Source: Ignavibacteriales bacterium (GTDB lineage: Bacteria; Bacteroidota; Ignavibacteria; Ignavibacteriales; Melioribacteraceae). From it: a stretch of 64,000 bases of DNA. Position numbers and translations under genes: made by a program. Below the pieces are notes generated by a model. That model ran no database searches. It was given only the letters and a program-made list of their open reading frames with translations, and was not told the DNA's origin. Numbering within the stretch: the first letter of the stretch is position 1; each line of letters opens with the position of its first letter. The stretch is from contig JAPLFG010000003.1 in assembly GCA_026390795.1 (NCBI GenBank), forward strand, positions 2,418,001-2,482,000, read 5' to 3'. Shown one piece after another: positions 1 to 64,000 of this stretch.

Positions 1-289
1 CGTGCGGTATTGCGTAATGTACATGCATCAAATCCAAGTCCTCGAATTCAAATACTTCCAGCATCTTGCTTGTCAAAGCTAAATCATACAGAGAATGTTC
101 AAACAATGGATAGGTGCTAAGTTCTACTTCGTGAAAGAAAACATTTTCATAAAATCCGGTTAGTCTATGAGGAATGGCGTAGCTGATAAAATGAACTTGA
201 TGTCCAAGTGCCGCTAAAGCTAAACCCAATTCTGTTGCTACAACGCCGCTGCCGCCGTAAGTGGGGTAACACGTAATTCCAATTTTCAT
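1..289 (-). CDS. bshA: N-acetyl-alpha-D-glucosaminyl L-malate synthase (bacillithiol step 1), partial
   Basis: Only the first 96 codons are present; the gene runs off the left edge of the window. It starts with ATG at 289 on the reverse strand. The N-terminus has the GT4 glycosyltransferase opening CYPTYGGSGVVATE, followed by HFISYAIPHRL and LDLMHVHYAIPH, a combination that I recognise as BshA rather than a generic GT4 enzyme. BshA joins UDP-GlcNAc to L-malate in the cytoplasm, the first step of bacillithiol synthesis. It is divergent from the PfkB kinase at 388, with about 100 bp between the starts. A bacilliredoxin at 29993 fits a bacillithiol-using cell. The C-terminal half, with the catalytic E-x7-E region, is not visible. 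Confidence 0.88.
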   Translation of the reverse strand, partial: MKIGITCYPTYGGSGVVATELGLALAALGHQVHFISYAIPHRLTGFYENVFFHEVELSTYPLFEHSLYDLALTSKMLEVFEFEDLDLMHVHYAIPH

Positions 290-387
290 TCTGTCTTTCT
301 ATCTTTATTGATATGAATATAATTCACTATTTTATATCTAAACAACTACGTTTATAATTACGTTCAAAATACGTTTTTTTTAATTCA

Positions 388-1263
388 ATGAAAATTTTGC
401 TCATAGGACATTCAATTATCGATCACTTTGAAGAACTCAATAGTGAAATCTCCAGACCAGGAGGAATATTTTATTCAACTATCGGAATATTGTCTCTAGC
501 CAAGCCGGAAGATGAAATCTTTCTTCTTACAAGTATGAATGAAAAATCATTTCATCTTTTTGAAAGTCTCTATTCAAAAATTAATAAGACGTTCATAGAC
601 ACAGTCGAAAATATGCCTGAGGTTATTCTTAGAACTTCGGGTTTGGGGGAGCGAAAAGAAACATATGAAAATTTGTCATCGCAGCTTATAATAGAAAAAA
701 TTGGAGATTGGAATCAGTTCGACGGAATCCTAATAAATATGATTACCGGATTTGATATTTCTCTTGATCAATTAAAAACGATTAGGAAATATTTTAAAGG
801 CATAATTTATTTTGACATTCATACACTTTCACGGGGAGTTGGTGCGAATATGGAACGAGAATTCCGCCCGATCCCCCAAACCTATGAATGGCTTACTAAC
901 ATTGATATTCTTCAATGTAATGAGAGCGAACTAAATACAATAGTTCAAAACATGGACGAATTTAATTCCGCAAAAGAAATTCTCCGATTCGGACCCAAAA
1001 TACTCATCATCACAAAAGGAGAGAAAGGAGCACAAACTTATTTTCTTGAAAACGGAGAAATCAAATCACTTTTTCTAAATGCTGAACAAGTTGTAACAGT
1101 TAATAAAATTGGCTGTGGCGATATTTTTGGGGCGGTCTTCTTTTATTCATATATTTCTACAAGAGATGTAAGTAAATCACTTAATAAGGCAAATAAAGCG
1201 GGAGCTATTGCAGCCACAACAAAAAATTTAACGACGGAAAGATTAATAAAACTGAATGATTAG
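388..1263 (+). CDS. PfkB/ribokinase-family sugar kinase
   Basis: A 291-residue protein of the PfkB (ribokinase-like) fold. The C-terminal signature NKIGCGDIFGAVFF, at about residues 240-253, matches the PfkB motif in which the Asp of GCGD is the catalytic base; ILIITKGEKGAQ at about 206-217 is the usual strand before the ATP site. The N-terminal part has the PGGIFYST segment expected for the substrate pocket. The sugar is not deducible. The gene overlaps the next one by 8 bp, so the two are probably translationally coupled, and the pair may make or recycle an activated deoxysugar or heptose-like precursor; that pairing is inference. It is transcribed away from bshA. Confidence 0.8.
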   Translation: MKILLIGHSIIDHFEELNSEISRPGGIFYSTIGILSLAKPEDEIFLLTSMNEKSFHLFESLYSKINKTFIDTVENMPEVILRTSGLGERKETYENLSSQLIIEKIGDWNQFDGILINMITGFDISLDQLKTIRKYFKGIIYFDIHTLSRGVGANMEREFRPIPQTYEWLTNIDILQCNESELNTIVQNMDEFNSAKEILRFGPKILIITKGEKGAQTYFLENGEIKSLFLNAEQVVTVNKIGCGDIFGAVFFYSYISTRDVSKSLNKANKAGAIAATTKNLTTERLIKLND

Positions 1264-2170
1264 CGGTGATTTAATAAAAAAGAGAATATTAATAATTGGT
1301 TCAAACGGAATGCTGGGGCAGCGGCTTGCTGAATTTTTTCGCTCTGACGATAAAATTGAACTCCTCTGCGCGTCTGTGGAAAATGAATCTCTCATTCCTG
1401 AAGTCAATTATAAGCAATTGGACATTAGACAAAAAAATGAAGTTCGCGAAATCATTCTTAACTTCTTTCCGGATTTCGTTATAAATACCGCTGCTTACAC
1501 CAACGTTGATAAATCTGAAACTGATAAGGAAACTGCATGGAAAATTAATGTTAACGGTCCGGAAAATATTGCACATTACTGCTGGACTATTGACGCACAT
1601 CTAATTCATTTATCAACGGATTATATTTTTGACGGAAAGAACGGACCTTACACCGAGGTAGATAAACCATGTCCAATTAGTTATTACGGAAGAACTAAAC
1701 TTGCAAGTGAAAACTCTATCCGGACTAGCGGTGTGCGATTTACAATTATTCGTACAAATATTTTGTATGGAGCTGCTAAATTCGGTCGCAATGATTTTGT
1801 TAAATGGGTTTTAACTTCTCTAAGTTCCGGTCAAACAATTCGCATTGTTACAGATCAGATCGGCAACCCAACATATATTGATGATATTGTCTCTGCTATA
1901 AATAAAGTAACTGAATTTAAAATGGAAGGAATCTACAACATCGGCGGTATTGAAATGTTGTCAAGATTTGATTTCACACAACGCATTGCCGGATATTTCA
2001 ATTTAGACAAAAAGTTAATTTTGCCGATCCTTACTAAAGATCTTAACCAACCCGCACATCGCCCTCTAAAATCCGGACTTATTACGCTCAAGGCTGAGAC
2101 CGAACTTGAATATAAACCAAAATCGATAGAGACAAGTTTCCAGCTTATCAAAAATGAGCTGAATTTATAA
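1256..2170 (+). CDS. rfbD: dTDP-4-dehydrorhamnose reductase-like (RmlD family)
   Basis: A 304-residue short-chain dehydrogenase of the RmlD type, which normally reduces dTDP-4-keto-L-rhamnose to dTDP-L-rhamnose with NAD(P)H. Visible are the nucleotide-binding turn GSNGMLGQRL (about residues 15-24), NTAAYTNVDKSE (about 76-87), HLSTDYIFDG (about 117-126) and the catalytic Tyr-Lys in YYGRTKLASE (about 142-151). The ATG at 1256 lies inside the end of the PfkB gene. No rfbA, rfbB or rfbC is next to it, so the exact sugar nucleotide is uncertain; related RmlD-fold proteins act on other substrates. Confidence 0.8.
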   Translation: MISGDLIKKRILIIGSNGMLGQRLAEFFRSDDKIELLCASVENESLIPEVNYKQLDIRQKNEVREIILNFFPDFVINTAAYTNVDKSETDKETAWKINVNGPENIAHYCWTIDAHLIHLSTDYIFDGKNGPYTEVDKPCPISYYGRTKLASENSIRTSGVRFTIIRTNILYGAAKFGRNDFVKWVLTSLSSGQTIRIVTDQIGNPTYIDDIVSAINKVTEFKMEGIYNIGGIEMLSRFDFTQRIAGYFNLDKKLILPILTKDLNQPAHRPLKSGLITLKAETELEYKPKSIETSFQLIKNELNL

Positions 2171-2281
2171 TAATCATTTTTCACTAATTCTTTAATTGAC
2201 AATTTGATCTATAATTATGAACTTGAAAATAGAATTATTGGATTTAAACCCATTCATCAAATCAGGAGGAGGAATAAAACT

Positions 2282-2641
2282 ATGAAGAAATTATTATTGG
2301 TTGTTGCAGTATTATTGTTGTTTTGTGCTAGCTCGTATGCTCAGTCTCAGGTTCAAAGCAGCTGGTTTTATTACACAAAGGATAGCCCAAACTATACACT
2401 AAATACGAATCAGGGAAAGAGAATGGTTGAGTTCGAGGTTAATTTTAGCAAACCATTCGATAAGAAACCAAAAGTTGTTATAATGCCGTCTCTTCTTGAT
2501 GCTGAAAAGGCAACCCAAGTTCGCTATAGTATAAGAGCTACCGGTATTTCCCGTGACGGGTTTGTATTACTTGCAGAAGTTTGGGGCGATACTCAATTAA
2601 ACGCCATTGGCGGATTCTGGCTTGCTCATACTGAAGAATAA
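2282..2641 (+). CDS. Small secreted protein, H-type lectin-like domain
   Basis: A 119-residue protein starting at ATG 2282, chosen because a strong Shine-Dalgarno (AGGAGGAGG, 2264-2272) lies 9 bp upstream and the protein then opens with a clean signal peptide (KKLLLVVAVLLLFCASSYAQ) cut after about residue 21. The mature part has the alternating pattern of the H-type lectin fold: VEFEVNFSKPFDKKP, then VVIMPSLLDA, then GISRDGFVLLAEVWGDT and a final FWLAHTEE. H-type lectin domains bind N-acetylgalactosamine in invertebrate lectins and occur in bacterial exported proteins. The assignment is by pattern and is moderate. The gene stands alone and is followed by a terminator. Confidence 0.6.
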   Translation: MKKLLLVVAVLLLFCASSYAQSQVQSSWFYYTKDSPNYTLNTNQGKRMVEFEVNFSKPFDKKPKVVIMPSLLDAEKATQVRYSIRATGISRDGFVLLAEVWGDTQLNAIGGFWLAHTEE

Positions 2642-2662
2642 TTTTTAATGATAATTTTAATG

Positions 2663-2700
2663 AAAAGCTGTTCCTTTTATATAAAGGGAATAGCTTTTTT
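2663..2700 (+). terminator. Rho-independent terminator after the lectin-like gene
   Basis: An AAAAGCTGTTCC arm pairs with GGGAATAGCTTTT around a short AT loop, followed by a T run, 22 bp past the stop codon at 2641. Confidence 0.75.
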
Positions 2701-2869
2701 ATTAACTCTACCCTTTATCAATTGACCGAACTGATATTTTTATTACTTACCAATCAGAAATAGTTTTGCTTCACACAAGTTTCTTATCGGATATTTAGTT
2801 ATTCTGTTTTAGATTGCGACTACAAAATTCAATGTCGTTTTTCTCAACCCTTCATCCGCCGGAGGTTGA

Positions 2870-4237
2870 ATGCTGTCACAGTTACTCAAACCAGAAATAA
2901 CAGATTTAATTCAAAATAGACAGTTCACTGCCCTCAAAGAAATTCTAATTGATTGGGTACCTATAGATATTGCAGACCTTTTTCTTTCATTACCAGAGAA
3001 TGAACAAGCAATATTTTTCCGCCTTCTTCCAAAAGATTTGGCTGCCGATGTTTTTGAATATTTTGATGTTGATGCTCAATTAAATTTGATTCAACTTCTT
3101 GGTAAAGAAGATATTGCTTCTATACTCAATGAAATGGCCGATGATGATAGAACTGCATTATTCGAAGAAGTCCCGCCAAATGTAGTTAAACAAATGATCA
3201 CTTATTTATCTCCGGAACAAAGGAAGATCTCATTACAGCTTCTTGGTTATCCGGAAAATAGCATCGGTCGTTTGATGACTCCCGATTACATTGCAGCACA
3301 ACAGAATTGGACTGTACAAGAAACTCTAAATTTCATTCGAGTCAATGGAAAAAACAGCGAGACACTGAATGTAGTTTATGTAGTAAATGAAAAAGGTGTT
3401 TTAATTGATGATATAACAATCCGCGAATTTCTTTTGTCTCCGCTTGATGATAAAGTTAGTGATCTAATGGATTTTACTTTTGTTTCATTAAAGGTAAATG
3501 ATGATCAAGAAACGGCGGTAGAAGTTTTCAAAAAGTATGATAGAATTGCTTTTCCTGTCACAGACTCAAGCGGCGTACTCGTAGGAATTGTTACTGTAGA
3601 TGATGTTCTGGATATTGCGGAAGAAGAAGCTACTGAAGATATTCAAAAAATTGCCGCAGTAGAAGCGTTTGACGAGCCCTATACGGACATTTCCTTATTT
3701 AAGATGATTAAAAAAAGGGCTGGCTGGTTAAGCATTCTTTTCTTAGGCGAGATGTTAACAGCTTCAGCCATGCAAATTTTTCAGGATGAAATTCAAAGAG
3801 TAGTTTTATTGGCTCTTTTTATTCCTCTCATCATTTCCAGCGGTGGAAATTCAGGTTCACAAGCTACAACACTTGTTATTAGAGCACTTGCCTTAAAAGA
3901 AATAACTTTAAAAAGCTGGTTCTTCATTTTTAAAAGAGAAATATTAACCGGCTTGGTTTTAGGTATTATTCTTGCTTCAATTGGGTTTGTAAGAATTTCA
4001 GTATGGCAATCTGTGGGGCATTATTACGGCAATCAGTGGTTTTTACTTGCACTTACAGTAAGTGTTTCATTAGTAGGTGTTGTTACGTGGGGAACATTAA
4101 TGGGTTCGATGCTACCATTGATAATTAAGAAACTTGGTTTTGACCCGGCAACTTCTTCTGCTCCTTTTGTTGCAACCCTTGTTGACGTTACCGGATTGAT
4201 AATTTATTTTTCGGTTGCACTGATTATTTTATTATAG
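2870..4237 (+). CDS. mgtE: Magnesium transporter MgtE
   Basis: A 455-residue inner-membrane Mg2+ channel/transporter of usual length. Domain order fits MgtE: an N-terminal superhelical domain (about residues 20-125, including FRLLPKDLAADVFEYFD and LNEMADDDRTALFEEVPP), two CBS domains (about 130-255), a connecting helix, and five membrane helices from about 285 to the end with SSGGNSGSQATTL, the segment lining the ion pathway. The family senses cytoplasmic Mg2+ through the N and CBS domains. The ATG has an excellent SD (CCGGAGG) just upstream. No Mg2+ riboswitch could be recognised in the 170 bp leader. The orphan at 4267 starts 29 bp downstream and is probably cotranscribed. Confidence 0.96.
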   Translation: MLSQLLKPEITDLIQNRQFTALKEILIDWVPIDIADLFLSLPENEQAIFFRLLPKDLAADVFEYFDVDAQLNLIQLLGKEDIASILNEMADDDRTALFEEVPPNVVKQMITYLSPEQRKISLQLLGYPENSIGRLMTPDYIAAQQNWTVQETLNFIRVNGKNSETLNVVYVVNEKGVLIDDITIREFLLSPLDDKVSDLMDFTFVSLKVNDDQETAVEVFKKYDRIAFPVTDSSGVLVGIVTVDDVLDIAEEEATEDIQKIAAVEAFDEPYTDISLFKMIKKRAGWLSILFLGEMLTASAMQIFQDEIQRVVLLALFIPLIISSGGNSGSQATTLVIRALALKEITLKSWFFIFKREILTGLVLGIILASIGFVRISVWQSVGHYYGNQWFLLALTVSVSLVGVVTWGTLMGSMLPLIIKKLGFDPATSSAPFVATLVDVTGLIIYFSVALIILL

Positions 4238-4266
4238 ATGATTTCATCCAATAACTTGAGATTAAA

Positions 4267-4977
4267 ATGGCTTCAGAACAATTTGAACTATTTGTAATTC
4301 TGCTCAAACTTAAATCTTATTTAATTAGTCTGCTGGATGATCCTTCACTGGATTATAACAGCTTTGACTATACTGAAGAATATTTGCTTAGAAAATACCC
4401 AGACAGAAAAGAGGAAGTGTTGGGAATGCTGATGGCAAATAAAATTGAGAGCGATGCTCAAATTGCTTTCTCTGAAAATATACAGCAAAAGTTCAAGGAG
4501 ATTGTGATTGGCCTTGATTCACCACACAAGCTTTCTGAAATACTGGATAAATTCCAAATAGAAGCAATTAACGATACACTCAGAGAAAAAACGTTAGACG
4601 ATATTAAACTGAACCGTGAACAAAAACTTAAAGAGATAGTTTCTGTTTTACTTCAACTTGCCAGAATCTGGACAAGACGAAATGAAATTGAAAATAATAT
4701 TGAAGACTTCTCACTTTTAGATGAAGAAGAGGTAATTCGTCCCGAGGAATTGGAAGAATTGGGGCAACTCGATTTTGAGACGTCGGTTTCATATAATACA
4801 ATTTCAAAGCTAACGGAAATTTATTTAGAGCAACTAGCGGAATATTATTTCAGATTTGGCGGAGATATCTCTTTAGTTAAGCTTTTAGACAGTGTGGATG
4901 AATTTAAACGTCTTGTGTCAAATAAATACCGGGATCTTTTTAACGAACATGGATTAGATCCTAACAAGTTTCAATAA
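4267..4977 (+). CDS. Unrecognised acidic, mostly helical protein
   Basis: A 236-residue soluble protein that I do not recognise. It has no signal peptide or membrane segment, is rich in Glu, Leu and Lys, and reads as almost all alpha-helix, with an acidic stretch LLDEEEVIRPEELEELGQ near residue 155. It lies 29 bp behind mgtE on the same strand, so the two are probably cotranscribed, but nothing in the sequence ties it to magnesium. It ends with a short helical segment (LLDSVDEFKRLVSNKYRDLF). It is a complete reading frame with codon use like its neighbours. Confidence 0.7.
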   Translation: MASEQFELFVILLKLKSYLISLLDDPSLDYNSFDYTEEYLLRKYPDRKEEVLGMLMANKIESDAQIAFSENIQQKFKEIVIGLDSPHKLSEILDKFQIEAINDTLREKTLDDIKLNREQKLKEIVSVLLQLARIWTRRNEIENNIEDFSLLDEEEVIRPEELEELGQLDFETSVSYNTISKLTEIYLEQLAEYYFRFGGDISLVKLLDSVDEFKRLVSNKYRDLFNEHGLDPNKFQ

Positions 4978-5025
4978 ATGAGATTATTAAAAATCAGTAT
5001 AGCTACAATTTGTCATTTTAAATCT

Positions 5026-5301
5026 CTAATCAAAACTTTTACGCCAGCTCCTCATTAAAAAGCCTGTAATCAGTAATGCAGTTCCTATCAGCGAAACTTT
5101 AATGTATTGATCCGAATAAAAATAATATCCGCCAATTGCTACAGGTATATTCTGAATTTCCAGAGGAGTAAGTCCTTCACCTCTGGCAATTTCAACTTTG
5201 TAACTTATATGGAGTAGAGCATAAGCTAAAATTACACCGCCCTGCAAAAAACAGACTATATCTACAAGTGCAAATACAATAACGGACATTATCTTTTTCA
5301 T
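5026..5301 (-). CDS. Small two-helix membrane protein, unknown
   Basis: A 91-residue protein with two hydrophobic segments: residues about 4-30 (MSVIVFALVDIVCFLQGG and on) and about 68-85 (VSLIGTALLITGFLMRSW), ending in a basic tail. A GAGG Shine-Dalgarno precedes the ATG at 5301. It sits just downstream of the tRNA-Arg gene on the same strand and converges on the orphan at 4267. I do not recognise the family, and no function is claimed. Confidence 0.55.
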   Translation of the reverse strand: MKKIMSVIVFALVDIVCFLQGGVILAYALLHISYKVEIARGEGLTPLEIQNIPVAIGGYYFYSDQYIKVSLIGTALLITGFLMRSWRKSFD

Positions 5302-5329
5302 TTGAACCTCATTAATTGAGTAACATTAG

Positions 5330-5403
5330 TACCCCCGAGAGGAATCGAACCTCCGACCAACAGTTTAGGAAACTGCTGCTCTATCCTTCTGAGCTACGGG
5401 GGC
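5330..5403 (-). tRNA. tRNA-Arg (anticodon CCU)
   Basis: The reverse strand folds as a 74-nt cloverleaf: acceptor GCCCCCG paired with CGGGGGT (one G-U), a D arm with GCTCAGAAGGATAGAGC, anticodon stem GCAGT/ACTGT around loop TTCCTAA (anticodon CCT in DNA), and a T arm with GGTTCGATTCC. The discriminator base is A. The 3' CCA is not encoded, so it must be added after transcription. It reads AGG codons. Confidence 0.95.
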
Positions 5404-5549
5404 GGCTATTTCTTTTCTAATTAACAAGAATTTTATGCAGAATAGACTTAATTCTAAAGCATAATTTTCGAAAGGAAATATAACCATTGGATTATAGAAT
5501 AAAAAATTAGCTCAATATTGTAGTTTCAAGCTGATTCAGAAATGTTAAA

Positions 5550-6913
<1,364 letters not shown>

Positions 6914-6932
6914 TAAGGTATAAATTAAATAT

Positions 6933-6965
6933 AAAAGCCCCCGCTTATGGCTGGGGCTTTTTTGT
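6933..6965 (+). terminator. Rho-independent terminator after eno
   Basis: AAAAGCCCC and GGGGCTTTTTT arms flank an 11 nt loop; it lies 20 bp after the eno stop codon. Confidence 0.88.
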
Positions 6966-7007
6966 CCTATTCAAACTTCATAATAAAATTGGCTTATTGA
7001 GGTCTTT

Positions 7008-8390
7008 ATGCCGCACCACACTATTAAAACTATTAACGAGTTCATCAAGAAGAATAAGATTGAATTTATTGATTTAAAATCCATTGACCTTTCCGGTAGA
7101 CTTCATCACATCTCGCTTCCGGTTTTTGATAACATAATTACCAAACTTACAACTGAAGGAGTGGGATTCGATGGATCCAGCTTTGGCTTTCGCAAAGTTG
7201 AAAACAGCGATATGATAATGATTCCGGATTTGGATACAGCCGTGATTGATTTATTCCGAGATGCGCCGACTTTAAGTTTTTATTCCAACATTGTTTTAAC
7301 AGATGAAAAACATTCACGCTTTTCGCAGGATGGGAGATATTTAGCAAAACAAGCAGAAACGCTTCTAAAAAAAATAACGGGTGCTGATAAATCCTGGTGG
7401 GGACCGGAATTTGAATTTTATATTTTTTCGAAAGTCGAGTACGATACCAGAACTGCAACATCATATTACCGTGTAGAGCACACGGAGGAATTTTATAAAC
7501 GGGCTTACCATGCCGCAAATCCGTTTGATCTGTATGATGACTTCCGCGATGAGGCATCAAAGCTTCTTCAAAAGTTTGGAATTAAAATTAAATACCATCA
7601 TCATGAAACTGGCGAGCGCGGTCAGCAGGAAATAGAAACTTATTTTAGCGATTTGTTAACCACTGCTGATAACATTATAACTGCTAAGTATGTTTTGTTC
7701 AATCTTGCAAAGCAGAAAGATCTTTCTCTTACCTTCATGCCTAAGCCGATGTACCAACAGCCCGGCAATGGATTGCATTTACATCTCTATCTTACTAAGA
7801 ATGGGAAGAATGCTTTCTATAAAAAGGGAGAATATGGTAATATGAATGAGCTTGGCAGATTTTTTATCGGTGGAATGTTGAAACATGGTCCCGCTCTCTC
7901 TGCATTTACAAACCCAAGTACAAATTCATATAAACGATTAGTCCCTGGATTCGAAGCTCCGGTCGCATTAACATATGGTCGAGGCAATAGGGCTTCTGCT
8001 ATCAGAATCCCTAAATATGTTTCTAATCCAGATGAAACACGTTTTGAATACCGTCCGCCTGATGCAACGATCAATCCATATTTATGTTTAACTGCAATGC
8101 TTCTTGCCGGCATAGATGGAGTAGTAAATAAAATCGATCCGGTTAAAGAAGGATTTGGACCTTACGACAAAAATTTTCTTGATGAAGAGCATAAAGAAAA
8201 AATTCACTTTTTGCCGAGGAACTTGAATGAGGCGCTCGATGCACTTCAGGCAGATAATGACTTTTTGAAACGAGGAAATATTTTTAGCGATGAGTTGCTT
8301 CAGCAATGGGTTAATTTAAAAGAAGATGAAATACATGCAATCGGAACGATGCCGCACCCGTTCGAATACAAAATGTATTTTACTCTTTAG
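7008..8390 (+). CDS. glnA: Glutamine synthetase, type I
   Basis: A 460-residue type I glutamine synthetase (glutamate + NH3 + ATP to glutamine). Family motifs are in order: the N-terminal beta-grasp with FDGSSFGFRKVENSDM (about residues 52-67), metal ligands in WGPEFEFYIF (about 128-137), HHETGERGQQEIE (about 198-210), NGLHLHLYL (about 247-255), NRASAIRIP and FEYRPPDATINPYL near 325-360. The region that carries the adenylylated Tyr in proteobacterial enzymes reads KNFLDEEHKEKIHFLP and has no Tyr, so control by adenylylation is unlikely. It stands alone between the eno terminator and the GT9 genes. A gamma-glutamylpolyamine ligase is a less likely alternative. Confidence 0.9.
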   Translation: MPHHTIKTINEFIKKNKIEFIDLKSIDLSGRLHHISLPVFDNIITKLTTEGVGFDGSSFGFRKVENSDMIMIPDLDTAVIDLFRDAPTLSFYSNIVLTDEKHSRFSQDGRYLAKQAETLLKKITGADKSWWGPEFEFYIFSKVEYDTRTATSYYRVEHTEEFYKRAYHAANPFDLYDDFRDEASKLLQKFGIKIKYHHHETGERGQQEIETYFSDLLTTADNIITAKYVLFNLAKQKDLSLTFMPKPMYQQPGNGLHLHLYLTKNGKNAFYKKGEYGNMNELGRFFIGGMLKHGPALSAFTNPSTNSYKRLVPGFEAPVALTYGRGNRASAIRIPKYVSNPDETRFEYRPPDATINPYLCLTAMLLAGIDGVVNKIDPVKEGFGPYDKNFLDEEHKEKIHFLPRNLNEALDALQADNDFLKRGNIFSDELLQQWVNLKEDEIHAIGTMPHPFEYKMYFTL

Positions 8391-8454
8391 TATTAACAAG
8401 AAGTTCAATTTATTGTGAACAGTTTTTAGAAAACTATAACGACTTATTTCATTT

Positions 8455-9459
8455 GTGAAAATTCTTGTAATTAATACAAAATTTCTTGGAGATTTGATTG
8501 TCTCAACACAGGGACTCAATGCATTAAGAAAAAAAAATCCAAACTCCGAAATAGTTTTGATTACAAGAAAAGGTTACGAGGAAACACTAAGGAATAATCC
8601 GAACATCGACCGGATTATTCCTTTTGATTTTAGTGTGAAAAAGAAAAATATCTTCAGCAGAATTTCCTCTGAAATTAAGTTTATCTATCAGATCCGAAAA
8701 GAAAGATTTGACGTTATTATAGCACTGCATCCCGGAGACCGGATTGCGTTTTTAGCATGGCTCAGCGGAGCCAAGATTAGAATTGCCCCCCGCAAACAGC
8801 CATTTAATTTTCTTTTTAATGTTCTGGTTGATGTTGAAGAAGATTCAATCAGCTATTTGGATTATTACAATAAATTAATAATTGCTTTTACAAAAGAATC
8901 TATCAAAGGGAATACCGAATTTTTTGTGAGTGAACCGGATTCAGTTTGGGCTGATGAATTTCTAAAAGAGAACAATGTTAACAGAGACGATTTGATTATT
9001 GGAATTCATCCTGGTGCCAGCGAACCAACTAAAATTTGGCCATCAGAAAATTTTGCCGACCTTATTCAAAAACTTTTCTCGACATATAATTCAAAAATCT
9101 TTCTTATTGCTGGTCCAAATGAAGAAAAAATCGTTGATACTATTTCAGCTAAATTAAACAATGAAAATCTTGTTGTATATAAATCCACAGATGTAAATCG
9201 TTCAGCCGCCTTGATTAAAAAGTGCAGAATATTTATATCGAATGATACCGGAACTCGTCATCTTTCAGTTGCACTTAGGACTCCTGTAATTGCGTTAATG
9301 CCGGATGATAATCAAAAATGCTGGAATTTTTATGAGGGCTCAGATAATCATTTTGTATTAACGGGCAAAAGAACCTATCCTATAAACGGAGTTCCATTTC
9401 TTGGTTCAATTACAGTTGATGAAGTCTTCAACAAAGTAAACGAAGTTTTGAATAAATGA
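8455..9459 (+). CDS. Glycosyltransferase family 9 (heptosyltransferase-like), first copy
   Basis: A 334-residue GT9 enzyme starting with GTG. The N-terminal Rossmann half opens MKILVINTKFLGDLIVS, the usual GT9 start with the Gly-Asp of FLGDL; the second half has GIHPGASEPTKIWPSENFADL, the nucleotide-sugar site (HPGAS...W), and RIFISNDTGTRHLSVAL, the family's D-TG-xxH motif. GT9 proteins add ADP-heptose or related sugars to lipopolysaccharide cores at the inner face of the inner membrane. The gene overlaps the next GT9 gene by 4 bp, so the two are one unit. Confidence 0.85.
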   Translation: MKILVINTKFLGDLIVSTQGLNALRKKNPNSEIVLITRKGYEETLRNNPNIDRIIPFDFSVKKKNIFSRISSEIKFIYQIRKERFDVIIALHPGDRIAFLAWLSGAKIRIAPRKQPFNFLFNVLVDVEEDSISYLDYYNKLIIAFTKESIKGNTEFFVSEPDSVWADEFLKENNVNRDDLIIGIHPGASEPTKIWPSENFADLIQKLFSTYNSKIFLIAGPNEEKIVDTISAKLNNENLVVYKSTDVNRSAALIKKCRIFISNDTGTRHLSVALRTPVIALMPDDNQKCWNFYEGSDNHFVLTGKRTYPINGVPFLGSITVDEVFNKVNEVLNK

Positions 9460-10502
9460 AATTATCACCGGCAAAAAATATTTTAATTATAAAATGGGGA
9501 GCCCTTGGCGATCTAATAATGGCGACCTCAACCATTAAAGCCATTCGAGATCAATATCCCAATGCAAAGATTACAATGATTTCGAACAAGATAATGAAGG
9601 AACTTTTCCCTTCCGGTTATATAATTGATGAATATATTTTCCTTAATAGAAGCGGTCGGCATGTTAATGAATCATTTCTTAATCAATTATTAATGATAAA
9701 GGAATTAAGAAAGAGAAAGTTCGATCTTGCCTTTAACCTGAAATGGAAATCTGAACGGGCTAGTGTGTTGACCTTCCTTAGCGGTGCAAAGGAACGAGTT
9801 GGATACACACAAAAATATTTTTCAATTTGTTACACTCATCAAATTGTTCATCCGGAAGGGCGTTATCAGGAAGTGGACCGGAATCTAGATATTGCGAAAA
9901 GTTTTGGAATTAAGGTTAATAATACTAATCCGTTAATTTACATTTCCGGCGATGATAAAAAATTTGCTCGAGAATTTTTTACAAACAATTCTCTTACGAA
10001 GGATATTACAATTTGCATTCATCCGGGTGCAAGTAAAAACAACCGTGCGTGGCTGCCGGAAAGATATGTTGAGCTTTCGAAAAAACTGATCTCTGAATTA
10101 GGTGCAAAAATATTGGTAACGTGGGGAGCGAATGAATTAAATCTTGCACGTGGTATTGTTGAATCAATAGGAAGTAACGCAATTCTATCCCCAAACACAA
10201 AATCAATTGCTGACCTTGGAGCCATAATTGAACAATGCAAATTATTCATTTCAGTTTGTACAGGTCCAATGAATGTTGCTAACGCGGTCAACACTCCAAT
10301 AATTGCTTTGTTAGGTTCAACAGATCCATTAGATTGGTCGCCGGTCGGAGAAATACATCGAACAATTAAATCGCCCCATGTGCTTGAACATTATACAGAT
10401 GAAGATGAACGAAAAGCACTTGATGAAATTTCTGTGCAAATGGTTTTTAAAGTTGTAGAAGAAAAATGGAATGAGCTTAAAATACGAGAGCTCGAAATCT
10501 AA
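9456..10502 (+). CDS. Glycosyltransferase family 9 (heptosyltransferase-like), second copy
   Basis: A 348-residue GT9 protein whose ATG overlaps the stop codon of the first copy. It has ILIIKWGALGDLIMATSTIK at the N-terminus, ICIHPGASKNNRAWLPERY near residue 190 and LFISVCTGPMNVANAVNTP near 265, where the His after the TG of other GT9 enzymes is replaced by an Asn (GPMNVA). The two proteins are clearly diverged from each other, so this is not a recent duplication. They probably act one after the other on a lipopolysaccharide or capsule core sugar. Confidence 0.85.
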   Translation: MKLSPAKNILIIKWGALGDLIMATSTIKAIRDQYPNAKITMISNKIMKELFPSGYIIDEYIFLNRSGRHVNESFLNQLLMIKELRKRKFDLAFNLKWKSERASVLTFLSGAKERVGYTQKYFSICYTHQIVHPEGRYQEVDRNLDIAKSFGIKVNNTNPLIYISGDDKKFAREFFTNNSLTKDITICIHPGASKNNRAWLPERYVELSKKLISELGAKILVTWGANELNLARGIVESIGSNAILSPNTKSIADLGAIIEQCKLFISVCTGPMNVANAVNTPIIALLGSTDPLDWSPVGEIHRTIKSPHVLEHYTDEDERKALDEISVQMVFKVVEEKWNELKIRELEI

Positions 10503-10592
10503 TAATGGTCAAAAAAATCTAAACTTATAATTTATCTTTTGAATATTCCTTGAAATATCTAACATTTATTTTGCAATCTATTAGTAGGGATT

Positions 10593-11483
10593 ATGCTTCC
10601 ATTCGGTGAAATAGCAGCATTAACAACGGCTTTATTATGGTCGGGAACTTCTATTGCTTTTACGGAAGCTTCAATAAGAGTCGGACCGATTTACGTGAAT
10701 GTAACACGTATGTTCATGGCTCTTCTCTATCTTTCAATAACTCTGCTGATAATAAATGTAAAGATTGATCTTTCAATTCATCAAATCTGGAATTTGGTAA
10801 TAAGCGGTTTCGCCGGATTAGTAATTGGAGATACTTTTTTATTCAAAGCTTATAGAAGTATAGGCGCGAGATTAAGTATGCTGGTTATGGCAACAGTCCC
10901 ACCCATTTCTGCTTTACTTGCATTTTTTTTTCTTGGAGAACGTTTATCTTTTTACGGGATAACTGGAATTGTAATAACTGTTGCCGGTATTTCAGCAGTG
11001 GTTTTGAAAAGGGAAGAGAAACCTGCATCGAATTATAAAATTGATTACACCGGGATCTTTTATGCGTTGATTGGAGCTACAGGCCAAGCAGTGGGATTGA
11101 TCTTTGCAAAACACGCATTCAATGAAGGAGAAATGAGCGGCTTTCTCGCAAGCTTTGTCCGTATTGCCTCTGCCGTAGCAATAATTTATCCTCTTGCAAT
11201 GCTGACAAGAAAATATCAAAACCCGGTAAAAGTTTTTATGAAAGATAAAAAAGCTCTTCTCTTTACAGCTATTGGTTCCATAATTGGTCCGTATCTTGGC
11301 ATCACATTCAGTATGATCGCAATTTCACATTCAAAAATTGGAATAGCTTCTACGCTTATGGCAACGGTACCGATTATTATGCTGCCGATGGTTCGTTATT
11401 ATTACAAAGAAAAACTATCATGGATCTCAATCTTTGGTGCGGTTATAGCTGTGATAGGGATAGCGATTTTATTTATGTTTTAG
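10593..11483 (+). CDS. EamA/DMT-family metabolite transporter
   Basis: A 296-residue inner-membrane protein with about ten hydrophobic helices arranged as two repeated five-helix units, the drug/metabolite transporter (EamA) architecture. The first repeat contains ALLWSGTSIAFTEASIR and ends with FFLGERLSFYGITGIVITVAGISAVVL; the second ends with YKEKLSWISIFGAVIAVIGIAILFMF, the same E-x-L-s motif before the last helix. The substrate cannot be predicted; relatives export amino acids or nucleosides. It is a monocistronic gene convergent with the response regulator at 11534. Confidence 0.85.
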   Translation: MLPFGEIAALTTALLWSGTSIAFTEASIRVGPIYVNVTRMFMALLYLSITLLIINVKIDLSIHQIWNLVISGFAGLVIGDTFLFKAYRSIGARLSMLVMATVPPISALLAFFFLGERLSFYGITGIVITVAGISAVVLKREEKPASNYKIDYTGIFYALIGATGQAVGLIFAKHAFNEGEMSGFLASFVRIASAVAIIYPLAMLTRKYQNPVKVFMKDKKALLFTAIGSIIGPYLGITFSMIAISHSKIGIASTLMATVPIIMLPMVRYYYKEKLSWISIFGAVIAVIGIAILFMF

Positions 11484-11533
11484 TGAATAGTCGATTGAGG
11501 TATTCGGTAGTTGGAGAATGAAAAGTTGATAAA

Positions 11534-11908
11534 TCATGAAACGAAATAACTGTTTATAGCAGTTAACAACTCATGGACTGAAAATGGTTTTGGAAGTAAG
11601 TTTGAATCCGGAATTTGTTTAATTCGTTCAATTGTATTTGCATCATTGTAAGCCGATAAGAATAGAATGGACGGTTTAAAAGTATCAAGAATTATTTTGG
11701 CAGTTTGGACACCATCTTTTTCTCCTTGAATGTTAATATCCATCATTATTAAATCCGGCCTTTTATCCAGGGATAATTCGATAGCTTTTTCGGAGGATTG
11801 ACATTTTCCAACGACAATAAAATTATTCATCTGGAGATGCATCTCAATTTCCATTGCTACAATTACTTCATCTTCGACTATTAAAATTTTCTTCTGTGAA
11901 TTATCCAT
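11534..11908 (-). CDS. Receiver-only response regulator
   Basis: A 124-residue single receiver domain with no output domain. It has the acidic pair in VEDE (residues 11-14), the phospho-acceptor Asp57 in MMDINIQGEKDG, a Ser in LFLSAYND and the Lys in LPKPFS. It starts 4 bp after the stop of the histidine kinase at 11913, so the two are a cognate pair. The ...DINIQGEKDGVQ variant is typical of receivers paired with HisKA_2/HWE kinases. Without a DNA-binding domain it must act on a further protein, possibly as a phosphorelay link. Confidence 0.9.
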   Translation of the reverse strand: MDNSQKKILIVEDEVIVAMEIEMHLQMNNFIVVGKCQSSEKAIELSLDKRPDLIMMDINIQGEKDGVQTAKIILDTFKPSILFLSAYNDANTIERIKQIPDSNLLPKPFSVHELLTAINSYFVS

Positions 11909-11912
11909 TATT

Positions 11913-13946
11913 TTATCCCCCGAAATTATGTTTCATAAGGATCGTAAAAACTGCACCTGAATTTGTACTAGTTGTCAACTCACCTCGTACTTGTTGTGTT
12001 AAGTTATTCACCAACTTTAATCCTAAAGACTCACTTTTCTGGATATCAAAATCTTTAGGTAATCCAATACCATTATCGGAAACTTCGAACAAAAGTTGAT
12101 CGAAATCTTTCTTTAACCTAATCTGAATAATCTTTTTCTGTTCAGATTCGGGCTTTAAATGCCGGAATGCATATTTAATAGAATTTGTAAGTAATTCATT
12201 TAATATGAGACCAAGCGGAACAGCATCATCAATCGACATGAAAACGTCGTCCAATTGATAGTCGAATTCAATATTAGCGCTTTGATTTTTATAGGTTTGA
12301 TAAATAAACTGGGCTAGATTATTTATATACTCGCTAAAATTAATACGCGATAATTCTTTTGACTGATAAAGTTTTTCATGAACTAACGCCATCGATTTGA
12401 TCCTGTTCTGACTTTCCTGGAAAATGGAAAGATTCTCTTCATCCTTAATTTTGCAAGACTGCAAAAATAAAAGACTAGATATGATTTGAAGATTATTTTT
12501 TACTCTATGATGAATTTCTTTTAATAAAATATCTTTCTCTTCAAGAGAAGTTTGAAGTGTCTGGGCATGAAGTCTTAAATTATCCTGTAGTTTTGATGAA
12601 GCAATTGCAACCGAAAGTTGATTTGAAATTTCCCGCACCACAGATCCGTCTTCCTGCGAAAATTGATCACGATTCGGAGATCTGAAAATTAATTCGCCAA
12701 TTAATTCTCCTTGGAAACTTAGAGTTGATCGGAGATATGATTTAATTCCAGAATACAATAGTTCGCTCTCTCTTTCTTGAAGATTATTTTTCTCTTCAAG
12801 ATTATTACAGATCACTAAATCCGGCTGATGTAAATCTTCTTCTGTAAACTCAGGAATAGGAAATTCAATACTTTCCTGCTCCACATGACTTCCGTTTTGC
12901 CGGAATTGATGAATGACTGCTGTCTTACTAGCGAAATCAAACAAATTCAAACTCGCCTCTGTAAAATCGGCAATTTGTGTTTGTAATTTACTAATTGTTT
13001 CAAATGCAATCTCTTTAGCTGTTTTTGCTGTTATAATTCCTCTATAGATATCCTGCAAACCCTCAAGTCTAAATGCATATCTCTGAAGTGAATCTTCCAT
13101 TTTTCTTCTTTCGGAGATTTCATTAACCATAATTTCATTTGTCTCGGCTAAAGCGGAGGTTCTTTCTTGTACTCTCAGTTCAAGTTCATCTCTCGCAATT
13201 CTTAATGAATCGGTCATTTTATTAAAAGATACTGCCAGACTTTGTAATTCATCACCGGTATTAATGTTTGCCTTTGCCGAAAGATTTCCTCCAGCAATTA
13301 ATTTCGTTGTCCGGTCCAATATTCTCATTGGTTTTGTTAATTTTTTTGCGAACAAGAGCGAGAATACAAATCCCAAAACCGCCATTACCATTGTTAACCA
13401 GGTAATATTAATTTCTATTTTACTTAAACTTTTATCATAGTTATCCAGAGATAAGCCGATGTGAATCCATCCCCAAACTACTCCTGAAAAAGAAACTTTG
13501 TAAGATTTTTGGAATACTTCTCCTTTAATCAGATTACTCCAAATGATTTTTCCTTTGTTATCCGTAGTATCAGGAAGCCAGCTTAAATCGTTTCTAGTTT
13601 CATACCATTTATTCTTTGTATGCACAATTGAATAGCCGTCATTCCTCGTAACAACCACATATAAGATTGATCTACTATCATTGACTAGTTGTGTGCAATG
13701 GTCTACTACTGTGCCGTAATCTTCTGTTATAAGCGCCGAATTATTTGCATGCAGAATTGAATTTCCAATATCAACCGATTCATTTTCCATCCTATCAATT
13801 AATGTCTCTTTTTGAAAAGGAATTGTGTAAAGGACAAAAATAAGTATCGTGAAAAGCATTAACCCCCAAATCCATATAGTTGTACGCCACACAATTTTTT
13901 GTGCAACCAAGCGGAGAAAAGTTTTTTTAATAAATATTATCATCAT
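11913..13946 (-). CDS. Membrane sensor histidine kinase (HAMP-GAF-HisKA_2-HATPase)
   Basis: A 677-residue inner-membrane kinase. A first helix (about residues 20-42) and a second (about 183-203) enclose a periplasmic sensor region of about 140 residues; a HAMP domain ([19 protein letters not shown]) follows, then a coiled coil, a GAF-like domain (about 300-455), and a HisKA_2 domain with [20 protein letters not shown], in which His479/His480 is the phosphorylation site. The ATPase domain has [15 protein letters not shown] (N box) and DNGIGLP (G1). HisKA_2 kinases are distinct from classical HisKA. It is the fourth gene of a five-gene reverse-strand run with TolC and a PhnD-like binding protein, which may supply its signal. 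Confidence 0.92.
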
Positions 13947-13978
13947 TAATTCTCGGGTACAAATTTAATGTTTTCATC

Positions 13979-14260
13979 TCATCTATTTTTATGTTTCATA
14001 TTGTATAAATCAATAAGTTGTTTTGTGCCGGCAAGGTCTTTGTTCTTTATCTCAATTAGTTTTTGTGCTCTAATAAAATTTATAATATTATGACCTTCCG
14101 TAGTCTTGTGAATATTTTTTGCAACTTTATAAAACATATCAATTACTTCTTGCTCGGTATTCTTCCGGATCGCAGTCAAACCATGAATAAGTTCAGGAGA
14201 TGTTTCTGGAACTTTAAGAGAATCACAGACAATTTTCGATCTTTGTTTAAACGCTATCAT
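13979..14260 (-). CDS. Small orphan protein in the sensor cluster
   Basis: A 93-residue soluble, helical, basic protein with no signal peptide and no motif I recognise. I chose ATG 14260, with GAAGAG upstream, over a TTG two codons earlier. It lies 98 bp after the PhnD-like gene and 32 bp before the kinase on the same strand, so it is probably part of the operon. Its place directly before the kinase suggests a regulatory or adaptor role, but that is only positional. Confidence 0.5.
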   Translation of the reverse strand: MIAFKQRSKIVCDSLKVPETSPELIHGLTAIRKNTEQEVIDMFYKVAKNIHKTTEGHNIINFIRAQKLIEIKNKDLAGTKQLIDLYNMKHKNR

Positions 14261-14358
14261 TAACAACTCTTCACATGGTCTTTCAATATATTCTGAAACA
14301 TTTTATTCCTCTAACTTTTTCCCAACATTACCTGAACTGTTATAATTTATTTATAGTC

Positions 14359-15330
14359 TTACTTACTCTGAATAGCTGCATAATCGTTAAACAATTCTGT
14401 TATATTTGTCAAAAATTCGTTTTTGAAAGGGACTAATTTTTTCATTTTAAATATTTTCAAAAAATTTTTTCCGGCATATGTTTCATGCAAATTATAAATA
14501 GTAGTTTTAAGAAGATCAAAATCTTTCGATTTTTTTTCTTTCTCGGTATAACAAACAACTGCAAGCAATAAAGGCTTGGATGATGCTAAAATCTTTAACT
14601 CTCTCCCCACTTGTGGATTTAGTTCTACAACAGTTTTATAATCATCCTCTACAACAATTGCCGCATCCAATTTTTTGAAAAAGACGCTCGTGATTGTTTT
14701 TAATGGCTGCTCTCGATTAATATTCTGTGAATTGAGCATCTTATTAAAATTTATTTTGTTTTTATAAAACAGAACTTTTGACCAAACTCCTAAAATATTT
14801 GAATTGCCCCCGGATGTAGTTGATTCCATTTTGATCTTTTTATCACTCAAATCGGCGATAGAATTTATGTTCGAATCTTTTCTTACCAGGATAATTATTT
14901 TATTTAAACATGAATCGCTTAAAATGGGAGCCGCAACCGGATATAACCGGATTTTATTCTGAATGGCTAAATATTCATACCCCGTCATTGTAATAACATC
15001 CAATTCTTGATTTTTAATATAATCGACATTATTCACAAGATCGTCTATTATAAATGCTTTACTTATATAATTAGTATTAGTTTGTTTGATAATTTGCTGA
15101 ACGAAAATCTTTGAAGCTGCTTCTGCATCTGCAAGATTAACATTTCTAAAAATACCTGAACTGTAAGCAACTTTAAATGTGGGAATTGAATTGTCTGTCT
15201 GAAGATTGTTCTCGTGCTCACTTGCGTTTTTGTATTGGGTAGATAATCCTTCAAAGAGAATAAAACATAGAAAAAAAAGAAGGATTCCTAATTTTTTAGT
15301 AAGCAAAATTATACGAAGCGATATTTTCAT
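14359..15330 (-). CDS. PhnD-like periplasmic substrate-binding protein
   Basis: A 323-residue protein starting at ATG 15330, with an N-terminal signal peptide or anchor (ILLTKKLGILLFFLCFILFE). The mature part resembles the PhnD family of periplasmic binding proteins (phosphonate/phosphite type): FKVAYSSGIFRNVN at the start, LDVITMTGYEYLAI, RKDSNINSIADLSDKKI, the ligand-loop STTSGGNSN, and LDAAIVVEDDYKTV. No ABC permease or ATPase gene is nearby, so it is more likely a sensor accessory for the kinase at 11913 than a transport protein; AioX-type PhnD proteins that feed sensor kinases are a known precedent. The ligand is unknown. Confidence 0.65.
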   Translation of the reverse strand: MKISLRIILLTKKLGILLFFLCFILFEGLSTQYKNASEHENNLQTDNSIPTFKVAYSSGIFRNVNLADAEAASKIFVQQIIKQTNTNYISKAFIIDDLVNNVDYIKNQELDVITMTGYEYLAIQNKIRLYPVAAPILSDSCLNKIIILVRKDSNINSIADLSDKKIKMESTTSGGNSNILGVWSKVLFYKNKINFNKMLNSQNINREQPLKTITSVFFKKLDAAIVVEDDYKTVVELNPQVGRELKILASSKPLLLAVVCYTEKEKKSKDFDLLKTTIYNLHETYAGKNFLKIFKMKKLVPFKNEFLTNITELFNDYAAIQSK

Positions 15331-15357
15331 TGAATGGTTCAATACATTATGAATTAT

Positions 15358-16773
15358 TTATTGATGAATATTATTCGCCAGAACAAGTTCCATTTCAGCA
15401 TACAATTGTAAAGCTTCGTATAGAATAATCTGGTACTGAGCCTTCATCATAGATTCGGTGATTTGTGCCTGCATTACATCTTTTAATTCCATTATTTCAC
15501 TAAAGTATGCTTTCTCAACTAATTCTCTATCTTCCGAAGATGTTAGCATTGCCTCTTTGGAAGCGGATTCTCTCCCTTTGGAAGCTAATATTTTGTTGTA
15601 GAGATATTGAATTTTTAATGTAATTCCTTTCCGCAATAATTCTTTCTGCTCATTTAAATGCTTGTAATTTGCCGTTGCCTCTTCAATTTGCCCTGAAGTT
15701 CTATATCCATTAAAAATACTCAGTTGAACTCCTAAGCCGACAATCCAAATATTTTTATTTTCAGCTGTCATTATTCCGGCATCGTAAGGAGAAATTATTT
15801 TTCTGTAACTTCCAAATAATGCTACTGAAGGATAATAATCACTCTTGGCTTCATCAATTCTTGATTCATAAACTTTCAATCCTTTGCCGACTTTCATAAT
15901 CATTGGGTTTGATTCAGTAGCAGTATTAATCAAATCATTTAAAGATAATTCGTTATTGGAGAATGGAATTTCATTTTCTGTTATTGTAATTCTTGTTTGC
16001 CATTCCAAACCTATTGCGTTGACTAAAGCAGCTAACGCAATTCTTCGTTCTCCAGATATTTGGGCAACGATTGATTTAATCACCTCGACCATTGTTTTAT
16101 TTTTTAGATAATCCGATTTTGTTACTTTACCTGATCCTTTTTGATATAAGGACTCGGTCAAATCCAATGTAGAGTTTAATCTTTCGTATGCTTCGGTGGC
16201 AATTTCTTCCAACTTTGTTGTTAACACTACGGCATAATAAAGTTTTTTCGTTTGGAATATTATTTCTGCATCGGTAGCCCGCAAATCTTCCTTAACGGCA
16301 TCAAGTCCGGCCTCTGCTTCAGAAATATAAGCTGAAATCTTGCCGCCTGTGAAGAGCGGATATAGAACATCAAGCGATGCACTTAGCATTTGCATGTCCG
16401 CCATTTTTATATTCTGAGCCGGAAAAGTAAACGGCGGTAGATTTAAAGTAAATGTTCCAAGATCAATTGAAGTTAAAGAGATATTCATTGCCGGCATTAC
16501 AAAATTTGGATTCTGGTCCATCAGAGAATAAGATCCGGATAAATCTAATTTCGGATAATGTCCCGAACGAGCTTGCTTTAATTGCGCTTCCGCTGCTTGA
16601 ACGGCGAATTTACTTGCCGCTCTAGAATTATGATTCTGTAATGTTTTTTCGATACACTGATTTAAAGTTAAAGTCAGATCGGAGTTAGAATTATTTTCTT
16701 GGGCATAATTTTTTTGTGATGGAATCACCAATACTGATAAAATTATAATCAAAGTACTTCTGCATAGTCTCAT
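15358..16773 (-). CDS. TolC-family outer-membrane efflux protein
   Basis: A 471-residue outer-membrane protein with a signal peptide (STLIIILSVLVIPSQKNYAQ) and two copies of the outer-membrane efflux (OEP) repeat. The first begins LTLTLNQCIEKTLQNH, with long helices rich in Ala and Glu; the second begins around LNDLINTATESNPMIMKVG. TolC proteins form trimeric channels for RND, ABC or MFS exporters. No inner-membrane pump or adaptor is adjacent, which is unusual; instead it is the first gene of a reverse-strand group with a PhnD-like protein and a two-component system, only 27 bp before the PhnD start. Confidence 0.88.
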   Translation of the reverse strand: MRLCRSTLIIILSVLVIPSQKNYAQENNSNSDLTLTLNQCIEKTLQNHNSRAASKFAVQAAEAQLKQARSGHYPKLDLSGSYSLMDQNPNFVMPAMNISLTSIDLGTFTLNLPPFTFPAQNIKMADMQMLSASLDVLYPLFTGGKISAYISEAEAGLDAVKEDLRATDAEIIFQTKKLYYAVVLTTKLEEIATEAYERLNSTLDLTESLYQKGSGKVTKSDYLKNKTMVEVIKSIVAQISGERRIALAALVNAIGLEWQTRITITENEIPFSNNELSLNDLINTATESNPMIMKVGKGLKVYESRIDEAKSDYYPSVALFGSYRKIISPYDAGIMTAENKNIWIVGLGVQLSIFNGYRTSGQIEEATANYKHLNEQKELLRKGITLKIQYLYNKILASKGRESASKEAMLTSSEDRELVEKAYFSEIMELKDVMQAQITESMMKAQYQIILYEALQLYAEMELVLANNIHQ

Positions 16774-17128
16774 TATCTACTCTATCACTTTTGACAAGAA
16801 ATTGATGCCACTTATTGATGAATGATATTGCATTATATATTAGTGAAATAGAAAAGATTGCTTCTCTACGATTCTATATTCGACCATAAATTTGATATGT
16901 TTATAGTTAATGTTGTGAACGGGCTAATTCTGTAGCAAACGGTATTATTTTGGTGGAATTAGTTATACCATGAATTTGATAAAACGTTATAAAACATCTA
17001 AAAACTAAACATTTACAATTAACAATTGGATAACCGGACATTCCATCGAAAAATTGCACGCTGCTAAAAAAGGAGAATTGATTATTTAATAAAATTTTGA
17101 CTGGGGAGGCTAAAAAAAAATTCCAATT
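16774..17128 (-). other. 355 bp intergenic region upstream of the TolC gene
   Basis: AT-rich and without a credible gene. It must contain the promoter of the reverse-strand TolC cluster, but I could not find a clear TTG-N20-TAnnTTTG match. No terminator hairpin is obvious for the macrodomain gene, which ends at 17129. Confidence 0.5.
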
Positions 17129-17647
17129 TCATTGAATGTAATGATCGGCTATCTTAAAAAAGTTTAAGAAATCTTTCGAGTTGAAAAACACAAAGATTAT
17201 TTTTCCCAGTGCTGATTCAGTTTTTAAAAATTCGCTAGTAACTTTACATGCAATTATTGAAGCGCGCTCAAAAGGAAATAAATAAGCTCCCGTGCTTATT
17301 GCAGGAAAAGCAATTGAAAAAACGCCATGTTCCACCGCAATTCGAAGAGAATTTTTGTAACAACTAGTTAGCAACTCATCTTCATGCTTTTCTCCTCCTT
17401 GCCAGACTGGTCCTACTGTATGAATTACATATTTTGCAAAAAGATTGTAACCTTTGGTGATTTTAGCTTCTCCGGTTCTGCAGCCTTTTAGCGTGCGGCA
17501 TTCTTCTAAAAGTTTTGGCCCTGCAGCTCTATGAATCGCACCATCAACACCGCCGCCTCCAAGAAGAGAACTATTGGCAGCATTTACTACGGCATCAACA
17601 TGAAGTCTGGTTATATCACCTTCTACTATTTCAATGCGATTATTCAT
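17129..17647 (-). CDS. Macrodomain protein (ADP-ribosyl / O-acetyl-ADP-ribose hydrolase)
   Basis: A 172-residue single macrodomain of the MacroD/YmdB type, which removes ADP-ribose from proteins or deacetylates O-acetyl-ADP-ribose. It has [20 protein letters not shown] at the start, the catalytic/binding loop [39 protein letters not shown] and the second loop [13 protein letters not shown] chose ATG 17647 because the family starts here; an upstream in-frame start would translate the remains of another gene (see the cupin pseudogene). The ATG overlaps that pseudogene's stop codon. Confidence 0.9.
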
Positions 17648-17825
17648 AACGTTTATTCTTTTCGAAACAATGGAGTAGAATTGCGGATCCTTTATAATAA
17701 GGCCAAACTTCATGAGAATTTAATTTATGAAAAAGAGAAATTTGGTCCATTTCATTAAAAAATCCTCCTACCGAGTGAAGAATTAGAGAAGGTTTTTCAA
17801 TAATATTTTGGGTCTCGTCTATCAT
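17640..17825 (-). pseudogene. Decayed cupin_5 (DUF985-like) gene
   Basis: The frame reads ILHSVGGFFNEMDQISLFHK and then [20 protein letters not shown]. The first part matches the usual start of cupin_5 proteins (LxPHPEGGYFxE) and the second their metal-site strand (FHRLxSDEVWHxYxGxPLxL). About 30 residues normally lie between them, and the C-terminal half of the cupin is missing: the frame stops at 17640-17642, at the start of the macrodomain gene. I read this as a remnant with an internal deletion and a lost 3' end. A short functional peptide cannot be excluded. Confidence 0.6.
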
Positions 17826-18045
17826 AGAACCGAATATTCCTAATCTTGTTATGTAAAATCTGGAAAACATTTGTCTCCATCAAGCTTTTCCCCGTTACAA
17901 ATCATAATAGAAAAAATGTCTTATAATAAATACGATTCTCAACATGAAACGTCTCATATTTCCAAAATTATGAATTTACATTATAAAGCAAGTGTAACTA
18001 TGGCACTTAAGTTGAGTCTATCCGAAATCAAAATATAAATTGACA

Positions 18046-18465
18046 ATGGAATTAATAGAGATAATTTCCGATATACTGATTTTTGGGGGGATCCTGCTGA
18101 TTTTTGTTGTTCTTATTTCGTTTCTTCTTTCTAAAAATGAGCGAGAAGATGAAAGAGCAAACATTAAAAAATCATACCGGAGTATACTCACTCAAAACAA
18201 TTTACATAGCAACATGAATATTGAGCAGCAAGCTTTTAGGAATAATCAAACATCTGCATATCCACAAATTTTCCAATTAAATAATTATGCGCACAGAGAA
18301 TTAAAGATAGTCAGAAAACGAACCGTTGAAACGCGCGATATTCAAGATAGAATATTGAATGATGATGGACACATCAAGATTACTAACGGAAGCAGAACTC
18401 GCTATACAATAGTGAATGAAGAGATTAATAAATCAAATATTAAAGCCGCAAATTTTTATCTGTAA
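18046..18465 (+). CDS. Single-pass membrane protein, unknown
   Basis: A 139-residue protein with one N-terminal membrane helix (about residues 5-28, ISDILIFGGILLIFVVLISF) and a hydrophilic, basic tail of about 110 residues with many Asn and Arg. No known motif was found. The start is unclear: a TTG two codons earlier is possible and there is no good Shine-Dalgarno. It lies in a patch of orphans between the macrodomain gene and the aminotransferase. Confidence 0.45.
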   Translation: MELIEIISDILIFGGILLIFVVLISFLLSKNEREDERANIKKSYRSILTQNNLHSNMNIEQQAFRNNQTSAYPQIFQLNNYAHRELKIVRKRTVETRDIQDRILNDDGHIKITNGSRTRYTIVNEEINKSNIKAANFYL

Positions 18466-18542
18466 ACTCTAATCTTAAACTTCAAGTCAATAGTCCTTTC
18501 AACTGCAACTAACAAAGAACAAATTTTCTCTATTTTGACAAC

Positions 18543-18612
18543 CTTAGTACAACTACTAAGCTTTTCCTCACTAAACAGCTAAAAAAAGTTAATTCTTTAG
18601 TATAACTACTAA
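18543..18612 (+). promoter_or_regulatory. Two matching palindromes, candidate operator pair
   Basis: The first site, 18543-18560, reads CTTAGTA-caac-TACTAAG; the second, 18597-18612, reads TTAGTA-taac-TACTAA. Their centres are 53 bp apart, close to five helical turns, and both lie directly upstream of, or at, the start of the orphan at 18612. The matching arms and loop argue for a dimeric regulator rather than a terminator, as there is no T run. Confidence 0.5.
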
Positions 18613-19271
18613 TGTTTTATCTCTCCGCCAATTATATTTTTCTTGCAGTAATTGGCATAATTCAGAAAATGACTATAAAATCGAAAAGAAAAATTACATC
18701 TGCTTTTATGATTGGATATTTCACTTCTCTTTTGAAGAATGAAATGACCGATGAAGAAACAGAATCAAATCATGATCAAAATTTTTTGATTATGGCTCTA
18801 AACACACAAATTTTCACTACTATGTCGGACCTACATAAAGATATTTTTGGAGAAGAATTCCCACGTGTAAAATTTATTGAATGTATTGATGATCTTAAAG
18901 TAACCCTATGTGATCTTAATGAGATGATTTCAGAAAAGATTCAGAGGGGGGGTGAATCTTTTCTGGAAATTTCATTTTTATGCGGTGGTTTTCTGGGTCT
19001 AACTGAAGCCACTGATTCTCTCCCTCACGAAATACAAAAATTGGAAATCATCGTTTATCATTTATTAAACAAACTTGACGTGAATTTGTGTTGGAATGAT
19101 CTTGAAAAAATTATAAATGATTTAACCTCCGGGGAAATTCAACTGCGCCGGAATTCCCGAGATCAATTATTTTCGATGATATGCGGCAGTCATACAAAGC
19201 ATCAAACGATTTATGAATTCCAAAACTTGTTTGAACGTAATTCTTCAGTACAACATTTTGCCTTCGCTTAA
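18612..19271 (+). CDS. Unrecognised protein of about 200 residues
   Basis: A 219-residue frame from ATG 18612, or 200 residues from ATG 18669, which would leave the palindrome at 18597-18612 free in the leader. I cannot decide between them: neither has a good Shine-Dalgarno. After the optional hydrophobic N-terminus the protein is soluble, acidic and helical (IECIDDLKVTLCDLNEMISE, LPHEIQKLEIIVYHLLNKLD). No family was recognised. The two palindromes upstream suggest that it is regulated. Confidence 0.5.
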   Translation: MFYLSANYIFLAVIGIIQKMTIKSKRKITSAFMIGYFTSLLKNEMTDEETESNHDQNFLIMALNTQIFTTMSDLHKDIFGEEFPRVKFIECIDDLKVTLCDLNEMISEKIQRGGESFLEISFLCGGFLGLTEATDSLPHEIQKLEIIVYHLLNKLDVNLCWNDLEKIINDLTSGEIQLRRNSRDQLFSMICGSHTKHQTIYEFQNLFERNSSVQHFAFA

Positions 19272-19672
19272 CCCCAATTTAATTTTCTATAATCTATTAG
19301 TTCATCTATTCCATTTATATTATTACTGATATTACGCATATTTTTAAATACCTTAGCCACAAAGACACTAGGGCACTAAGAAATATCGAAAAACGAATAA
19401 ATATCAAATTTATACTTGGTGCCTTTGTGTCTTAGTGGCAAAAAATTCACCGCTTGCATAACAACAGCTATTAATTTGAATGAGTAAAAATACTTCAAAA
19501 AACGGAAGTTGGTTTCATTTAAACTGTTTTCCGCATTAATGATTACTTTCAAGAACAAACCCATTATTTTCCCAACTATTTTTATCATATTTCGTATGTA
19601 AAAATTTTCATTTGCTGAATATTAAAAAGCGGTGTTTTCAATTTTGAAAACCGTAAAAATTTTGGAGCTAAT
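19272..19672. other. 401 bp intergenic region with an inverted repeat
   Basis: Holds the GCCACAAAGACAC inverted-repeat element at 19354-19443, an AT-rich tract, and a smaller hairpin at about 19630-19652 (CGGTGTTTTC / GAAAACCG). The sequence TTTTGGAG before 19673 is the Shine-Dalgarno of the aminotransferase. No gene is seen. Confidence 0.6.
19354..19443. repeat. Dispersed inverted repeat, GCCACAAAGACAC family, copy 1
   Basis: Left arm TAGCCACAAAGACACTAGGG (19354-19373) continues into CACTAAG; the right arm (19415-19443) is its imperfect reverse complement, CTTGGTGCCTTTGTGTC and TTAGTGGC. About 35 bp of AT-rich DNA lies between them. A second copy is at 29502. Confidence 0.75.
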
Positions 19673-20866
19673 ATGATTAAATTTTCTCAATGTGTTGACT
19701 CAATGAGAACATCAGAAATACGTGACTTGATGAGTATTGCCATGAGACCGGATATTATTACGTTTGCCGGCGGGATGCCGAATAATGATCTGTTTCCTGT
19801 CAAAGAGATAGACGAGATCTATAACGGACTTGATGACAAAACAAAAAAAGTTGGATTCCAGTATGGACCAACACCCGGTTACCCGCCTTTGATAGAATCT
19901 CTAAAAGAATATTTGAGAGGTAAAGGTTTACCGGTTGATACGAATGAATTAATTATCACAGCCGGATCACTTCAAGCAATTAATATTATTACAAAACTTT
20001 TTGTGAATCCCGGCGATACAGTAATCTGCGAGAATCCATGCTTCATAGGCGGCACTTCGGCATTTAAATCTTATCAAGCTCATATTGTTAGTGTTCCTCT
20101 GGATTCGGACGGAATTATAATGAGTGAGCTGAAGAAAGCAATGGAAGGTGAAGCCAAAAACGCCAAGATTCTATATCTGTCTCCATATTTTCATAATCCC
20201 GCCGGAATTGTTTACAGCAAAAAAAGAAAAGAAGAATTATTAAAATATCTTGAAGGCAAAGAGATAATTCTTATTGAAGATGATCCTTACGGTGAACTTT
20301 ATTTTGAAGATGAGTACAAAGAATTAACCATACCTATGAAAACAATTCAACCTGAACCGGTACCCATCTGCTATCTTGGTTCATTTTCAAAAATTCTTGG
20401 TCCCGGAATGCGCCTCGGCTGGCTCCTTGCCTCACCGGAAATAATCAATAAAGCCCAATTAGCAAAACAATCTATGGATGCATGCTCTTCAACTTTTACA
20501 CAGGTACTTGCAGATCAATTTTTAAGACAAGGAAAATTACAGCCCTATGTTGAACGGTTAAGAATTATTTATGCAAGAAGAATGAAGATAATGAATGACA
20601 GTCTGCAAAAAAATATGCCGCCGGAAGCTACATGGGTTGTTCCTAAAGGCGGATTTTATATTTGGATCTCGCTTCCGCAGCATGTTGATGCTCTTGAAAT
20701 ATTAAAAGAATCAATGAGCCGCGGTGCGATTTTTGTTATTGGCAGAACCTTCGATCCGATGGGAATAAAAAATAATTGTCTGAGATTAGCTTTCTCTCAT
20801 ACACCGGAAGATGAAATTGAGAAAGGAGTCAAAATAATTGCCGAGGCGTTAAAAGCAAGATTATAA
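19673..20866 (+). CDS. PLP-dependent aminotransferase, class I (LysN / 2-aminoadipate type)
   Basis: A 397-residue fold-type I aminotransferase. It has DIITFAGGMPNNDLFP at the N-terminus, QYGPTPGYPPLIESLKEYL, ITAGSLQAINII, YLSPYFHNPAGIVYSKKRKE, the PLP-stacking IEDDPYGELYF and the Schiff-base Lys in LGSFSKILGPGMRLGWL (about residues 236-252). This set, including SFSKILGPG, is typical of the family containing LysN, kynurenine/2-aminoadipate aminotransferases and the catalytic domain of MocR regulators; no DNA-binding domain is attached. The substrate may be aromatic or branched-chain amino acids or 2-aminoadipate. It lies alone, with repeats on both sides. Confidence 0.87.
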   Translation: MIKFSQCVDSMRTSEIRDLMSIAMRPDIITFAGGMPNNDLFPVKEIDEIYNGLDDKTKKVGFQYGPTPGYPPLIESLKEYLRGKGLPVDTNELIITAGSLQAINIITKLFVNPGDTVICENPCFIGGTSAFKSYQAHIVSVPLDSDGIIMSELKKAMEGEAKNAKILYLSPYFHNPAGIVYSKKRKEELLKYLEGKEIILIEDDPYGELYFEDEYKELTIPMKTIQPEPVPICYLGSFSKILGPGMRLGWLLASPEIINKAQLAKQSMDACSSTFTQVLADQFLRQGKLQPYVERLRIIYARRMKIMNDSLQKNMPPEATWVVPKGGFYIWISLPQHVDALEILKESMSRGAIFVIGRTFDPMGIKNNCLRLAFSHTPEDEIEKGVKIIAEALKARL

Positions 20867-21211
20867 AATGAAAATGAAAGACTCTGCAAAAATTTTGGTG
20901 AAATGATTTTCTGAAAAAATAAGTAGCACTATTGAAATGTTAGATCTCATGCGGAATATTAATGAATTTCATGGTATTCAATTAAAAGTTATTAATACTT
21001 ACGTGTTGTGTGACTTAAAAATATAGTTTAATAAACTGTTGAAACAGTTAAAAAAAACATTGTCTCAGTGATTAACCCCGCGATTAATCGCGGGGTTAGA
21101 AGCACAAAATACAATGTTAAAACCGTTTTAACGGTTTACATTCTAATTCACATAACGGGTTAATACTTATCAAACGACAAAGAAAATAGATTTTGATCTT
21201 TCCAACTTTTC
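20867..21211. repeat. Intergenic region with a nested palindromic element
   Basis: Within 20985-21175 there are nested inverted repeats. The core, 21073-21098, is a perfect 26 bp palindrome with half-site TAACCCCGCGATT. Outside it are AACATTGT (21056-21063) and ACAATGTT (21111-21118); then hairpins AACTGTT-ga-AACAGTT (21034-21049) and AAACCGTT-tt-AACGGTTT (21120-21137). The outer flanks are also roughly inverted (GTTGTGTGA on the left, TTCACATAAC on the right). I see no gene. The structure looks like a REP- or MITE-like repeat unit. Confidence 0.65.
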
Positions 21212-21243
21212 TTTGATTAATGCCTACTCCTTCCGTATTTTTG
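21212..21243 (+). promoter_or_regulatory. Putative promoter of ptsN-hisS
   Basis: TTTG at 21212-21215, 20 bp gap, TATTTTTG at 21236-21243: a perfect Bacteroidota -33/-7 pair. The leader before ptsN would be about 28 nt. Confidence 0.65.
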
Positions 21244-21277
21244 AAAAGAATCTAAAACGAATATTTGGTAATATTAA

Positions 21278-21751
21278 ATGAAAATCTGTGAAATTCTAAG
21301 AGTTGAAAAAATTATTGCGTCATTACAAGGCTCTACAAAAGCCGAAGTAATTGACGAACTCATTAATCTCTTTAAAGATGACGAACGAGTAAGCGACCTC
21401 GAAGGATTGCGTAACGCCGTGCATGAAAGAGAAAAAATCATGTCTACCGGCGTTGGTAAAGGATTTGCGATTCCTCATGCAAAAACAAACAGTGTAAATG
21501 AGATTATTGCAGCATTCGGTAAACTTGATAAGCCTCTAGACTTTCAAGCGCTTGATGAACAACCGGTTAATATTATTTTTCTTTTAGTCGGAAAAGAAAA
21601 TATGGTTGGTCCTCATATTAAACTGCTCAGCCGTATCTCCCGTATGATGAATAAAGATGAATTCCGTGAAAGTCTGGCTAATGCTAAAACTTCAGAAGAA
21701 ATCTATTCGTTATTCGAACAGGAAGAGAAACAATATTTTGAAGCAGTATAA
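21278..21751 (+). CDS. ptsN: PTS EIIA component, PtsN/fructose type
   Basis: A 157-residue EIIA domain of the fructose/nitrogen (PtsN) class. The phosphorylated His is His67 in GKGFAIPHAKT, and the rest follows the family (VHEREKIMSTGVG before it, NIIFLLVGKENM and HIKLLSRISRMM after it). PtsN-type proteins take phosphate from a PTS phosphocarrier and act mainly as regulators, for example of potassium transport including KdpD in proteobacteria. No sugar-specific EIIB/EIIC is nearby, which favours a regulatory role. It is 2 bp upstream of hisS and clearly cotranscribed with it. Confidence 0.9.
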   Translation: MKICEILRVEKIIASLQGSTKAEVIDELINLFKDDERVSDLEGLRNAVHEREKIMSTGVGKGFAIPHAKTNSVNEIIAAFGKLDKPLDFQALDEQPVNIIFLLVGKENMVGPHIKLLSRISRMMNKDEFRESLANAKTSEEIYSLFEQEEKQYFEAV

Positions 21752-21753
21752 AT

Positions 21754-23016
21754 ATGATTAAAGCCGTAACTGGAACCCGCGATACACTTCCAGCCGATAT
21801 TCCTAAATGGAATTACTTGCAAACGATTGTCGAATCGGTATTCTCAAAATTTAACTACAAAGAAATCCGTACCCCCATTTTTGAAGAGACAACTTTATTC
21901 GCCCGTGGAATCGGAGAAGCAACAGATATTGTCGGCAAAGAGATGTATACTTTTGTTGACCGGAGCGGAGATAGCGTTACACTAAGACCTGAAATGACTG
22001 CCGGTGTTGTACGGGCATTCATCGAACATTCGTTGGACAAAAAGCAAAATCTTAATAAACTTTTTTACATCGGACCAATGTTCCGCCAGGAACGTCCGCA
22101 AGCCGGGCGATTCCGCCAGTTTCATCAATTCGGAGCTGAGGCACTTGGAAGTAACGACCCTCTTCTAGATGCCGAAATGATAATTATGGCTTACGATATT
22201 TTTGCCAGCCTCGGGTTGAAACATTTGGTGGTGAAGATCAATTCGCTTGGCGTTCCATCTTCAAGAGAAAGTTATAAAACTATATTAAAAAATTATCTTG
22301 AACCGCATTTCGAAAAACTTACTTCTGAAAGTAAAAAAAGATTTGATACAAACATTCTCCGTCTATTCGACAGCAAAGAAGAGAACGACCGTAAGATCAT
22401 GGAGAACGCACCGCTTTTAATCGAATATCTTGATAATGAAAGTCTTGAACATTTCGAAAAAGTAAAACGGGCTTTGCTGGCTTCGCATATTCCCTTCGAA
22501 GTTGATGCCCGTTTAGTGAGGGGACTGGATTATTATACGCATACAACATTTGAAGTTGTTAGCGGAAGTGTTGGTTCTCAGAGCGCATTATGTGGCGGAG
22601 GAAGATATAATCTCCTTGTCAAAGAACTTGGAGGAGGAGAAACTCCGGGAATCGGTTTTGCCGCTGGGATAGAAAGAATTTTACTCGCGTGCGAAAATGA
22701 AAAATCATTTTCATTAGAAGAAGAAAAACTAGATCTTTTCCTGGTAACAATTGAAAGAGATTTACAGAACTTTGCATATCAAACCGCAGTAGATTTTAGA
22801 AGAAAAGGTCTAACAGTTGATCTTGATTATTTGAGCAGAAGTGTAAAAGCTCAGATGCGGGAAGCAAATAGAACCAATGCAAAATATGTTTTGCTTATCG
22901 GCGGAGAAGAATTTGCACGTGGTGAGTTAGTTCTAAAAAATATGAGCAATGGTGAACAGAAAATTTTTAATAAAGACGAATCCGAGAAAATCTTTCTTAG
23001 TATAAAGGAGAATTGA
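21754..23016 (+). CDS. hisS: Histidyl-tRNA synthetase
   Basis: A 420-residue class II synthetase that charges tRNA-His. Motif 1 is around YKEIRTPIFEETTLFARGIGE, motif 2 is FRQERPQAGRFRQFHQFGAE, the HisA motif is LVRGLDYYTHTTFEV and motif 3 is GIGFAAGIERIL. The C-terminal anticodon-binding domain follows (LDLFLVTIERD to the end). Length is normal. It lies between ptsN (2 bp gap) and an orphan that begins immediately after its stop codon. Confidence 0.97.
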   Translation: MIKAVTGTRDTLPADIPKWNYLQTIVESVFSKFNYKEIRTPIFEETTLFARGIGEATDIVGKEMYTFVDRSGDSVTLRPEMTAGVVRAFIEHSLDKKQNLNKLFYIGPMFRQERPQAGRFRQFHQFGAEALGSNDPLLDAEMIIMAYDIFASLGLKHLVVKINSLGVPSSRESYKTILKNYLEPHFEKLTSESKKRFDTNILRLFDSKEENDRKIMENAPLLIEYLDNESLEHFEKVKRALLASHIPFEVDARLVRGLDYYTHTTFEVVSGSVGSQSALCGGGRYNLLVKELGGGETPGIGFAAGIERILLACENEKSFSLEEEKLDLFLVTIERDLQNFAYQTAVDFRRKGLTVDLDYLSRSVKAQMREANRTNAKYVLLIGGEEFARGELVLKNMSNGEQKIFNKDESEKIFLSIKEN

Positions 23017-23532
23017 TTGTCTCTAAAAAAACCGGTTAGCATTCCCAAGATACCTAAGACAAGAAAGAAAAAAGCGCATCTTGCGCTATTAGCCGTTCCC
23101 ACAAAGAAACCGGACAAAATTGAATATCTATGTAAAGCTTATTATGATTATGATGAAACCGAGAGAAAACAATATTGTGTCTTTGCAATTGAAACGATAG
23201 TTGAGTTTACAAGTTTTTCGTATGAAGTTTCTGTGGATGTAATCCAGGAAAAAAATGTATTCAATTTTGTGCTGATGGGTCTTAAGGCGAAAACAAATGT
23301 AGTACCTCTTGTTCAACCGGCAAGAACGGAATTGCGTTTTCAAGATCTGGTTGGTGATTACATTGTGAATGTTGTAAAACAAGATGGTGCAATCAATACA
23401 GGCGAATATCATTTTAATATTTATAAAAAAGAAATTCTTTTAACAAAACATTACAAACCAAAAAAGAAAAACAATCGCCTCTTTTGTCAATTTGAAGTTG
23501 CAGAAGAAGAATTTTCTTTTCCCGAAAAATAA
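23017..23532 (+). CDS. Unrecognised protein downstream of hisS
   Basis: A 171-residue protein starting at TTG 23017, directly after the hisS stop; AAGGAG at 23005-23010, 6 bp before it, makes this start convincing. The N-terminus is very basic (KIPKTRKKKAHLA), followed by a beta-rich region that may be a small barrel or ligand-binding fold (YCVFAIETIVEFTSFSYEVS, NFVLMGLKAKTNVVPLVQPA). No signal peptide is seen. I do not recognise a family. It is the last gene of the ptsN-hisS unit. Confidence 0.65.
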   Translation: MSLKKPVSIPKIPKTRKKKAHLALLAVPTKKPDKIEYLCKAYYDYDETERKQYCVFAIETIVEFTSFSYEVSVDVIQEKNVFNFVLMGLKAKTNVVPLVQPARTELRFQDLVGDYIVNVVKQDGAINTGEYHFNIYKKEILLTKHYKPKKKNNRLFCQFEVAEEEFSFPEK

Positions 23533-23541
23533 AAAGGAATA

Positions 23542-23617
23542 GAACGCTGATCTTTATGATAACTATGATTAATTGAGATCATAAAAAATCATAAACGATC
23601 ATAAGAATCCGCGTTCC
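23542..23617. repeat. Dispersed inverted repeat, GAACGC/ATCATAAAAAATCAT family, copy 1
   Basis: It starts with GAACGCTGATC (23542 onward) and ends with ATCCGCGTTC (to 23616), which are imperfect inverted arms; between them are repeated ATCATAA units (ATCATAAAAAATCATAAACG). A second copy lies at 28135-28211. Confidence 0.75.
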
Positions 23618-23626
23618 ATTTGATTT

Positions 23627-24358
23627 ATGCAAAAAATCTTTGGTAGAAAACCGGTTCTTGAAGCTCTAAAATCCGATGCGGAGATAGAAGTGATCTATAT
23701 CGCTTTTGGTCAGCACGGCGATGTAATCAGTCAGATATTTTCCGCTGCGAAGAGTAGAGGAGTAAAGATTACTCAGCTTGCAACACCAAAGTTTGATGCT
23801 CTGGAAGACGGACAAAATGCTCAAGGAGTTATTGCTCTCAAGAGTACGCAAAAATATTTTGACCTTAGTGAACTGATCAAAAAATCAAAAGCATCACCAT
23901 TGCCGCTTTTGCTTCTTCTAGATTCAATTCAGGACACACACAATCTAGGCGCAATATTACGGACAGCCGAATGTGCCGGTGCCGATGGAGTTATTATCAC
24001 AACAAATCAGAGTGCGCCAATTAATGAAATTGTAGAAAAAATTTCTGCCGGTGCGGTTTCGCATCTTAAAATTTGTAAGGTAAATAATCTTGTCCGAACG
24101 ATTGAAGATTTGAAAAAAAATGGATTTTGGATCGTCGGAACTCACATCAACGGAGAGAAAAATTACAATCAACTTGATTATAAAATGCCCGTGGCTCTTG
24201 TAATGGGAAATGAAGAAAAGGGGATCCGTAAACTCGTTTCTGAAAATTGCGATTTCCTAGTAAAAATCCCTATGAAGGGAAAAATTGGCTCGCTCAATGT
24301 TTCCGTTTCAACCGGTATTCTTCTTTTCGAAATAAACCGCCAAAGATTAACTAATTAA
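23627..24358 (+). CDS. rlmB: 23S rRNA 2'-O-methyltransferase RlmB (SpoU/TrmH family)
   Basis: A 243-residue SPOUT methyltransferase. The short N-terminal substrate-binding domain (QKIFGRKPVLEALKSDAEIE) is that of RlmB/TrmH group enzymes; the catalytic domain has motif 1 QDTHNLGAILRTAECAGADG, motif 2 VMGNEEKGIRKLV and motif 3 MKGKIGSLNVSVSTGILLFE. RlmB methylates a G in the 23S rRNA peptidyl-transferase region; related proteins act on tRNA, so the exact site is less sure. It starts 10 bp after a dispersed repeat, and sufB follows with its own promoter. Confidence 0.9.
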   Translation: MQKIFGRKPVLEALKSDAEIEVIYIAFGQHGDVISQIFSAAKSRGVKITQLATPKFDALEDGQNAQGVIALKSTQKYFDLSELIKKSKASPLPLLLLLDSIQDTHNLGAILRTAECAGADGVIITTNQSAPINEIVEKISAGAVSHLKICKVNNLVRTIEDLKKNGFWIVGTHINGEKNYNQLDYKMPVALVMGNEEKGIRKLVSENCDFLVKIPMKGKIGSLNVSVSTGILLFEINRQRLTN

Positions 24359-24405
24359 TGCGATTTTGGAACGATTTTTAACTGAAAATGGTTTTAATTA
24401 TAATC

Positions 24406-24436
24406 TTGACTTTATTTTCAAGATAGAATAGTTTTG
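24406..24436 (+). promoter_or_regulatory. Putative promoter of the suf operon
   Basis: TTG at 24406-24408, 20 bp gap, TAGTTTTG at 24429-24436: perfect at the -7 element. The leader before sufB is about 20 nt. Confidence 0.65.
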
Positions 24437-24464
24437 AACCCGGTAATAAACTGAAAGAAGCAAA

Positions 24465-25952
24465 ATGAATAATATTGAAGAAAAAGAATTAAAGCCGCCT
24501 CAAGAAATCAGCGACGATATGAAAGTACTGGATGATTTAACCAGTTCCGAATATAAATGGGGTTTTGTGACTGATATTGAATCGGAAACAGCCGCTAAAG
24601 GTCTGAATGAAGATGTTGTAAGAATGATCTCGAAAAAGAAGAACGAACCCGAATGGATGACCGAATGGCGGTTGAAAGCATATCGTTATTGGTTGAAAAT
24701 GGAAGAACCGAAGTGGCCGAATGTGCATTATCCCAAAATTGATTATCAAAATATAAGCTACTACTCGGCTCCAAAGCAGAAACCAAAATTAAATTCTCTA
24801 AACGAAGTTGATCCCGAATTGTTAAAGACTTTCGAAAAACTTGGAATTCCGCTTGAAGAACAAAAATTTCTTTCGGGTGTTGCTGTTGATGCTGTGTTCG
24901 ATTCGGTCTCTGTCGCTACAACATTCAAAGAATCGTTGAATGAAAAGGGAATAATATTCTGTTCTGTTTCCGAGGCGGTTAAAGAGCATCCGGAACTTGT
25001 AAAAAAATATCTAGGTTCAGTTGTTCCGTACACAGATAACTTCTTTGCTGCTTTGAATGCAGCAGTATTTAGCGACGGTTCATTTGTTTACATACCAAAA
25101 GGTGTACGCTGCCCGATGGAACTCTCAACTTATTTTAGAATTAATACACAAGAGACGGGACAGTTTGAGCGCACTTTAATCATTGCAGAAGAAGGCGCTT
25201 ATGTAAGTTATCTCGAAGGTTGCACCGCACCTATCAGAGATACCAATCAGTTGCATGCCGCAGTAGTTGAACTGGTTGTGCTTGATAACGCAGAAATAAA
25301 ATATTCGACAGTTCAGAATTGGTATCCCGGCGATAAAGAAGGCAAGGGCGGCATTTACAATTTTGTAACTAAACGAGGCGCCTGCAGAGGAAAGCATTCA
25401 AAAATTTCTTGGACTCAAGTTGAAACGGGTTCGGCAATTACGTGGAAATATCCAAGTTGTATTTTACAAGGAGATTATTCAATCGGTGAATTTTATTCTG
25501 TGGCGGTAACAAATAATATGCAGCAAGCCGATACCGGAACAAAAATGATTCATCTAGGTAAACACACAAAAAGTACCGTTGTCTCGAAAGGAATTTCTGC
25601 CGGTCGAAGCAACAACTCATACCGTGGTTTAATAAGAATTGGAAAGAATGCTGAAGGTGCCCGCAATTATACACAATGCGATTCTATGTTGATGGGTGAC
25701 CGTTGCGGAGCTCATACGTTTCCATATATAGAAGTTGAAAATGATACGGCGAAAGTTGAACATGAAGCAACAACCTCGAAGATTGGTGAAGATCAAATAT
25801 TTTATTTGAATCAACGTGGTATAGCGACTGAAGATGCGGTTAACATGATTGTGAATGGTTTTTGTAAAGAAGTGTTTAAAGAATTGCCGATGGAATTTGC
25901 TGTGGAAGCACAGAAACTCCTTGCTATTAGTCTTGAAGGTAGCGTCGGGTAA
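24465..25952 (+). CDS. sufB: Fe-S cluster assembly scaffold SufB
   Basis: A 495-residue SufB, the scaffold subunit of the SufBC2D complex on which Fe-S clusters are assembled. The family hallmarks are clear: [17 protein letters not shown] near the N-terminus, [60 protein letters not shown] and the C-terminal core with [20 protein letters not shown] and [12 protein letters not shown]. The beta-helix Cys residues (GCTAPI, GACRGK) are present. First gene of sufBCDS; the promoter at 24406 precedes it. Confidence 0.97.
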
Positions 25953-26030
25953 AGCAATTGCTAATTTATAATTGAGAATTTATAATTAAAGCTGATGGCT
26001 GAATGCCGACAGCTGAAAACTGAGGAAAAA

Positions 26031-26807
26031 ATGTTATCAATAAAAAATCTGCGTGCAAATGTAGAAGGAAATGAAATTCTTAAAGGGATCGATCTGGAAA
26101 TAAAAACTGGTGAAGTTCATGCTATAATGGGTCCTAACGGTTCCGGAAAAAGTACACTAGCTAATGTGTTAACTGGAAATAAAAGTTACGAAGTAACCGG
26201 TGGAGAAGTTTTATTTGAGGGAAAAAATCTGCTTGAAATGGATCCCGAAACACGTGCAAGGGAAGGAATGTTTCTTGCATTTCAGTATCCGGTGGAAATT
26301 CCCGGAATCAGTAACGCGACATTTCTAAAAACAGCTCTTAATGAAATTAGAAAATATAAAAGCGAAGCGGAATTAACTCCAAAACAATTTCTTGAGAAGA
26401 TTAAGGAGAAAGCAAAAATTCTTGGTCTCGATGAAACGCTTATCAGCCGTTATGTTAATGTCGGTTTCTCCGGCGGTGAGAAGAAAAGAAATGAAATTTT
26501 TCAAATGCTGATGCTTGAACCGAAATTTGTTCTTCTGGATGAAACAGATTCTGGTCTTGATATTGACGCGCTCCGAATTGTATCAGACGGAGTGAATGTT
26601 TATAAAAATGGAAAAAATGCATTCCTAGTAATTACTCACTATCAAAGACTGCTCAATTATATACAGCCGGATTTTGTTCATGTTCTTTACAAAGGAAAAA
26701 TTATTAAATCCGGTGGAAAAGAATTAGCTCTTGAACTGGAAGAAAAAGGTTACGATTGGATCAAAACAGAAGAAGTTGAGACTGAAAATGTGCGATTGGA
26801 GAAATAA
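26031..26807 (+). CDS. sufC: Fe-S assembly ATPase SufC
   Basis: A 258-residue ABC-type ATPase that powers SufBCD. Walker A is GPNGSGKST (about residues 34-42), the signature is SGGEKKRNE, Walker B is KFVLLDETDSGLD with the SufC-specific DSGLD, and the switch His is in VITHYQRLLNY. I chose ATG 26031 (GAGG just upstream) because an in-frame start 12 codons earlier lies in a stretch of repeat-like intergenic sequence (GCTGATGGCTGAATG). Its stop overlaps the sufD start (TAATG). Confidence 0.96.
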   Translation: MLSIKNLRANVEGNEILKGIDLEIKTGEVHAIMGPNGSGKSTLANVLTGNKSYEVTGGEVLFEGKNLLEMDPETRAREGMFLAFQYPVEIPGISNATFLKTALNEIRKYKSEAELTPKQFLEKIKEKAKILGLDETLISRYVNVGFSGGEKKRNEIFQMLMLEPKFVLLDETDSGLDIDALRIVSDGVNVYKNGKNAFLVITHYQRLLNYIQPDFVHVLYKGKIIKSGGKELALELEEKGYDWIKTEEVETENVRLEK

Positions 26808-28135
26808 TGACCGGTAAAGAATTTTATATAGAAAACTTCAATACGTTTCAAAAGAAATTAAACGGAGAATCGAAATCATTTTTAAATGATATCCGCAAAG
26901 AAGCGATGAACAGATTGTCTGAACTTGAATTTCCGACAAACCGAAACGAAGAATGGAAATACACAAACGTATCGCCGATTCTAAAACAGAATTTTGTCCC
27001 GGCAGTTAATACAACAATACCAAATTTTACCAAGGAGGAGATCAAAAAATTTCTCTTTCAAGATTTTGATTGCCACTTATTAGTCTTTGTAAATGGATTT
27101 TTTTCTGAAGAATTAAGCAGAATCGATCAGCTTCCAAAAGGTGTTGTTTTAGGAAGTTTGAAGAAAATTTCTAAAGAAGATCCTCAAATTCTCAGCAGTT
27201 ACATTAATAAGATTTCAAAAATTGATAACGCGTTTAACGCTTTGAATACGGCTTATGCGCTTGATGGTCTTGTTGTTATTGTACCGGACGGAATTGAACT
27301 CGAGAAACCAATTCAAGTTTTGTATCTAAACACAAGCGAGAACGAAGTAGTCCTTTCTCTTCCAAGAAATTTGATTGTCGCCGGAAAAAAATCATACGTA
27401 AGTGTTATTGCAAATTACAGCGGTTACGGAGAAGAAAAATACTTCAGCAATATCATTACTGAAGTTTTTGTTGATGAATATGCAATAGTTAATCTCTGCA
27501 AAGTTCAGAATGAGAATGAGAATTCATACCATATTGAAAAAGTGCAGGCACAGCAAAAGAAGAATAGCGTCTTCAATCATTACAATGTGACTTTCGGCGG
27601 AGCGATTGTGCGCAACGATATAAATTCTTTGCTCGATGGCGAGAATATCGAAACGCATTACTACGGTTTATATATGGCAAACGGAACGCAGCACGTTGAC
27701 AACCATACATTTATCGATCATGCAAAACCTAATTGTATGAGCAACGAACTTTATAAAGGAATTCTCGACGATAATTCTCGCGGCGTATTTAACGGAAAAA
27801 TTATTGTTCGCCAAGACGCGCAAAAGACAAACGCGTATCAGCAGAACAAAACAATTTTACTCTCTAAAGGTGCAACTATTGATACAAAACCGCAGCTTGA
27901 AATTTTTGCAGATGATGTTAAATGTTCTCATGGCGCAACAGTCGGTCATCTTGATGAGACATCGGAGTTTTACATTCGTTCACGCGGTGTACCGCAAGAA
28001 CTTGCTAAATCAATGTTGATTAGAGCATTTGCAAATGATGTAATTGAGACTATAAAGATTGAACCGTTGAAAGAGCAGATCAATAATATGATATTTGATC
28101 ATCTTCACAGAATTGAAATTGAAAATGAAAAATAG
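26807..28135 (+). CDS. sufD: Fe-S assembly protein SufD
   Basis: A 442-residue SufD, the partner of SufB. The N-terminal region has LEFPTNRNEEWKYTNVSPIL, and the C-terminal beta-helix has the conserved segments DNHTFIDHAKPNCMSNELYK, DDNSRGVFNGKIIV, AQKTNAYQQNKTILLS and IFADDVKCSHGATVG, the last holding the Cys-Ser-His that corresponds to the functional His/Cys of SufB/D. The start codon shares one base with the sufC stop, so translation is coupled. A dispersed repeat begins right at its stop codon. Confidence 0.96.
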   Translation: MTGKEFYIENFNTFQKKLNGESKSFLNDIRKEAMNRLSELEFPTNRNEEWKYTNVSPILKQNFVPAVNTTIPNFTKEEIKKFLFQDFDCHLLVFVNGFFSEELSRIDQLPKGVVLGSLKKISKEDPQILSSYINKISKIDNAFNALNTAYALDGLVVIVPDGIELEKPIQVLYLNTSENEVVLSLPRNLIVAGKKSYVSVIANYSGYGEEKYFSNIITEVFVDEYAIVNLCKVQNENENSYHIEKVQAQQKKNSVFNHYNVTFGGAIVRNDINSLLDGENIETHYYGLYMANGTQHVDNHTFIDHAKPNCMSNELYKGILDDNSRGVFNGKIIVRQDAQKTNAYQQNKTILLSKGATIDTKPQLEIFADDVKCSHGATVGHLDETSEFYIRSRGVPQELAKSMLIRAFANDVIETIKIEPLKEQINNMIFDHLHRIEIENEK

Positions 28136-28211
28136 AACACGGATTATCATGATTTTATATGATTTTCGCTGATCATAAAAAATCATAATCATCATAAAAG
28201 TTCTGCGTTCC
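28135..28211. repeat. Dispersed inverted repeat, GAACGC/ATCATAAAAAATCAT family, copy 2
   Basis: Starts at the sufD stop with GAACACGGATTATCATGATT and ends with TTCTGCGTTC (to 28210). The internal part reads GATCATAAAAAATCATAATC. It separates sufD from sufS, so transcription of sufS would have to read through it. Confidence 0.75.
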
Positions 28212-28226
28212 ATTAAAAGGTGAAAA

Positions 28227-29477
28227 GTGATAACTGCAATCCCGGAAGTAAAAAGAAAATTTGATGTTGAAGAAATTCGCGCTGATTTTCCAATCTTAAA
28301 AAGATTAGTAAATGGAAAACCTCTTGTCTATCTCGATAATGCAGCAACATCTCAAAAACCGCAAGCGGTCATCGACGCTCTAACACAATATTATACTTAT
28401 GATAACGCAAATATTCATCGCGGTCTTTACTTCTTAAGCGAACTTGCTACCGAGCAATACGAAACAACGCGGCTTAAAGTGAAAGAACTAATTAATGCAA
28501 TGAGCGTTTCGGAAATTGTATTTGTCCGGGGCGCTACAGAAGCTATTAATCTCGTAGCATCATCGCTTTGTAGAGCAAAACATTTTAAGGATGGTGATGA
28601 AGTCATAATTTCGAATATGGAACATCACTCCAATATTGTGCCTTGGCAGTTAATGGGCGGCAGAAAAAAGACAAATCTGAAAGTCATTCCTATTAACGAC
28701 GCCGGTGAACTGGATATGGAAACTTTCGAAAAAATGTTTAACGAAAAAACAAAGCTTGTCTCGGTAGTTCATATCTCCAATTCGCTTGGTACTGTTAATC
28801 CGGTAAAAAAAATAATTGAGATAGCACACTCGCACGGAGTGCCTGTTCTACTCGATGGAGCTCAGGCAATTCCTCATTACAAAATTGATGTGCAAGAATT
28901 AGATGCGGATTTTTATGTATTCTCCGGTCATAAGGTTTTTGGACCTACCGGCATTGGCATTCTCTACGGCAAAACAGAATTTTTAGAAATGATGCCTCCT
29001 TATCAAGGCGGCGGTGATATGATACGCACGGTTACGTTCGAAGAAACCACATTCGATGATATTCCAAGAAAATTTGAAGCTGGTACACCGAACATCGCCG
29101 GTGGAATCGGACTTGGTGCGGCGATCGATTACTTAAATCAATTTGACCGTCAAGATTTAATTGAGCACGAAAATTTTCTTCTCCAATATGGAACAGAACA
29201 ACTTTTGCAAATTCCAGGATTGCGAATTATAGGAACCGCTAAAGAAAAAGCATCTGTAATATCGTTTGTGATTGAAGGGATTCATCCATACGATATCGGG
29301 ACAATTATTGACACCGACGGAATTGCAATACGAACCGGACACCATTGCACTCAGCCGATAATGAAAAGATTTAACGTGCCGGCAACTGCGCGGGCATCGT
29401 TCGCGTTCTATAACACAAAAGAAGAAATTGAGAAGCTCGTTATGGGAATTCATAAAGTAAAAAAAATGTTTGCATAA
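28227..29477 (+). CDS. sufS: Cysteine desulfurase SufS
   Basis: A 416-residue PLP enzyme of the SufS (group II) class that takes sulfur from cysteine for cluster assembly. It starts with GTG 28227, preceded by AAAGGTG. It has [59 protein letters not shown], the PLP Lys236 in [17 protein letters not shown] and the persulfide Cys374 in [14 protein letters not shown]. Group II enzymes usually need a SufE or SufU partner, which I do not see in this window. It follows sufD with the repeat in between. Confidence 0.97.
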
Positions 29478-29501
29478 TAAAGAGAATTTTATTTTGAACT
29501 T

Positions 29502-29565
29502 TGAATCTTAGTGTCTTGGTGGCGGAAGTAATTTTAGCCACAAAGACACGTAGGCACAAAGAATA
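29502..29565. repeat. Dispersed inverted repeat, GCCACAAAGACAC family, copy 2
   Basis: Here the arms are in the opposite order to copy 1: CTTAGTGTCTTGGTGGCG on the left (about 29507-29524) and TTAGCCACAAAGACAC on the right (from 29534), followed by GTAGGCACAAAG. It lies in the sufS-SufT gap. Confidence 0.7.
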
Positions 29566-29588
29566 AACAAAAAGCGTTTGGAAAATTT

Positions 29589-29903
29589 ATGATAGACAAA
29601 GGAAAATTAGAACAAGCGGTTATTTCTGTGCTCAAAACATGTTTCGATCCCGAAATTCCGGTTGACATTTGGGAACTAGGATTGATCTACGGAATTAAAA
29701 TTGACGATGAAGGAAATATATATATTAAAATGACATTGACTTCTCCGGGTTGTCCGGTTGCCGGAAGTATGCCCGGCGATGTAAAAGAAAAAGTAAAGAG
29801 CGTTCATGGCGTCAAAGATGTTTATGTTGATCTGGTCTGGGAACCCGCATGGAGTTTTGACAAAATGACGGAAGAAGCAAAATTGGAATTAGGGTTTTTA
29901 TAA
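29589..29903 (+). CDS. SUF-associated MIP18/DUF59 protein (SufT-like)
   Basis: A 104-residue single MIP18-family (DUF59) domain: VLKTCFDPEIPVDIWELGLI with the DPE(I/V)PV motif, then LTSPGCPVAGSMPGDVKEKV with the conserved Cys, and a C-terminal VDLVWEPAWSFDKMTEEAK. Proteins of this type accompany SUF operons (SufT) and help Fe-S cluster maturation or transfer; a PaaD-like role is the alternative, but the context supports SUF. It is the fifth SUF gene in the run. Confidence 0.9.
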   Translation: MIDKGKLEQAVISVLKTCFDPEIPVDIWELGLIYGIKIDDEGNIYIKMTLTSPGCPVAGSMPGDVKEKVKSVHGVKDVYVDLVWEPAWSFDKMTEEAKLELGFL

Positions 29904-29909
29904 TTAATT

Positions 29910-29974
29910 CTGAGCGATGCGAAGAATCTCAATTTAAGTATTATGAGATATTTCGTCGCTTCGCTCCTCAATAT
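29910..29974. repeat. Dispersed inverted repeat, GTCATTGCGAG family, copy 1
   Basis: GAGCGATGCGAAGAATCTC on the left and an inverse arm with TTTCGTCGCTTCGCTCCTCA on the right, separated by about 20 bp. It is the partial copy of a family also present at 30561 and 34148. Confidence 0.6.
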
Positions 29975-29992
29975 TACAAGAAAGGCAGAAAC

Positions 29993-30529
29993 ATGTTTAA
30001 CATAAATCAGAAAGCACCAATTTACGACCCTGAAGCAGTTCAACCGATGCGTGATGAACTTCTTTATGTAGGATTTGAAGAAGCCACCACCCCGCAAAAA
30101 GTTGAAGAGTTAATTTCAAATCGTGACGACAAAGCTGTTTTCGTTTTTATAAATTCAGTTTGCGGATGCGCTGCAGGAAGCGCACGCCCCGCTGCAGCGC
30201 TTTCTCTTCAAAACGATATAATACCGGATCGACTTGTAACCGTATTCGCTGGACAAGACAGGGAAGCGGTAGATCATCTGAGAAATAAATATCTCTCAAA
30301 TATTCCGCCGTCATCGCCGTTTATGGCACTCTTTAAGAATGGAGAAGTTGTTTATACAATGCCGCGTCATCATATTGAAGGAAGAGATGCTGAGGATATT
30401 GCAAATGAATTGCAATCCATTTTTAATAAACAATGCAAAGCTCAAGGACCGTCAATTTCTCCCGATAAATATGCCGAGCTGGTTCATGCTGTAACATGCG
30501 GATCTAAAATACCGTTAAATAGAAATTAG
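29993..30529 (+). CDS. Bacilliredoxin (BrxA/BrxB, YphP family) with C-terminal extension
   Basis: A 178-residue thioredoxin-fold bacilliredoxin. The N-terminal YDPEAVQPMRDELLYVGFEE and the active site NSVCGCAAGSARP (Cys57-Gly-Cys59) are characteristic; the resolved SPFMALFKNGEVVYTMPRHH strand follows. Bacilliredoxins remove bacillithiol from S-bacillithiolated proteins. Compared with the usual length of about 140 residues, it has a C-terminal extension of about 35 residues with two more Cys (148, 169), in NKQCKAQG and AVTCGSK. It sits between SufT-like and Rrf2 genes, linking bacillithiol chemistry to Fe-S assembly, consistent with bshA at the left edge. Confidence 0.88.
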   Translation: MFNINQKAPIYDPEAVQPMRDELLYVGFEEATTPQKVEELISNRDDKAVFVFINSVCGCAAGSARPAAALSLQNDIIPDRLVTVFAGQDREAVDHLRNKYLSNIPPSSPFMALFKNGEVVYTMPRHHIEGRDAEDIANELQSIFNKQCKAQGPSISPDKYAELVHAVTCGSKIPLNRN

Positions 30530-30560
30530 AAGAGCATGAGAGTGATTGAAAAGATTGTAT

Positions 30561-30652
30561 GTCATCACGAGTTCCGATTTATCGGGACGAAGTGATCTCA
30601 TCTTTTTTTAGATTGCCTCGTTTCCCGACTTTGTCGGGATTCTCGCAATGAC
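30561..30652. repeat. Dispersed inverted repeat, GTCATTGCGAG family, copy 2
   Basis: About 92 bp with outer arms GTCATCACGAG and CTCGCAATGAC and inner hairpins CCGATTTATCGGG and CCCGACTTTGTCGGG. This is the most complete copy, and the double-hairpin layout is clear. Confidence 0.75.
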
Positions 30653-30672
30653 TTTCACTTAAAATAGTGAAA
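30653..30672 (+). promoter_or_regulatory. Palindrome before the Rrf2 gene, possible operator
   Basis: TTTCACT-taaaat-AGTGAAA, with a further AAGTGAAAA at about 30686-30694. It lies 25 bp before the regulator's ATG and could be its own binding site. The nearby repeat element makes chance similarity possible. Confidence 0.35.
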
Positions 30673-30697
30673 TGAATTTTTTATAAGTGAAAACAAT

Positions 30698-31183
30698 ATG
30701 AAATTCAGTGCGCAAGAAGAATATGGACTTAGATGTTTACTCCGGATAGCAAAATTTTATTCCGTTGAGAAATCTTTGACTATTCCGGAGATAAGCCGCG
30801 CGGAAGGAATCAGTGAACACAATGCTGGTAAAATTTTGCGCGTGCTTCGCATCGGCGGATTATTAGAAAGTTCGCGAGGACAAATCGGCGGTTACACATT
30901 AACACGTCCGCCTGATCAAATTTCCGTCGGCGATATTTTGAAAGTCCTCGGCGGCAGATTATTTGATGATGAATTCTGCAATACTCACACAGGAGCAATG
31001 GACATCTGCACAAACTCAATTGATTGTTCGGTACGCTCTCTCTGGAAAATGATACAAGATTCCGTTGATTCAATTGTTTCTAAAATGACTCTGAAAGATT
31101 TAATGGTAAGAGAAAATTTTATGTATGATGAACTCAGCGGCAATTCAAAAATAAAAGAAGAGCTGAAAGAAATTGAATCTTAG
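30698..31183 (+). CDS. Rrf2-family transcriptional regulator (IscR/SufR-like)
   Basis: A 161-residue Rrf2 protein with a winged-helix domain: FSAQEEYGLRCLLRIAKFYS, TIPEISRAEGISEHNAGKIL (recognition helix) and GLLESSRGQIGGYTL. The effector region has three Cys at about residues 98-116 (FCNTH, DICTNSIDC), the spacing used by Rrf2 members to hold an Fe-S cluster. This and the location at the end of the suf gene run suggest that it senses cluster or redox state and controls suf. It starts 168 bp after the bacilliredoxin stop, and a possible operator (30653) lies in front of it. Confidence 0.88.
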   Translation: MKFSAQEEYGLRCLLRIAKFYSVEKSLTIPEISRAEGISEHNAGKILRVLRIGGLLESSRGQIGGYTLTRPPDQISVGDILKVLGGRLFDDEFCNTHTGAMDICTNSIDCSVRSLWKMIQDSVDSIVSKMTLKDLMVRENFMYDELSGNSKIKEELKEIES

Positions 31184-31311
31184 TGATTAGTCATTGGTGG
31201 TTAGTGATTGGTATCAAATAACCAACCACAAACAACTAAACACCGATTTTCTGCTTTGCAATGAACGATTCATTTATTTATTTTGTTCACCGGCTAAAAC
31301 AAGAATTACCA

Positions 31312-31653
31312 ATGACTAAAAAAAGAATTTTTTTGCTTATCCTAGCAAGCACTATAATTGCAGCTGCTTCATCTTTTACCGGCTGTAGTTGTAACTGCGG
31401 TAATAACGGCAATGACGAAAGTTTTGTAAAAGGCTACATAACTGTTGTTGGCAATGAGCCGTTCACTAAACTTGCAGTTAAAACCGACGATGATATGATT
31501 TACATTCTACAGTGCAGTAAAGAATTGAAAGAGGAACTGTGGAAGAAGCAAGGGAGTTTTTACTATATCATTTATAGTAGTCTCCAGAAAGAAGAAGGAG
31601 ATTCAACTATCACTGTTGAAAAAATTATTCCGTTAACTAAAGATGATAAATAA
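31312..31653 (+). CDS. Small putative lipoprotein
   Basis: A 113-residue protein from ATG 31312, which gives a compact signal peptide (KKRIFLLILASTIIAAASSF) ending in a lipobox-like FTGC, so the Cys would be lipidated; a start 17 codons upstream would place a charged stretch before it. The mature part is small: CSCNCGNNGND, then a beta-rich region (VKGYITVVGNEPFTKLAVKT, MIYILQCSKELKEELWKKQG). No family is recognised. It is followed 17 bp later by the M30-like protease and may be cotranscribed. Confidence 0.6.
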   Translation: MTKKRIFLLILASTIIAAASSFTGCSCNCGNNGNDESFVKGYITVVGNEPFTKLAVKTDDDMIYILQCSKELKEELWKKQGSFYYIIYSSLQKEEGDSTITVEKIIPLTKDDK

Positions 31654-31670
31654 TCTAAAGCGTGGGAAAC

Positions 31671-34010
31671 ATGAAATCATTTAAAATATATTTACCCATC
31701 CTGTTTTTTGTTTTTACAATCTCTTTTGCTCAGACCAAATTGAATATGCAGAAGGTTGATGAATCTGCTCTTTCTAACGGAGAAAGTTATCCAGTTGATG
31801 CGCGGGAATCAAATGAAGCTTTTGATAAAGCGAACGGGATTGATTACGCTAAGCTTGGCCAGCCGATTCAGACAAATCTTAAAAAAGTTGCATGGAACTT
31901 TACTGTTGGTAGTATTAAAAGCTGGATTGTAAGCGATCGTAGACCAGGTACTTCTACTCCTTTTTATCCAATTCCCACAACATGCCGCGCAGCTTCTGTT
32001 GGTTCTAATTGTTATATCTTTGTTGCGGACTCTGTTTGGGGCACACGCGTTACTCAAACTGCTGTTGATCAAATTAGGATTGCATTTGATTCACAAAATG
32101 CGGTACCTAATTCTAATAAAGGAATTTTTCAAACCGACAAAGAAACTTATGGTGATCCACCCGATGTTGATCACGACACTAAGATCATTATACTGATTTT
32201 TGATATTTTAGATAGTTACAGTGTAACACACACGGGTGGTTATACTGTCGGCTATTTTCATCCAATAAATGAGTATTCCAAATTGCAATACTCAAATAGT
32301 AATGAAGCCGAAATGTTTTTCCTTGATGCCAATCCACTTGATATATCAAATTCAAGCGGATTAATAACCGGGCTAAGTACACTCGCTCACGAATTTCAGC
32401 ACATGATTCAATACAATTACCATGGAATGTTAACAGCAGCTCAACAAGAAACATTTTTTGATGAGGGATGTTCCCTTGTAGCGGAAGTAATTAATGGATA
32501 TCCTCTGTACAGCCAATCATCTTATTATAATATAAGCACGAACAGATATATGTTAGGCTGGAATCCAAATAATGATGCAACAGATGTAATAAAAGATTAT
32601 TCTCGCGCCGCACGTTTTTTCCTATACCTGAAAGAACAATTTGGTGTCGGTGTACTTAAATCTTTTACACAATCCACAAGAACAGGTATTAATGCGCTTA
32701 ATATAGATGCTCTTCCAGCTGTACCTACTTCAAGAAGATTTAGTGATATTGTGGTTGATTGGTGGATTGCGAATTTTCTTAATGATAGAAACGTAGATAC
32801 CAAATGGGGTTACATTTATCCGAATGTACCGAAAGTTCCAGCAACCACTATGAATGCAGATCCAAATGTTACATATAAAAGCGATGCCGTTTATAAATTG
32901 GGAGCTGAATATATCTCTTATATATCAGGAAATAATTTAACGGCAAATTTTAATACTAATGGTAAAACCGCATTACAATTAAGAGCGATTGAAACCGGTC
33001 CGGCTGGAAAGAAAGTTTCGGTTGTCACTCCGGGAAGCAATTTTACCGAACCAAACTTTGGTACAGACTATACAAATGTAACTTTCCTTGTTTGCCATAA
33101 CGATAATAATGATGCTGTCCTAAATCCTAATTCGATACCATTCGCCTACTCCTATACTTCATCCGGTACTAATGAAAACAAGCCGACGGAAATCGCTTAT
33201 GATAATACCGAGCCTACTGGTATTTGGAATTGGCCAGCAGGTGATTCAGTTGCTGTTGTGTTTGACGGTATTCCCGGTACAAAACTGGACTCAATAAGAG
33301 TTGCTTTAAGAACATTAAGCTCAATAAACGGTGGAGTTTGGCGTAAAGCTACTTCCGGTTCCGCTTTATTCGGAAAACAATTAGCTGTACCGATAACTGC
33401 AACTGGTAAAACCTATGTATCCGGCACTTATCCACCTCAATGGACGAACTGGGTAAAAGTGGATTTGCGAAACTACAATATAGATGCTAGCACATCCTTT
33501 GTCGTTTCATTCGTACTTGAAGGCACATATCAAATTGGTGTCGCAACAGGTCCGAATAGAATTATGAATACATATCAACCTTCATCAAATAGCCTAACCT
33601 ATACTACCAATAATGATGTTAGAAAATGGTATAATTTTACTGTTGATGATACCAACCCTCAAGATTCGCTTATTGTTTATTTAATCCGTGCATACGTTAG
33701 TTTGCCGACAGGAGTAAAAGACGTTATTGAGTTAATGCCGTCATCTTTCAAACTTGCTCAGAATTATCCTAATCCATTTAATCCTAGTACCGTAATAAGT
33801 TATCAGCTGCCGGTTAGCGGGCAAGTTTCATTAAAAGTGTATGATATGCTTGGAAGAGAAGTAGCAACTCTTGTAAACGAATTCCAGCAAGCAGGAAATC
33901 ATAATTCTCAATTCTCAATTTCCAATTCGCAATTATCCAGCGGGATTTATTTCTACACAATCAGATCCGGTAATTTTGTTGAGACAAAAAAGATGGTGCT
34001 GATGAAATAA
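31671..34010 (+). CDS. Secreted M30-like zinc metallopeptidase with T9SS sorting domain
   Basis: A 779-residue exported protein from ATG 31671 with a signal peptide (SFKIYLPILFFVFTISFAQ). The catalytic zinc motif is HEFQH (His240-Glu241-x-x-His244), with a downstream FFDEG at about 262-266 giving the third ligand, as in M30 (hyicolysin-like) peptidases. The C-terminal 90 residues are a Por/T9SS type A sorting domain: FKLAQNYPNPFNPSTVISYQ, VYDMLGREVATLVNE and SSGIYFYTI...KKMVLMK. It is expected to be carried across the outer membrane by T9SS and held at the surface. The sorting domain includes an unusual NSQFSISNSQ stretch coded by a simple repeat. Confidence 0.86.
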   Translation: MKSFKIYLPILFFVFTISFAQTKLNMQKVDESALSNGESYPVDARESNEAFDKANGIDYAKLGQPIQTNLKKVAWNFTVGSIKSWIVSDRRPGTSTPFYPIPTTCRAASVGSNCYIFVADSVWGTRVTQTAVDQIRIAFDSQNAVPNSNKGIFQTDKETYGDPPDVDHDTKIIILIFDILDSYSVTHTGGYTVGYFHPINEYSKLQYSNSNEAEMFFLDANPLDISNSSGLITGLSTLAHEFQHMIQYNYHGMLTAAQQETFFDEGCSLVAEVINGYPLYSQSSYYNISTNRYMLGWNPNNDATDVIKDYSRAARFFLYLKEQFGVGVLKSFTQSTRTGINALNIDALPAVPTSRRFSDIVVDWWIANFLNDRNVDTKWGYIYPNVPKVPATTMNADPNVTYKSDAVYKLGAEYISYISGNNLTANFNTNGKTALQLRAIETGPAGKKVSVVTPGSNFTEPNFGTDYTNVTFLVCHNDNNDAVLNPNSIPFAYSYTSSGTNENKPTEIAYDNTEPTGIWNWPAGDSVAVVFDGIPGTKLDSIRVALRTLSSINGGVWRKATSGSALFGKQLAVPITATGKTYVSGTYPPQWTNWVKVDLRNYNIDASTSFVVSFVLEGTYQIGVATGPNRIMNTYQPSSNSLTYTTNNDVRKWYNFTVDDTNPQDSLIVYLIRAYVSLPTGVKDVIELMPSSFKLAQNYPNPFNPSTVISYQLPVSGQVSLKVYDMLGREVATLVNEFQQAGNHNSQFSISNSQLSSGIYFYTIRSGNFVETKKMVLMK

Positions 34011-34082
34011 TGTAAAACGTAAAACGTGAAAAGTATAAACGTGAGACGCAAAAACGTGAAATGAAAGTTGTTGATAAAATAA

Positions 34083-34112
34083 AAAACCCGATTCTACGAA
34101 CCGGGTTTTTTT
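34083..34112 (+). terminator. Rho-independent terminator after the peptidase gene
   Basis: AAAACCCG and CGGGTTTTTT arms with a short loop, followed by T residues, 73 bp after the stop codon. Confidence 0.8.
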
Positions 34113-34147
34113 GTTTTTAAAGAACTCTGAAATATTACTTCACAGCG

Positions 34148-34205
34148 GTCATTGCGAGGAATGTTCCGAAGGAATCCCTTCGGGAAAATGACGAAGCAAT
34201 CTCAA
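34148..34205. repeat. Dispersed repeat, GTCATTGCGAG family, copy 3
   Basis: GTCATTGCGAGGAATGTTCC with an inner hairpin CCGAAGGAATCCCTTCGG, then GACGAAGCAATCTC. It fills part of the 301 bp gap between the peptidase terminator and the reverse-strand DHS-like gene; the remainder (34206-34311) shows no gene. Confidence 0.65.
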
Positions 34206-34311
34206 TTTGGATTCAAAAAGCAAGTTTTAGTTTGCTTCTCCCGCCTTTGGCGTGATCGCAAAGACAATCATCTTTATTTTCAAAAATTTTTATCTATAAA
34301 TGAGAAAATGT

Positions 34312-35349
34312 TTATACTTTTTCTTTTGAGTAGATTGTACTCAATTCTTTCGGAACTCTATTTTTCCATGAACCTTTATGGTAAGCATAGCCGGCAATTA
34401 GCGGCATAGCAAGTGTAGCTTCCGAATAAACCATTTGCTCGTAAGTCGTTTCAACTTTACCCCATGAACTTGCTTCTTTTAATGTTGACGAAGAGAGAGC
34501 GCCGTCGCGTACATCAGCAACTGTAATTTGAACTGCGTATTTATGCATTGATGCATCTTCTTCAAGAAGTTCTGCTGCAACAACAATATCCTGCGTAAAG
34601 TTTTTAGGAACTCCTCCGCCTATCATAAAAATTCCGGTTTCTTTATTATGCAGTTTAATTTGAGTCAGTTCAAGAAAATCTTTTCCGGAATCAATTGAAA
34701 CATGACTTTCGGGATTTTTTACCTGGTGCATAACAATTCCGAATCCGGCAGAGCAATCGGAAAACGCCGGAACGAAGATTGGAACGTTCTTCTTGTATGC
34801 GGCATAGATTACGCTGTCATCAACTTTCGGTCCGCCGTTCTCATCAAGATATTTGCCGAATTGTCTTAATAATTCCCGCGATGAATACGGTCTATGCTCG
34901 AGTGAATCGAAAATTTTTGCGGTTGTCTCATCACAGATACGCAGTTCGTCTTCATCAATAAATGTATCGTAAATTCTGTCTATATGAAGATCGCGCATAA
35001 CATTATCATCAACAAAAGGAGTTCCGATATAATGCTTGAATCCGAGCGCTTCAAAAAAGTCCTGATCAACCATCACAGCACCGGTTGATACAATTGCGTC
35101 TACCATATTGTTATTAACAAGATCGAAAACTACTTTCTTCAAACCGGCGCTGAATAAACTTCCGGCGAGAGTTAGAATAACGGCACATTCTTTATCTTTA
35201 AGCATCATATCGTAAATTTTTGCGGCACGGCTAAGATCGCGCGCGCTGAAAGCCATCTTTTCCATTGAATCAACCAGCTTAACAACATTGTGCTCTTTTA
35301 TATCGATATGCTGAATAGTTTCTTTCAAAAAATCTTTCTTTGCTGCCAT
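34312..35349 (-). CDS. Deoxyhypusine synthase-like protein
   Basis: A 345-residue protein of the deoxyhypusine synthase family. The NAD-binding regions VILTLAGSLFSAGLK, DAIVSTGAVMVDQDFFEALG and MIGGGVPKNFTQDI are present, and the active-site Lys of the family is retained as Lys298 in SSTLKEASSWGKVETTYEQ. In eukaryotes and archaea the enzyme attaches a spermidine-derived aminobutyl group to eIF5A; bacteria have EF-P instead, so a bacterial homologue is expected to act on another substrate (for example homospermidine formation). It is divergent from rplM and cotranscribed, if at all, with the epimerase upstream (90 bp gap). Confidence 0.82.
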   Translation of the reverse strand: MAAKKDFLKETIQHIDIKEHNVVKLVDSMEKMAFSARDLSRAAKIYDMMLKDKECAVILTLAGSLFSAGLKKVVFDLVNNNMVDAIVSTGAVMVDQDFFEALGFKHYIGTPFVDDNVMRDLHIDRIYDTFIDEDELRICDETTAKIFDSLEHRPYSSRELLRQFGKYLDENGGPKVDDSVIYAAYKKNVPIFVPAFSDCSAGFGIVMHQVKNPESHVSIDSGKDFLELTQIKLHNKETGIFMIGGGVPKNFTQDIVVAAELLEEDASMHKYAVQITVADVRDGALSSSTLKEASSWGKVETTYEQMVYSEATLAMPLIAGYAYHKGSWKNRVPKELSTIYSKEKV

Positions 35350-35438
35350 TTTATTTTCCTTTGATAATTAATTTTTCTGTTTGCAAATATAAATACTTCT
35401 TATGAAAAAGCTATCAGCTTTCGGCTGTCAGCTTTCAG

Positions 35439-36476
35439 CTAAAAGAATTTTTTTGCGAGCGAAAGTATTCCTTGTTTCCACGGAACGCGGTGACTGATAC
35501 CGGATTGATTTTTAAATGATTCAAGATTTTCCAGATACCATTTGTAATTTCTAACCAAAGCGTTTTTATTAGAATACTTGGGAGAGAATCCCAAAATTTT
35601 TTCTGCTTTCTCAATTGAAACAAATGAATCTTTAGAAGCGGTTTCATAAACCCATTTGTAAAGCGGAGAAAGTTTCAATGCTTCAAGAAATCTTAGAGTG
35701 AATATTATCGGTGATGCCGGAAGACCGATAATTTTTTTACCGAAGCCTGCATAATCAAGAACAGCTTGATAATCTTCTTTCATGGTTGTGAATTCTTTAG
35801 CACCGATATTGAATGTATCATTCACAATTTCTTTCGGCAGAGTAATACAACTGTAAATTGCATCGCACAAATCATCAACATCAAGAAGCTGGTATCTGTT
35901 GTTGCCACTGCCGATCATAGGAAAATTCTTACCGTCTTTTGCCCAGTCGTAAAAAAGCGCAAACACTCCAAGCCGCTCCGGACCGATAAATGATTTCGGT
36001 CTAATCACAGGCAAACACATATTTTTATTACGGAATTCAAGACAAAGATTTTCAGCTTCTATTTTTGCTTTGCCGTACGGACCGACACCATCAAGTTTAT
36101 CAGTTTCATAAAGAGGATGATGATCGGGGATACCATAAACCGCTGTAGATGAAATGTGTATGAAGCGGTCGATCTTTTTCATAAATCCTTCGTGAAGAAG
36201 AATACGGGTTCCTTTTACATCAGTAGAATAAATTTCTTCGGGAGTATATAGTGGAAGAGCTGCTGCTGTATGAATAACAACATCAACTCCTTTCATAGCA
36301 TTTTCTACAACAACGTGATTACGGATATCTCCATTAATAATTTTGATCTTGTCTTTCATATCCGGGTAATCAAAATCTGCAATGTCCAAAGAAATTACAT
36401 CATGATTTCTCTCAACTAGATAACGGATCAAATTAATTCCAAGAAATCCAGCTCCGCCTGTTACAAGTATTTTCAT
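35439..36476 (-). CDS. NAD-dependent epimerase/dehydratase (extended SDR)
   Basis: A 345-residue sugar-nucleotide or sterol-type extended SDR. It has the NAD-binding [39 protein letters not shown], then [10 protein letters not shown] as the Lys part of the active site; the residue before the usual Tyr-x3-Lys reads PYGKAK, so Tyr and Lys are both present. The C-terminal part ([15 protein letters not shown]) has a long helical tail as in isoprenoid- or sugar-acting members. The substrate is not predictable. It is convergent in direction with its DHS-like neighbour and divergent from rplM. Confidence 0.82.
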
Positions 36477-36609
36477 TCAGTTCCACAAAGTTGCGGCAAA
36501 TTTAGTCAAATTCCGGTTATAGTTGTACATTTCACTCAACCACGGCTAATAATATGGGAATTAATGCTTTCTGACTTAAAAATGGGGTAAAATTTAAAAT
36601 TGCTGTTTC

Positions 36610-36640
36610 TTGACATTCTAACTCTATAGAAATATATTTA
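36610..36640 (+). promoter_or_regulatory. Putative promoter of rplM-rpsI
   Basis: TTG at 36610-36612, 20 bp gap, TATATTTA at 36633-36640 (one mismatch to TAnnTTTG). The predicted start near 36647 leaves a 33 nt leader and excludes translation from an in-frame TTG at 36647. Confidence 0.5.
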
Positions 36641-36679
36641 CACCCTTTGAAAAATAGCATTTTGTTTCTGGAGGATGTT

Positions 36680-37120
36680 TTGAAGCAGGAAAGAATTACA
36701 AGATTTATTAAACCCGAAGACGCTAATCAAAAATGGTATGTAATTGATGCCAAAGATAAAGTTTTGGGTCGTTTAGCCGCTAAAGTCGCTCGCGTCATTC
36801 GCGGAAAAGAAAAACCAGTCTTTACACCTAATATGGATGCCGGCGATTTTGTTGTTGTTATTAATGCCGATAAAATTCGTATGACGGGTAAAAGAGAAAT
36901 ACAGAAAACCTACTTCACCCACTCTACGTATCCTGGTGGCGGAAGGTTCAGAAGTTTTGCAGAGCAGATGGAAAAGAAACCGGAATTTGCTGTTGAAACT
37001 GCTGTAAGAGGTATGTTGCCAAAAACTAAACTTGGTAAACAATTAATTAAGAAATTAAAAGTGTATGCAGGCGAAAGCCATCCGCATAGCGCTCAGAAAC
37101 CAGAAGTATTAAGTTTTTAA
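36680..37120 (+). CDS. rplM: 50S ribosomal protein L13
   Basis: Ribosomal protein L13, 146 residues, start TTG 36680 with GGAGG at 36670-36674, 5 bp upstream. It has the family segments WYVIDAKDKVLGRLAAKVAR, VVINADKIRMTGKR, YFTHSTYPGGGRF and AVRGMLPKTKLGKQL. The rare TTG start may keep expression balanced. It is followed 12 bp later by rpsI, the standard pair. Confidence 0.97.
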   Translation: MKQERITRFIKPEDANQKWYVIDAKDKVLGRLAAKVARVIRGKEKPVFTPNMDAGDFVVVINADKIRMTGKREIQKTYFTHSTYPGGGRFRSFAEQMEKKPEFAVETAVRGMLPKTKLGKQLIKKLKVYAGESHPHSAQKPEVLSF

Positions 37121-37132
37121 TGGAGTGATTTG

Positions 37133-37519
37133 ATGACAGATAAAATTTTTGTCGGAAGAAGAAAAAATGCCGTTGCTAGAGTTTATCTCAGAAGCGGTTC
37201 CGGAAAAGTTGCTGTTAACGATAAAGAAGTAGAAAAGTATTTTCCGCTTAAAGAACATAGAGATAACCTGTTGCTTCCATTTGTTGCAACCGAAACGCTT
37301 GGCAAGTATGATGTATTTGCAAATGCAGCCGGCGGCGGTATTTCCGGTCAATCTGATGCAATTCGTTTGGCAATTTCAAGAGCACTCGAATCTATTAACG
37401 GAGAGTTCAGACCATCATTGAAATCCGAAGGACTTTTGAAAAGAGATCCAAGAATGGTTGAGCGTAAGAAATACGGACAAAAGAAAGCGCGTAAGAGATT
37501 CCAATTCTCTAAGAGATAA
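37133..37519 (+). CDS. rpsI: 30S ribosomal protein S9
   Basis: S9, 128 residues, from ATG 37133. It has [20 protein letters not shown], then [19 protein letters not shown] and the basic C-terminal tail ending [12 protein letters not shown], which reaches toward the P-site tRNA in the ribosome. A GGAGTG Shine-Dalgarno is just ahead. The rplM-rpsI pair is closed by a terminator at 37526. Confidence 0.97.
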
Positions 37520-37525
37520 TTTTAC

Positions 37526-37553
37526 AAGCCCAACTTTTACCGGTTGGGCTTTT
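37526..37553 (+). terminator. Rho-independent terminator after rpsI
   Basis: AAGCCCAAC and GTTGGGCTT arms around an 8-10 nt loop, then T residues. It sits between rpsI and rpsB, so rpsB-tsf should have its own promoter in 37554-37663. Confidence 0.8.
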
Positions 37554-37663
37554 CTTAAAAAATTAATTAACAACATTCATACTCTCGGATTTGTCCCCTG
37601 TGTCTCACACAAAAAGAGATGGAAGGCAAAGATGAAAAGAGTAGAAGATAAACAGGAGAAAAC

Positions 37664-38629
37664 ATGCCACGAGTAGAACTCACACAACTTATTGAAGCAG
37701 GTGCACATTTCGGGCACTTAACACGCCGTTGGAATCCAAAAATGAAACCATTTATCTTCATGGAGAAGAATGGTATTCATATAATTGATTTGAAAAAAAC
37801 ACAAGCAGCCGTTGACGCCGCGGCAGAAGCAATGACTGAAATTGTTTCGCAGGGTAAACGCGTTCTTTTTGTCGGTACAAAAAAACAAGCTAAAGGAACT
37901 GTCGCTTCGGAAGCAAGACGTTCGGACAGCAACTGGGTAAGCGAAAGATGGCTTGGCGGAATGCTTACTAATTTTCAAACGATCCGTAAGAGCATAAAGC
38001 ATTTACAAAATATCGAGAAAATGGAAAGCGACGGAACATTCGAAAAGATTACAAAGAAAGAGCGTTTAGTATTAACACGCGAAAAAGATAAATTAAGAAA
38101 AGTTTTGGATGGTGTTGAAACATTAGCAAAAATGCCCGGTGCTCTATTCATTGTTGATATTAAAAAAGAATCTATCGCAGTTAACGAAGCATTGAAACTT
38201 AACATCCCTATCTTCGCAATCGTAGATACAAACTGCGATCCCGACCCGGTTGATTATATCATTCCGGCTAACGATGATGCTTCCCGCGCAGTTGAAGTTA
38301 TTACTAAAGTAATTGCCGATGCAGTTATAGAAGGCAATCTAAAAGGAAAAGAATTAAGAGCACATGAAGTTGCTGAAAAAGAAAAAGATAAAAAAGATGA
38401 ACAAGACACTGAGAAGAAAGACAGTAAAGGTAAAGTTAGAAGAGTAAAGATTGATGGAAGAGAAGATAGAAGACCTCAGCAAAGGGATAGAAGAGATAAC
38501 CGCAGTGAAAGACCTGCACCGAGAAGAGAAGATAAACCGGTTGAAAAACCAGTTGATAAACCGGTTGAAAAACCAGCTGATAAACCGGCAGACGTTGCTG
38601 AAAATAAATCTGAAGAGAAAACAAACTAA
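37664..38629 (+). CDS. rpsB: 30S ribosomal protein S2 with long charged C-terminal tail
   Basis: S2, 321 residues; the core (about residues 1-235) has AGAHFGHLTRRWNPKMKPFI, VDAAAEAM, FVGTKKQAKGTVASEA, RWLGGMLTNFQTIRKS and DTNCDPDPVDYIIPANDDA. The remaining about 85 residues are a hydrophilic tail rich in Lys, Asp, Glu, Arg and Pro, with repeats KPVEKPVDKPVEKPADKPAD, beyond normal S2 (about 240-260 residues). It starts from ATG with a good GGAGA ahead. tsf follows 31 bp downstream. Confidence 0.96.
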   Translation: MPRVELTQLIEAGAHFGHLTRRWNPKMKPFIFMEKNGIHIIDLKKTQAAVDAAAEAMTEIVSQGKRVLFVGTKKQAKGTVASEARRSDSNWVSERWLGGMLTNFQTIRKSIKHLQNIEKMESDGTFEKITKKERLVLTREKDKLRKVLDGVETLAKMPGALFIVDIKKESIAVNEALKLNIPIFAIVDTNCDPDPVDYIIPANDDASRAVEVITKVIADAVIEGNLKGKELRAHEVAEKEKDKKDEQDTEKKDSKGKVRRVKIDGREDRRPQQRDRRDNRSERPAPRREDKPVEKPVDKPVEKPADKPADVAENKSEEKTN

Positions 38630-38660
38630 AAGTTTTTGAAAAAATTGAGGTAAATAAATT

Positions 38661-39530
38661 ATGGCAGTTAGTGCAAATCAAGTTAAAGAGTTAAGAGATA
38701 AGACCGGTGCCGGTATGATGGATTGTAAACAAGCTCTTACAGAATCAAATGGTGATTTTGAAAAAGCTGTTGAAATATTAAGAAAGAAAGGTGCGTCAGT
38801 TGCAGCTAAGAGAGCAGAAAGAACAGCTAACGAAGGTGTTGTACTTACCCGCGTATTCAATGACGGCAAAACTGGTGCAATTCTAGAAGTTAATTGTGAG
38901 ACCGACTTTGTTGCCAATAGTGATGACTTTACAAACTTTGCTAATTTTGTTATGGATCTCGTCATCAGCAATAATCCTGCAGATGTTGCGGCGTTAACAC
39001 TTCTGGCAAAAGATGGAAAAAATGTTGCAGATGAATTGAATACTTTAATCGGTAAGATCGGTGAGAAAATTGAAATTTCCCGTTTTGCTCTTGACAATAC
39101 AACCAACGGCGAAATTGTAGATTACATTCATATGGGTTCAAAACTTGGCGTCTTAATCGAAGCGGAGAATGTTCCTGCAGATAAAGCTGCAGAATTTCAG
39201 CCGATCTTAAAAGACATTGCAATGCAAGTTGCGGCAATGAGACCTCTTTCAATTTACCGTGAAGAATTGGATAAGTCTTTGGTTGAAAAGGAAATTGAGA
39301 TTTATAAAGAGATAGCACGCAAAGAAGGCAAGCCGGAACAGATTCTTGAAAAAATAGCTGTTGGTAAGCTTAACAAATTTTACGAAGAAAATTGTTTATT
39401 TGAACAAGCTTTTGTTAAAGACAACACCAAAAAGATCAGTGTTCTTATTGATGAGTTCAATAAAAAGAATTCGGCTCAGGCTAAGCTTGTCAAATTCAGA
39501 CGCTTTCATCTCAGCGATGAAAAGAAGTGA
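38661..39530 (+). CDS. tsf: Elongation factor Ts
   Basis: EF-Ts, 289 residues, the guanine nucleotide exchange factor for EF-Tu. It has the N-terminal UBA-like LRDKTGAGMMDCKQALTESN, the core TDFVANSDDFTNFA with the conserved TDFV motif, and a second core subdomain with VAAMRPLSIYREELDK. It pairs with rpsB as usual. A strong terminator follows directly, ahead of pyrH. Confidence 0.97.
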   Translation: MAVSANQVKELRDKTGAGMMDCKQALTESNGDFEKAVEILRKKGASVAAKRAERTANEGVVLTRVFNDGKTGAILEVNCETDFVANSDDFTNFANFVMDLVISNNPADVAALTLLAKDGKNVADELNTLIGKIGEKIEISRFALDNTTNGEIVDYIHMGSKLGVLIEAENVPADKAAEFQPILKDIAMQVAAMRPLSIYREELDKSLVEKEIEIYKEIARKEGKPEQILEKIAVGKLNKFYEENCLFEQAFVKDNTKKISVLIDEFNKKNSAQAKLVKFRRFHLSDEKK

Positions 39531-39538
39531 TTCTAAAG

Positions 39539-39570
39539 AAGGTCTTATTTCTAAATAAGACCTTTTTTTT
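39539..39570 (+). terminator. Rho-independent terminator between tsf and pyrH
   Basis: AGGTCTTATTT and AAATAAGACCT arms with a 2 nt loop and an eight-T run, ending 17 bp before the pyrH ATG. A terminator so near the next gene could act as an attenuator or simply separate two units. Confidence 0.85.
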
Positions 39571-39587
39571 TATATTGGAGCGGAATT

Positions 39588-40328
39588 ATGAAAAAGAATC
39601 TTAAATACAATCGTATACTTTTAAAACTTAGCGGTGAGTCTCTTGCCGGTGAGAACGATTTTGGTATCAATCCCAAAATTTTGGATTTCTTCTCCGGTGA
39701 AATTAAAAAAGTTCATGATCTTGGCGTTCAAATCGGTATTGTGATTGGCGGCGGAAATATCTACCGCGGATTAAATTCCAACGGAAAAAGTATTGACAGA
39801 GTGACCGGCGATCAGATGGGGATGCTTGCAACAATAATCAATTCTCTTGCCCTCCAAAGCGCATGTGAAGATAAAGGGATGTTTACAAGATTAATGACCG
39901 CAATAAGCATGGAAGCCATTGCGGAACCTTATATCCGCCGAAGAGCAATCCGTCATCTGGAAAAAGGAAGAGTTGTAATATTCGGAGCGGGAACAGGTCA
40001 TCCTTATTTTAGTACCGATACAGCGGCGTCTTTACGCGCAGTTGAAATTGAAGCCGATGCTATATTTAAAGGGACGCGCGTTGACGGTGTATTTGATTCC
40101 GACCCGGAAAAAAATCCAGGCGCAGCTCTATTTGAAGAAATCTCTTATCTGGATGTAATGCAGAAAAATCTTCGTGTAATGGATTTAACCGCTATCAGTC
40201 TTTGTAAAGAAAATAATCTTCCCATTATTGTTTTCAATATGGACAAACCGGATAATCTTTTAAAAGTAGTTACCGGGGAAAACATCGGTACTTCTGTTCG
40301 AAATTCTGTTCAACCTAATAAAAATTGA
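39588..40328 (+). CDS. pyrH: UMP kinase
   Basis: A 246-residue bacterial UMP kinase (amino-acid-kinase family) converting UMP to UDP. It has [76 protein letters not shown] and [15 protein letters not shown]. Bacterial UMP kinases are hexamers activated by GTP and inhibited by UTP. frr follows 21 bp downstream. Confidence 0.96.
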
Positions 40329-40349
40329 TATAAACATTTAGAGGATTCT

Positions 40350-40910
40350 ATGATTAATCATCCACAAATTAAAGATGCCCGGCATAGAATGGATAAAAGC
40401 GTTGAAGCTTTCAGAACGGAAATATCTAAGATAAGAACCGGTAAAGCTACTACCGCTCTGCTTGATGGAATAAAAGTAGATTATTACGGCACTATGAGTC
40501 CGCTCAATCAAGTAGGCAATGTTACTGTTCTGGATGTTCACACAATTGCAATCACGCCGTGGGATAAAAGTATGGTGCAGGCGATCGATAAAGCAATTCT
40601 TGCATCCGACCTTGGCTTAAATCCAATAAGCGATGGAACGAACATAAAAATTCCTATCCCGGTTCTAACCGAAGAACGAAGAAAAGATCTTGTTAAATTA
40701 GTGAAGAAGTTTGCTGAGGAAGCAAAAGTTGCTTTAAGAAATGTACGGCGTGATGCGAATGATCATCTTAAGAAATTGGAAAAAGAAAAGAGTATGACCG
40801 AAGATGAATTAAAAGAAGCCGAAAAGGAAACACAAAAATTAACCGATGAACATATCTCTAAAATTGACGAGATCATCAAACACAAAGAAAAAGAAATTAT
40901 GGAAGTGTAG
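40350..40910 (+). CDS. frr: Ribosome recycling factor
   Basis: A 186-residue RRF that, with EF-G, splits post-termination ribosomes. It has FRTEISKIRTGKATTALLDG and VDYYGTMSPLNQVGNVTVLD, IPIPVLTEERRKDLVKLVKK and ALRNVRRDANDHLKK. Length is typical. The end of the pyrH-frr unit is marked by a hairpin at 40952. Confidence 0.97.
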   Translation: MINHPQIKDARHRMDKSVEAFRTEISKIRTGKATTALLDGIKVDYYGTMSPLNQVGNVTVLDVHTIAITPWDKSMVQAIDKAILASDLGLNPISDGTNIKIPIPVLTEERRKDLVKLVKKFAEEAKVALRNVRRDANDHLKKLEKEKSMTEDELKEAEKETQKLTDEHISKIDEIIKHKEKEIMEV

Positions 40911-40951
40911 GTTTAGCTGTTAGCTGTAAGCGATTAGCTTTTAGCAAAAAG

Positions 40952-40976
40952 AACCCCGGCAAATGTCGGGGTTTTT
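40952..40976 (+). terminator. Rho-independent terminator after frr
   Basis: AACCCCG and CGGGGTTTTT arms with an 8 nt loop, 41 bp after the frr stop codon. Confidence 0.85.
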
Positions 40977-41126
40977 CATTTTCTTCAATTGGAAGATGGT
41001 TTTACCTGTTTCTTGTTTTATAATAAAGCTATAATTTTCTCTGGCTGTCAAGGACCATTGCTTGACAGAAAGAAGTTGGGCGGGTTTAAGTTTGTCAAGA
41101 ATTGATCATTGCGGATATTAACAAGT

Positions 41127-41152
41127 GTCGTCGAGGAATAGTCCTCAACGAC
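41127..41152. repeat. Palindrome, TCGTCGAGGA family, copy 1
   Basis: GTCGTCGAGGA-atag-TCCTCAACGAC, with one mismatch in 11 bp arms. A near-identical copy at 42008 lies beyond the lipoprotein gene, so the two bracket it. Confidence 0.7.
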
Positions 41153-41220
41153 CCAGATTAAAACCTTCCTGGCTTGTAAGAAGGAAGAGAACAAAAAATT
41201 TTTTGATAGTGAGGCAAACG

Positions 41221-41961
41221 ATGAGAAGAATTACAATTATATCTATTGTACTTATATCTCTAATGCTGGGGTGTAACGATAATTTTGTTTTACCTGAACC
41301 AGTTGAGCACGAACCTCTTATGCCTCTTGGTGTTGGTAATTATTGGATTTATAAGGAATATAACCTTGATCGAGGAACTGGCGCAGAAAAAGATTCTAGC
41401 TTATGGAGATTCGGTTTTATAGTTCTCAATCCTTCTGAACAATTAACAAATAATAAAAATAAAACAAATTATCAAATGAGTTTATGTAGTAATGATTTAC
41501 AACCTCTTGATGATTCCTACAGCGTATTATATGGAGGAAGTAAGTTGGTACATCAAAATAATGAAGGTTTTTATTATTCAGGCATCATAAGTAAAGATAG
41601 TCTTGTAATGACGTTTAACGATTTATTATTTCCTTGCCCGGCAAAAAAAGGAGAATCCGTAAGCGGTCATGTATTTTATTATTCAACCTTGGGGAATTAT
41701 TCAAATGTTCCTTATGATATAATTACACAATATACCTGTGTATCAACTGATTCATTATTTACTACACCGCTGGGAGATTTCAGATGCATTGTTTACAAAA
41801 TGGCTTGGCAGGACTTTGAACCTTTATTCCGTGATGAGGTTTATTACTTCATTAAACCGGGTATTGGTATTGTAGGTATGATACAAATGGTTTATCACTT
41901 TAGTCTTAAAAAATATAGTTACTTGGAAAAATATGTTTTAACAAATTACAAAATTAAATAG
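41221..41961 (+). CDS. Lipoprotein, unknown
   Basis: A 246-residue protein from ATG 41221, giving a lipoprotein signal RRITIISIVLISLMLGCNDN, with Cys at the lipobox LMLGC. The mature domain is beta-rich (PLMPLGVGNYWIYKEYN, GDFRCIVYKMAWQDFEPLFR, FIKPGIGIVGMIQMVYHFSL) and ends near the stop with KYVLTNYKIK. The PLMPLGVGNYWIY start recalls a family of Ignavibacteria/Bacteroidota lipoproteins with no assigned role. It is bracketed by two copies of the same palindrome and of other repeats, so the segment may have been duplicated or inserted between frr and maeB. Confidence 0.7.
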   Translation: MRRITIISIVLISLMLGCNDNFVLPEPVEHEPLMPLGVGNYWIYKEYNLDRGTGAEKDSSLWRFGFIVLNPSEQLTNNKNKTNYQMSLCSNDLQPLDDSYSVLYGGSKLVHQNNEGFYYSGIISKDSLVMTFNDLLFPCPAKKGESVSGHVFYYSTLGNYSNVPYDIITQYTCVSTDSLFTTPLGDFRCIVYKMAWQDFEPLFRDEVYYFIKPGIGIVGMIQMVYHFSLKKYSYLEKYVLTNYKIK

Positions 41962-42007
41962 GGGAACCAAAAATGTTGAACGAAGAGAAATCCGGACAGG
42001 TTTACTA

Positions 42008-42031
42008 TCGTCGAGGAATAATCCTCGGCGA
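42008..42031. repeat. Palindrome, TCGTCGAGGA family, copy 2
   Basis: TCGTCGAGGA-ataa-TCCTCGGCGA, matching copy 1 in its core. It lies 47 bp past the lipoprotein stop codon. Confidence 0.7.
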
Positions 42032-42122
42032 CAAGAATAAGTGTAGTTTTAGCTTTTAGCTCGCCTCGTCTTCGACAACGAGTCGAAGTGGGCTGTAAGC
42101 AATTAGCTATTAGAAAAAATTA

Positions 42123-42150
42123 GAACCCCGGAAAACCGGGTTTTTTTTTG
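42123..42150 (+). terminator. Terminator-like hairpin before maeB
   Basis: AACCCCGG and CCGGGTT arms with a long T run. The region 41962-42275 around it (314 bp) also holds an AGCTTTTAGC/AGCTATTAG simple repeat (42051-42114) and a TTTCTTGTTTGATAATAAAT block (about 42182) similar to that downstream of frr. It has no gene. Confidence 0.75.
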
Positions 42151-42275
42151 ACAATTTTAATCCAACACTTCTTTTTACTTGTTTCTTGTTTGATAATAAA
42201 TCCATAATTTTTGGCAGACAAAAACCTCTTAATTAACGATTCAAATCATTTCAAGAATTAAAAAGGAATAATTTT

Positions 42276-44528
42276 ATGAGTTCCAACAAAGAAGAAGCTC
42301 TGCGTTATCATAGTGAAGGAAGGAAAGGGAAGATTGAAGTTATTCCCACAAAACCTTGCTTTACAGCGCATGAGCTATCGCTTGCTTATACACCGGGTGT
42401 AGCTGAACCGTGTAGAGAAATTGAAAAAAACGACGACGATGTTTACAAGTACACTGCCAAGGGAAATTTAGTCGCTGTTGTTTCAAATGGAACTGCCGTT
42501 CTTGGATTAGGCGATATTGGTCCTCACGCCGGAAAACCTGTTATGGAAGGTAAGGGCGTGTTGTTTAAAAGATTTGCCGATATTGATGTTTTTGATATTG
42601 AATTAAAAACTCACGATCCAAAGGAAGTTATCCGTGCAGTTCAACTCCTTGAACCGACATTTGGCGGTATCAATCTGGAAGATATCAAAGCTCCCGAATG
42701 TTTCGAGATAGAAGAAGAACTTAAAAAAACTATGAATATTCCTGTCTTTCATGATGACCAGCATGGAACAGCAATCATATCGTGTGCCGCATTAATTAAT
42801 GCTGTTGAGATAGCCGGGAAGAAATTAGACAAAATAAAAATTGTTATCTCCGGTGCTGGTGCTGCCGCTATTTCTTGTTGCAAATTATATGTAGCTGCCG
42901 GTGTGAAAGTAGAAAATATTGCGATGTTTGATACCAAAGGTCATGTCAACAAAAAAAGAACCGACTTAAACAAGTACAAAGAATTATTTGCCCAAAATAT
43001 TGAGTATAAGGACTTGGCAGATGGGATGAAAAATGCGGACGTTTTCCTTGGTTTATCAAAAGGCAACGTTGTATCCAAAGACATGGTTAAATCAATGGCT
43101 AAAAATCCGATAGTTTTCGCAATGGCTAATCCGGATCCGGAAATTTCGTATGAAGATGCAGTTGATGCGCGAAAAGATGTTATTATGGCAACCGGCAGAA
43201 GTGATTATCCAAATCAAGTTAATAACGTATTGGGATTTCCATTTATTTTCCGCGGTGCACTTGATGTACGCGCTTCTCAAATCAATGAAGAGATGAAGAT
43301 GGCGGCAACGCATGCTCTTGCTGGTCTTGCCAGGGAAAAAGTTCCCGAAGTTGTACTTAATGCTTACGGCGGGAAAGAATTTTCATTTGGTCCGGAATAT
43401 ATTATTCCAAAACCGTTTGATCCAAGAGTATTATGGACAGTCGCACCAGCGGTAGCAAAAGCCGCAATGGAGACAAAGGTTGCAAAAAATCCGATCACTG
43501 ATTGGGAAGCATATAAAATCGAGTTGCAGGAACGTCTCGGTTTTTCAACAGAGATTGCCCGCATTATGGTCCACAAAGCTCAACAGAATCCGAAAAAAGT
43601 TGTTTATCCGGAAGGCGAAGACGAAAAAATTATACGTGCCGCCAATTCTTGTTACGATGATAATATTGCAAAGCCGATACTTCTCGGAAATGAGCAGGTA
43701 ATTAAAACGAGAATTGCAGATTTAGGATTCGATCTCAAGAAATTTGAAATTATCGATCCGATTACTACAGCAAAAGGGATTCCGTACGAAGAAGAATTCT
43801 ACCAAAGACGGCAGAGAAAAGGAGTTACTCCGCGCGATGTAAAATTATTAATGCGCGATCCAAATTATTTTGCCGCCATGATGGTTGAAAAGGGAGACGC
43901 CCATGCGATGGTTGGCGGATTAACCCAGCATTATCCGCAAACAATCAGACCCGCACTGCAATGCATAGGAGTAAAAGAAGGTTTAAAAGTAGTATCCGGA
44001 ATGTATATTGTAATCATAAAACGAAAAGTATTTTTCTTTGCGGATTGCACTGTAAATGTGGATCCTACAGCCGATGAGCTCGCCGAGATTACAATCAGCG
44101 CCGCTGAGGCGGTTAAAGATTTCGACATCATTCCTAAAATAGCAATGTTGTCATTCAGCAATTTTGGAAGTGCGCCTTATCCGCAGACAATCAAGGTAGC
44201 CCAAGCTGTAAAAATTGTTAAACAGAGAAGACCGGATTTAATGGTAGATGGTGAAATGCAGGCAGATACCGCGGTAGTTGCGGAAAAGATTGAAAAGGAA
44301 TATCCGTTCTCTTCATTAAACGGTACTGCAAATGTATTGATCTTCCCAACACTTGAAGCCGGAAACATTGCATACAAGCTCTTGCAAAGATTAACAGATG
44401 CAACTGTTATTGGTCCTATACTTATGGGAATGAAGAAACCGGTTCATATTATTCAAAGAGGCGATACGGTAAACGACATAATTAACATGACTGCTATTGC
44501 TGTTGTGGGTGCTAAAGATCATAAATAG
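42276..44528 (+). CDS. maeB: NADP-dependent malic enzyme with C-terminal phosphotransacetylase-like domain
   Basis: A 750-residue MaeB. Its N-terminal half is malic enzyme, with [40 protein letters not shown] and the NADP fold [20 protein letters not shown]; the C-terminal half (about 430-750) resembles phosphate acetyltransferase ([34 protein letters not shown]) and is regulatory in MaeB proteins. It turns malate into pyruvate, CO2 and NADPH. Length and layout are normal. A terminator follows. Confidence 0.95.
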
Positions 44529-44555
44529 GAAACTTCTTCTTAAATCTAATTCTTA

Positions 44556-44589
44556 AAAAAACCCAACTTCATTAAGAAGTTGGGTTTTT
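44556..44589 (+). terminator. Rho-independent terminator after maeB
   Basis: AAAACCCAACTTC and GAAGTTGGGTTTTT arms, 28 bp past the stop codon. Confidence 0.85.
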
Positions 44590-44649
44590 CGTTATTTATA
44601 TTGCAATTAGATAATTATATCTTAGCCACACATAACCGGCAAGAATATA

Positions 44650-45276
44650 GTGCTAAAAAATATTTTATATATTTCCGGAAGTATGGTCCTCTTTTTTGCG
44701 GGATTAATTCTGTACGGAGTAATTCTCAATTTGCGGGAAATTACTCTGCAAGAAGCGCTTCTTGAAAAGGGTTTAACAAAACTTAACGATGTTCGTTTGG
44801 TTATAGACCGTAAAAATTACAGAATTGAATTATATTCGGATAAAATTTTAATTAAAACATATAAAGCAGTTTTCGGTAAGAATTCAAGTACGTTGAAAAC
44901 TTCTTCAACAGATAATGTAACACCGATCGGTGAGTATAAGATTTGTGCAATAGATACGGTCTCAAAATATCATAAATTCTTGCACTTGAATTATCCAAAT
45001 GAACACGATGCCGCCGAAGCGTTCAAACAGAAATATATCTTTGCCGATGAAATGAATGTAATTTTACTTTCAGTTAAGAATAACGAATGTCCGCCTAAAG
45101 AAACTAAACTCGGCTCCGATGTAGGCATTCACGGAATAGGAACCTATAACATAATTTTCAAAAATCTGCCGTTCTCATTTAATTGGACAAACGGCTCAAT
45201 AGCAGTTAGCAATGAAAATATTGACGAATTATATTCGATTATCAAAATAGGTACACCGGTTAAAATAACTTATTAG
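44650..45276 (+). CDS. L,D-transpeptidase-like (YkuD) protein with Ser in place of the catalytic Cys
   Basis: A 208-residue protein from GTG 44650 with an N-terminal membrane anchor (about residues 5-27). The YkuD domain is recognisable: LVIDRKNYRIELYS, VTPIGEYKI, DVGIHGIGTYN (His161) and the end segment NWTNGSIAVSNENIDELYSI, where L,D-transpeptidases have the nucleophile Cys in S/T-x-G-C. The codon at that place is TCA (Ser183), read directly from the DNA. L,D-transpeptidases cross-link peptidoglycan; this one may be inactive or have a different reaction. It is 12 bp ahead of the Omp85 gene. Confidence 0.78.
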   Translation: MLKNILYISGSMVLFFAGLILYGVILNLREITLQEALLEKGLTKLNDVRLVIDRKNYRIELYSDKILIKTYKAVFGKNSSTLKTSSTDNVTPIGEYKICAIDTVSKYHKFLHLNYPNEHDAAEAFKQKYIFADEMNVILLSVKNNECPPKETKLGSDVGIHGIGTYNIIFKNLPFSFNWTNGSIAVSNENIDELYSIIKIGTPVKITY

Positions 45277-45288
45277 CGGATTGGTGAA

Positions 45289-47415
45289 TTGAAAATTAAA
45301 TACTGGCTTATAATATTTTTTCTTTTTTCACTTGTGCTCTTTGCACAAACGAATAAAAAATATGAGCTTTCAAAAATACTATTCGAAGGGAATGATGCTT
45401 TTTCTTCTTCCGACTTAAGTCTAATTATTCAATCTAAAGAATCGCCAAACTGGTTCTTTCAATTCGTTAATAAATTTTCCAGTATTGGTGGTAAAGCTAT
45501 TTATTTTGATTCTCTAATTGTTCCTAATGATTTAAATGCTTTAAAAGGATTCTACCAATCAAAAGGATATTTTAAGACTCGGGTAAAATCTCATTACAAT
45601 CTGGATACTTCTGACAACAGCGCGTCTCTTACATATACAATTACAGAATCGCAGCCTGCTCATTTCAGATCATTTGTGTTCAAGGGTTTGGAATGGATTG
45701 CACCTGAATACCAGAAGACGCTTGGAGATTATATTCATATTGATACCGCAACTGTTTATGAAGATGCAATAGTTGATGAGAAGAAAAATTACATTACAAA
45801 CTTTTTACGCGATCACGGTTATATGCTGGTAAAAATAGATCGTCCAAAAGTTGTTATTGATACGATGAAAAATTATGTGGATGTTGAACTGCAATTTGAT
45901 ACGGGCAACCGTTATAAAATTAGCGACATAAAGACTCAGCGCTCAGGCAAAGGTGCTGACCTGGTTGATGATGATTTGTTAAAAGAAATAGTCGGTATAA
46001 AAACAGGAAGCTGGTACAGTAATTATGAAAACCAGAGAGGTATTGTTCGTCTTTTCAGGACAAATTTATTCACACAAGCATCCGTTAATGGTATTATAGC
46101 CGATACAAGCGGAATTAATGTTCCACTCAATATTACCGCAGAGATCGGGCTGATGCATGAGCTTTCGCCCGAGATAATTGTTAACAATGAAGACAATACT
46201 TTTAATCTTGGTCTTGGATTAAACCTTATCAAGAAAAATTTTTTTGGAGGCGCACGAAAAATTACTTTCGCAACCTCAATCGCAGCACAAAATATTTCTG
46301 AATTCTTGAAACATCCGTCTTTCGCAGATTCAACTTTTTACGGTTACGCCGATGCACGTATTACACTTGAACAGCCTTATCTTTTTGGAGAACCGATCAA
46401 TACAAAATTTGAAGTTTATCTTACATCTCAAAAAAGAAAAAATGAATACAATTCAACTCTTTACGGAAGTAAGCTGAGCTTTGATTTTGAACTGCCGCAA
46501 TTTGCTTACTTCAATTCTTTCAATGCATATTTTAATATTGAACGTACCGAATATTCTTACAAGCCCGATTATCTAATTAGTCTGATGAGTACTTCTTATC
46601 AATTTTTTCAGGGCTATCCCAAGAGTATAGCTGATTCGTTGGCAGTATTAAAATTGGATAATACGCTTGGCGGTAAATTGATATCCGCAAACACGAATGC
46701 GGTAATTGGTGCTAATCTTGGTGCAAATAAAACAGACGATTTGTTCTTTCCAACAAGAGGTTATGCCATTTCATTTTTGGTCGAAGATGGTAACTCGATA
46801 CCGTACCTCTTTAGCAGAATCTCAAATTCGGAATTTAATAGACCTTTGTTTTTCAAAACGGTTTTCACTTCATCATTCTATCTTCCGGTTTACGACTCAA
46901 AATTTAATTCGCTAGGAATGAAATTTAAAGTTGGACAAATTTTCACATACCATGGTGACAAAGCCAACATTTCCTTGAATCAAAGGTTATATGCGGGCGG
47001 CAGTAACTCTGTGCGGGGTTGGTCTACACGTCAGCTCGTTCCCAGAAATGAAGAGTTTAATCTCAACGAAAATCTTACACAGGAAGATATCGAAGCAATT
47101 CTTGTTAGAGGCGCGGCAACCGGCGGTTTTTTTCTCTTTGAAGGTTCAATTGAAACACGCAACAGATTATTCGGCCGTTTTGGTTCCGCTCTTTTTATTG
47201 ATTACGGTAATACATGGAACAATAGTAAAGAATTACGCTTTGATGGAATTGCGGTTGCGGCAGGATTTGGTTTCCGCTATTATTCTGATTTTGCACCCTT
47301 CAGAATCGATTTTGGATTTAAAGTTTACGACCCGAACGATCGCCGTCCAATCTCTCAAAAACAATTATGGAAAGAAGTTTTGCAGTTCCATATTGGAATT
47401 GGTGAAGCATTTTAA
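45289..47415 (+). CDS. Omp85-family outer-membrane protein (BamA/TamA-like)
   Basis: A 708-residue outer-membrane protein starting at TTG 45289, with a signal peptide ending in LVLFAQ. After it are POTRA-like domains (about residues 25-270; YELSKILFEGNDAFSSSDLS is the first repeat) and an Omp85 barrel (about 300-708) with the lid-loop motif GGSNSVRGW, then ETRNRLFGRFGSALFIDYGN and a C-terminal strand ending in Phe. It inserts or exports outer-membrane proteins. With about three POTRA units, it is nearer TamA than BamA; this is not decided. It is next to the YkuD-like gene. Confidence 0.85.
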   Translation: MKIKYWLIIFFLFSLVLFAQTNKKYELSKILFEGNDAFSSSDLSLIIQSKESPNWFFQFVNKFSSIGGKAIYFDSLIVPNDLNALKGFYQSKGYFKTRVKSHYNLDTSDNSASLTYTITESQPAHFRSFVFKGLEWIAPEYQKTLGDYIHIDTATVYEDAIVDEKKNYITNFLRDHGYMLVKIDRPKVVIDTMKNYVDVELQFDTGNRYKISDIKTQRSGKGADLVDDDLLKEIVGIKTGSWYSNYENQRGIVRLFRTNLFTQASVNGIIADTSGINVPLNITAEIGLMHELSPEIIVNNEDNTFNLGLGLNLIKKNFFGGARKITFATSIAAQNISEFLKHPSFADSTFYGYADARITLEQPYLFGEPINTKFEVYLTSQKRKNEYNSTLYGSKLSFDFELPQFAYFNSFNAYFNIERTEYSYKPDYLISLMSTSYQFFQGYPKSIADSLAVLKLDNTLGGKLISANTNAVIGANLGANKTDDLFFPTRGYAISFLVEDGNSIPYLFSRISNSEFNRPLFFKTVFTSSFYLPVYDSKFNSLGMKFKVGQIFTYHGDKANISLNQRLYAGGSNSVRGWSTRQLVPRNEEFNLNENLTQEDIEAILVRGAATGGFFLFEGSIETRNRLFGRFGSALFIDYGNTWNNSKELRFDGIAVAAGFGFRYYSDFAPFRIDFGFKVYDPNDRRPISQKQLWKEVLQFHIGIGEAF

Positions 47416-47451
47416 CTGTTTTCCGGTGTTATGATTAGGCTGAATCGTTTT

Positions 47452-47483
47452 TTTGTTTACCATCCCATTTTTCCATAAATTTG
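47452..47483 (+). promoter_or_regulatory. Putative promoter of yicC-gmk-rpoZ
   Basis: TTTG at 47452-47455, 20 bp gap, TAAATTTG at 47476-47483: the best match in the window to the Bacteroidota promoter pattern. The leader is about 18 nt. Confidence 0.7.
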
Positions 47484-47507
47484 GCATCACTTTTTTAAGG
47501 ATTCCGG

Positions 47508-48383
47508 ATGATTTCAAGTATGACTGGCTATGGCAAAGGTATAGTCCAGAAAAAGGATATTACAATTGAAGCCGAGATCAAAAGTCTCAACAGCCGGTAT
47601 TTAGATCTATCTCTCCGTGTTCCAAAATTTTTAATGAATAAAGAATTTGAAGTCCGTGAAAAAGTAAAAAGCCGCATCAAACGGGGCAAAGTTTATCTTA
47701 ATGTTACCGTCCGTAAAGGCGACTTTGAAGAAAAATTCAATGAAATAGATCCGACTGCAGTTAAGTTTGCGGTCAAACTTCTGAAAGAAATTAAAAAATC
47801 CGCGAAGATAACCGAAAAGTTGAAACTGACCGATCTGATGCTCTTTCAAAATATGTTATTCAAAGACGATAACGAACAGGCAAGTGAAGAATTCGGTTTA
47901 GTAGTGGAAGCTATTGACGGTGCAATTGATAATCTGAACAGCATGCGTGAAGCTGAAGGAAAGGAACTTGAAAAAGAACTTCGTAAGAGAGTCCAGATAA
48001 TTGAGGACGCTCTTAATAAAATTGAGAGCGCTTCAGATCAAAGTGTAAAAGCATATTTTGAAAAAATAAAAGAGAAAGCAAAACAATTAGTAGCCGAGTT
48101 TTCCAACAACGAAGATCGGCTTAATATGGAACTTGCTCTAATAGCCGAACGTGCCGATGTTACTGAAGAATGTGTGAGATTACATAGTCATATAAAAATG
48201 TTTTTAGATACTATTGCAAAATCCGACGATGCCGGACGGAAACTGAACTTCATAGTTCAGGAAATGAACCGTGAAGCAAATACAATTAACTCTAAATCGG
48301 TTTCATCCGAGATTTCTCACAGCGGAATTTCAATAAAAGAAGAGATAGAAAAAATCCGGGAACAAATTCAGAACATTGAGTAA
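47508..48383 (+). CDS. yicC: YicC family endoribonuclease
   Basis: A 291-residue YicC protein. The N-terminus MISSMTGYGKGIVQK is the family hallmark, followed by EIKSLNSRYLDLSLRVPKFL; the C-terminal DUF1732 end has GRKLNFIVQEMNREANTINS with KSVSSEISHSGISIKEEIEK. YicC proteins are RNases that act on small RNAs or mRNAs in E. coli. The gene is 3 bp upstream of gmk and opens the operon. Confidence 0.95.
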   Translation: MISSMTGYGKGIVQKKDITIEAEIKSLNSRYLDLSLRVPKFLMNKEFEVREKVKSRIKRGKVYLNVTVRKGDFEEKFNEIDPTAVKFAVKLLKEIKKSAKITEKLKLTDLMLFQNMLFKDDNEQASEEFGLVVEAIDGAIDNLNSMREAEGKELEKELRKRVQIIEDALNKIESASDQSVKAYFEKIKEKAKQLVAEFSNNEDRLNMELALIAERADVTEECVRLHSHIKMFLDTIAKSDDAGRKLNFIVQEMNREANTINSKSVSSEISHSGISIKEEIEKIREQIQNIE

Positions 48384-48386
48384 AGC

Positions 48387-48959
48387 GTGGCAAATTATAA
48401 AGCAAAACTATTCGTATTTTCTGCGCCTAGCGGTTCCGGCAAAACTACTATAGTCCGTGATGTGCTGAAGAATTATCCGGATTTTGTTTTTTCGATCTCG
48501 GCAACAACAAGAAAGAAAAGATCGAATGAGAAAGACGGGATTGATTATTTTTTCATAAATGAAGAAGAGTTTCAAAAGAAAATAGAAACCGGCGAATTTG
48601 TTGAGTGGGAGAAATTTTACGATTATTATTACGGTACATTGAAAAGTTTTGTTGACGGAATGCTGGCAAAAGGAATTTCAACAGTTTATGAAGTTGATGT
48701 AAAAGGCGCGCTTAGAATAAAGAAAAAATATTCAAATTCTGTTTTAATCTTTATTGCACCGCCAAGCATTGAAGAATTGAACAAAAGATTGAAAAATCGT
48801 AATACAGAAACAGACGATGATCTGAATAAAAGAATTGAACGCGCTGAAATGGAATTGAGTTTTAAAGATAAGTTCGATTATATAGTTTCCAATATTGATC
48901 TGGCACAAGCAAAAATAGAAGTAAAAAGAATTATTGAAAAAGAATTAACAAAGGAGTAA
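48387..48959 (+). CDS. gmk: Guanylate kinase
   Basis: A 190-residue guanylate kinase (GMP + ATP to GDP + ADP), starting at GTG 48387. Visible are the P-loop FSAPSGSGKTTIV (about residues 11-23), the GMP-binding SISATTRKKRSNEKDGIDYF, FVEWEKFYDYYYGTLKS and the lid region KRLKNRNTETDDDLNKR. It is followed by rpoZ with a 5 bp gap, as in many bacteria. Confidence 0.97.
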   Translation: MANYKAKLFVFSAPSGSGKTTIVRDVLKNYPDFVFSISATTRKKRSNEKDGIDYFFINEEEFQKKIETGEFVEWEKFYDYYYGTLKSFVDGMLAKGISTVYEVDVKGALRIKKKYSNSVLIFIAPPSIEELNKRLKNRNTETDDDLNKRIERAEMELSFKDKFDYIVSNIDLAQAKIEVKRIIEKELTKE

Positions 48960-48964
48960 TAATC

Positions 48965-49258
48965 ATGGCAATAAAACCAATTAATTTGACGAAGATAAAA
49001 GCAAGTATCCCGAATCTTTATGAAGCTGTTATCATTGCTGCAAGGCGCGCTCGTAAAATTAACGACGATAATAAAACTGAATTCAATTCATTGCTAAGTA
49101 CAATGACTACCGGGCATGAAGATGAATTCGAAGAGAGAGAAAATCCGGAACAAATGAAACTTTCTCTTGATTTTGAAAAAAGGGAAAAAGCCCATATTCA
49201 AGCGCTTAAAGAGTTAGTTGATAATAAAATTGAATACAGGTATAAAGACATAAAGTAA
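48965..49258 (+). CDS. rpoZ: RNA polymerase omega subunit
   Basis: A 97-residue omega-type subunit. The recognised segment is IPNLYEAVIIAARRARKIND, the central RNA polymerase Rpb6/omega helix. The position after gmk supports the assignment. Omega assists assembly of the core polymerase and, in many bacteria, ppGpp binding. It ends the yicC-gmk-rpoZ operon before a terminator. Confidence 0.92.
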   Translation: MAIKPINLTKIKASIPNLYEAVIIAARRARKINDDNKTEFNSLLSTMTTGHEDEFEERENPEQMKLSLDFEKREKAHIQALKELVDNKIEYRYKDIK

Positions 49259-49276
49259 CCACCGGAGTTGTTTTTC

Positions 49277-49313
49277 AAAAGCGGAGATACTTAAAAGCAT
49301 CTCCGCTTTTTTT
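49277..49313 (+). terminator. Rho-independent terminator after rpoZ
   Basis: AAAAGCGGAGAT and ATCTCCGCTTTT arms with a T run of eight. Confidence 0.9.
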
Positions 49314-49447
49314 TATTCCAATCCTCCAACCACTCTTTTAAGACCAATCTCATCTTAACAATTTTTTTACGCAGGTTGGCACTCATTTAACAGCCTCATT
49401 ATAAATCAAAAATTATCTTTGCCGCGAAATTAAGAGAGAATATTACG

Positions 49448-49762
49448 ATGAATCTAATATTTGAAAATTTCATGGTACGGGATAGATCAATGATTGATTT
49501 AAAAAAATCATTCATGAAAAATAAATCAAGATTAGTCCTAGCCGCTTATATCCTATGGGCTGCTATTTCATTACTGCTTGCAAAATTACATCCGGATAAG
49601 TACGCTGCTTATTTTACCGATCTACCTGACAATCTTAAAAATATATCACCTTTTTTTCTCTCGTTTGCATATCTGGTTTTATTTATTCCTTCAATAACAG
49701 TTACGGTCTTTTTTGCTATCTATTTTTTATATGATGTTGTAAAGGATAGGGTGTTCAAGTAA
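49448..49762 (+). CDS. Small two-helix membrane protein upstream of the kdp locus
   Basis: A 104-residue protein with a basic N-terminus and two hydrophobic segments: about residues 29-45 (LVLAAYILWAAISLLLA) and about 68-95 (FFLSFAYLVLFIPSITVTVF). No family was recognised. It lies 55 bp ahead of the porin gene and on the same strand as the kdp genes; it could be part of the same transport locus, but this is only position. A GAGAGAA stretch serves as Shine-Dalgarno. Confidence 0.5.
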   Translation: MNLIFENFMVRDRSMIDLKKSFMKNKSRLVLAAYILWAAISLLLAKLHPDKYAAYFTDLPDNLKNISPFFLSFAYLVLFIPSITVTVFFAIYFLYDVVKDRVFK

Positions 49763-49817
49763 GAATTAGGGAAAATGAAATTATATCTAACTAATTATTA
49801 ATAATAATAGGCAACAC

Positions 49818-50906
49818 ATGAAAACCATTTTGTCAATACTCAAAAAATTATTTTTTGTTTGTTTGATTGCAGTAAGCACTCAAACTGTTATCTATCCGCA
49901 GGATTCAGAGGATACGTTTAAAACAACAATAAATGGGCTATTGGATGTTTATTACTCAAATAATTTTTCTAATCCGGTGAACAAAGAGAATAAATATCGA
50001 AATTTTGATGTAGCCGAAAACCAGTTTAATGTTAGTCTGGCAAAATTGACAATTCAAAAGCAGGCTTTTCCAATAGGATTTAAACTGGAACTTGCATTTG
50101 GTTCTACGGCAGATATCGTTCAAAGCGCAGAACAGAATAAGTCTTTAAACTTTTTGCAGCAGGCATATGTAACTGCATTATTACCTATAGGAAAAGGATT
50201 GACCGTCAATGCAGGTAAAATGCTTACACATATGGGTGAAGAAGTCATTGAATCAAATCTAAATCCAAATTATAGCAGATCGTTACTATTCGCATACGCA
50301 GTTCCTTATTACCATGTTGGAATTTGCGCTTCGTATCCCGTGCTCGATAATCTATCCCTTACCGGATATATCTATAACGGCTGGAATTTTATGAATGATA
50401 ATAACAAGGAAAAAACTGCAGGCGCTACGATAAATTGGTCTCCGGTTAGTAATCTAACCATTATTGAAAATTGGATTGGCGGTATTGAGCAGCCGGATTC
50501 ATTAACTGTAAATGCTAGAAATGTATTCGATACAATTATAAATTTAACATTGTCAGATAAATTCTTCCTTTCTTTTAATGCTGATTATGGATACGAGAAA
50601 CAAGCGAACGGAGAACTTGCAATCTGGAAAGGGATTGCTGTAACTGGAAAATATTCTTTCTACGAAACTTCTGCCTTAGCGTTAAGATGTGAAGCATACT
50701 CCGATCCTTATGGATTTACTACAGGTACTGTGCAGGATTTAAAAGAAATTACTCTTACGTATGAACAGAAATTTTTTCCCAACTTACTGGTACGTTTGGA
50801 ATATAGAAGAGACTGGTCAAATGTAAAAGTTTTTGATGAAGGCAATAAGATTGGGACAAAAAACGACCAGAATACTATACTGATAAGTTCTGTTATTTCA
50901 TTTTAG
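49818..50906 (+). CDS. Outer-membrane beta-barrel porin (BBP2/OmpL-like) linked to kdp
   Basis: A 362-residue exported protein with a signal peptide (LKKLFFVCLIAVSTQTVIYP) and alternating amphipathic beta strands through the length; VTALLPIGKGLTVNAGKMLT and GEEVIESNLNPNYSRSLLFA are typical of the BBP2/OmpL-like porin family, as is its ending in Phe (SVISF). It is the only channel gene next to kdpFABC and may let K+ cross the outer membrane. The kdp operator-like repeats (50946) lie between it and kdpF, so the porin itself may be transcribed separately. Confidence 0.75.
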   Translation: MKTILSILKKLFFVCLIAVSTQTVIYPQDSEDTFKTTINGLLDVYYSNNFSNPVNKENKYRNFDVAENQFNVSLAKLTIQKQAFPIGFKLELAFGSTADIVQSAEQNKSLNFLQQAYVTALLPIGKGLTVNAGKMLTHMGEEVIESNLNPNYSRSLLFAYAVPYYHVGICASYPVLDNLSLTGYIYNGWNFMNDNNKEKTAGATINWSPVSNLTIIENWIGGIEQPDSLTVNARNVFDTIINLTLSDKFFLSFNADYGYEKQANGELAIWKGIAVTGKYSFYETSALALRCEAYSDPYGFTTGTVQDLKEITLTYEQKFFPNLLVRLEYRRDWSNVKVFDEGNKIGTKNDQNTILISSVISF

Positions 50907-50945
50907 TAATGAAGGGAATAACAAAATTGTGTTAAAAACAAAATA

Positions 50946-50995
50946 TCTTTATAAAATCTTTATATCGCAAGGTGTTTCTTAACAGTGTCTTTATA
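50946..50995 (+). promoter_or_regulatory. Three TCTTTATA repeats upstream of kdpF, candidate KdpE sites
   Basis: TCTTTATA occurs at 50946-50953, 50957-50964 and 50988-50995. The first two starts are 11 bp apart (one turn) and the third is 31 bp further (three turns). TTTATA-N5-TTTATA has the same layout as the E. coli KdpE box (TTTATA-N5-TTTACA). The kdpF start is 40 bp downstream. Confidence 0.5.
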
Positions 50996-51034
50996 ATAAT
51001 TAAAATAAGTTTTGACCAACATTTGGGAGTAAAA

Positions 51035-51130
51035 ATGGAAAGTACATTTGAATTGGTTCTTACATTGATCGTGGCATTAGCTCTTTTTGTGTATGTGATT
51101 TACACATTAATTAAACCCGAAAAATTTTGA
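51035..51130 (+). CDS. kdpF: KdpF-like small subunit
   Basis: A 31-residue peptide with a single membrane helix (FELVLTLIVALALFVYVIYT) and a short polar end (LIKPEKF). Its position immediately ahead of kdpA, its size and its helix match KdpF, a stabilising subunit of the Kdp K+ ATPase. GGGAG, 4 bp-plus upstream, supports the ATG. It is too short to be found by usual length filters. Confidence 0.8.
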   Translation: MESTFELVLTLIVALALFVYVIYTLIKPEKF

Positions 51131-51172
51131 CATAGTCATGGCAATGCCATAATAACAAACAGGTGATTAACA

Positions 51173-52867
51173 ATGATAACGACACATGAAATAATTCAGT
51201 TAATTTTTTACATAGTTGTTTTAACGGCACTAGCGCCTTTGTTGGGCGGCTTCTTCGCAAAAGTATTAAAAGGGGAGAAAAGTTTTTTGACCCCGGTATT
51301 CGGAAAAGTTGAATCGTTTATTTATAAATTCTCCAGAATTAATCCATCAGAAGAGATGGATTGGAAGGTGTATACTTTTGCATTGATGGCTTTCAATCTT
51401 TTCGGAATATTATTTTTGATAGTAATTCAGCTAATTCAATCGTATCTGCCGTTAAATCCGCAAGGACTTCCGAATGTCGAACTAACACTTGCAATAAACA
51501 CTGCTGTTAGTTTTGTAACAAATACTAACTGGCAGTCTTATGGTGGAGAAACAACGCTGGGATATTTTGTTCAAATGATCGGATTAGCAGTTCAAAATTT
51601 TGTAAGCGCAGCAACTGCAATTGCCGTTTTGTTAGTTTTAATACGCGCTCTGAAAACTAGAAAAGGAAATACGCTTGGAAATTTCTGGGTGGACTTAACC
51701 CGCTCAACAATTTATATACTTTTACCGCTGGCTATAATTTGGGCTTTAGTATTAGTCAGCCAAGGAGTTGTACAAACTTTTTCTTCTTATAAAGAAGTAA
51801 CGATGCTTGAAGGAGCTAAGCAGGTAATTCCTTTGGGTCCGGCAGCGTCTCAGATCGCAATAAAAATGTTGGGAACAAATGGCGGAGGTTTTTTTAATAC
51901 AAACAGCGCGTTCCCATTCGAAAATCCAACACCATTTTCAAATTTCATCCAAGTGCTTGGAATACTTTTAATCTCTGCATCTTTAGTATTTACTTTCGGC
52001 AGAATGATCGGTTCGAAAAAACATGCATGGGTAATTTACGGTGTTATGCTTTTCCTTTTTGTTGCGGGATTGTCTGTTTCGATCTACTCGGAATATTCAA
52101 CTAATCCAATATTTCATACAAGCGGATTGATGGAAGGAAAAGAATCCCGCTTCGGAGTAGCCAACAGTGTCCTCTGGTCAACTGCTACAACATCTGCATC
52201 GAATGGTTCGGTTAATGCGATGCACAGCAGTTTATCTCCTCTTGCAGGAATGATCACACTATTTAATATGGAGATTGGTGAAATTATTTTCGGCGGAGTC
52301 GGATGTGGTCTCTACGGAATATTGCTTTTTGTATTTCTTACTGTTTTTATCGCGGGATTAATGATTGGTAGAACTCCAGAATATTTGGGTAAGAAGATCG
52401 AATCGAGAGAAGTGAAATGGTCGATTGTTGCAATACTATTGCCAAGTGCAGTTATCCTTCTCTTTTCAGCAATCGCAATGAAAACTACTGCAGGATTATC
52501 AAGTCTCGCTAATGCAGGACCGCATGGTTATTCTGAAATACTTTATGCTTTTTCTTCCGCGGCTGGAAACAACGGCAGTGCATTCGCAGGATTAAATGCT
52601 AACACCACGTTTTATAATTTAATGATGGCACTCGGAATGTTCATCGGTAGATTCGGTGTGCTGATTCCGGTGATGATTATTTCCGGAAGTCTCGTGAAGA
52701 AAAATATTACACCCGCTTCATCTGGAACTCTTTCAACAGAAAATTTTCTGTTTGGTCTTCTACTAGTTGGCGTAATTCTAATTGTTGGAGCGTTGACTTT
52801 CTTCCCGGCGTTATCGTTCGGTCCCATTATCGAGCATCTGCTTATGGGGCAGGGAATTACTTTTTAA
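51173..52867 (+). CDS. kdpA: Potassium-transporting ATPase subunit A
   Basis: KdpA, 564 residues, the K+ channel-like subunit with about ten membrane helices. Four P-loop regions are visible, with filter-like sequences [60 protein letters not shown] and [18 protein letters not shown]. It opens kdpABC, 42 bp after kdpF. It forms a complex with KdpB, KdpC and KdpF for high-affinity K+ uptake. Confidence 0.97.
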
Positions 52868-52893
52868 ATGCTTTGAAAAATAGGAATATGAAA

Positions 52894-54990
52894 ATGAACT
52901 CAAATAAATCTATCAGTAGGAAACTTTTCGACAAAAAAATAATTACCCAAGCTATAATAGATTCTTTCAAGAAGCTGAATCCAAAATTTTTAGTAAAGAA
53001 TCCTGTTATGTTTATTGTAGCTGTTGGTGCTCTTCTTTCAACGATATTCTTTTTTAAAAATATTTTCATCGGTACTTTCTCAGGATTCAATCTGCAAATA
53101 ATTATTTGGCTTTGGTTCACTGTTTTGTTTGCCAATTTTGCAGAAGCTGTTGCAGAGGGAAGAGGAAAAGCTCAGTCAGAAAACCTCCGAAAAACCCGCA
53201 CTCTAACAATTGCCAGAAAGTTATCTAACGGCAAAGAAATAAATGTTTCTGCAGTTGAACTTCGAATCGGTGATCTTGTTGTTTGTGAAGCGGGAAATAT
53301 TATTCCGTCCGATGGAGTTGTAATAGAAGGTGCGGCAAGTATTGATGAATCTGCTCTAACCGGTGAATCCGCTCCGGTAATACGAGAAAGCGGCGACGAT
53401 AGGAGCGTTGTTACCGGCGGAACAAGAGTTATCAGCGATAGAATAGTAATTAAAATTACTGCCGATCCAGGTGGAACTTATTTAGACAAAATGATTTCAC
53501 TTGTTGAAAGTGCAAAACGTAAAAAAACTCCAAACGAAATTGCACTCTCCACCCTTATCGCCGGATTCAACCTTGTATTTTTACTTGTCGTTCTAACTAT
53601 AAGAGTTTTTATTGAATACCATCAGACAGGTTCTGTGAATGTTAGTGATATTGTTTCTGTACCGGTTCTTGTTGCACTTTTAGTTTGTTTGATCCCTACT
53701 ACAATCGGTGGTTTGTTAAGCGCGATTGGTATCAGCGGTATGGATCGATTACTGGGTCATAATGTAATAGCCATGAGCGGAAGAGCAGTTGAAGCTGCTG
53801 GCGATATAGATGTTCTCCTTCTTGATAAGACCGGTACAATCACATTAGGGAATAGAATGGCTTCCGTATTCATTCCTGTAAAAGGGGTATCTAATGAAAG
53901 TTTAGCGGACGCAGCTCAGCTTTCTTCTTTATCCGATGAAACACCTGAAGGAAGATCTATTGTAGTTCTTGCAAAGGAAAAATTCGGTTTGAGAGGAAGA
54001 GACATTTCAAAATTGGATGCACATTTTATTCCGTTCAGCGCTCAAACGAGAATGAGCGGTGTGGATATTCATCCTTCGAACGGTGAATCAAAAAGAATTA
54101 TACGTAAAGGTTCGGCGGATGCAATCAAAAAATATGTTGAGAGCAACGGCGGAATTTTTAGTCCCGATGTTCAGCAGATAGTAGACAATTTTTCCAAAGC
54201 CGGTTCTACGCCGCTTGTAGTTGCGGAAAATTTTGAAGTGCTCGGAGTTATCGAACTAAAAGATATTGTAAAAGGCGGTATAAAAGAACGGTTTGCACAG
54301 TTGAGAAAAATGGGAATCAAAACAGTCATGATAACCGGCGATAATCCGCTTACAGCAACAGCAATTGCGGCAGAAGCAGGAGTAGATGATTTTATAGCTG
54401 AAGCTAAACCTGAAGATAAACTAAAACGTATCCGTGAAGAACAAACCGGCGGCAGAATGGTAGGTATGATCGGCGACGGAACGAATGATGCACCGGCACT
54501 TGCTCAAGCCGATGTCGGTATAGCAATGAACAGCGGAACGCAGGCTGCACGCGAAGCAGGTAACATGATTGATCTCGATAGTAATCCGACAAAGCTTATT
54601 GAAGTTGTAGAAATCGGCAAACAGTTATTAATGACGCGCGGCTCCCTCACAACATTCAGTATAGCGAATGACGTGGCAAAATATTTTGCCATCATTCCGG
54701 CAATATCAACTTTCCTTTACGCAACACATTTTACGGATGGGCCGCTTTCAGCTCTTAATATAATGAAACTTGCAACTCCTCAAAGCGCAATATTAAGCGC
54801 AGTAATTTTTAATGCGTTGATTATTGTCCTTTTAATTCCGCTGGCTCTTAAAGGTGTAAAATACAGACCGCAGGGAGCCGCGGCTATCTTAAGAAGAAAT
54901 ATTTGGGTCTATGGTGTTGGAGGATTGATCGTTCCGTTCATCGGAATAAAATTAATAGACTTATTCATAAATGCAATTAAATTGGTCTGA
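52894..54990 (+). CDS. kdpB: Potassium-transporting ATPase subunit B
   Basis: KdpB, about 698 residues, a P-type ATPase. The catalytic Asp311 is in [14 protein letters not shown], the TGES motif is [15 protein letters not shown], the hinge motif is [20 protein letters not shown] and the nucleotide domain has [15 protein letters not shown] chose ATG 52894 because AGGA at 52882 lies 8 bp ahead; ATG 52888 and TTG 52873 are in-frame alternatives. It begins 26 bp after kdpA. Confidence 0.97.
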
Positions 54991-55019
54991 TAAACTTTGA
55001 AAATTTGAGAGATAATAAA

Positions 55020-55595
55020 ATGAAAAAACAACTTTTAATTACTATAAAATATTTTGCTGCAATAACTATTGTTACCGGAATAATTTACCCGCTCTTTATC
55101 ACATTAATTTCAATTATAGTTTTTCCCGGAAAAGCATCCGGCAGCTTAATTGAAAAAGACGGTAAGATAATCGGCTCAGAATTAATAGGGCAGAAATTTG
55201 AAAGCGATAAATATTTCTGGTCCCGACCGTCTGCAATCGATTATAACCCGGCGCCTTCTGGTGGGAGCAATCTTGGACCAACGAGCGCCAAGTTAAAACA
55301 ACTCTACGAAGATAGAATGAAAACTTTTGTAGAAAAAAACACGGTTAAAGATGCTTCAACTATTCCGAATGAAATGTTCTTTGCATCTGCAAGCGGAGTG
55401 GATCCGCATATTTCACCTTTATCAGCAATGCTGCAGGTTGAGAGAGTTGCCAAAGCTAGAAATTTTGATAATTCAAAAAAAGAGAAATTAATTCAATTAA
55501 TTAATTCGTTAACTGAAAAACCCCAGTTTGGCTTTTTGGGCAATTCGGTTGTTAATATACTTTTATTAAATTTGAACTTAGATAAAATGAATTGA
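55020..55595 (+). CDS. kdpC: Potassium-transporting ATPase subunit C
   Basis: KdpC, 191 residues, with one N-terminal membrane helix (KYFAAITIVTGIIYPLFITL) and a periplasmic domain with the family's LIGQKFESDKYFWSRPSAID, YNPAPSGGSNLGPTS and SASGVDPHISPLSAMLQVER. ATG 55020 is used; an upstream in-frame TTG is less likely. It ends 4 bp before the first kdpD-like gene. Confidence 0.96.
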   Translation: MKKQLLITIKYFAAITIVTGIIYPLFITLISIIVFPGKASGSLIEKDGKIIGSELIGQKFESDKYFWSRPSAIDYNPAPSGGSNLGPTSAKLKQLYEDRMKTFVEKNTVKDASTIPNEMFFASASGVDPHISPLSAMLQVERVAKARNFDNSKKEKLIQLINSLTEKPQFGFLGNSVVNILLLNLNLDKMN

Positions 55596-55599
55596 TGTT

Positions 55600-57633
55600 A
55601 TGAAAGAAACTGCAGAACATCGAAGACCCGACCCGGATGCACTTTTAGCAGAAATAAAGCGTTCTGAAAATAAAAAAGGATCACTGAAGATATTTTTAGG
55701 TTACGCTCCTGGTGTAGGCAAAACTTATTCGATGCTCCTTGAAGCACATGCTCTGAAGAAAAGAGGTCTTGATACTGTAGTTGGATATGTTGAAACACAT
55801 AAAAGAGAAGAAACAAATGCGTTGATTGAAGGTCTTGAAGTTCTGCCCCGAAGAATAATTCCTTACAGAGATATGGTTTTTGAAGAGATGGATGTTGATG
55901 CCATCATTAAAAGGAATCCGCAAACTGTTCTTATAGATGAATTAGCACATACAAATATTTCTGGCAGCCGTCATCCGAAACGATACTTGGATGTAAAAGA
56001 AATTCTTGAACACGGTATTGATGTTTTAACGACTGTTAATATCCAGCATTTCGAAAGTCAAAATGATGTTATTGAACAGGTAACAGGGATTAGAGTTCAA
56101 GAGACAATCCCGGATAGTATTCTGGATGAAGCCGATGAAATTAAATTAGTAGATGTTCCGCTGGAAGAATTGTTATTAAGACTGAAAGAGGGAAAGGTTT
56201 ATTTACCGGAACAGGCAAAACGTGCAATCGAAAATTTCTTCCGGAAAGGAAACCTTAACGCTCTTAGAGAAATTACGCTTCGAAAAGTTGCTACAAAAAT
56301 AGACAGCGAACTTCTTAATTATATTAAGACAAAATCGATTGACAAACCGTGGCATGTTGTAGATAAAATAATGGTCTGTGTCTCACCAAGTCCGTATTCA
56401 AAGCAAATAGTTAGACGCGCTTATAATATGGCGAATGATGCCGGAATAGAATGGTTTGCCGTATATGTATCGATTCCGAAATTCAAAGATCTTTCGCAAA
56501 AAGAACAGACGTATCTTTCGGATGCATTGAACCTTGCTGAAAATTTGGGCGGGAAAATATTTACACTTTCCGGTTCGGATATAGCCGATGAAATTATAAA
56601 TTTTGCTAAAGATAAAAATATTACACGCGTTCTTATTGGTAAACCTCTTAAATCGCGTTTTCGTGAATTCTTAAAACGATCTCCAACATCAAAACTGATG
56701 TACGATCAGAGTTCTTTTGATATCCAGTTGATTACACCATTTTTAGAAACTGACGCCTCCGCCAGTCCGGAAATATTAAAAACAGACAAGAAGAAATTCA
56801 ATTTCAATAATTATCTTTTTTCTTTTTTAATTCTAATTCCGGTTACCATAATTGTCGGCATCCTAGAAAAATTATTCTCAATTCCCTCTTTCGAAATTAT
56901 ATTTATAATTGCGCCTATAATCTCCGCGATCTTTTACGGTTTAGGACCGGCGATCTTTACTTCCATCTCGAGCGTTTTATTTTATGATTATTTTTTTGTT
57001 GAACCGCGGTTAAGTTTTACAATCAGCCGACCGGAACATTTAATAAGTCTATTAATTTTTCTTGTTGTCTCTTCATTGGTGAGCCAATTAATCAATCAAT
57101 CGAAGAATCAACATTCAGCATTAAGAATGAGATTAGAGAGCTTGAGCTTGATTGAGGATTTGAGCAAAGACCTTCTGAACATTCCTTTGCATGAAGAAAT
57201 TCTTAAAGATTTTGATAAGTCGATCAGTCAGCCGGATAATATTTTAAAGATTATCAAAACATCAATCCAGGAAGAGCTTTCTCGAATCGTTATCAAATAT
57301 ATCAGTAAAGTTGTACAAGCCGATTGCATCATGATGCTGAAAGATGAAAAAAATAATCTTCGTACTTTATCAAAGAGCTCTTCTAATGTAGTACTGGATA
57401 CGAAAGAATTAGGAGTTGCAGATTGGACATTTAATAAAAATTTAATTGCCGGCTGCGGAACAGATAATTTAACAGAGATTCTTTGGTTCTTTCTTCCTCT
57501 CTCTATTCCTTCCGGTGGAACTATAGGAGTTGTTGGATTTAAATATAATTATAAAGACATTTTATTAGAGCAAAGAAATCTGATAAATACAATATCTAAA
57601 CTTTCGTCTATTGCGATTGCAAATTGGATTTAA
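55600..57633 (+). CDS. KdpD-like sensor without a histidine kinase core
   Basis: A 677-residue KdpD paralogue. In order: N-terminal KdpD domain with Walker A GYAPGVGKT (residues 34-42) and TVLIDELAHTN; universal stress protein-like domain (about 250-375); membrane block of about four helices (403-500, DUF4118-like); GAF-like domain (about 505-677). It then stops with TAA. The His box and ATPase domain present in the next gene are absent, and only 49 bp separates the two, so no second-frame kinase part exists here. It probably works as a partner or modulator of the full KdpD. It is clearly not a recent copy, because identity to the second is moderate. Confidence 0.85.
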   Translation: MKETAEHRRPDPDALLAEIKRSENKKGSLKIFLGYAPGVGKTYSMLLEAHALKKRGLDTVVGYVETHKREETNALIEGLEVLPRRIIPYRDMVFEEMDVDAIIKRNPQTVLIDELAHTNISGSRHPKRYLDVKEILEHGIDVLTTVNIQHFESQNDVIEQVTGIRVQETIPDSILDEADEIKLVDVPLEELLLRLKEGKVYLPEQAKRAIENFFRKGNLNALREITLRKVATKIDSELLNYIKTKSIDKPWHVVDKIMVCVSPSPYSKQIVRRAYNMANDAGIEWFAVYVSIPKFKDLSQKEQTYLSDALNLAENLGGKIFTLSGSDIADEIINFAKDKNITRVLIGKPLKSRFREFLKRSPTSKLMYDQSSFDIQLITPFLETDASASPEILKTDKKKFNFNNYLFSFLILIPVTIIVGILEKLFSIPSFEIIFIIAPIISAIFYGLGPAIFTSISSVLFYDYFFVEPRLSFTISRPEHLISLLIFLVVSSLVSQLINQSKNQHSALRMRLESLSLIEDLSKDLLNIPLHEEILKDFDKSISQPDNILKIIKTSIQEELSRIVIKYISKVVQADCIMMLKDEKNNLRTLSKSSSNVVLDTKELGVADWTFNKNLIAGCGTDNLTEILWFFLPLSIPSGGTIGVVGFKYNYKDILLEQRNLINTISKLSSIAIANWI

Positions 57634-57682
57634 AAAGTAATATAACTGTGCTAAGGATAAATTTGGAGTTAGATAAAATAAA

Positions 57683-60331
57683 ATGAACACAAATGAAGAA
57701 AATCGCCCGGATCCATTGAAACTGTTTGACTCAAATCAACAAGAAGACGCTGAAGAGAAAAAAGGAAAGCTTAAGATTTTCTTTGGTATGTGTGCCGGTG
57801 TTGGGAAAACCTATTCATTGCTAGAAGCCGCGCTTAAAGCTAAAAAAGATAAAATTGATGTAGTAATCGGTTATGTTGAACCTCACAACCGTACCGAGAC
57901 AGCAAACTTATTAGTAGGATTGGAATCTCTATCTTTAAAAGAAATTGAATATAGAGAAACAATATTCAAGGAAATGGATCTCGATGCAATTCTAACTCGC
58001 AAACCGAAGTTGGTATTGGTCGATGAACTTGCGCACTCAAATATTCCGGGATCAAGACATGTTAAACGATTCCAGGATGTTTTGGAAATTCTGAATAATG
58101 GCATTGATGTTTACACAACGTTAAATGTTCAACATCTTGAAAGCCGTGCTGAAACAGTTTTCCAAATTACCGGCGCTCAGATTAGAGAGACAGTTCCGGA
58201 TTCAATATTTGCCAATGCCGATGAAATTGAATTGGTTGATATTACACCCGATGAACTTCTGCAAAGATTGAGTGAAGGAAAAATTTACACTCCAGAGCAA
58301 TCACAGCAAGCAATCGAGAATTTCTTCCGCAAAGGTAATTTAACCGCACTTCGTGAAATGGCTCTCCGGCTAACTGCTGAGCGAGTAGATTACCAATTGC
58401 GCGATTATAAAACCGAAAAGAATATAACAAGTGCCTGGAAGTCTGGACAAAGATTAATGGTTGCAATAAGTCCCAGTCCTTATTCTGCAAAATTAATACG
58501 ATGGACACGCCGGCTGGCATATACTATGGAAGCATCATGGTTAGCAGTTTATGTGGAGACAGATCAAAAAGTATCTGAAGAAAACAAGGAAGCTTTAAAA
58601 AAGAATTTTGAATTGGCTAAAGAATTAGGAGCTGAAATTATTATAACTAATGATATAGATATTGTTCATGCTTTAATTCGCATCGCTTCTGAAAATAATG
58701 TTACGCAGATAATTGTCGGTAAATCTAGAGAATCCGGTAGATCGAAAGTGGGCGAAAGACTTTTAAAAGAGAGCGGAGAGATTGATATTTATATTGTTGG
58801 AGGTGAAAGGACAGATTCCAGAAAAATAATAGGTAGCCTGATTTCAAAATTTCAATCGGGCAAATATCAGTATCTAATTTCTTCTTTAATAATTAGCACT
58901 ATGATATTAATTTGTTTTTCATTGTTGGATCAAATCGGTTATCAAACTGTTTCATTAATACTACTTTTAGTTATTTCATTAATGCCGCTACTAAATCTTG
59001 GCAGGGGTCCAATGATTCTTGCCGCGTTAATCGGTGCTCTTAGCTGGGATTACTATTTTATTCCGCCGCAATTCACGCTTCATATAGGCAGAGTTGAAGA
59101 TGTGTTAATGTTATTTGTCTTTTTTATTGTAGCAACAATTTCTGGTGTTCTTACTTCAAAATTGAAAGCTCAACAAAAATTGGTAACAATTCGAGAAAAA
59201 CGTACAAATGCACTTTACAATCTTCTTAAAGAATTGGCTACAGGAAAAAGCCTTAACGATCTGATTGAAATCAGCATAAAAAATATTAAAAAAGTTTTTG
59301 ATGCAGATGTCGCAGTAATATTTCCGGTTAATGAAAAAAAACTTTCTCCGCAGCCACATTCCGCAAGTACATTTCAATTTGCAGATTTGGAATGGCATAT
59401 CGCCAATTGGAGTTTTTTTGGCGGGCAGAAAGCAGGAAAATTCACCAACACTCTTCCCACTTCTGATGCTCAATTTATTCCATTAATTGGAGCAAAAAGT
59501 AAGATCGGAGTGATTGGACTAAAATTCAGAAATGATGAACCTTTACATTTTGAACAAGAAACTCTTCTTGAAGCGTTTGTAAATCAAATTACAATTAATT
59601 TTGAAAGAGAACTTCTAAATGAATTGGCAAAAAAATCTTTGGTTTTCTCGGAATCGGAAAAATTATATAAGACATTATTCAATTCAATTTCTCATGAATT
59701 AAAAACTCCCATCACAACAATTATCGGCGGCATCAGTTCGTTCGCAGATGATTCGATCTCCGAAAATAAAGAGATGAGAAAAAATTTGAGTAAAGAAATT
59801 AATATTGCCGCCGAACGATTGAACCGGCTTGTTGAGAATTTGCTTGATATGACGCGTTTGGAATCCGGACAAATGAAATTAAGAATGGACTGGCATGAAA
59901 TTCCGGATTTGATTGAAAGTGTCTTAAAAAGATTAAATAATGAATTAATTAATCATACTGTAAAAACAGAGATACAGGAAAACATTCCTCTTCTCAAATT
60001 CGATTTCGGATTACTTGAACAAGCATTGATAAATGTTATTCATAATTCGTTAATTTACACTCCGGAAAATAGTACTATTCAAATTAGAGTAAAGGAAGAA
60101 AAAAATAATTGTGTAATTGAAATTTCTGATGACGGGCCGGGTTTTGCTGAGGAAACACTTAATAAATTATTTGAAAAATTTTATAGAATACCCGGAACCA
60201 AAACCGGCGGAACCGGACTTGGATTGTCGATTGCTAAAGGATTTATTGAAGCACACACCGGAAGCATTTCGGCAAAAAATAGAAAAGATGGTGGTGCTGT
60301 TTTTATTATAAATATTCCGATTCAAAAATAA
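57683..60331 (+). CDS. kdpD: Sensor histidine kinase KdpD
   Basis: A full 882-residue KdpD: N-terminal KdpD domain with Walker A GMCAGVGKT (35-43) and LVLVDELAHSN; USP-like domain (about 250-372); four-helix membrane block (about 395-500, including IPPQFTLHIGRVEDVLMLFV); GAF domain (about 515-655); HisKA box with His671 in SISHELKTP; HATPase with NVIHNSLIYTP, SDDGPGF and TGLGLSIAKGF. It senses low K+ or turgor and phosphorylates KdpE (60343), which starts 11 bp later. The first, kinase-less gene precedes it by 49 bp. Confidence 0.95.
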   Translation: MNTNEENRPDPLKLFDSNQQEDAEEKKGKLKIFFGMCAGVGKTYSLLEAALKAKKDKIDVVIGYVEPHNRTETANLLVGLESLSLKEIEYRETIFKEMDLDAILTRKPKLVLVDELAHSNIPGSRHVKRFQDVLEILNNGIDVYTTLNVQHLESRAETVFQITGAQIRETVPDSIFANADEIELVDITPDELLQRLSEGKIYTPEQSQQAIENFFRKGNLTALREMALRLTAERVDYQLRDYKTEKNITSAWKSGQRLMVAISPSPYSAKLIRWTRRLAYTMEASWLAVYVETDQKVSEENKEALKKNFELAKELGAEIIITNDIDIVHALIRIASENNVTQIIVGKSRESGRSKVGERLLKESGEIDIYIVGGERTDSRKIIGSLISKFQSGKYQYLISSLIISTMILICFSLLDQIGYQTVSLILLLVISLMPLLNLGRGPMILAALIGALSWDYYFIPPQFTLHIGRVEDVLMLFVFFIVATISGVLTSKLKAQQKLVTIREKRTNALYNLLKELATGKSLNDLIEISIKNIKKVFDADVAVIFPVNEKKLSPQPHSASTFQFADLEWHIANWSFFGGQKAGKFTNTLPTSDAQFIPLIGAKSKIGVIGLKFRNDEPLHFEQETLLEAFVNQITINFERELLNELAKKSLVFSESEKLYKTLFNSISHELKTPITTIIGGISSFADDSISENKEMRKNLSKEINIAAERLNRLVENLLDMTRLESGQMKLRMDWHEIPDLIESVLKRLNNELINHTVKTEIQENIPLLKFDFGLLEQALINVIHNSLIYTPENSTIQIRVKEEKNNCVIEISDDGPGFAEETLNKLFEKFYRIPGTKTGGTGLGLSIAKGFIEAHTGSISAKNRKDGGAVFIINIPIQK

Positions 60332-60342
60332 AATCTAAAACA

Positions 60343-61032
60343 ATGAGTGTAAAACCGGTAATACTGATTATTGATGACGAATCTCAGATAAGAAAAATCT
60401 TGAGAATCACTCTTGAATCTGACGACTATAAAGTCATTGAAGCCGAAAACGGTAAAGACGGAATTATACAAGCGGCAACTGCGCACCCTAATCTTATAAT
60501 TCTGGATTTAGGTTTACCAGACCAGGATGGGTTTTCTGTCCTTCAGGAAATTAGAATGTGGAGCTCGTTGCCAGTGATGATTTTATCTGTTAGAAACTCA
60601 GAAGAAGATATAGTAAGAGCCCTCGATTTAGGAGCTGATGATTATCTGACCAAACCATTCTATACGGCAGAATTACTCGCCCGGATAAGAGCTAGTTTAA
60701 GAAGAGCTAGCCAGATTCAAGAGAGCAGTACATTTGTTAACGGCTCTCTAAAAATTGATCTTGTCTCAAGAACTGTTATAAAAAGTGACGAAGAAATTAA
60801 ATTGACTGCGACTGAATATTCATTACTAATACTTTTGGTGAAAAATTTAGGAAAGGTATTAACACATCAGTTGATATTGAAAGAAGTATGGGGTCAAAGC
60901 TATGTTGAGCAATCTCAGTCATTACGTGTATTCGTGGGACAGTTAAGAAAAAAAATTGAAGATGATCCGGCTCATCCCAAAATGATCGTTACTGAATCCG
61001 GAATCGGTTATCGAATGATAAATATCAAGTAA
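60343..61032 (+). CDS. kdpE: Response regulator KdpE
   Basis: A 229-residue OmpR-type regulator with a receiver (IIDDE at about 9-13, Asp55 in LIILDLGLPD, LTKPF at about 105) and a winged-helix domain (about 130-228; LTATEYSLLILLVKNLGKVL and RVFVGQLRKKIEDDPAHPKM, then ESGIGYRM). KdpE binds upstream of kdpF and turns on kdpFABC; candidate sites are at 50946. The gene ends the potassium locus. Confidence 0.95.
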   Translation: MSVKPVILIIDDESQIRKILRITLESDDYKVIEAENGKDGIIQAATAHPNLIILDLGLPDQDGFSVLQEIRMWSSLPVMILSVRNSEEDIVRALDLGADDYLTKPFYTAELLARIRASLRRASQIQESSTFVNGSLKIDLVSRTVIKSDEEIKLTATEYSLLILLVKNLGKVLTHQLILKEVWGQSYVEQSQSLRVFVGQLRKKIEDDPAHPKMIVTESGIGYRMINIK

Positions 61033-61137
61033 TGCAGATTTTTAAGAGAATAATTCACAACTCCCTTTCGCAAATACCTTCTTTTTTACTAAATTCATCC
61101 GTAGAAAATTCTTTATAACCCATCAAAAATTATTATT

Positions 61138-61890
61138 TTGAATTCAGACGATAAAAAATTATTAATCGAGGCAATTAAAGATCAGCGGGATCTGTTCGGT
61201 GATTTTTTGCTTGAAGACGTGAATAAACCTATGGAGGAAGCTTTGAGCAAAAGAACCATAGCAAATGAAGTAACAGTAAAAAGTGAAATCTCTTTAGTCG
61301 AAAATTTATTTGTAGAAGATTTTCAAAAAGCGGAATCATTAACTGACCTTAATAATCAAATCTGCAATTGCCAGAAATGCGCTCTAGGAAAAACAAGAAC
61401 TAAATTTGTTTTCGGTGTCGGCAATCCCAATGCAGATGCAATGTTAATCGGAGAAGCCCCGGGACGCGACGAGGATTTGCAAGGGGAGCCATTTGTCGGA
61501 CGTGCCGGCAAACTTCTTAACGACATTCTCAAAGCTGTTAAATTTGCGCGAGAAGATGTTTACATTGCAAATATTTTAAAATGCAGACCACCGAATAACC
61601 GTGATCCTCTGCCCGGCGAGATGGAAACATGTATTCCTTATCTTCACAAACAGATTGATCTCATTAAACCAAAAATTATTTTGTGTTTGGGAAGAGTTGC
61701 AGCAAACGGACTGCTCGATAAAAAATTATCGCTCGGTCAGCTTCGAGAAAGTATATACGATTTTAACGGTATAAAAGTAATGGCAACATATCATCCTGCT
61801 GCTTTGCTGCGTAATCCAAATTGGAAGCGCGGCTGCTGGGAAGATGTTCAAAAATTCAGAAAACTTTATGATGAATTAACGGCAAACTGA
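61138..61890 (+). CDS. Uracil-DNA glycosylase, family 4/5 (Fe-S type)
   Basis: A 250-residue protein starting at TTG 61138. The conserved core begins at about residue 75: [20 protein letters not shown] (Fe-S Cys pair), [20 protein letters not shown] (motif A, GEAPG-x-x-E/D), [20 protein letters not shown] (more cluster Cys) and [16 protein letters not shown] (motif B, HP). The enzyme removes uracil from DNA in base excision repair. An N-terminal extension of about 70 residues is weakly conserved. It lies 1 bp upstream of dnaB. Confidence 0.9.
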
Positions 61891-61891
61891 A

Positions 61892-63367
61892 ATGGCAAAA
61901 CGAATTATTACCCGGCAAAGCGGGAAAAAAGACGGTGATATTGAAAAACTAAAAGCTGCTTCAAAAATTCCTCCATCTGTTCCTGAAGTTGAAATGGCTG
62001 TCCTTGGTGCAATGCTGATTGATAACGAAGCTGTTCCCAAAGCGATTGAAATTTTAAAACCGGATTCGTTCTTCGATAAACGAAATCGGATTATTTTTGA
62101 ATCGATGTCCGCACTCTATGAATCGAATGAACCGATTGATACTGTTTCGGTTTATGAAGAGTTGAAAAAAGCAGGCAAAGGAGATGAAGCCGGCGGTGCC
62201 GCTTACCTTAGTAAACTTACTCAAGATATTTCTTCTGCAGCAAATATTGATTACCACGCTCGTGTGGTTCTTGAAAAATGGATTTTACGCCAGCTGATTC
62301 ATTCATCATTTGAAATTGCAAGCGCTGCATATGAAGGAAGAGAAGATGTTTTTGATCTGTTAGATGCTGCCGAAGCAAAGATATTTCAAATTTCCGAAAA
62401 GGGAATTAAAGAATCGTTTAAATCAATGGATAAAGCCGTTAAAGAAGCGCTCGAATTGATTGAGGCAATCCATTCTAAAAGTATAGGTACGTTTGCGGTT
62501 CCTTCCGGATTTTTTGAATTGGATGATCTACTTGGCGGTTTCCAAAAATCTGATTTGATTATTGTTGCGGCACGTCCTTCTATGGGTAAGACTGCATTCG
62601 CTATGTCCGCCGCACGCAATGCCGCAATCGATCACGGTGTTCCAATCGCAGTCTTCAGTTTGGAAATGGCTACGATCCAACTTGCGACACGATTAATTTC
62701 TGCCGAAGCACGCATTAATGCACATAACGTTCGTACCGGAAAATTTAAACCGGAAGAAGGCGCAAAGATTAGCCGCACAGTTCACAAATTGAGCAAAGCG
62801 CCTATTTATATTGATGACACGCCCGCAATTTCAATTCTTGAACTTCGCGCTAAAGCAAGACGGTTAAAGAATGAAAAAAATATCGGTTTGATAATTATAG
62901 ATTACTTGCAGCTATTAAGCGCTTCTTACAATATGGAAAGCCGGGAGCGTGAAATTTCTACAATATCCCGTTCATTAAAAGCTCTTGCAAAAGAATTGAA
63001 CATTCCTGTAATCGCGCTCTCACAGTTAAACCGTCAAGTTGAATCACGAACAGATAAGAGACCAATGCTTTCGGATTTGCGCGAGTCCGGTTCAATCGAG
63101 CAGGATGCGGACGTTGTAATATTTTTATACCGTCCGGAAGTTTACGGCATTACACAATTCTCTAGCGGTGATATGAATGGTGAAACTACTGAAGGTGTTG
63201 CAGAAGTAATAATCGGCAAGCAAAGAAACGGTCCTATAGGCGATGTGAAATTACGCTTCATAAAAGATTATGCACGGTTCGAAAATCTAGACCGCTTCAG
63301 GCAGCAGTTACCAGCGGGAGCTGAACAGGCGGCAATCACATCGGGAGCCGAGGATTTTCCAATATGA
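61892..63367 (+). CDS. dnaB: Replicative DNA helicase DnaB
   Basis: A 491-residue DnaB. N-terminal domain: VPEVEMAVLGAMLIDNEAVP and FFDKRNRIIFESMSALYES; C-terminal RecA-like motor: Walker A VAARPSMGKTAFAMS, then VAVFSLEMATIQLATRLI-type core, Walker B LIIIDYLQLL and IALSQLNRQVESRTDKRPML with SGSIEQDADVVIFLYRPEVY. It unwinds DNA at replication forks. No intein is present. Its stop codon overlaps the next gene's ATG. Confidence 0.96.
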   Translation: MAKRIITRQSGKKDGDIEKLKAASKIPPSVPEVEMAVLGAMLIDNEAVPKAIEILKPDSFFDKRNRIIFESMSALYESNEPIDTVSVYEELKKAGKGDEAGGAAYLSKLTQDISSAANIDYHARVVLEKWILRQLIHSSFEIASAAYEGREDVFDLLDAAEAKIFQISEKGIKESFKSMDKAVKEALELIEAIHSKSIGTFAVPSGFFELDDLLGGFQKSDLIIVAARPSMGKTAFAMSAARNAAIDHGVPIAVFSLEMATIQLATRLISAEARINAHNVRTGKFKPEEGAKISRTVHKLSKAPIYIDDTPAISILELRAKARRLKNEKNIGLIIIDYLQLLSASYNMESREREISTISRSLKALAKELNIPVIALSQLNRQVESRTDKRPMLSDLRESGSIEQDADVVIFLYRPEVYGITQFSSGDMNGETTEGVAEVIIGKQRNGPIGDVKLRFIKDYARFENLDRFRQQLPAGAEQAAITSGAEDFPI

Positions 63368-64000
63368 AAAAAATATTTTTGCTTGTTTTTGTATTGTGGT
63401 TCTCGTCCGATAGTTTCACGCAAACAATTTACACTCAGCAAGATGTGGATATTTGTAATTCCAAGTTTCAGTTAGCAGTTGATATAAATCTCTCATCGCT
63501 TCCAATCAATCAAGTAATAATTGAAATCGGAAAAAGTTTTCTCGGAACAGATTATTCCGCTGGTTCACTCGAAAAAGGAGATGAAGAAAAACTTGTAGTT
63601 CATCTAACCGGATTAGATTGTTATACATTTCTTGAATCGTCTCTTGTCTTTGCCAGATGTATTAAGGAAGGCAAAAACAGTTTTGATGATTATCAGAATG
63701 AACTTACAAACATTCGTTACCGGAAAGGAAAACTGGATGAATATCCTTCGCGGCTTCATTACTTCTCCGATTGGATCTATGATATGAACAAACGGGGAAT
63801 AGGTAAAGACATTACTAAAGAAATCGGTGGCAAACCTTACGATAAGAAAATTTATTTTATGAGCACACATATAGATGCTTACCGTCAATTAAAAAATAAT
63901 CCGAAATTTGTGGATGAGATTGCGAAAATTGAAAAAGAAATTTCTTCACGGAAATATTATTACGTTCCTCAAGAAGAAATTTCGAAAGTTGAAGATAAAA
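63364..64000 (+). CDS. DUF1460 exported protein, partial
   Basis: 212 codons are visible before the right edge. The ATG at 63364 overlaps the dnaB stop. The protein has a signal peptide (KKIFLLVFVLWFSSDSFTQ) and the DUF1460 (NlpC/P60-like amidase) features LGTDYSAGSLEKGDEEKLVV and LTGLDCYTFLESSLVFAR, in which the Cys of GLDC is the expected catalytic residue, then RLHYFSDWIYDMNKRGI. DUF1460 proteins are thought to act on peptidoglycan amide bonds. The C-terminal part, including the His, lies outside. Confidence 0.8.
   Translation, partial: MKKIFLLVFVLWFSSDSFTQTIYTQQDVDICNSKFQLAVDINLSSLPINQVIIEIGKSFLGTDYSAGSLEKGDEEKLVVHLTGLDCYTFLESSLVFARCIKEGKNSFDDYQNELTNIRYRKGKLDEYPSRLHYFSDWIYDMNKRGIGKDITKEIGGKPYDKKIYFMSTHIDAYRQLKNNPKFVDEIAKIEKEISSRKYYYVPQEEISKVEDK

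Follow-up and report, generated by a model that had tools for sequence, protein, structure and literature searches.

Judged from sequence comparison, the kdp locus in a 64,000-nucleotide stretch of an Ignavibacteriales genome (the whole stretch analysed, hereafter the window) is a mosaic of the two operon types of its genus. A kdpF-A-B-C-D1 segment of the type with a split KdpD has replaced the resident kdpFABC, with the resident kdpD2 and kdpE left in place; the two KdpD genes, D1 and D2, did not originate side by side, D1 having arrived with the pump and D2 being the resident sensor. We regard as probable the combined account in which this import took place and D1 serves as the off-switch of the imported pump, with D2 as the transcription sensor. 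The features of the locus are listed below in window coordinates, with identities to two congeners, G007 (split KdpD) and G010 (single full KdpD).

kdpF, 51035..51130, plus strand: 31 aa, read by eye and absent from the earlier, sequence-only reading of this DNA
kdpA, 51173..52867, plus strand: 93% identity to G007, 76% to G010
kdpB, 52873..54990, plus strand: contains the TGES motif (its serine is the phosphorylation site in E. coli); 95% identity to G007, 76% to G010
kdpC, 55005..55595, plus strand: 91% identity to G007, 62% to G010
kdpD1 (D1), 55600..57633, plus strand: 677 aa, with a KdpD domain of serine-kinase type, USP, four-helix membrane block (DUF4118) and GAF; DHp/CA absent
spacer, 57636..57686, plus strand: remnant of the resident kdpC tail, where the import has its right junction; sequence NITVLRINLELDKIK-stop, with a TGA that overlaps the kdpD2 ATG
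kdpD2 (D2), 57683..60331, plus strand: complete KdpD of 882 aa that includes HisKA and HATPase_c; resident gene, 88% identity to G010
kdpE, 60343..61032, plus strand: OmpR-type response regulator; resident gene, 96% identity to G010

The sequence-only reading had placed two KdpD genes between kdpC and kdpE, and both open reading frames are as it claimed, with kdpABC upstream and kdpE directly downstream. It was also right that each protein has an N-terminal KdpD domain with intact Walker A, a USP domain, a membrane block and a GAF domain; the PF02702 domain of each carries Walker A (G-X5-GKT) and Walker B (DE), and the two proteins are 36% identical over 665 aligned columns. In D1, Pfam places KdpD at 25-234, Usp at 255-366 and DUF4118 at 405-509, and lists neither HisKA nor HATPase up to E 1, in line with the claim that the first sensor lacks a kinase core; D1 is therefore not classed as a histidine kinase. 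Its GAF domain is not called by Pfam, and phmmer matches residues 564-671 to the solved GAF domain of E. coli KdpD (4qpr, E 9.6e-5), with other parts matching further solved KdpD domains (2r8r, 24-239; 7ji4, 255-378; 2ksf, 416-497). As had been noticed, the 677-aa protein terminates with this domain. The same end is found in all four orthologues, where it aligns with E. coli KdpD residue 646, 16 residues before the start of an artificial E. coli KdpD deletion (663-894). D2, correctly described as an 882-aa protein with HisKA and HATPase_c, exceeds the Pfam cut-offs for KdpD, DUF4118, HisKA (664-729) and HATPase_c (777-881), with Usp and GAF_3 slightly below theirs; its phospho-histidine is indeed His671, the H of SISHELKTP, aligned with E. 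coli H673.

Our genus sample comprised 12 genomes including that of the window, eight of them with a PF02702 match. D1 is carried by the window genome, G007, G003 and G006 at 677, 677, 676 and 677 aa, respectively, and the identical end in four species shows that it is not a fresh truncation. The gene behind D1 in G007 and G003 encodes 510 aa, with DUF4118, GAF_3, HisKA and HATPase_c listed but neither KdpD nor Usp; in G006 the contig end cuts a partner chain of this kind after 406 aa, and one small extra gene lies between it and D1. G010, G002, G004 and G009 have a single full KdpD. The genus holds an overlapping split KdpD, with membrane block and GAF kept on both chains. Loci read in other families of the order are mostly split into chains of ~380 and ~615 aa (nine loci, L043-L051, one kinase being cut by a contig end), and some have a full KdpD (L040-L042). 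Among the matches listed from overlapping samples of 116 relatives, 391 genomes of the class and 395 of the phylum, two adjacent intact PF02702 genes occur in the window genome only. A search of that genome for the 510-aa partner of D1 elsewhere did not find it, the best match being D2 (64%) and the next a kinase at 35%. A profile search of genome contigs with the D1 TM-GAF alignment gave two loci with D1 lengths as in G003 and G006, which we counted as those two cases, and 436 plasmid records match D1 at 452 places, the best 40 of the 436 being listed with one place each.

Several other loci have KdpD-related peculiarities of their own. G294 (L101 7724-9676) encodes an independent kinase-less KdpD of 650 aa that ends at the GAF domain and follows kdpABC; in the 17 kb around it, neither the D2 kinase core nor KdpE has a tblastn match up to E 1. 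A 197-aa ORF with a degenerate KdpD-type domain lies beside a full KdpD in G183 (L134 6362-6955; no Walker A by eye), and another of that length in G171 (L135 726-1319) adjoins a KdpE-like ORF, a 338-aa KdpC and KdpB. In G254 and G371 the KdpD pieces have the appearance of a single gene that was broken or cut. In G003, the kdpA of the D1 operon is immediately preceded by a further kdpB, truncated where the stretch ends, and by a KdpC of 340 aa containing two KdpC stretches (L034 16770-19001, L072 171-1193).

The mosaic is visible at the level of DNA. Window 51026-57635 matches G007 at 86%, and window 47000-49743 and 57634-63804 match G010 at 83 and 86%, so that the G010-type match gives way to the G007 type near 51026 and resumes at 57634; G010's own kdpA-C is just 71% identical to the window. 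KdpE is 96% identical to G010 and 88% to G007. The rpoB of the window genome is 99.2% identical to that of G005, 98.6% to G010 and 90.2% to G007 (none was found in G006), and the KdpABC grouping is the reverse, the window standing with G007 and away from G010. In trees that were quick, carried SH-aLRT support alone and excluded the 406-aa partner chain of G006, KdpABC of the window, G007, G003 and G006 separates from that of G010, G002 and G004 with support of 100 each, whereas for D2, its kinase core and KdpE the window falls with G010 (support 81-99). A segment that matches a different clade from its flanks could also come from an assembly chimera of two related genomes. This is scarcely credible here, as both flanks come from one clade, a chimera would need two joins at gene edges, D1 is 12% different from its nearest known copy, and the contig, at 2,555,035 bases, belongs to an assembly of 5 contigs that is 100% complete with 0.55% contamination.

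Both ends of the imported segment can be placed. On the left, the start of kdpF roughly coincides with the beginning of the blastn match to the split-type operons of G007 and G003, which puts the junction at ~51026-51035; upstream of kdpF, blastn gives the window no significant match to either operon type, short ones excepted. A porin-like protein (window 49818-50906) precedes kdpF; it has relatives at 45-50% identity among kdp genes of other families (L045, L114), and G007 has at this position a different porin-like protein, 21% identical to that of the window. The right junction lies inside the last codons of the resident kdpC. Read in the kdpC frame, the spacer shares 40 of 48 bases with the kdpC ends of G010, G004 and G002, against 32/48 with the window's own kdpC end and 33/48 with that of G007. 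Without its last four bases, 36 of 44 match G010 (shuffle mean 15.8, with 0 of 100,000 reaching 36). The kdpC/kdpD ATGA overlap of G010 is retained between spacer and kdpD2. As a G010-type kdpC tail with its ATGA overlap kept, the spacer marks the window lineage as the recipient, in which D2 once directly followed the resident kdpC.

Two adjacent paralogues might instead suggest that kdpD was duplicated in tandem within this lineage and that the first copy then lost its kinase part, and the kdpC tail before D2 could then stem from a kdpC end copied along with kdpD. We hold this to be very unlikely: the spacer is closer to the kdpC tails of G010, G004 and G002 than to the window's own, the N-terminal halves of D1 and D2 are 46% identical and far apart in the tree, and D1 groups with the D1s of G007, G003 and G006. 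An older duplication, or else an import, may lie at the origin of the split type. In one KdpD tree D1 falls outside the 380-aa KdpD/USP family and with the full-length-like group, on a long separate branch; in the tree set that includes D2 and KdpE, long branches (E. coli) attract it.

Recombination in the genus has acted on more than one piece. The 510-aa chain of G007 (L032 9205-10737) is itself a mosaic that changes type near D2 residue 700: membrane block and GAF are like those of G003 (split type), and the kinase core, like KdpE, resembles the full type. Recombination has therefore swapped the pump along with D1 and, as a separate exchange, the kinase core along with KdpE. The dS of D1 against G007 resembles that of kdpA and kdpB (0.87 and 0.63), which indicates that the segment did not come from a G007-like strain very recently and has been constrained since. 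Within D1, dS against the G007 D1 falls to 0.39 in the GAF part, compared with 0.76-0.88 before it, and this part is perhaps a separate recombination tract.

What could a KdpD without a histidine-kinase core do? The sequence-only reading saw in D1 an input arm with no phosphotransfer, which finds no support here: the available text of Silberberg et al. 2024 (PMC11018627) describes the E. coli KdpD domain as itself a serine kinase, with phosphorylation of KdpB Ser162 inhibiting KdpFABC. According to the same source this activity requires Walker A, D109, E110 and the W39/R190 pair but not the histidine-kinase core, as E. coli KdpD lacking 663-894 still phosphorylates and inhibits KdpFABC. D1 therefore has a plausible output of its own. 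On the grounds of E. coli homology and co-occurrence with the pump, D1 is most likely the pump's dedicated serine kinase, shutting off KdpB at high K+. It would be a membrane-bound enzyme whose KdpD domain phosphorylates the TGES serine of KdpB, its USP, membrane and GAF parts reporting that K+ is sufficient, upon which phosphorylation would follow and uptake would stop. D2, which retains a second serine-kinase-type domain with its residues intact, would act as the histidine kinase and, when K+ is low, drive transcription through KdpE. The pump would have travelled with its post-translational inhibitor, and the transcriptional output would have remained local.

In support of this assignment, all four D1s keep Walker A (G-X5-GKT) and the residues aligned with D109, E110 and R190, with Tyr at the place of W39. 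Across the seven genomes of two pump types that form the base of the comparison, with D1 in the window counting as one transfer, D1 accompanies one KdpABC lineage in 4/4 carriers and is found in 0/4 other congeners with a KdpD, and the kinase chain behind it varies between the 510-aa type and a full KdpD. This tie to one pump lineage and not to one kind of kinase chain, together with the G294 case, is what suggests D1 as off-switch and D2 as transcriptional sensor. The co-occurrence is, however, also expected if the linkage of kdpC and D1 was simply never broken. TGES is present in the window KdpB and in the six other KdpBs looked at, so the motif is general among these proteins and not specific. 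Moreover, D2 keeps the same serine-kinase residues, so D1 is not obviously needed, and the membrane block and GAF of D1 are also what a mixed sensor would need. The window genome has a diadenylate cyclase gene. Of the c-di-AMP motifs given in the available part of PMC4686210, FTAXY is found in 0/4 D1s and the E. coli-type RxxxR-X8-WxAVY is present in D2 and absent from the D1s, all four of which read S-x-S-X20-W-x-A-V-Y.

The sequence-only reading had proposed a heteromeric K+ sensor. In such a sensor D1 would pair with D2, as in congeners with the 510-aa chain, using membrane block and GAF for contact, and would tune the histidine kinase. Two-chain KdpD systems do exist in congeners, where DUF4118 and GAF are present on each chain of the split type and the remaining domains complement one another, and TM and GAF of D1 are constrained too (dN/dS 0.11 and 0.15). 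On the other hand, the kinase-less KdpD of G294 has no such partner nearby (17 kb), and D1 in the window stands beside a D2 of another lineage, with which it has no shared co-evolution. We therefore consider this pairing rather unlikely; with a plausible output of its own (PMC11018627) and an arrival separate from D2, D1 does not require a heteromer to explain it. A single-chain AlphaFold2 prediction of D1 from a 4-row alignment gave a poor model (pLDDT 47, pTM 0.27).

D1 could also be superfluous, a passenger of the pump with no present role beside D2 and its intact serine-kinase-type domain. This seems improbable given its dN/dS, which is 0.094 against G007 (over a path with dS 0.68) and 0.059 against G003, where dS is 2.6 and close to saturation; in the comparison with G006 it is saturated. 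Values per domain against G007 range from 0.05 to 0.15. The ORF contains no stop and no frameshift, and in its KdpD domain the window branch has 10 amino-acid and 22 silent changes compared with 10 and 18 on the G007 branch, so relaxation is not indicated. D1 is under purifying selection, at 0.06-0.09 well away from the value near 1 of an unconstrained gene.

Were D1 to perform the serine-kinase work, D2 might have more room for change in its own KdpD domain. One of five domains tested, D2 residues 1-235, shows 17 amino-acid changes in the window lineage against 0 in G010, at 18 and 19 silent changes, when the outgroups are G002 and G004 (Fisher p 1.3e-4); for residues 26-235 the counts are 11 and 0 (p 0.0014), and the kinase core has 5 and 5. 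With G041 as outgroup, however, the KdpD-domain test gives 10 against 5 (p 0.15), and control pairs without D1 lean the same way, short of significance (G002 vs G004, 11/3, p 0.34; G002 vs G010, 11/5, p 0.08). KdpE has 6 and 0 amino-acid changes in the window and G010 at 25 and 14 silent ones (p 0.16), and rpoB shows no excess (6 vs 8). These counts are suggestive at most of relaxed constraint on the D2 KdpD domain and of a hand-off to D1.

The available text of PMC11018627 raised whether the serine kinase or the histidine kinase is the more basic function of KdpD. Recombination seems to have separated the two functions at this locus, moving the serine-kinase chain together with the pump presumed to be its substrate and leaving the histidine-kinase chain with its response regulator. 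More speculatively, the pump and a dedicated serine-kinase off-switch might form a module exchanged independently of the transcriptional sensor, the resident D2 now ceding the serine-kinase job to D1 and becoming a pure transcription sensor; we regard this larger proposal as possible but doubtful. If it is true, a division of labour between D1 and D2 has been caught mid-course. The window genome, congeners with D1 plus the 510-aa chain and congeners with a single KdpD form a natural domain-swap set for asking which K+ signal leads to which output.

Kinase-less KdpDs of another build occur further afield. In one family of the class (f12, L102-L106) and one of the phylum (f37, L122-L126), they measure 554-642 aa and are fused at the C-terminus to PTS EIIA_2. 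All ten scanned have PF02702 and PF00359, an A-I-P-H phospho-histidine motif, intact Walker A and DELAH, and kdpC or kdpABC lies directly upstream in 9/10. E. coli EIIA-Ntr binds KdpD, and a natural KdpD-EIIA_2 fusion would unite an EIIA-Ntr-type partner and KdpD in one chain. Among the titles listed in a literature search, none reports such a fusion.

Kinase-less KdpDs and split KdpDs are already known; the overlapping split KdpD and the joining, by recombination, of its pump and D1 to a full-KdpD operon appear to be a new variant. Neither the titles listed in literature searches nor the available text of PMC11018627 gave an earlier description of an overlapping or tandem split KdpD or of its recombination, although a supplement may contain one. 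In the E. coli KdpD (b0695), one chain bears both functions; D2 has all its domains, and D1 corresponds to its residues up to 646. The closest in architecture to D1 are the truncated-DHp-CA KdpDs described in the available text of PMC11018627, which likewise have the serine-kinase domain, USP, membrane block and GAF without the histidine-kinase core, and for which a purely post-translational role was proposed. Those proteins, however, come mostly from species without KdpE, whereas the operon of D1 also contains kdpE and a full KdpD; for species with several KdpD versions, that survey counted the full-length one alone. The N-terminal half of D1 also matches NCBIfam NF038185 (KdpD_non_kinase; 399.3 bits, residues 8-378), below the 550-bit cut-off of a 373-aa family that lacks membrane block and GAF. 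Split KdpDs, in the parts available of PMC11018627 (a KdpD/USP chain and a TM/GAF/DHp-CA chain) and of PMC5716572 (kdpD-N and SK of Deinococcus radiodurans), resemble the present genus in having serine- and histidine-kinase functions on separate chains. In this genus, by contrast, the first chain also has the membrane block and GAF, and the second chain in the window is a full KdpD. A pseudokinase partner of a histidine kinase such as ChrS, as described in the available text of PMC9491836, is likewise a sensor without histidine phosphorylation of its own beside an active system; D1 differs from it in lacking DHp and CA entirely while keeping another kinase-type domain.
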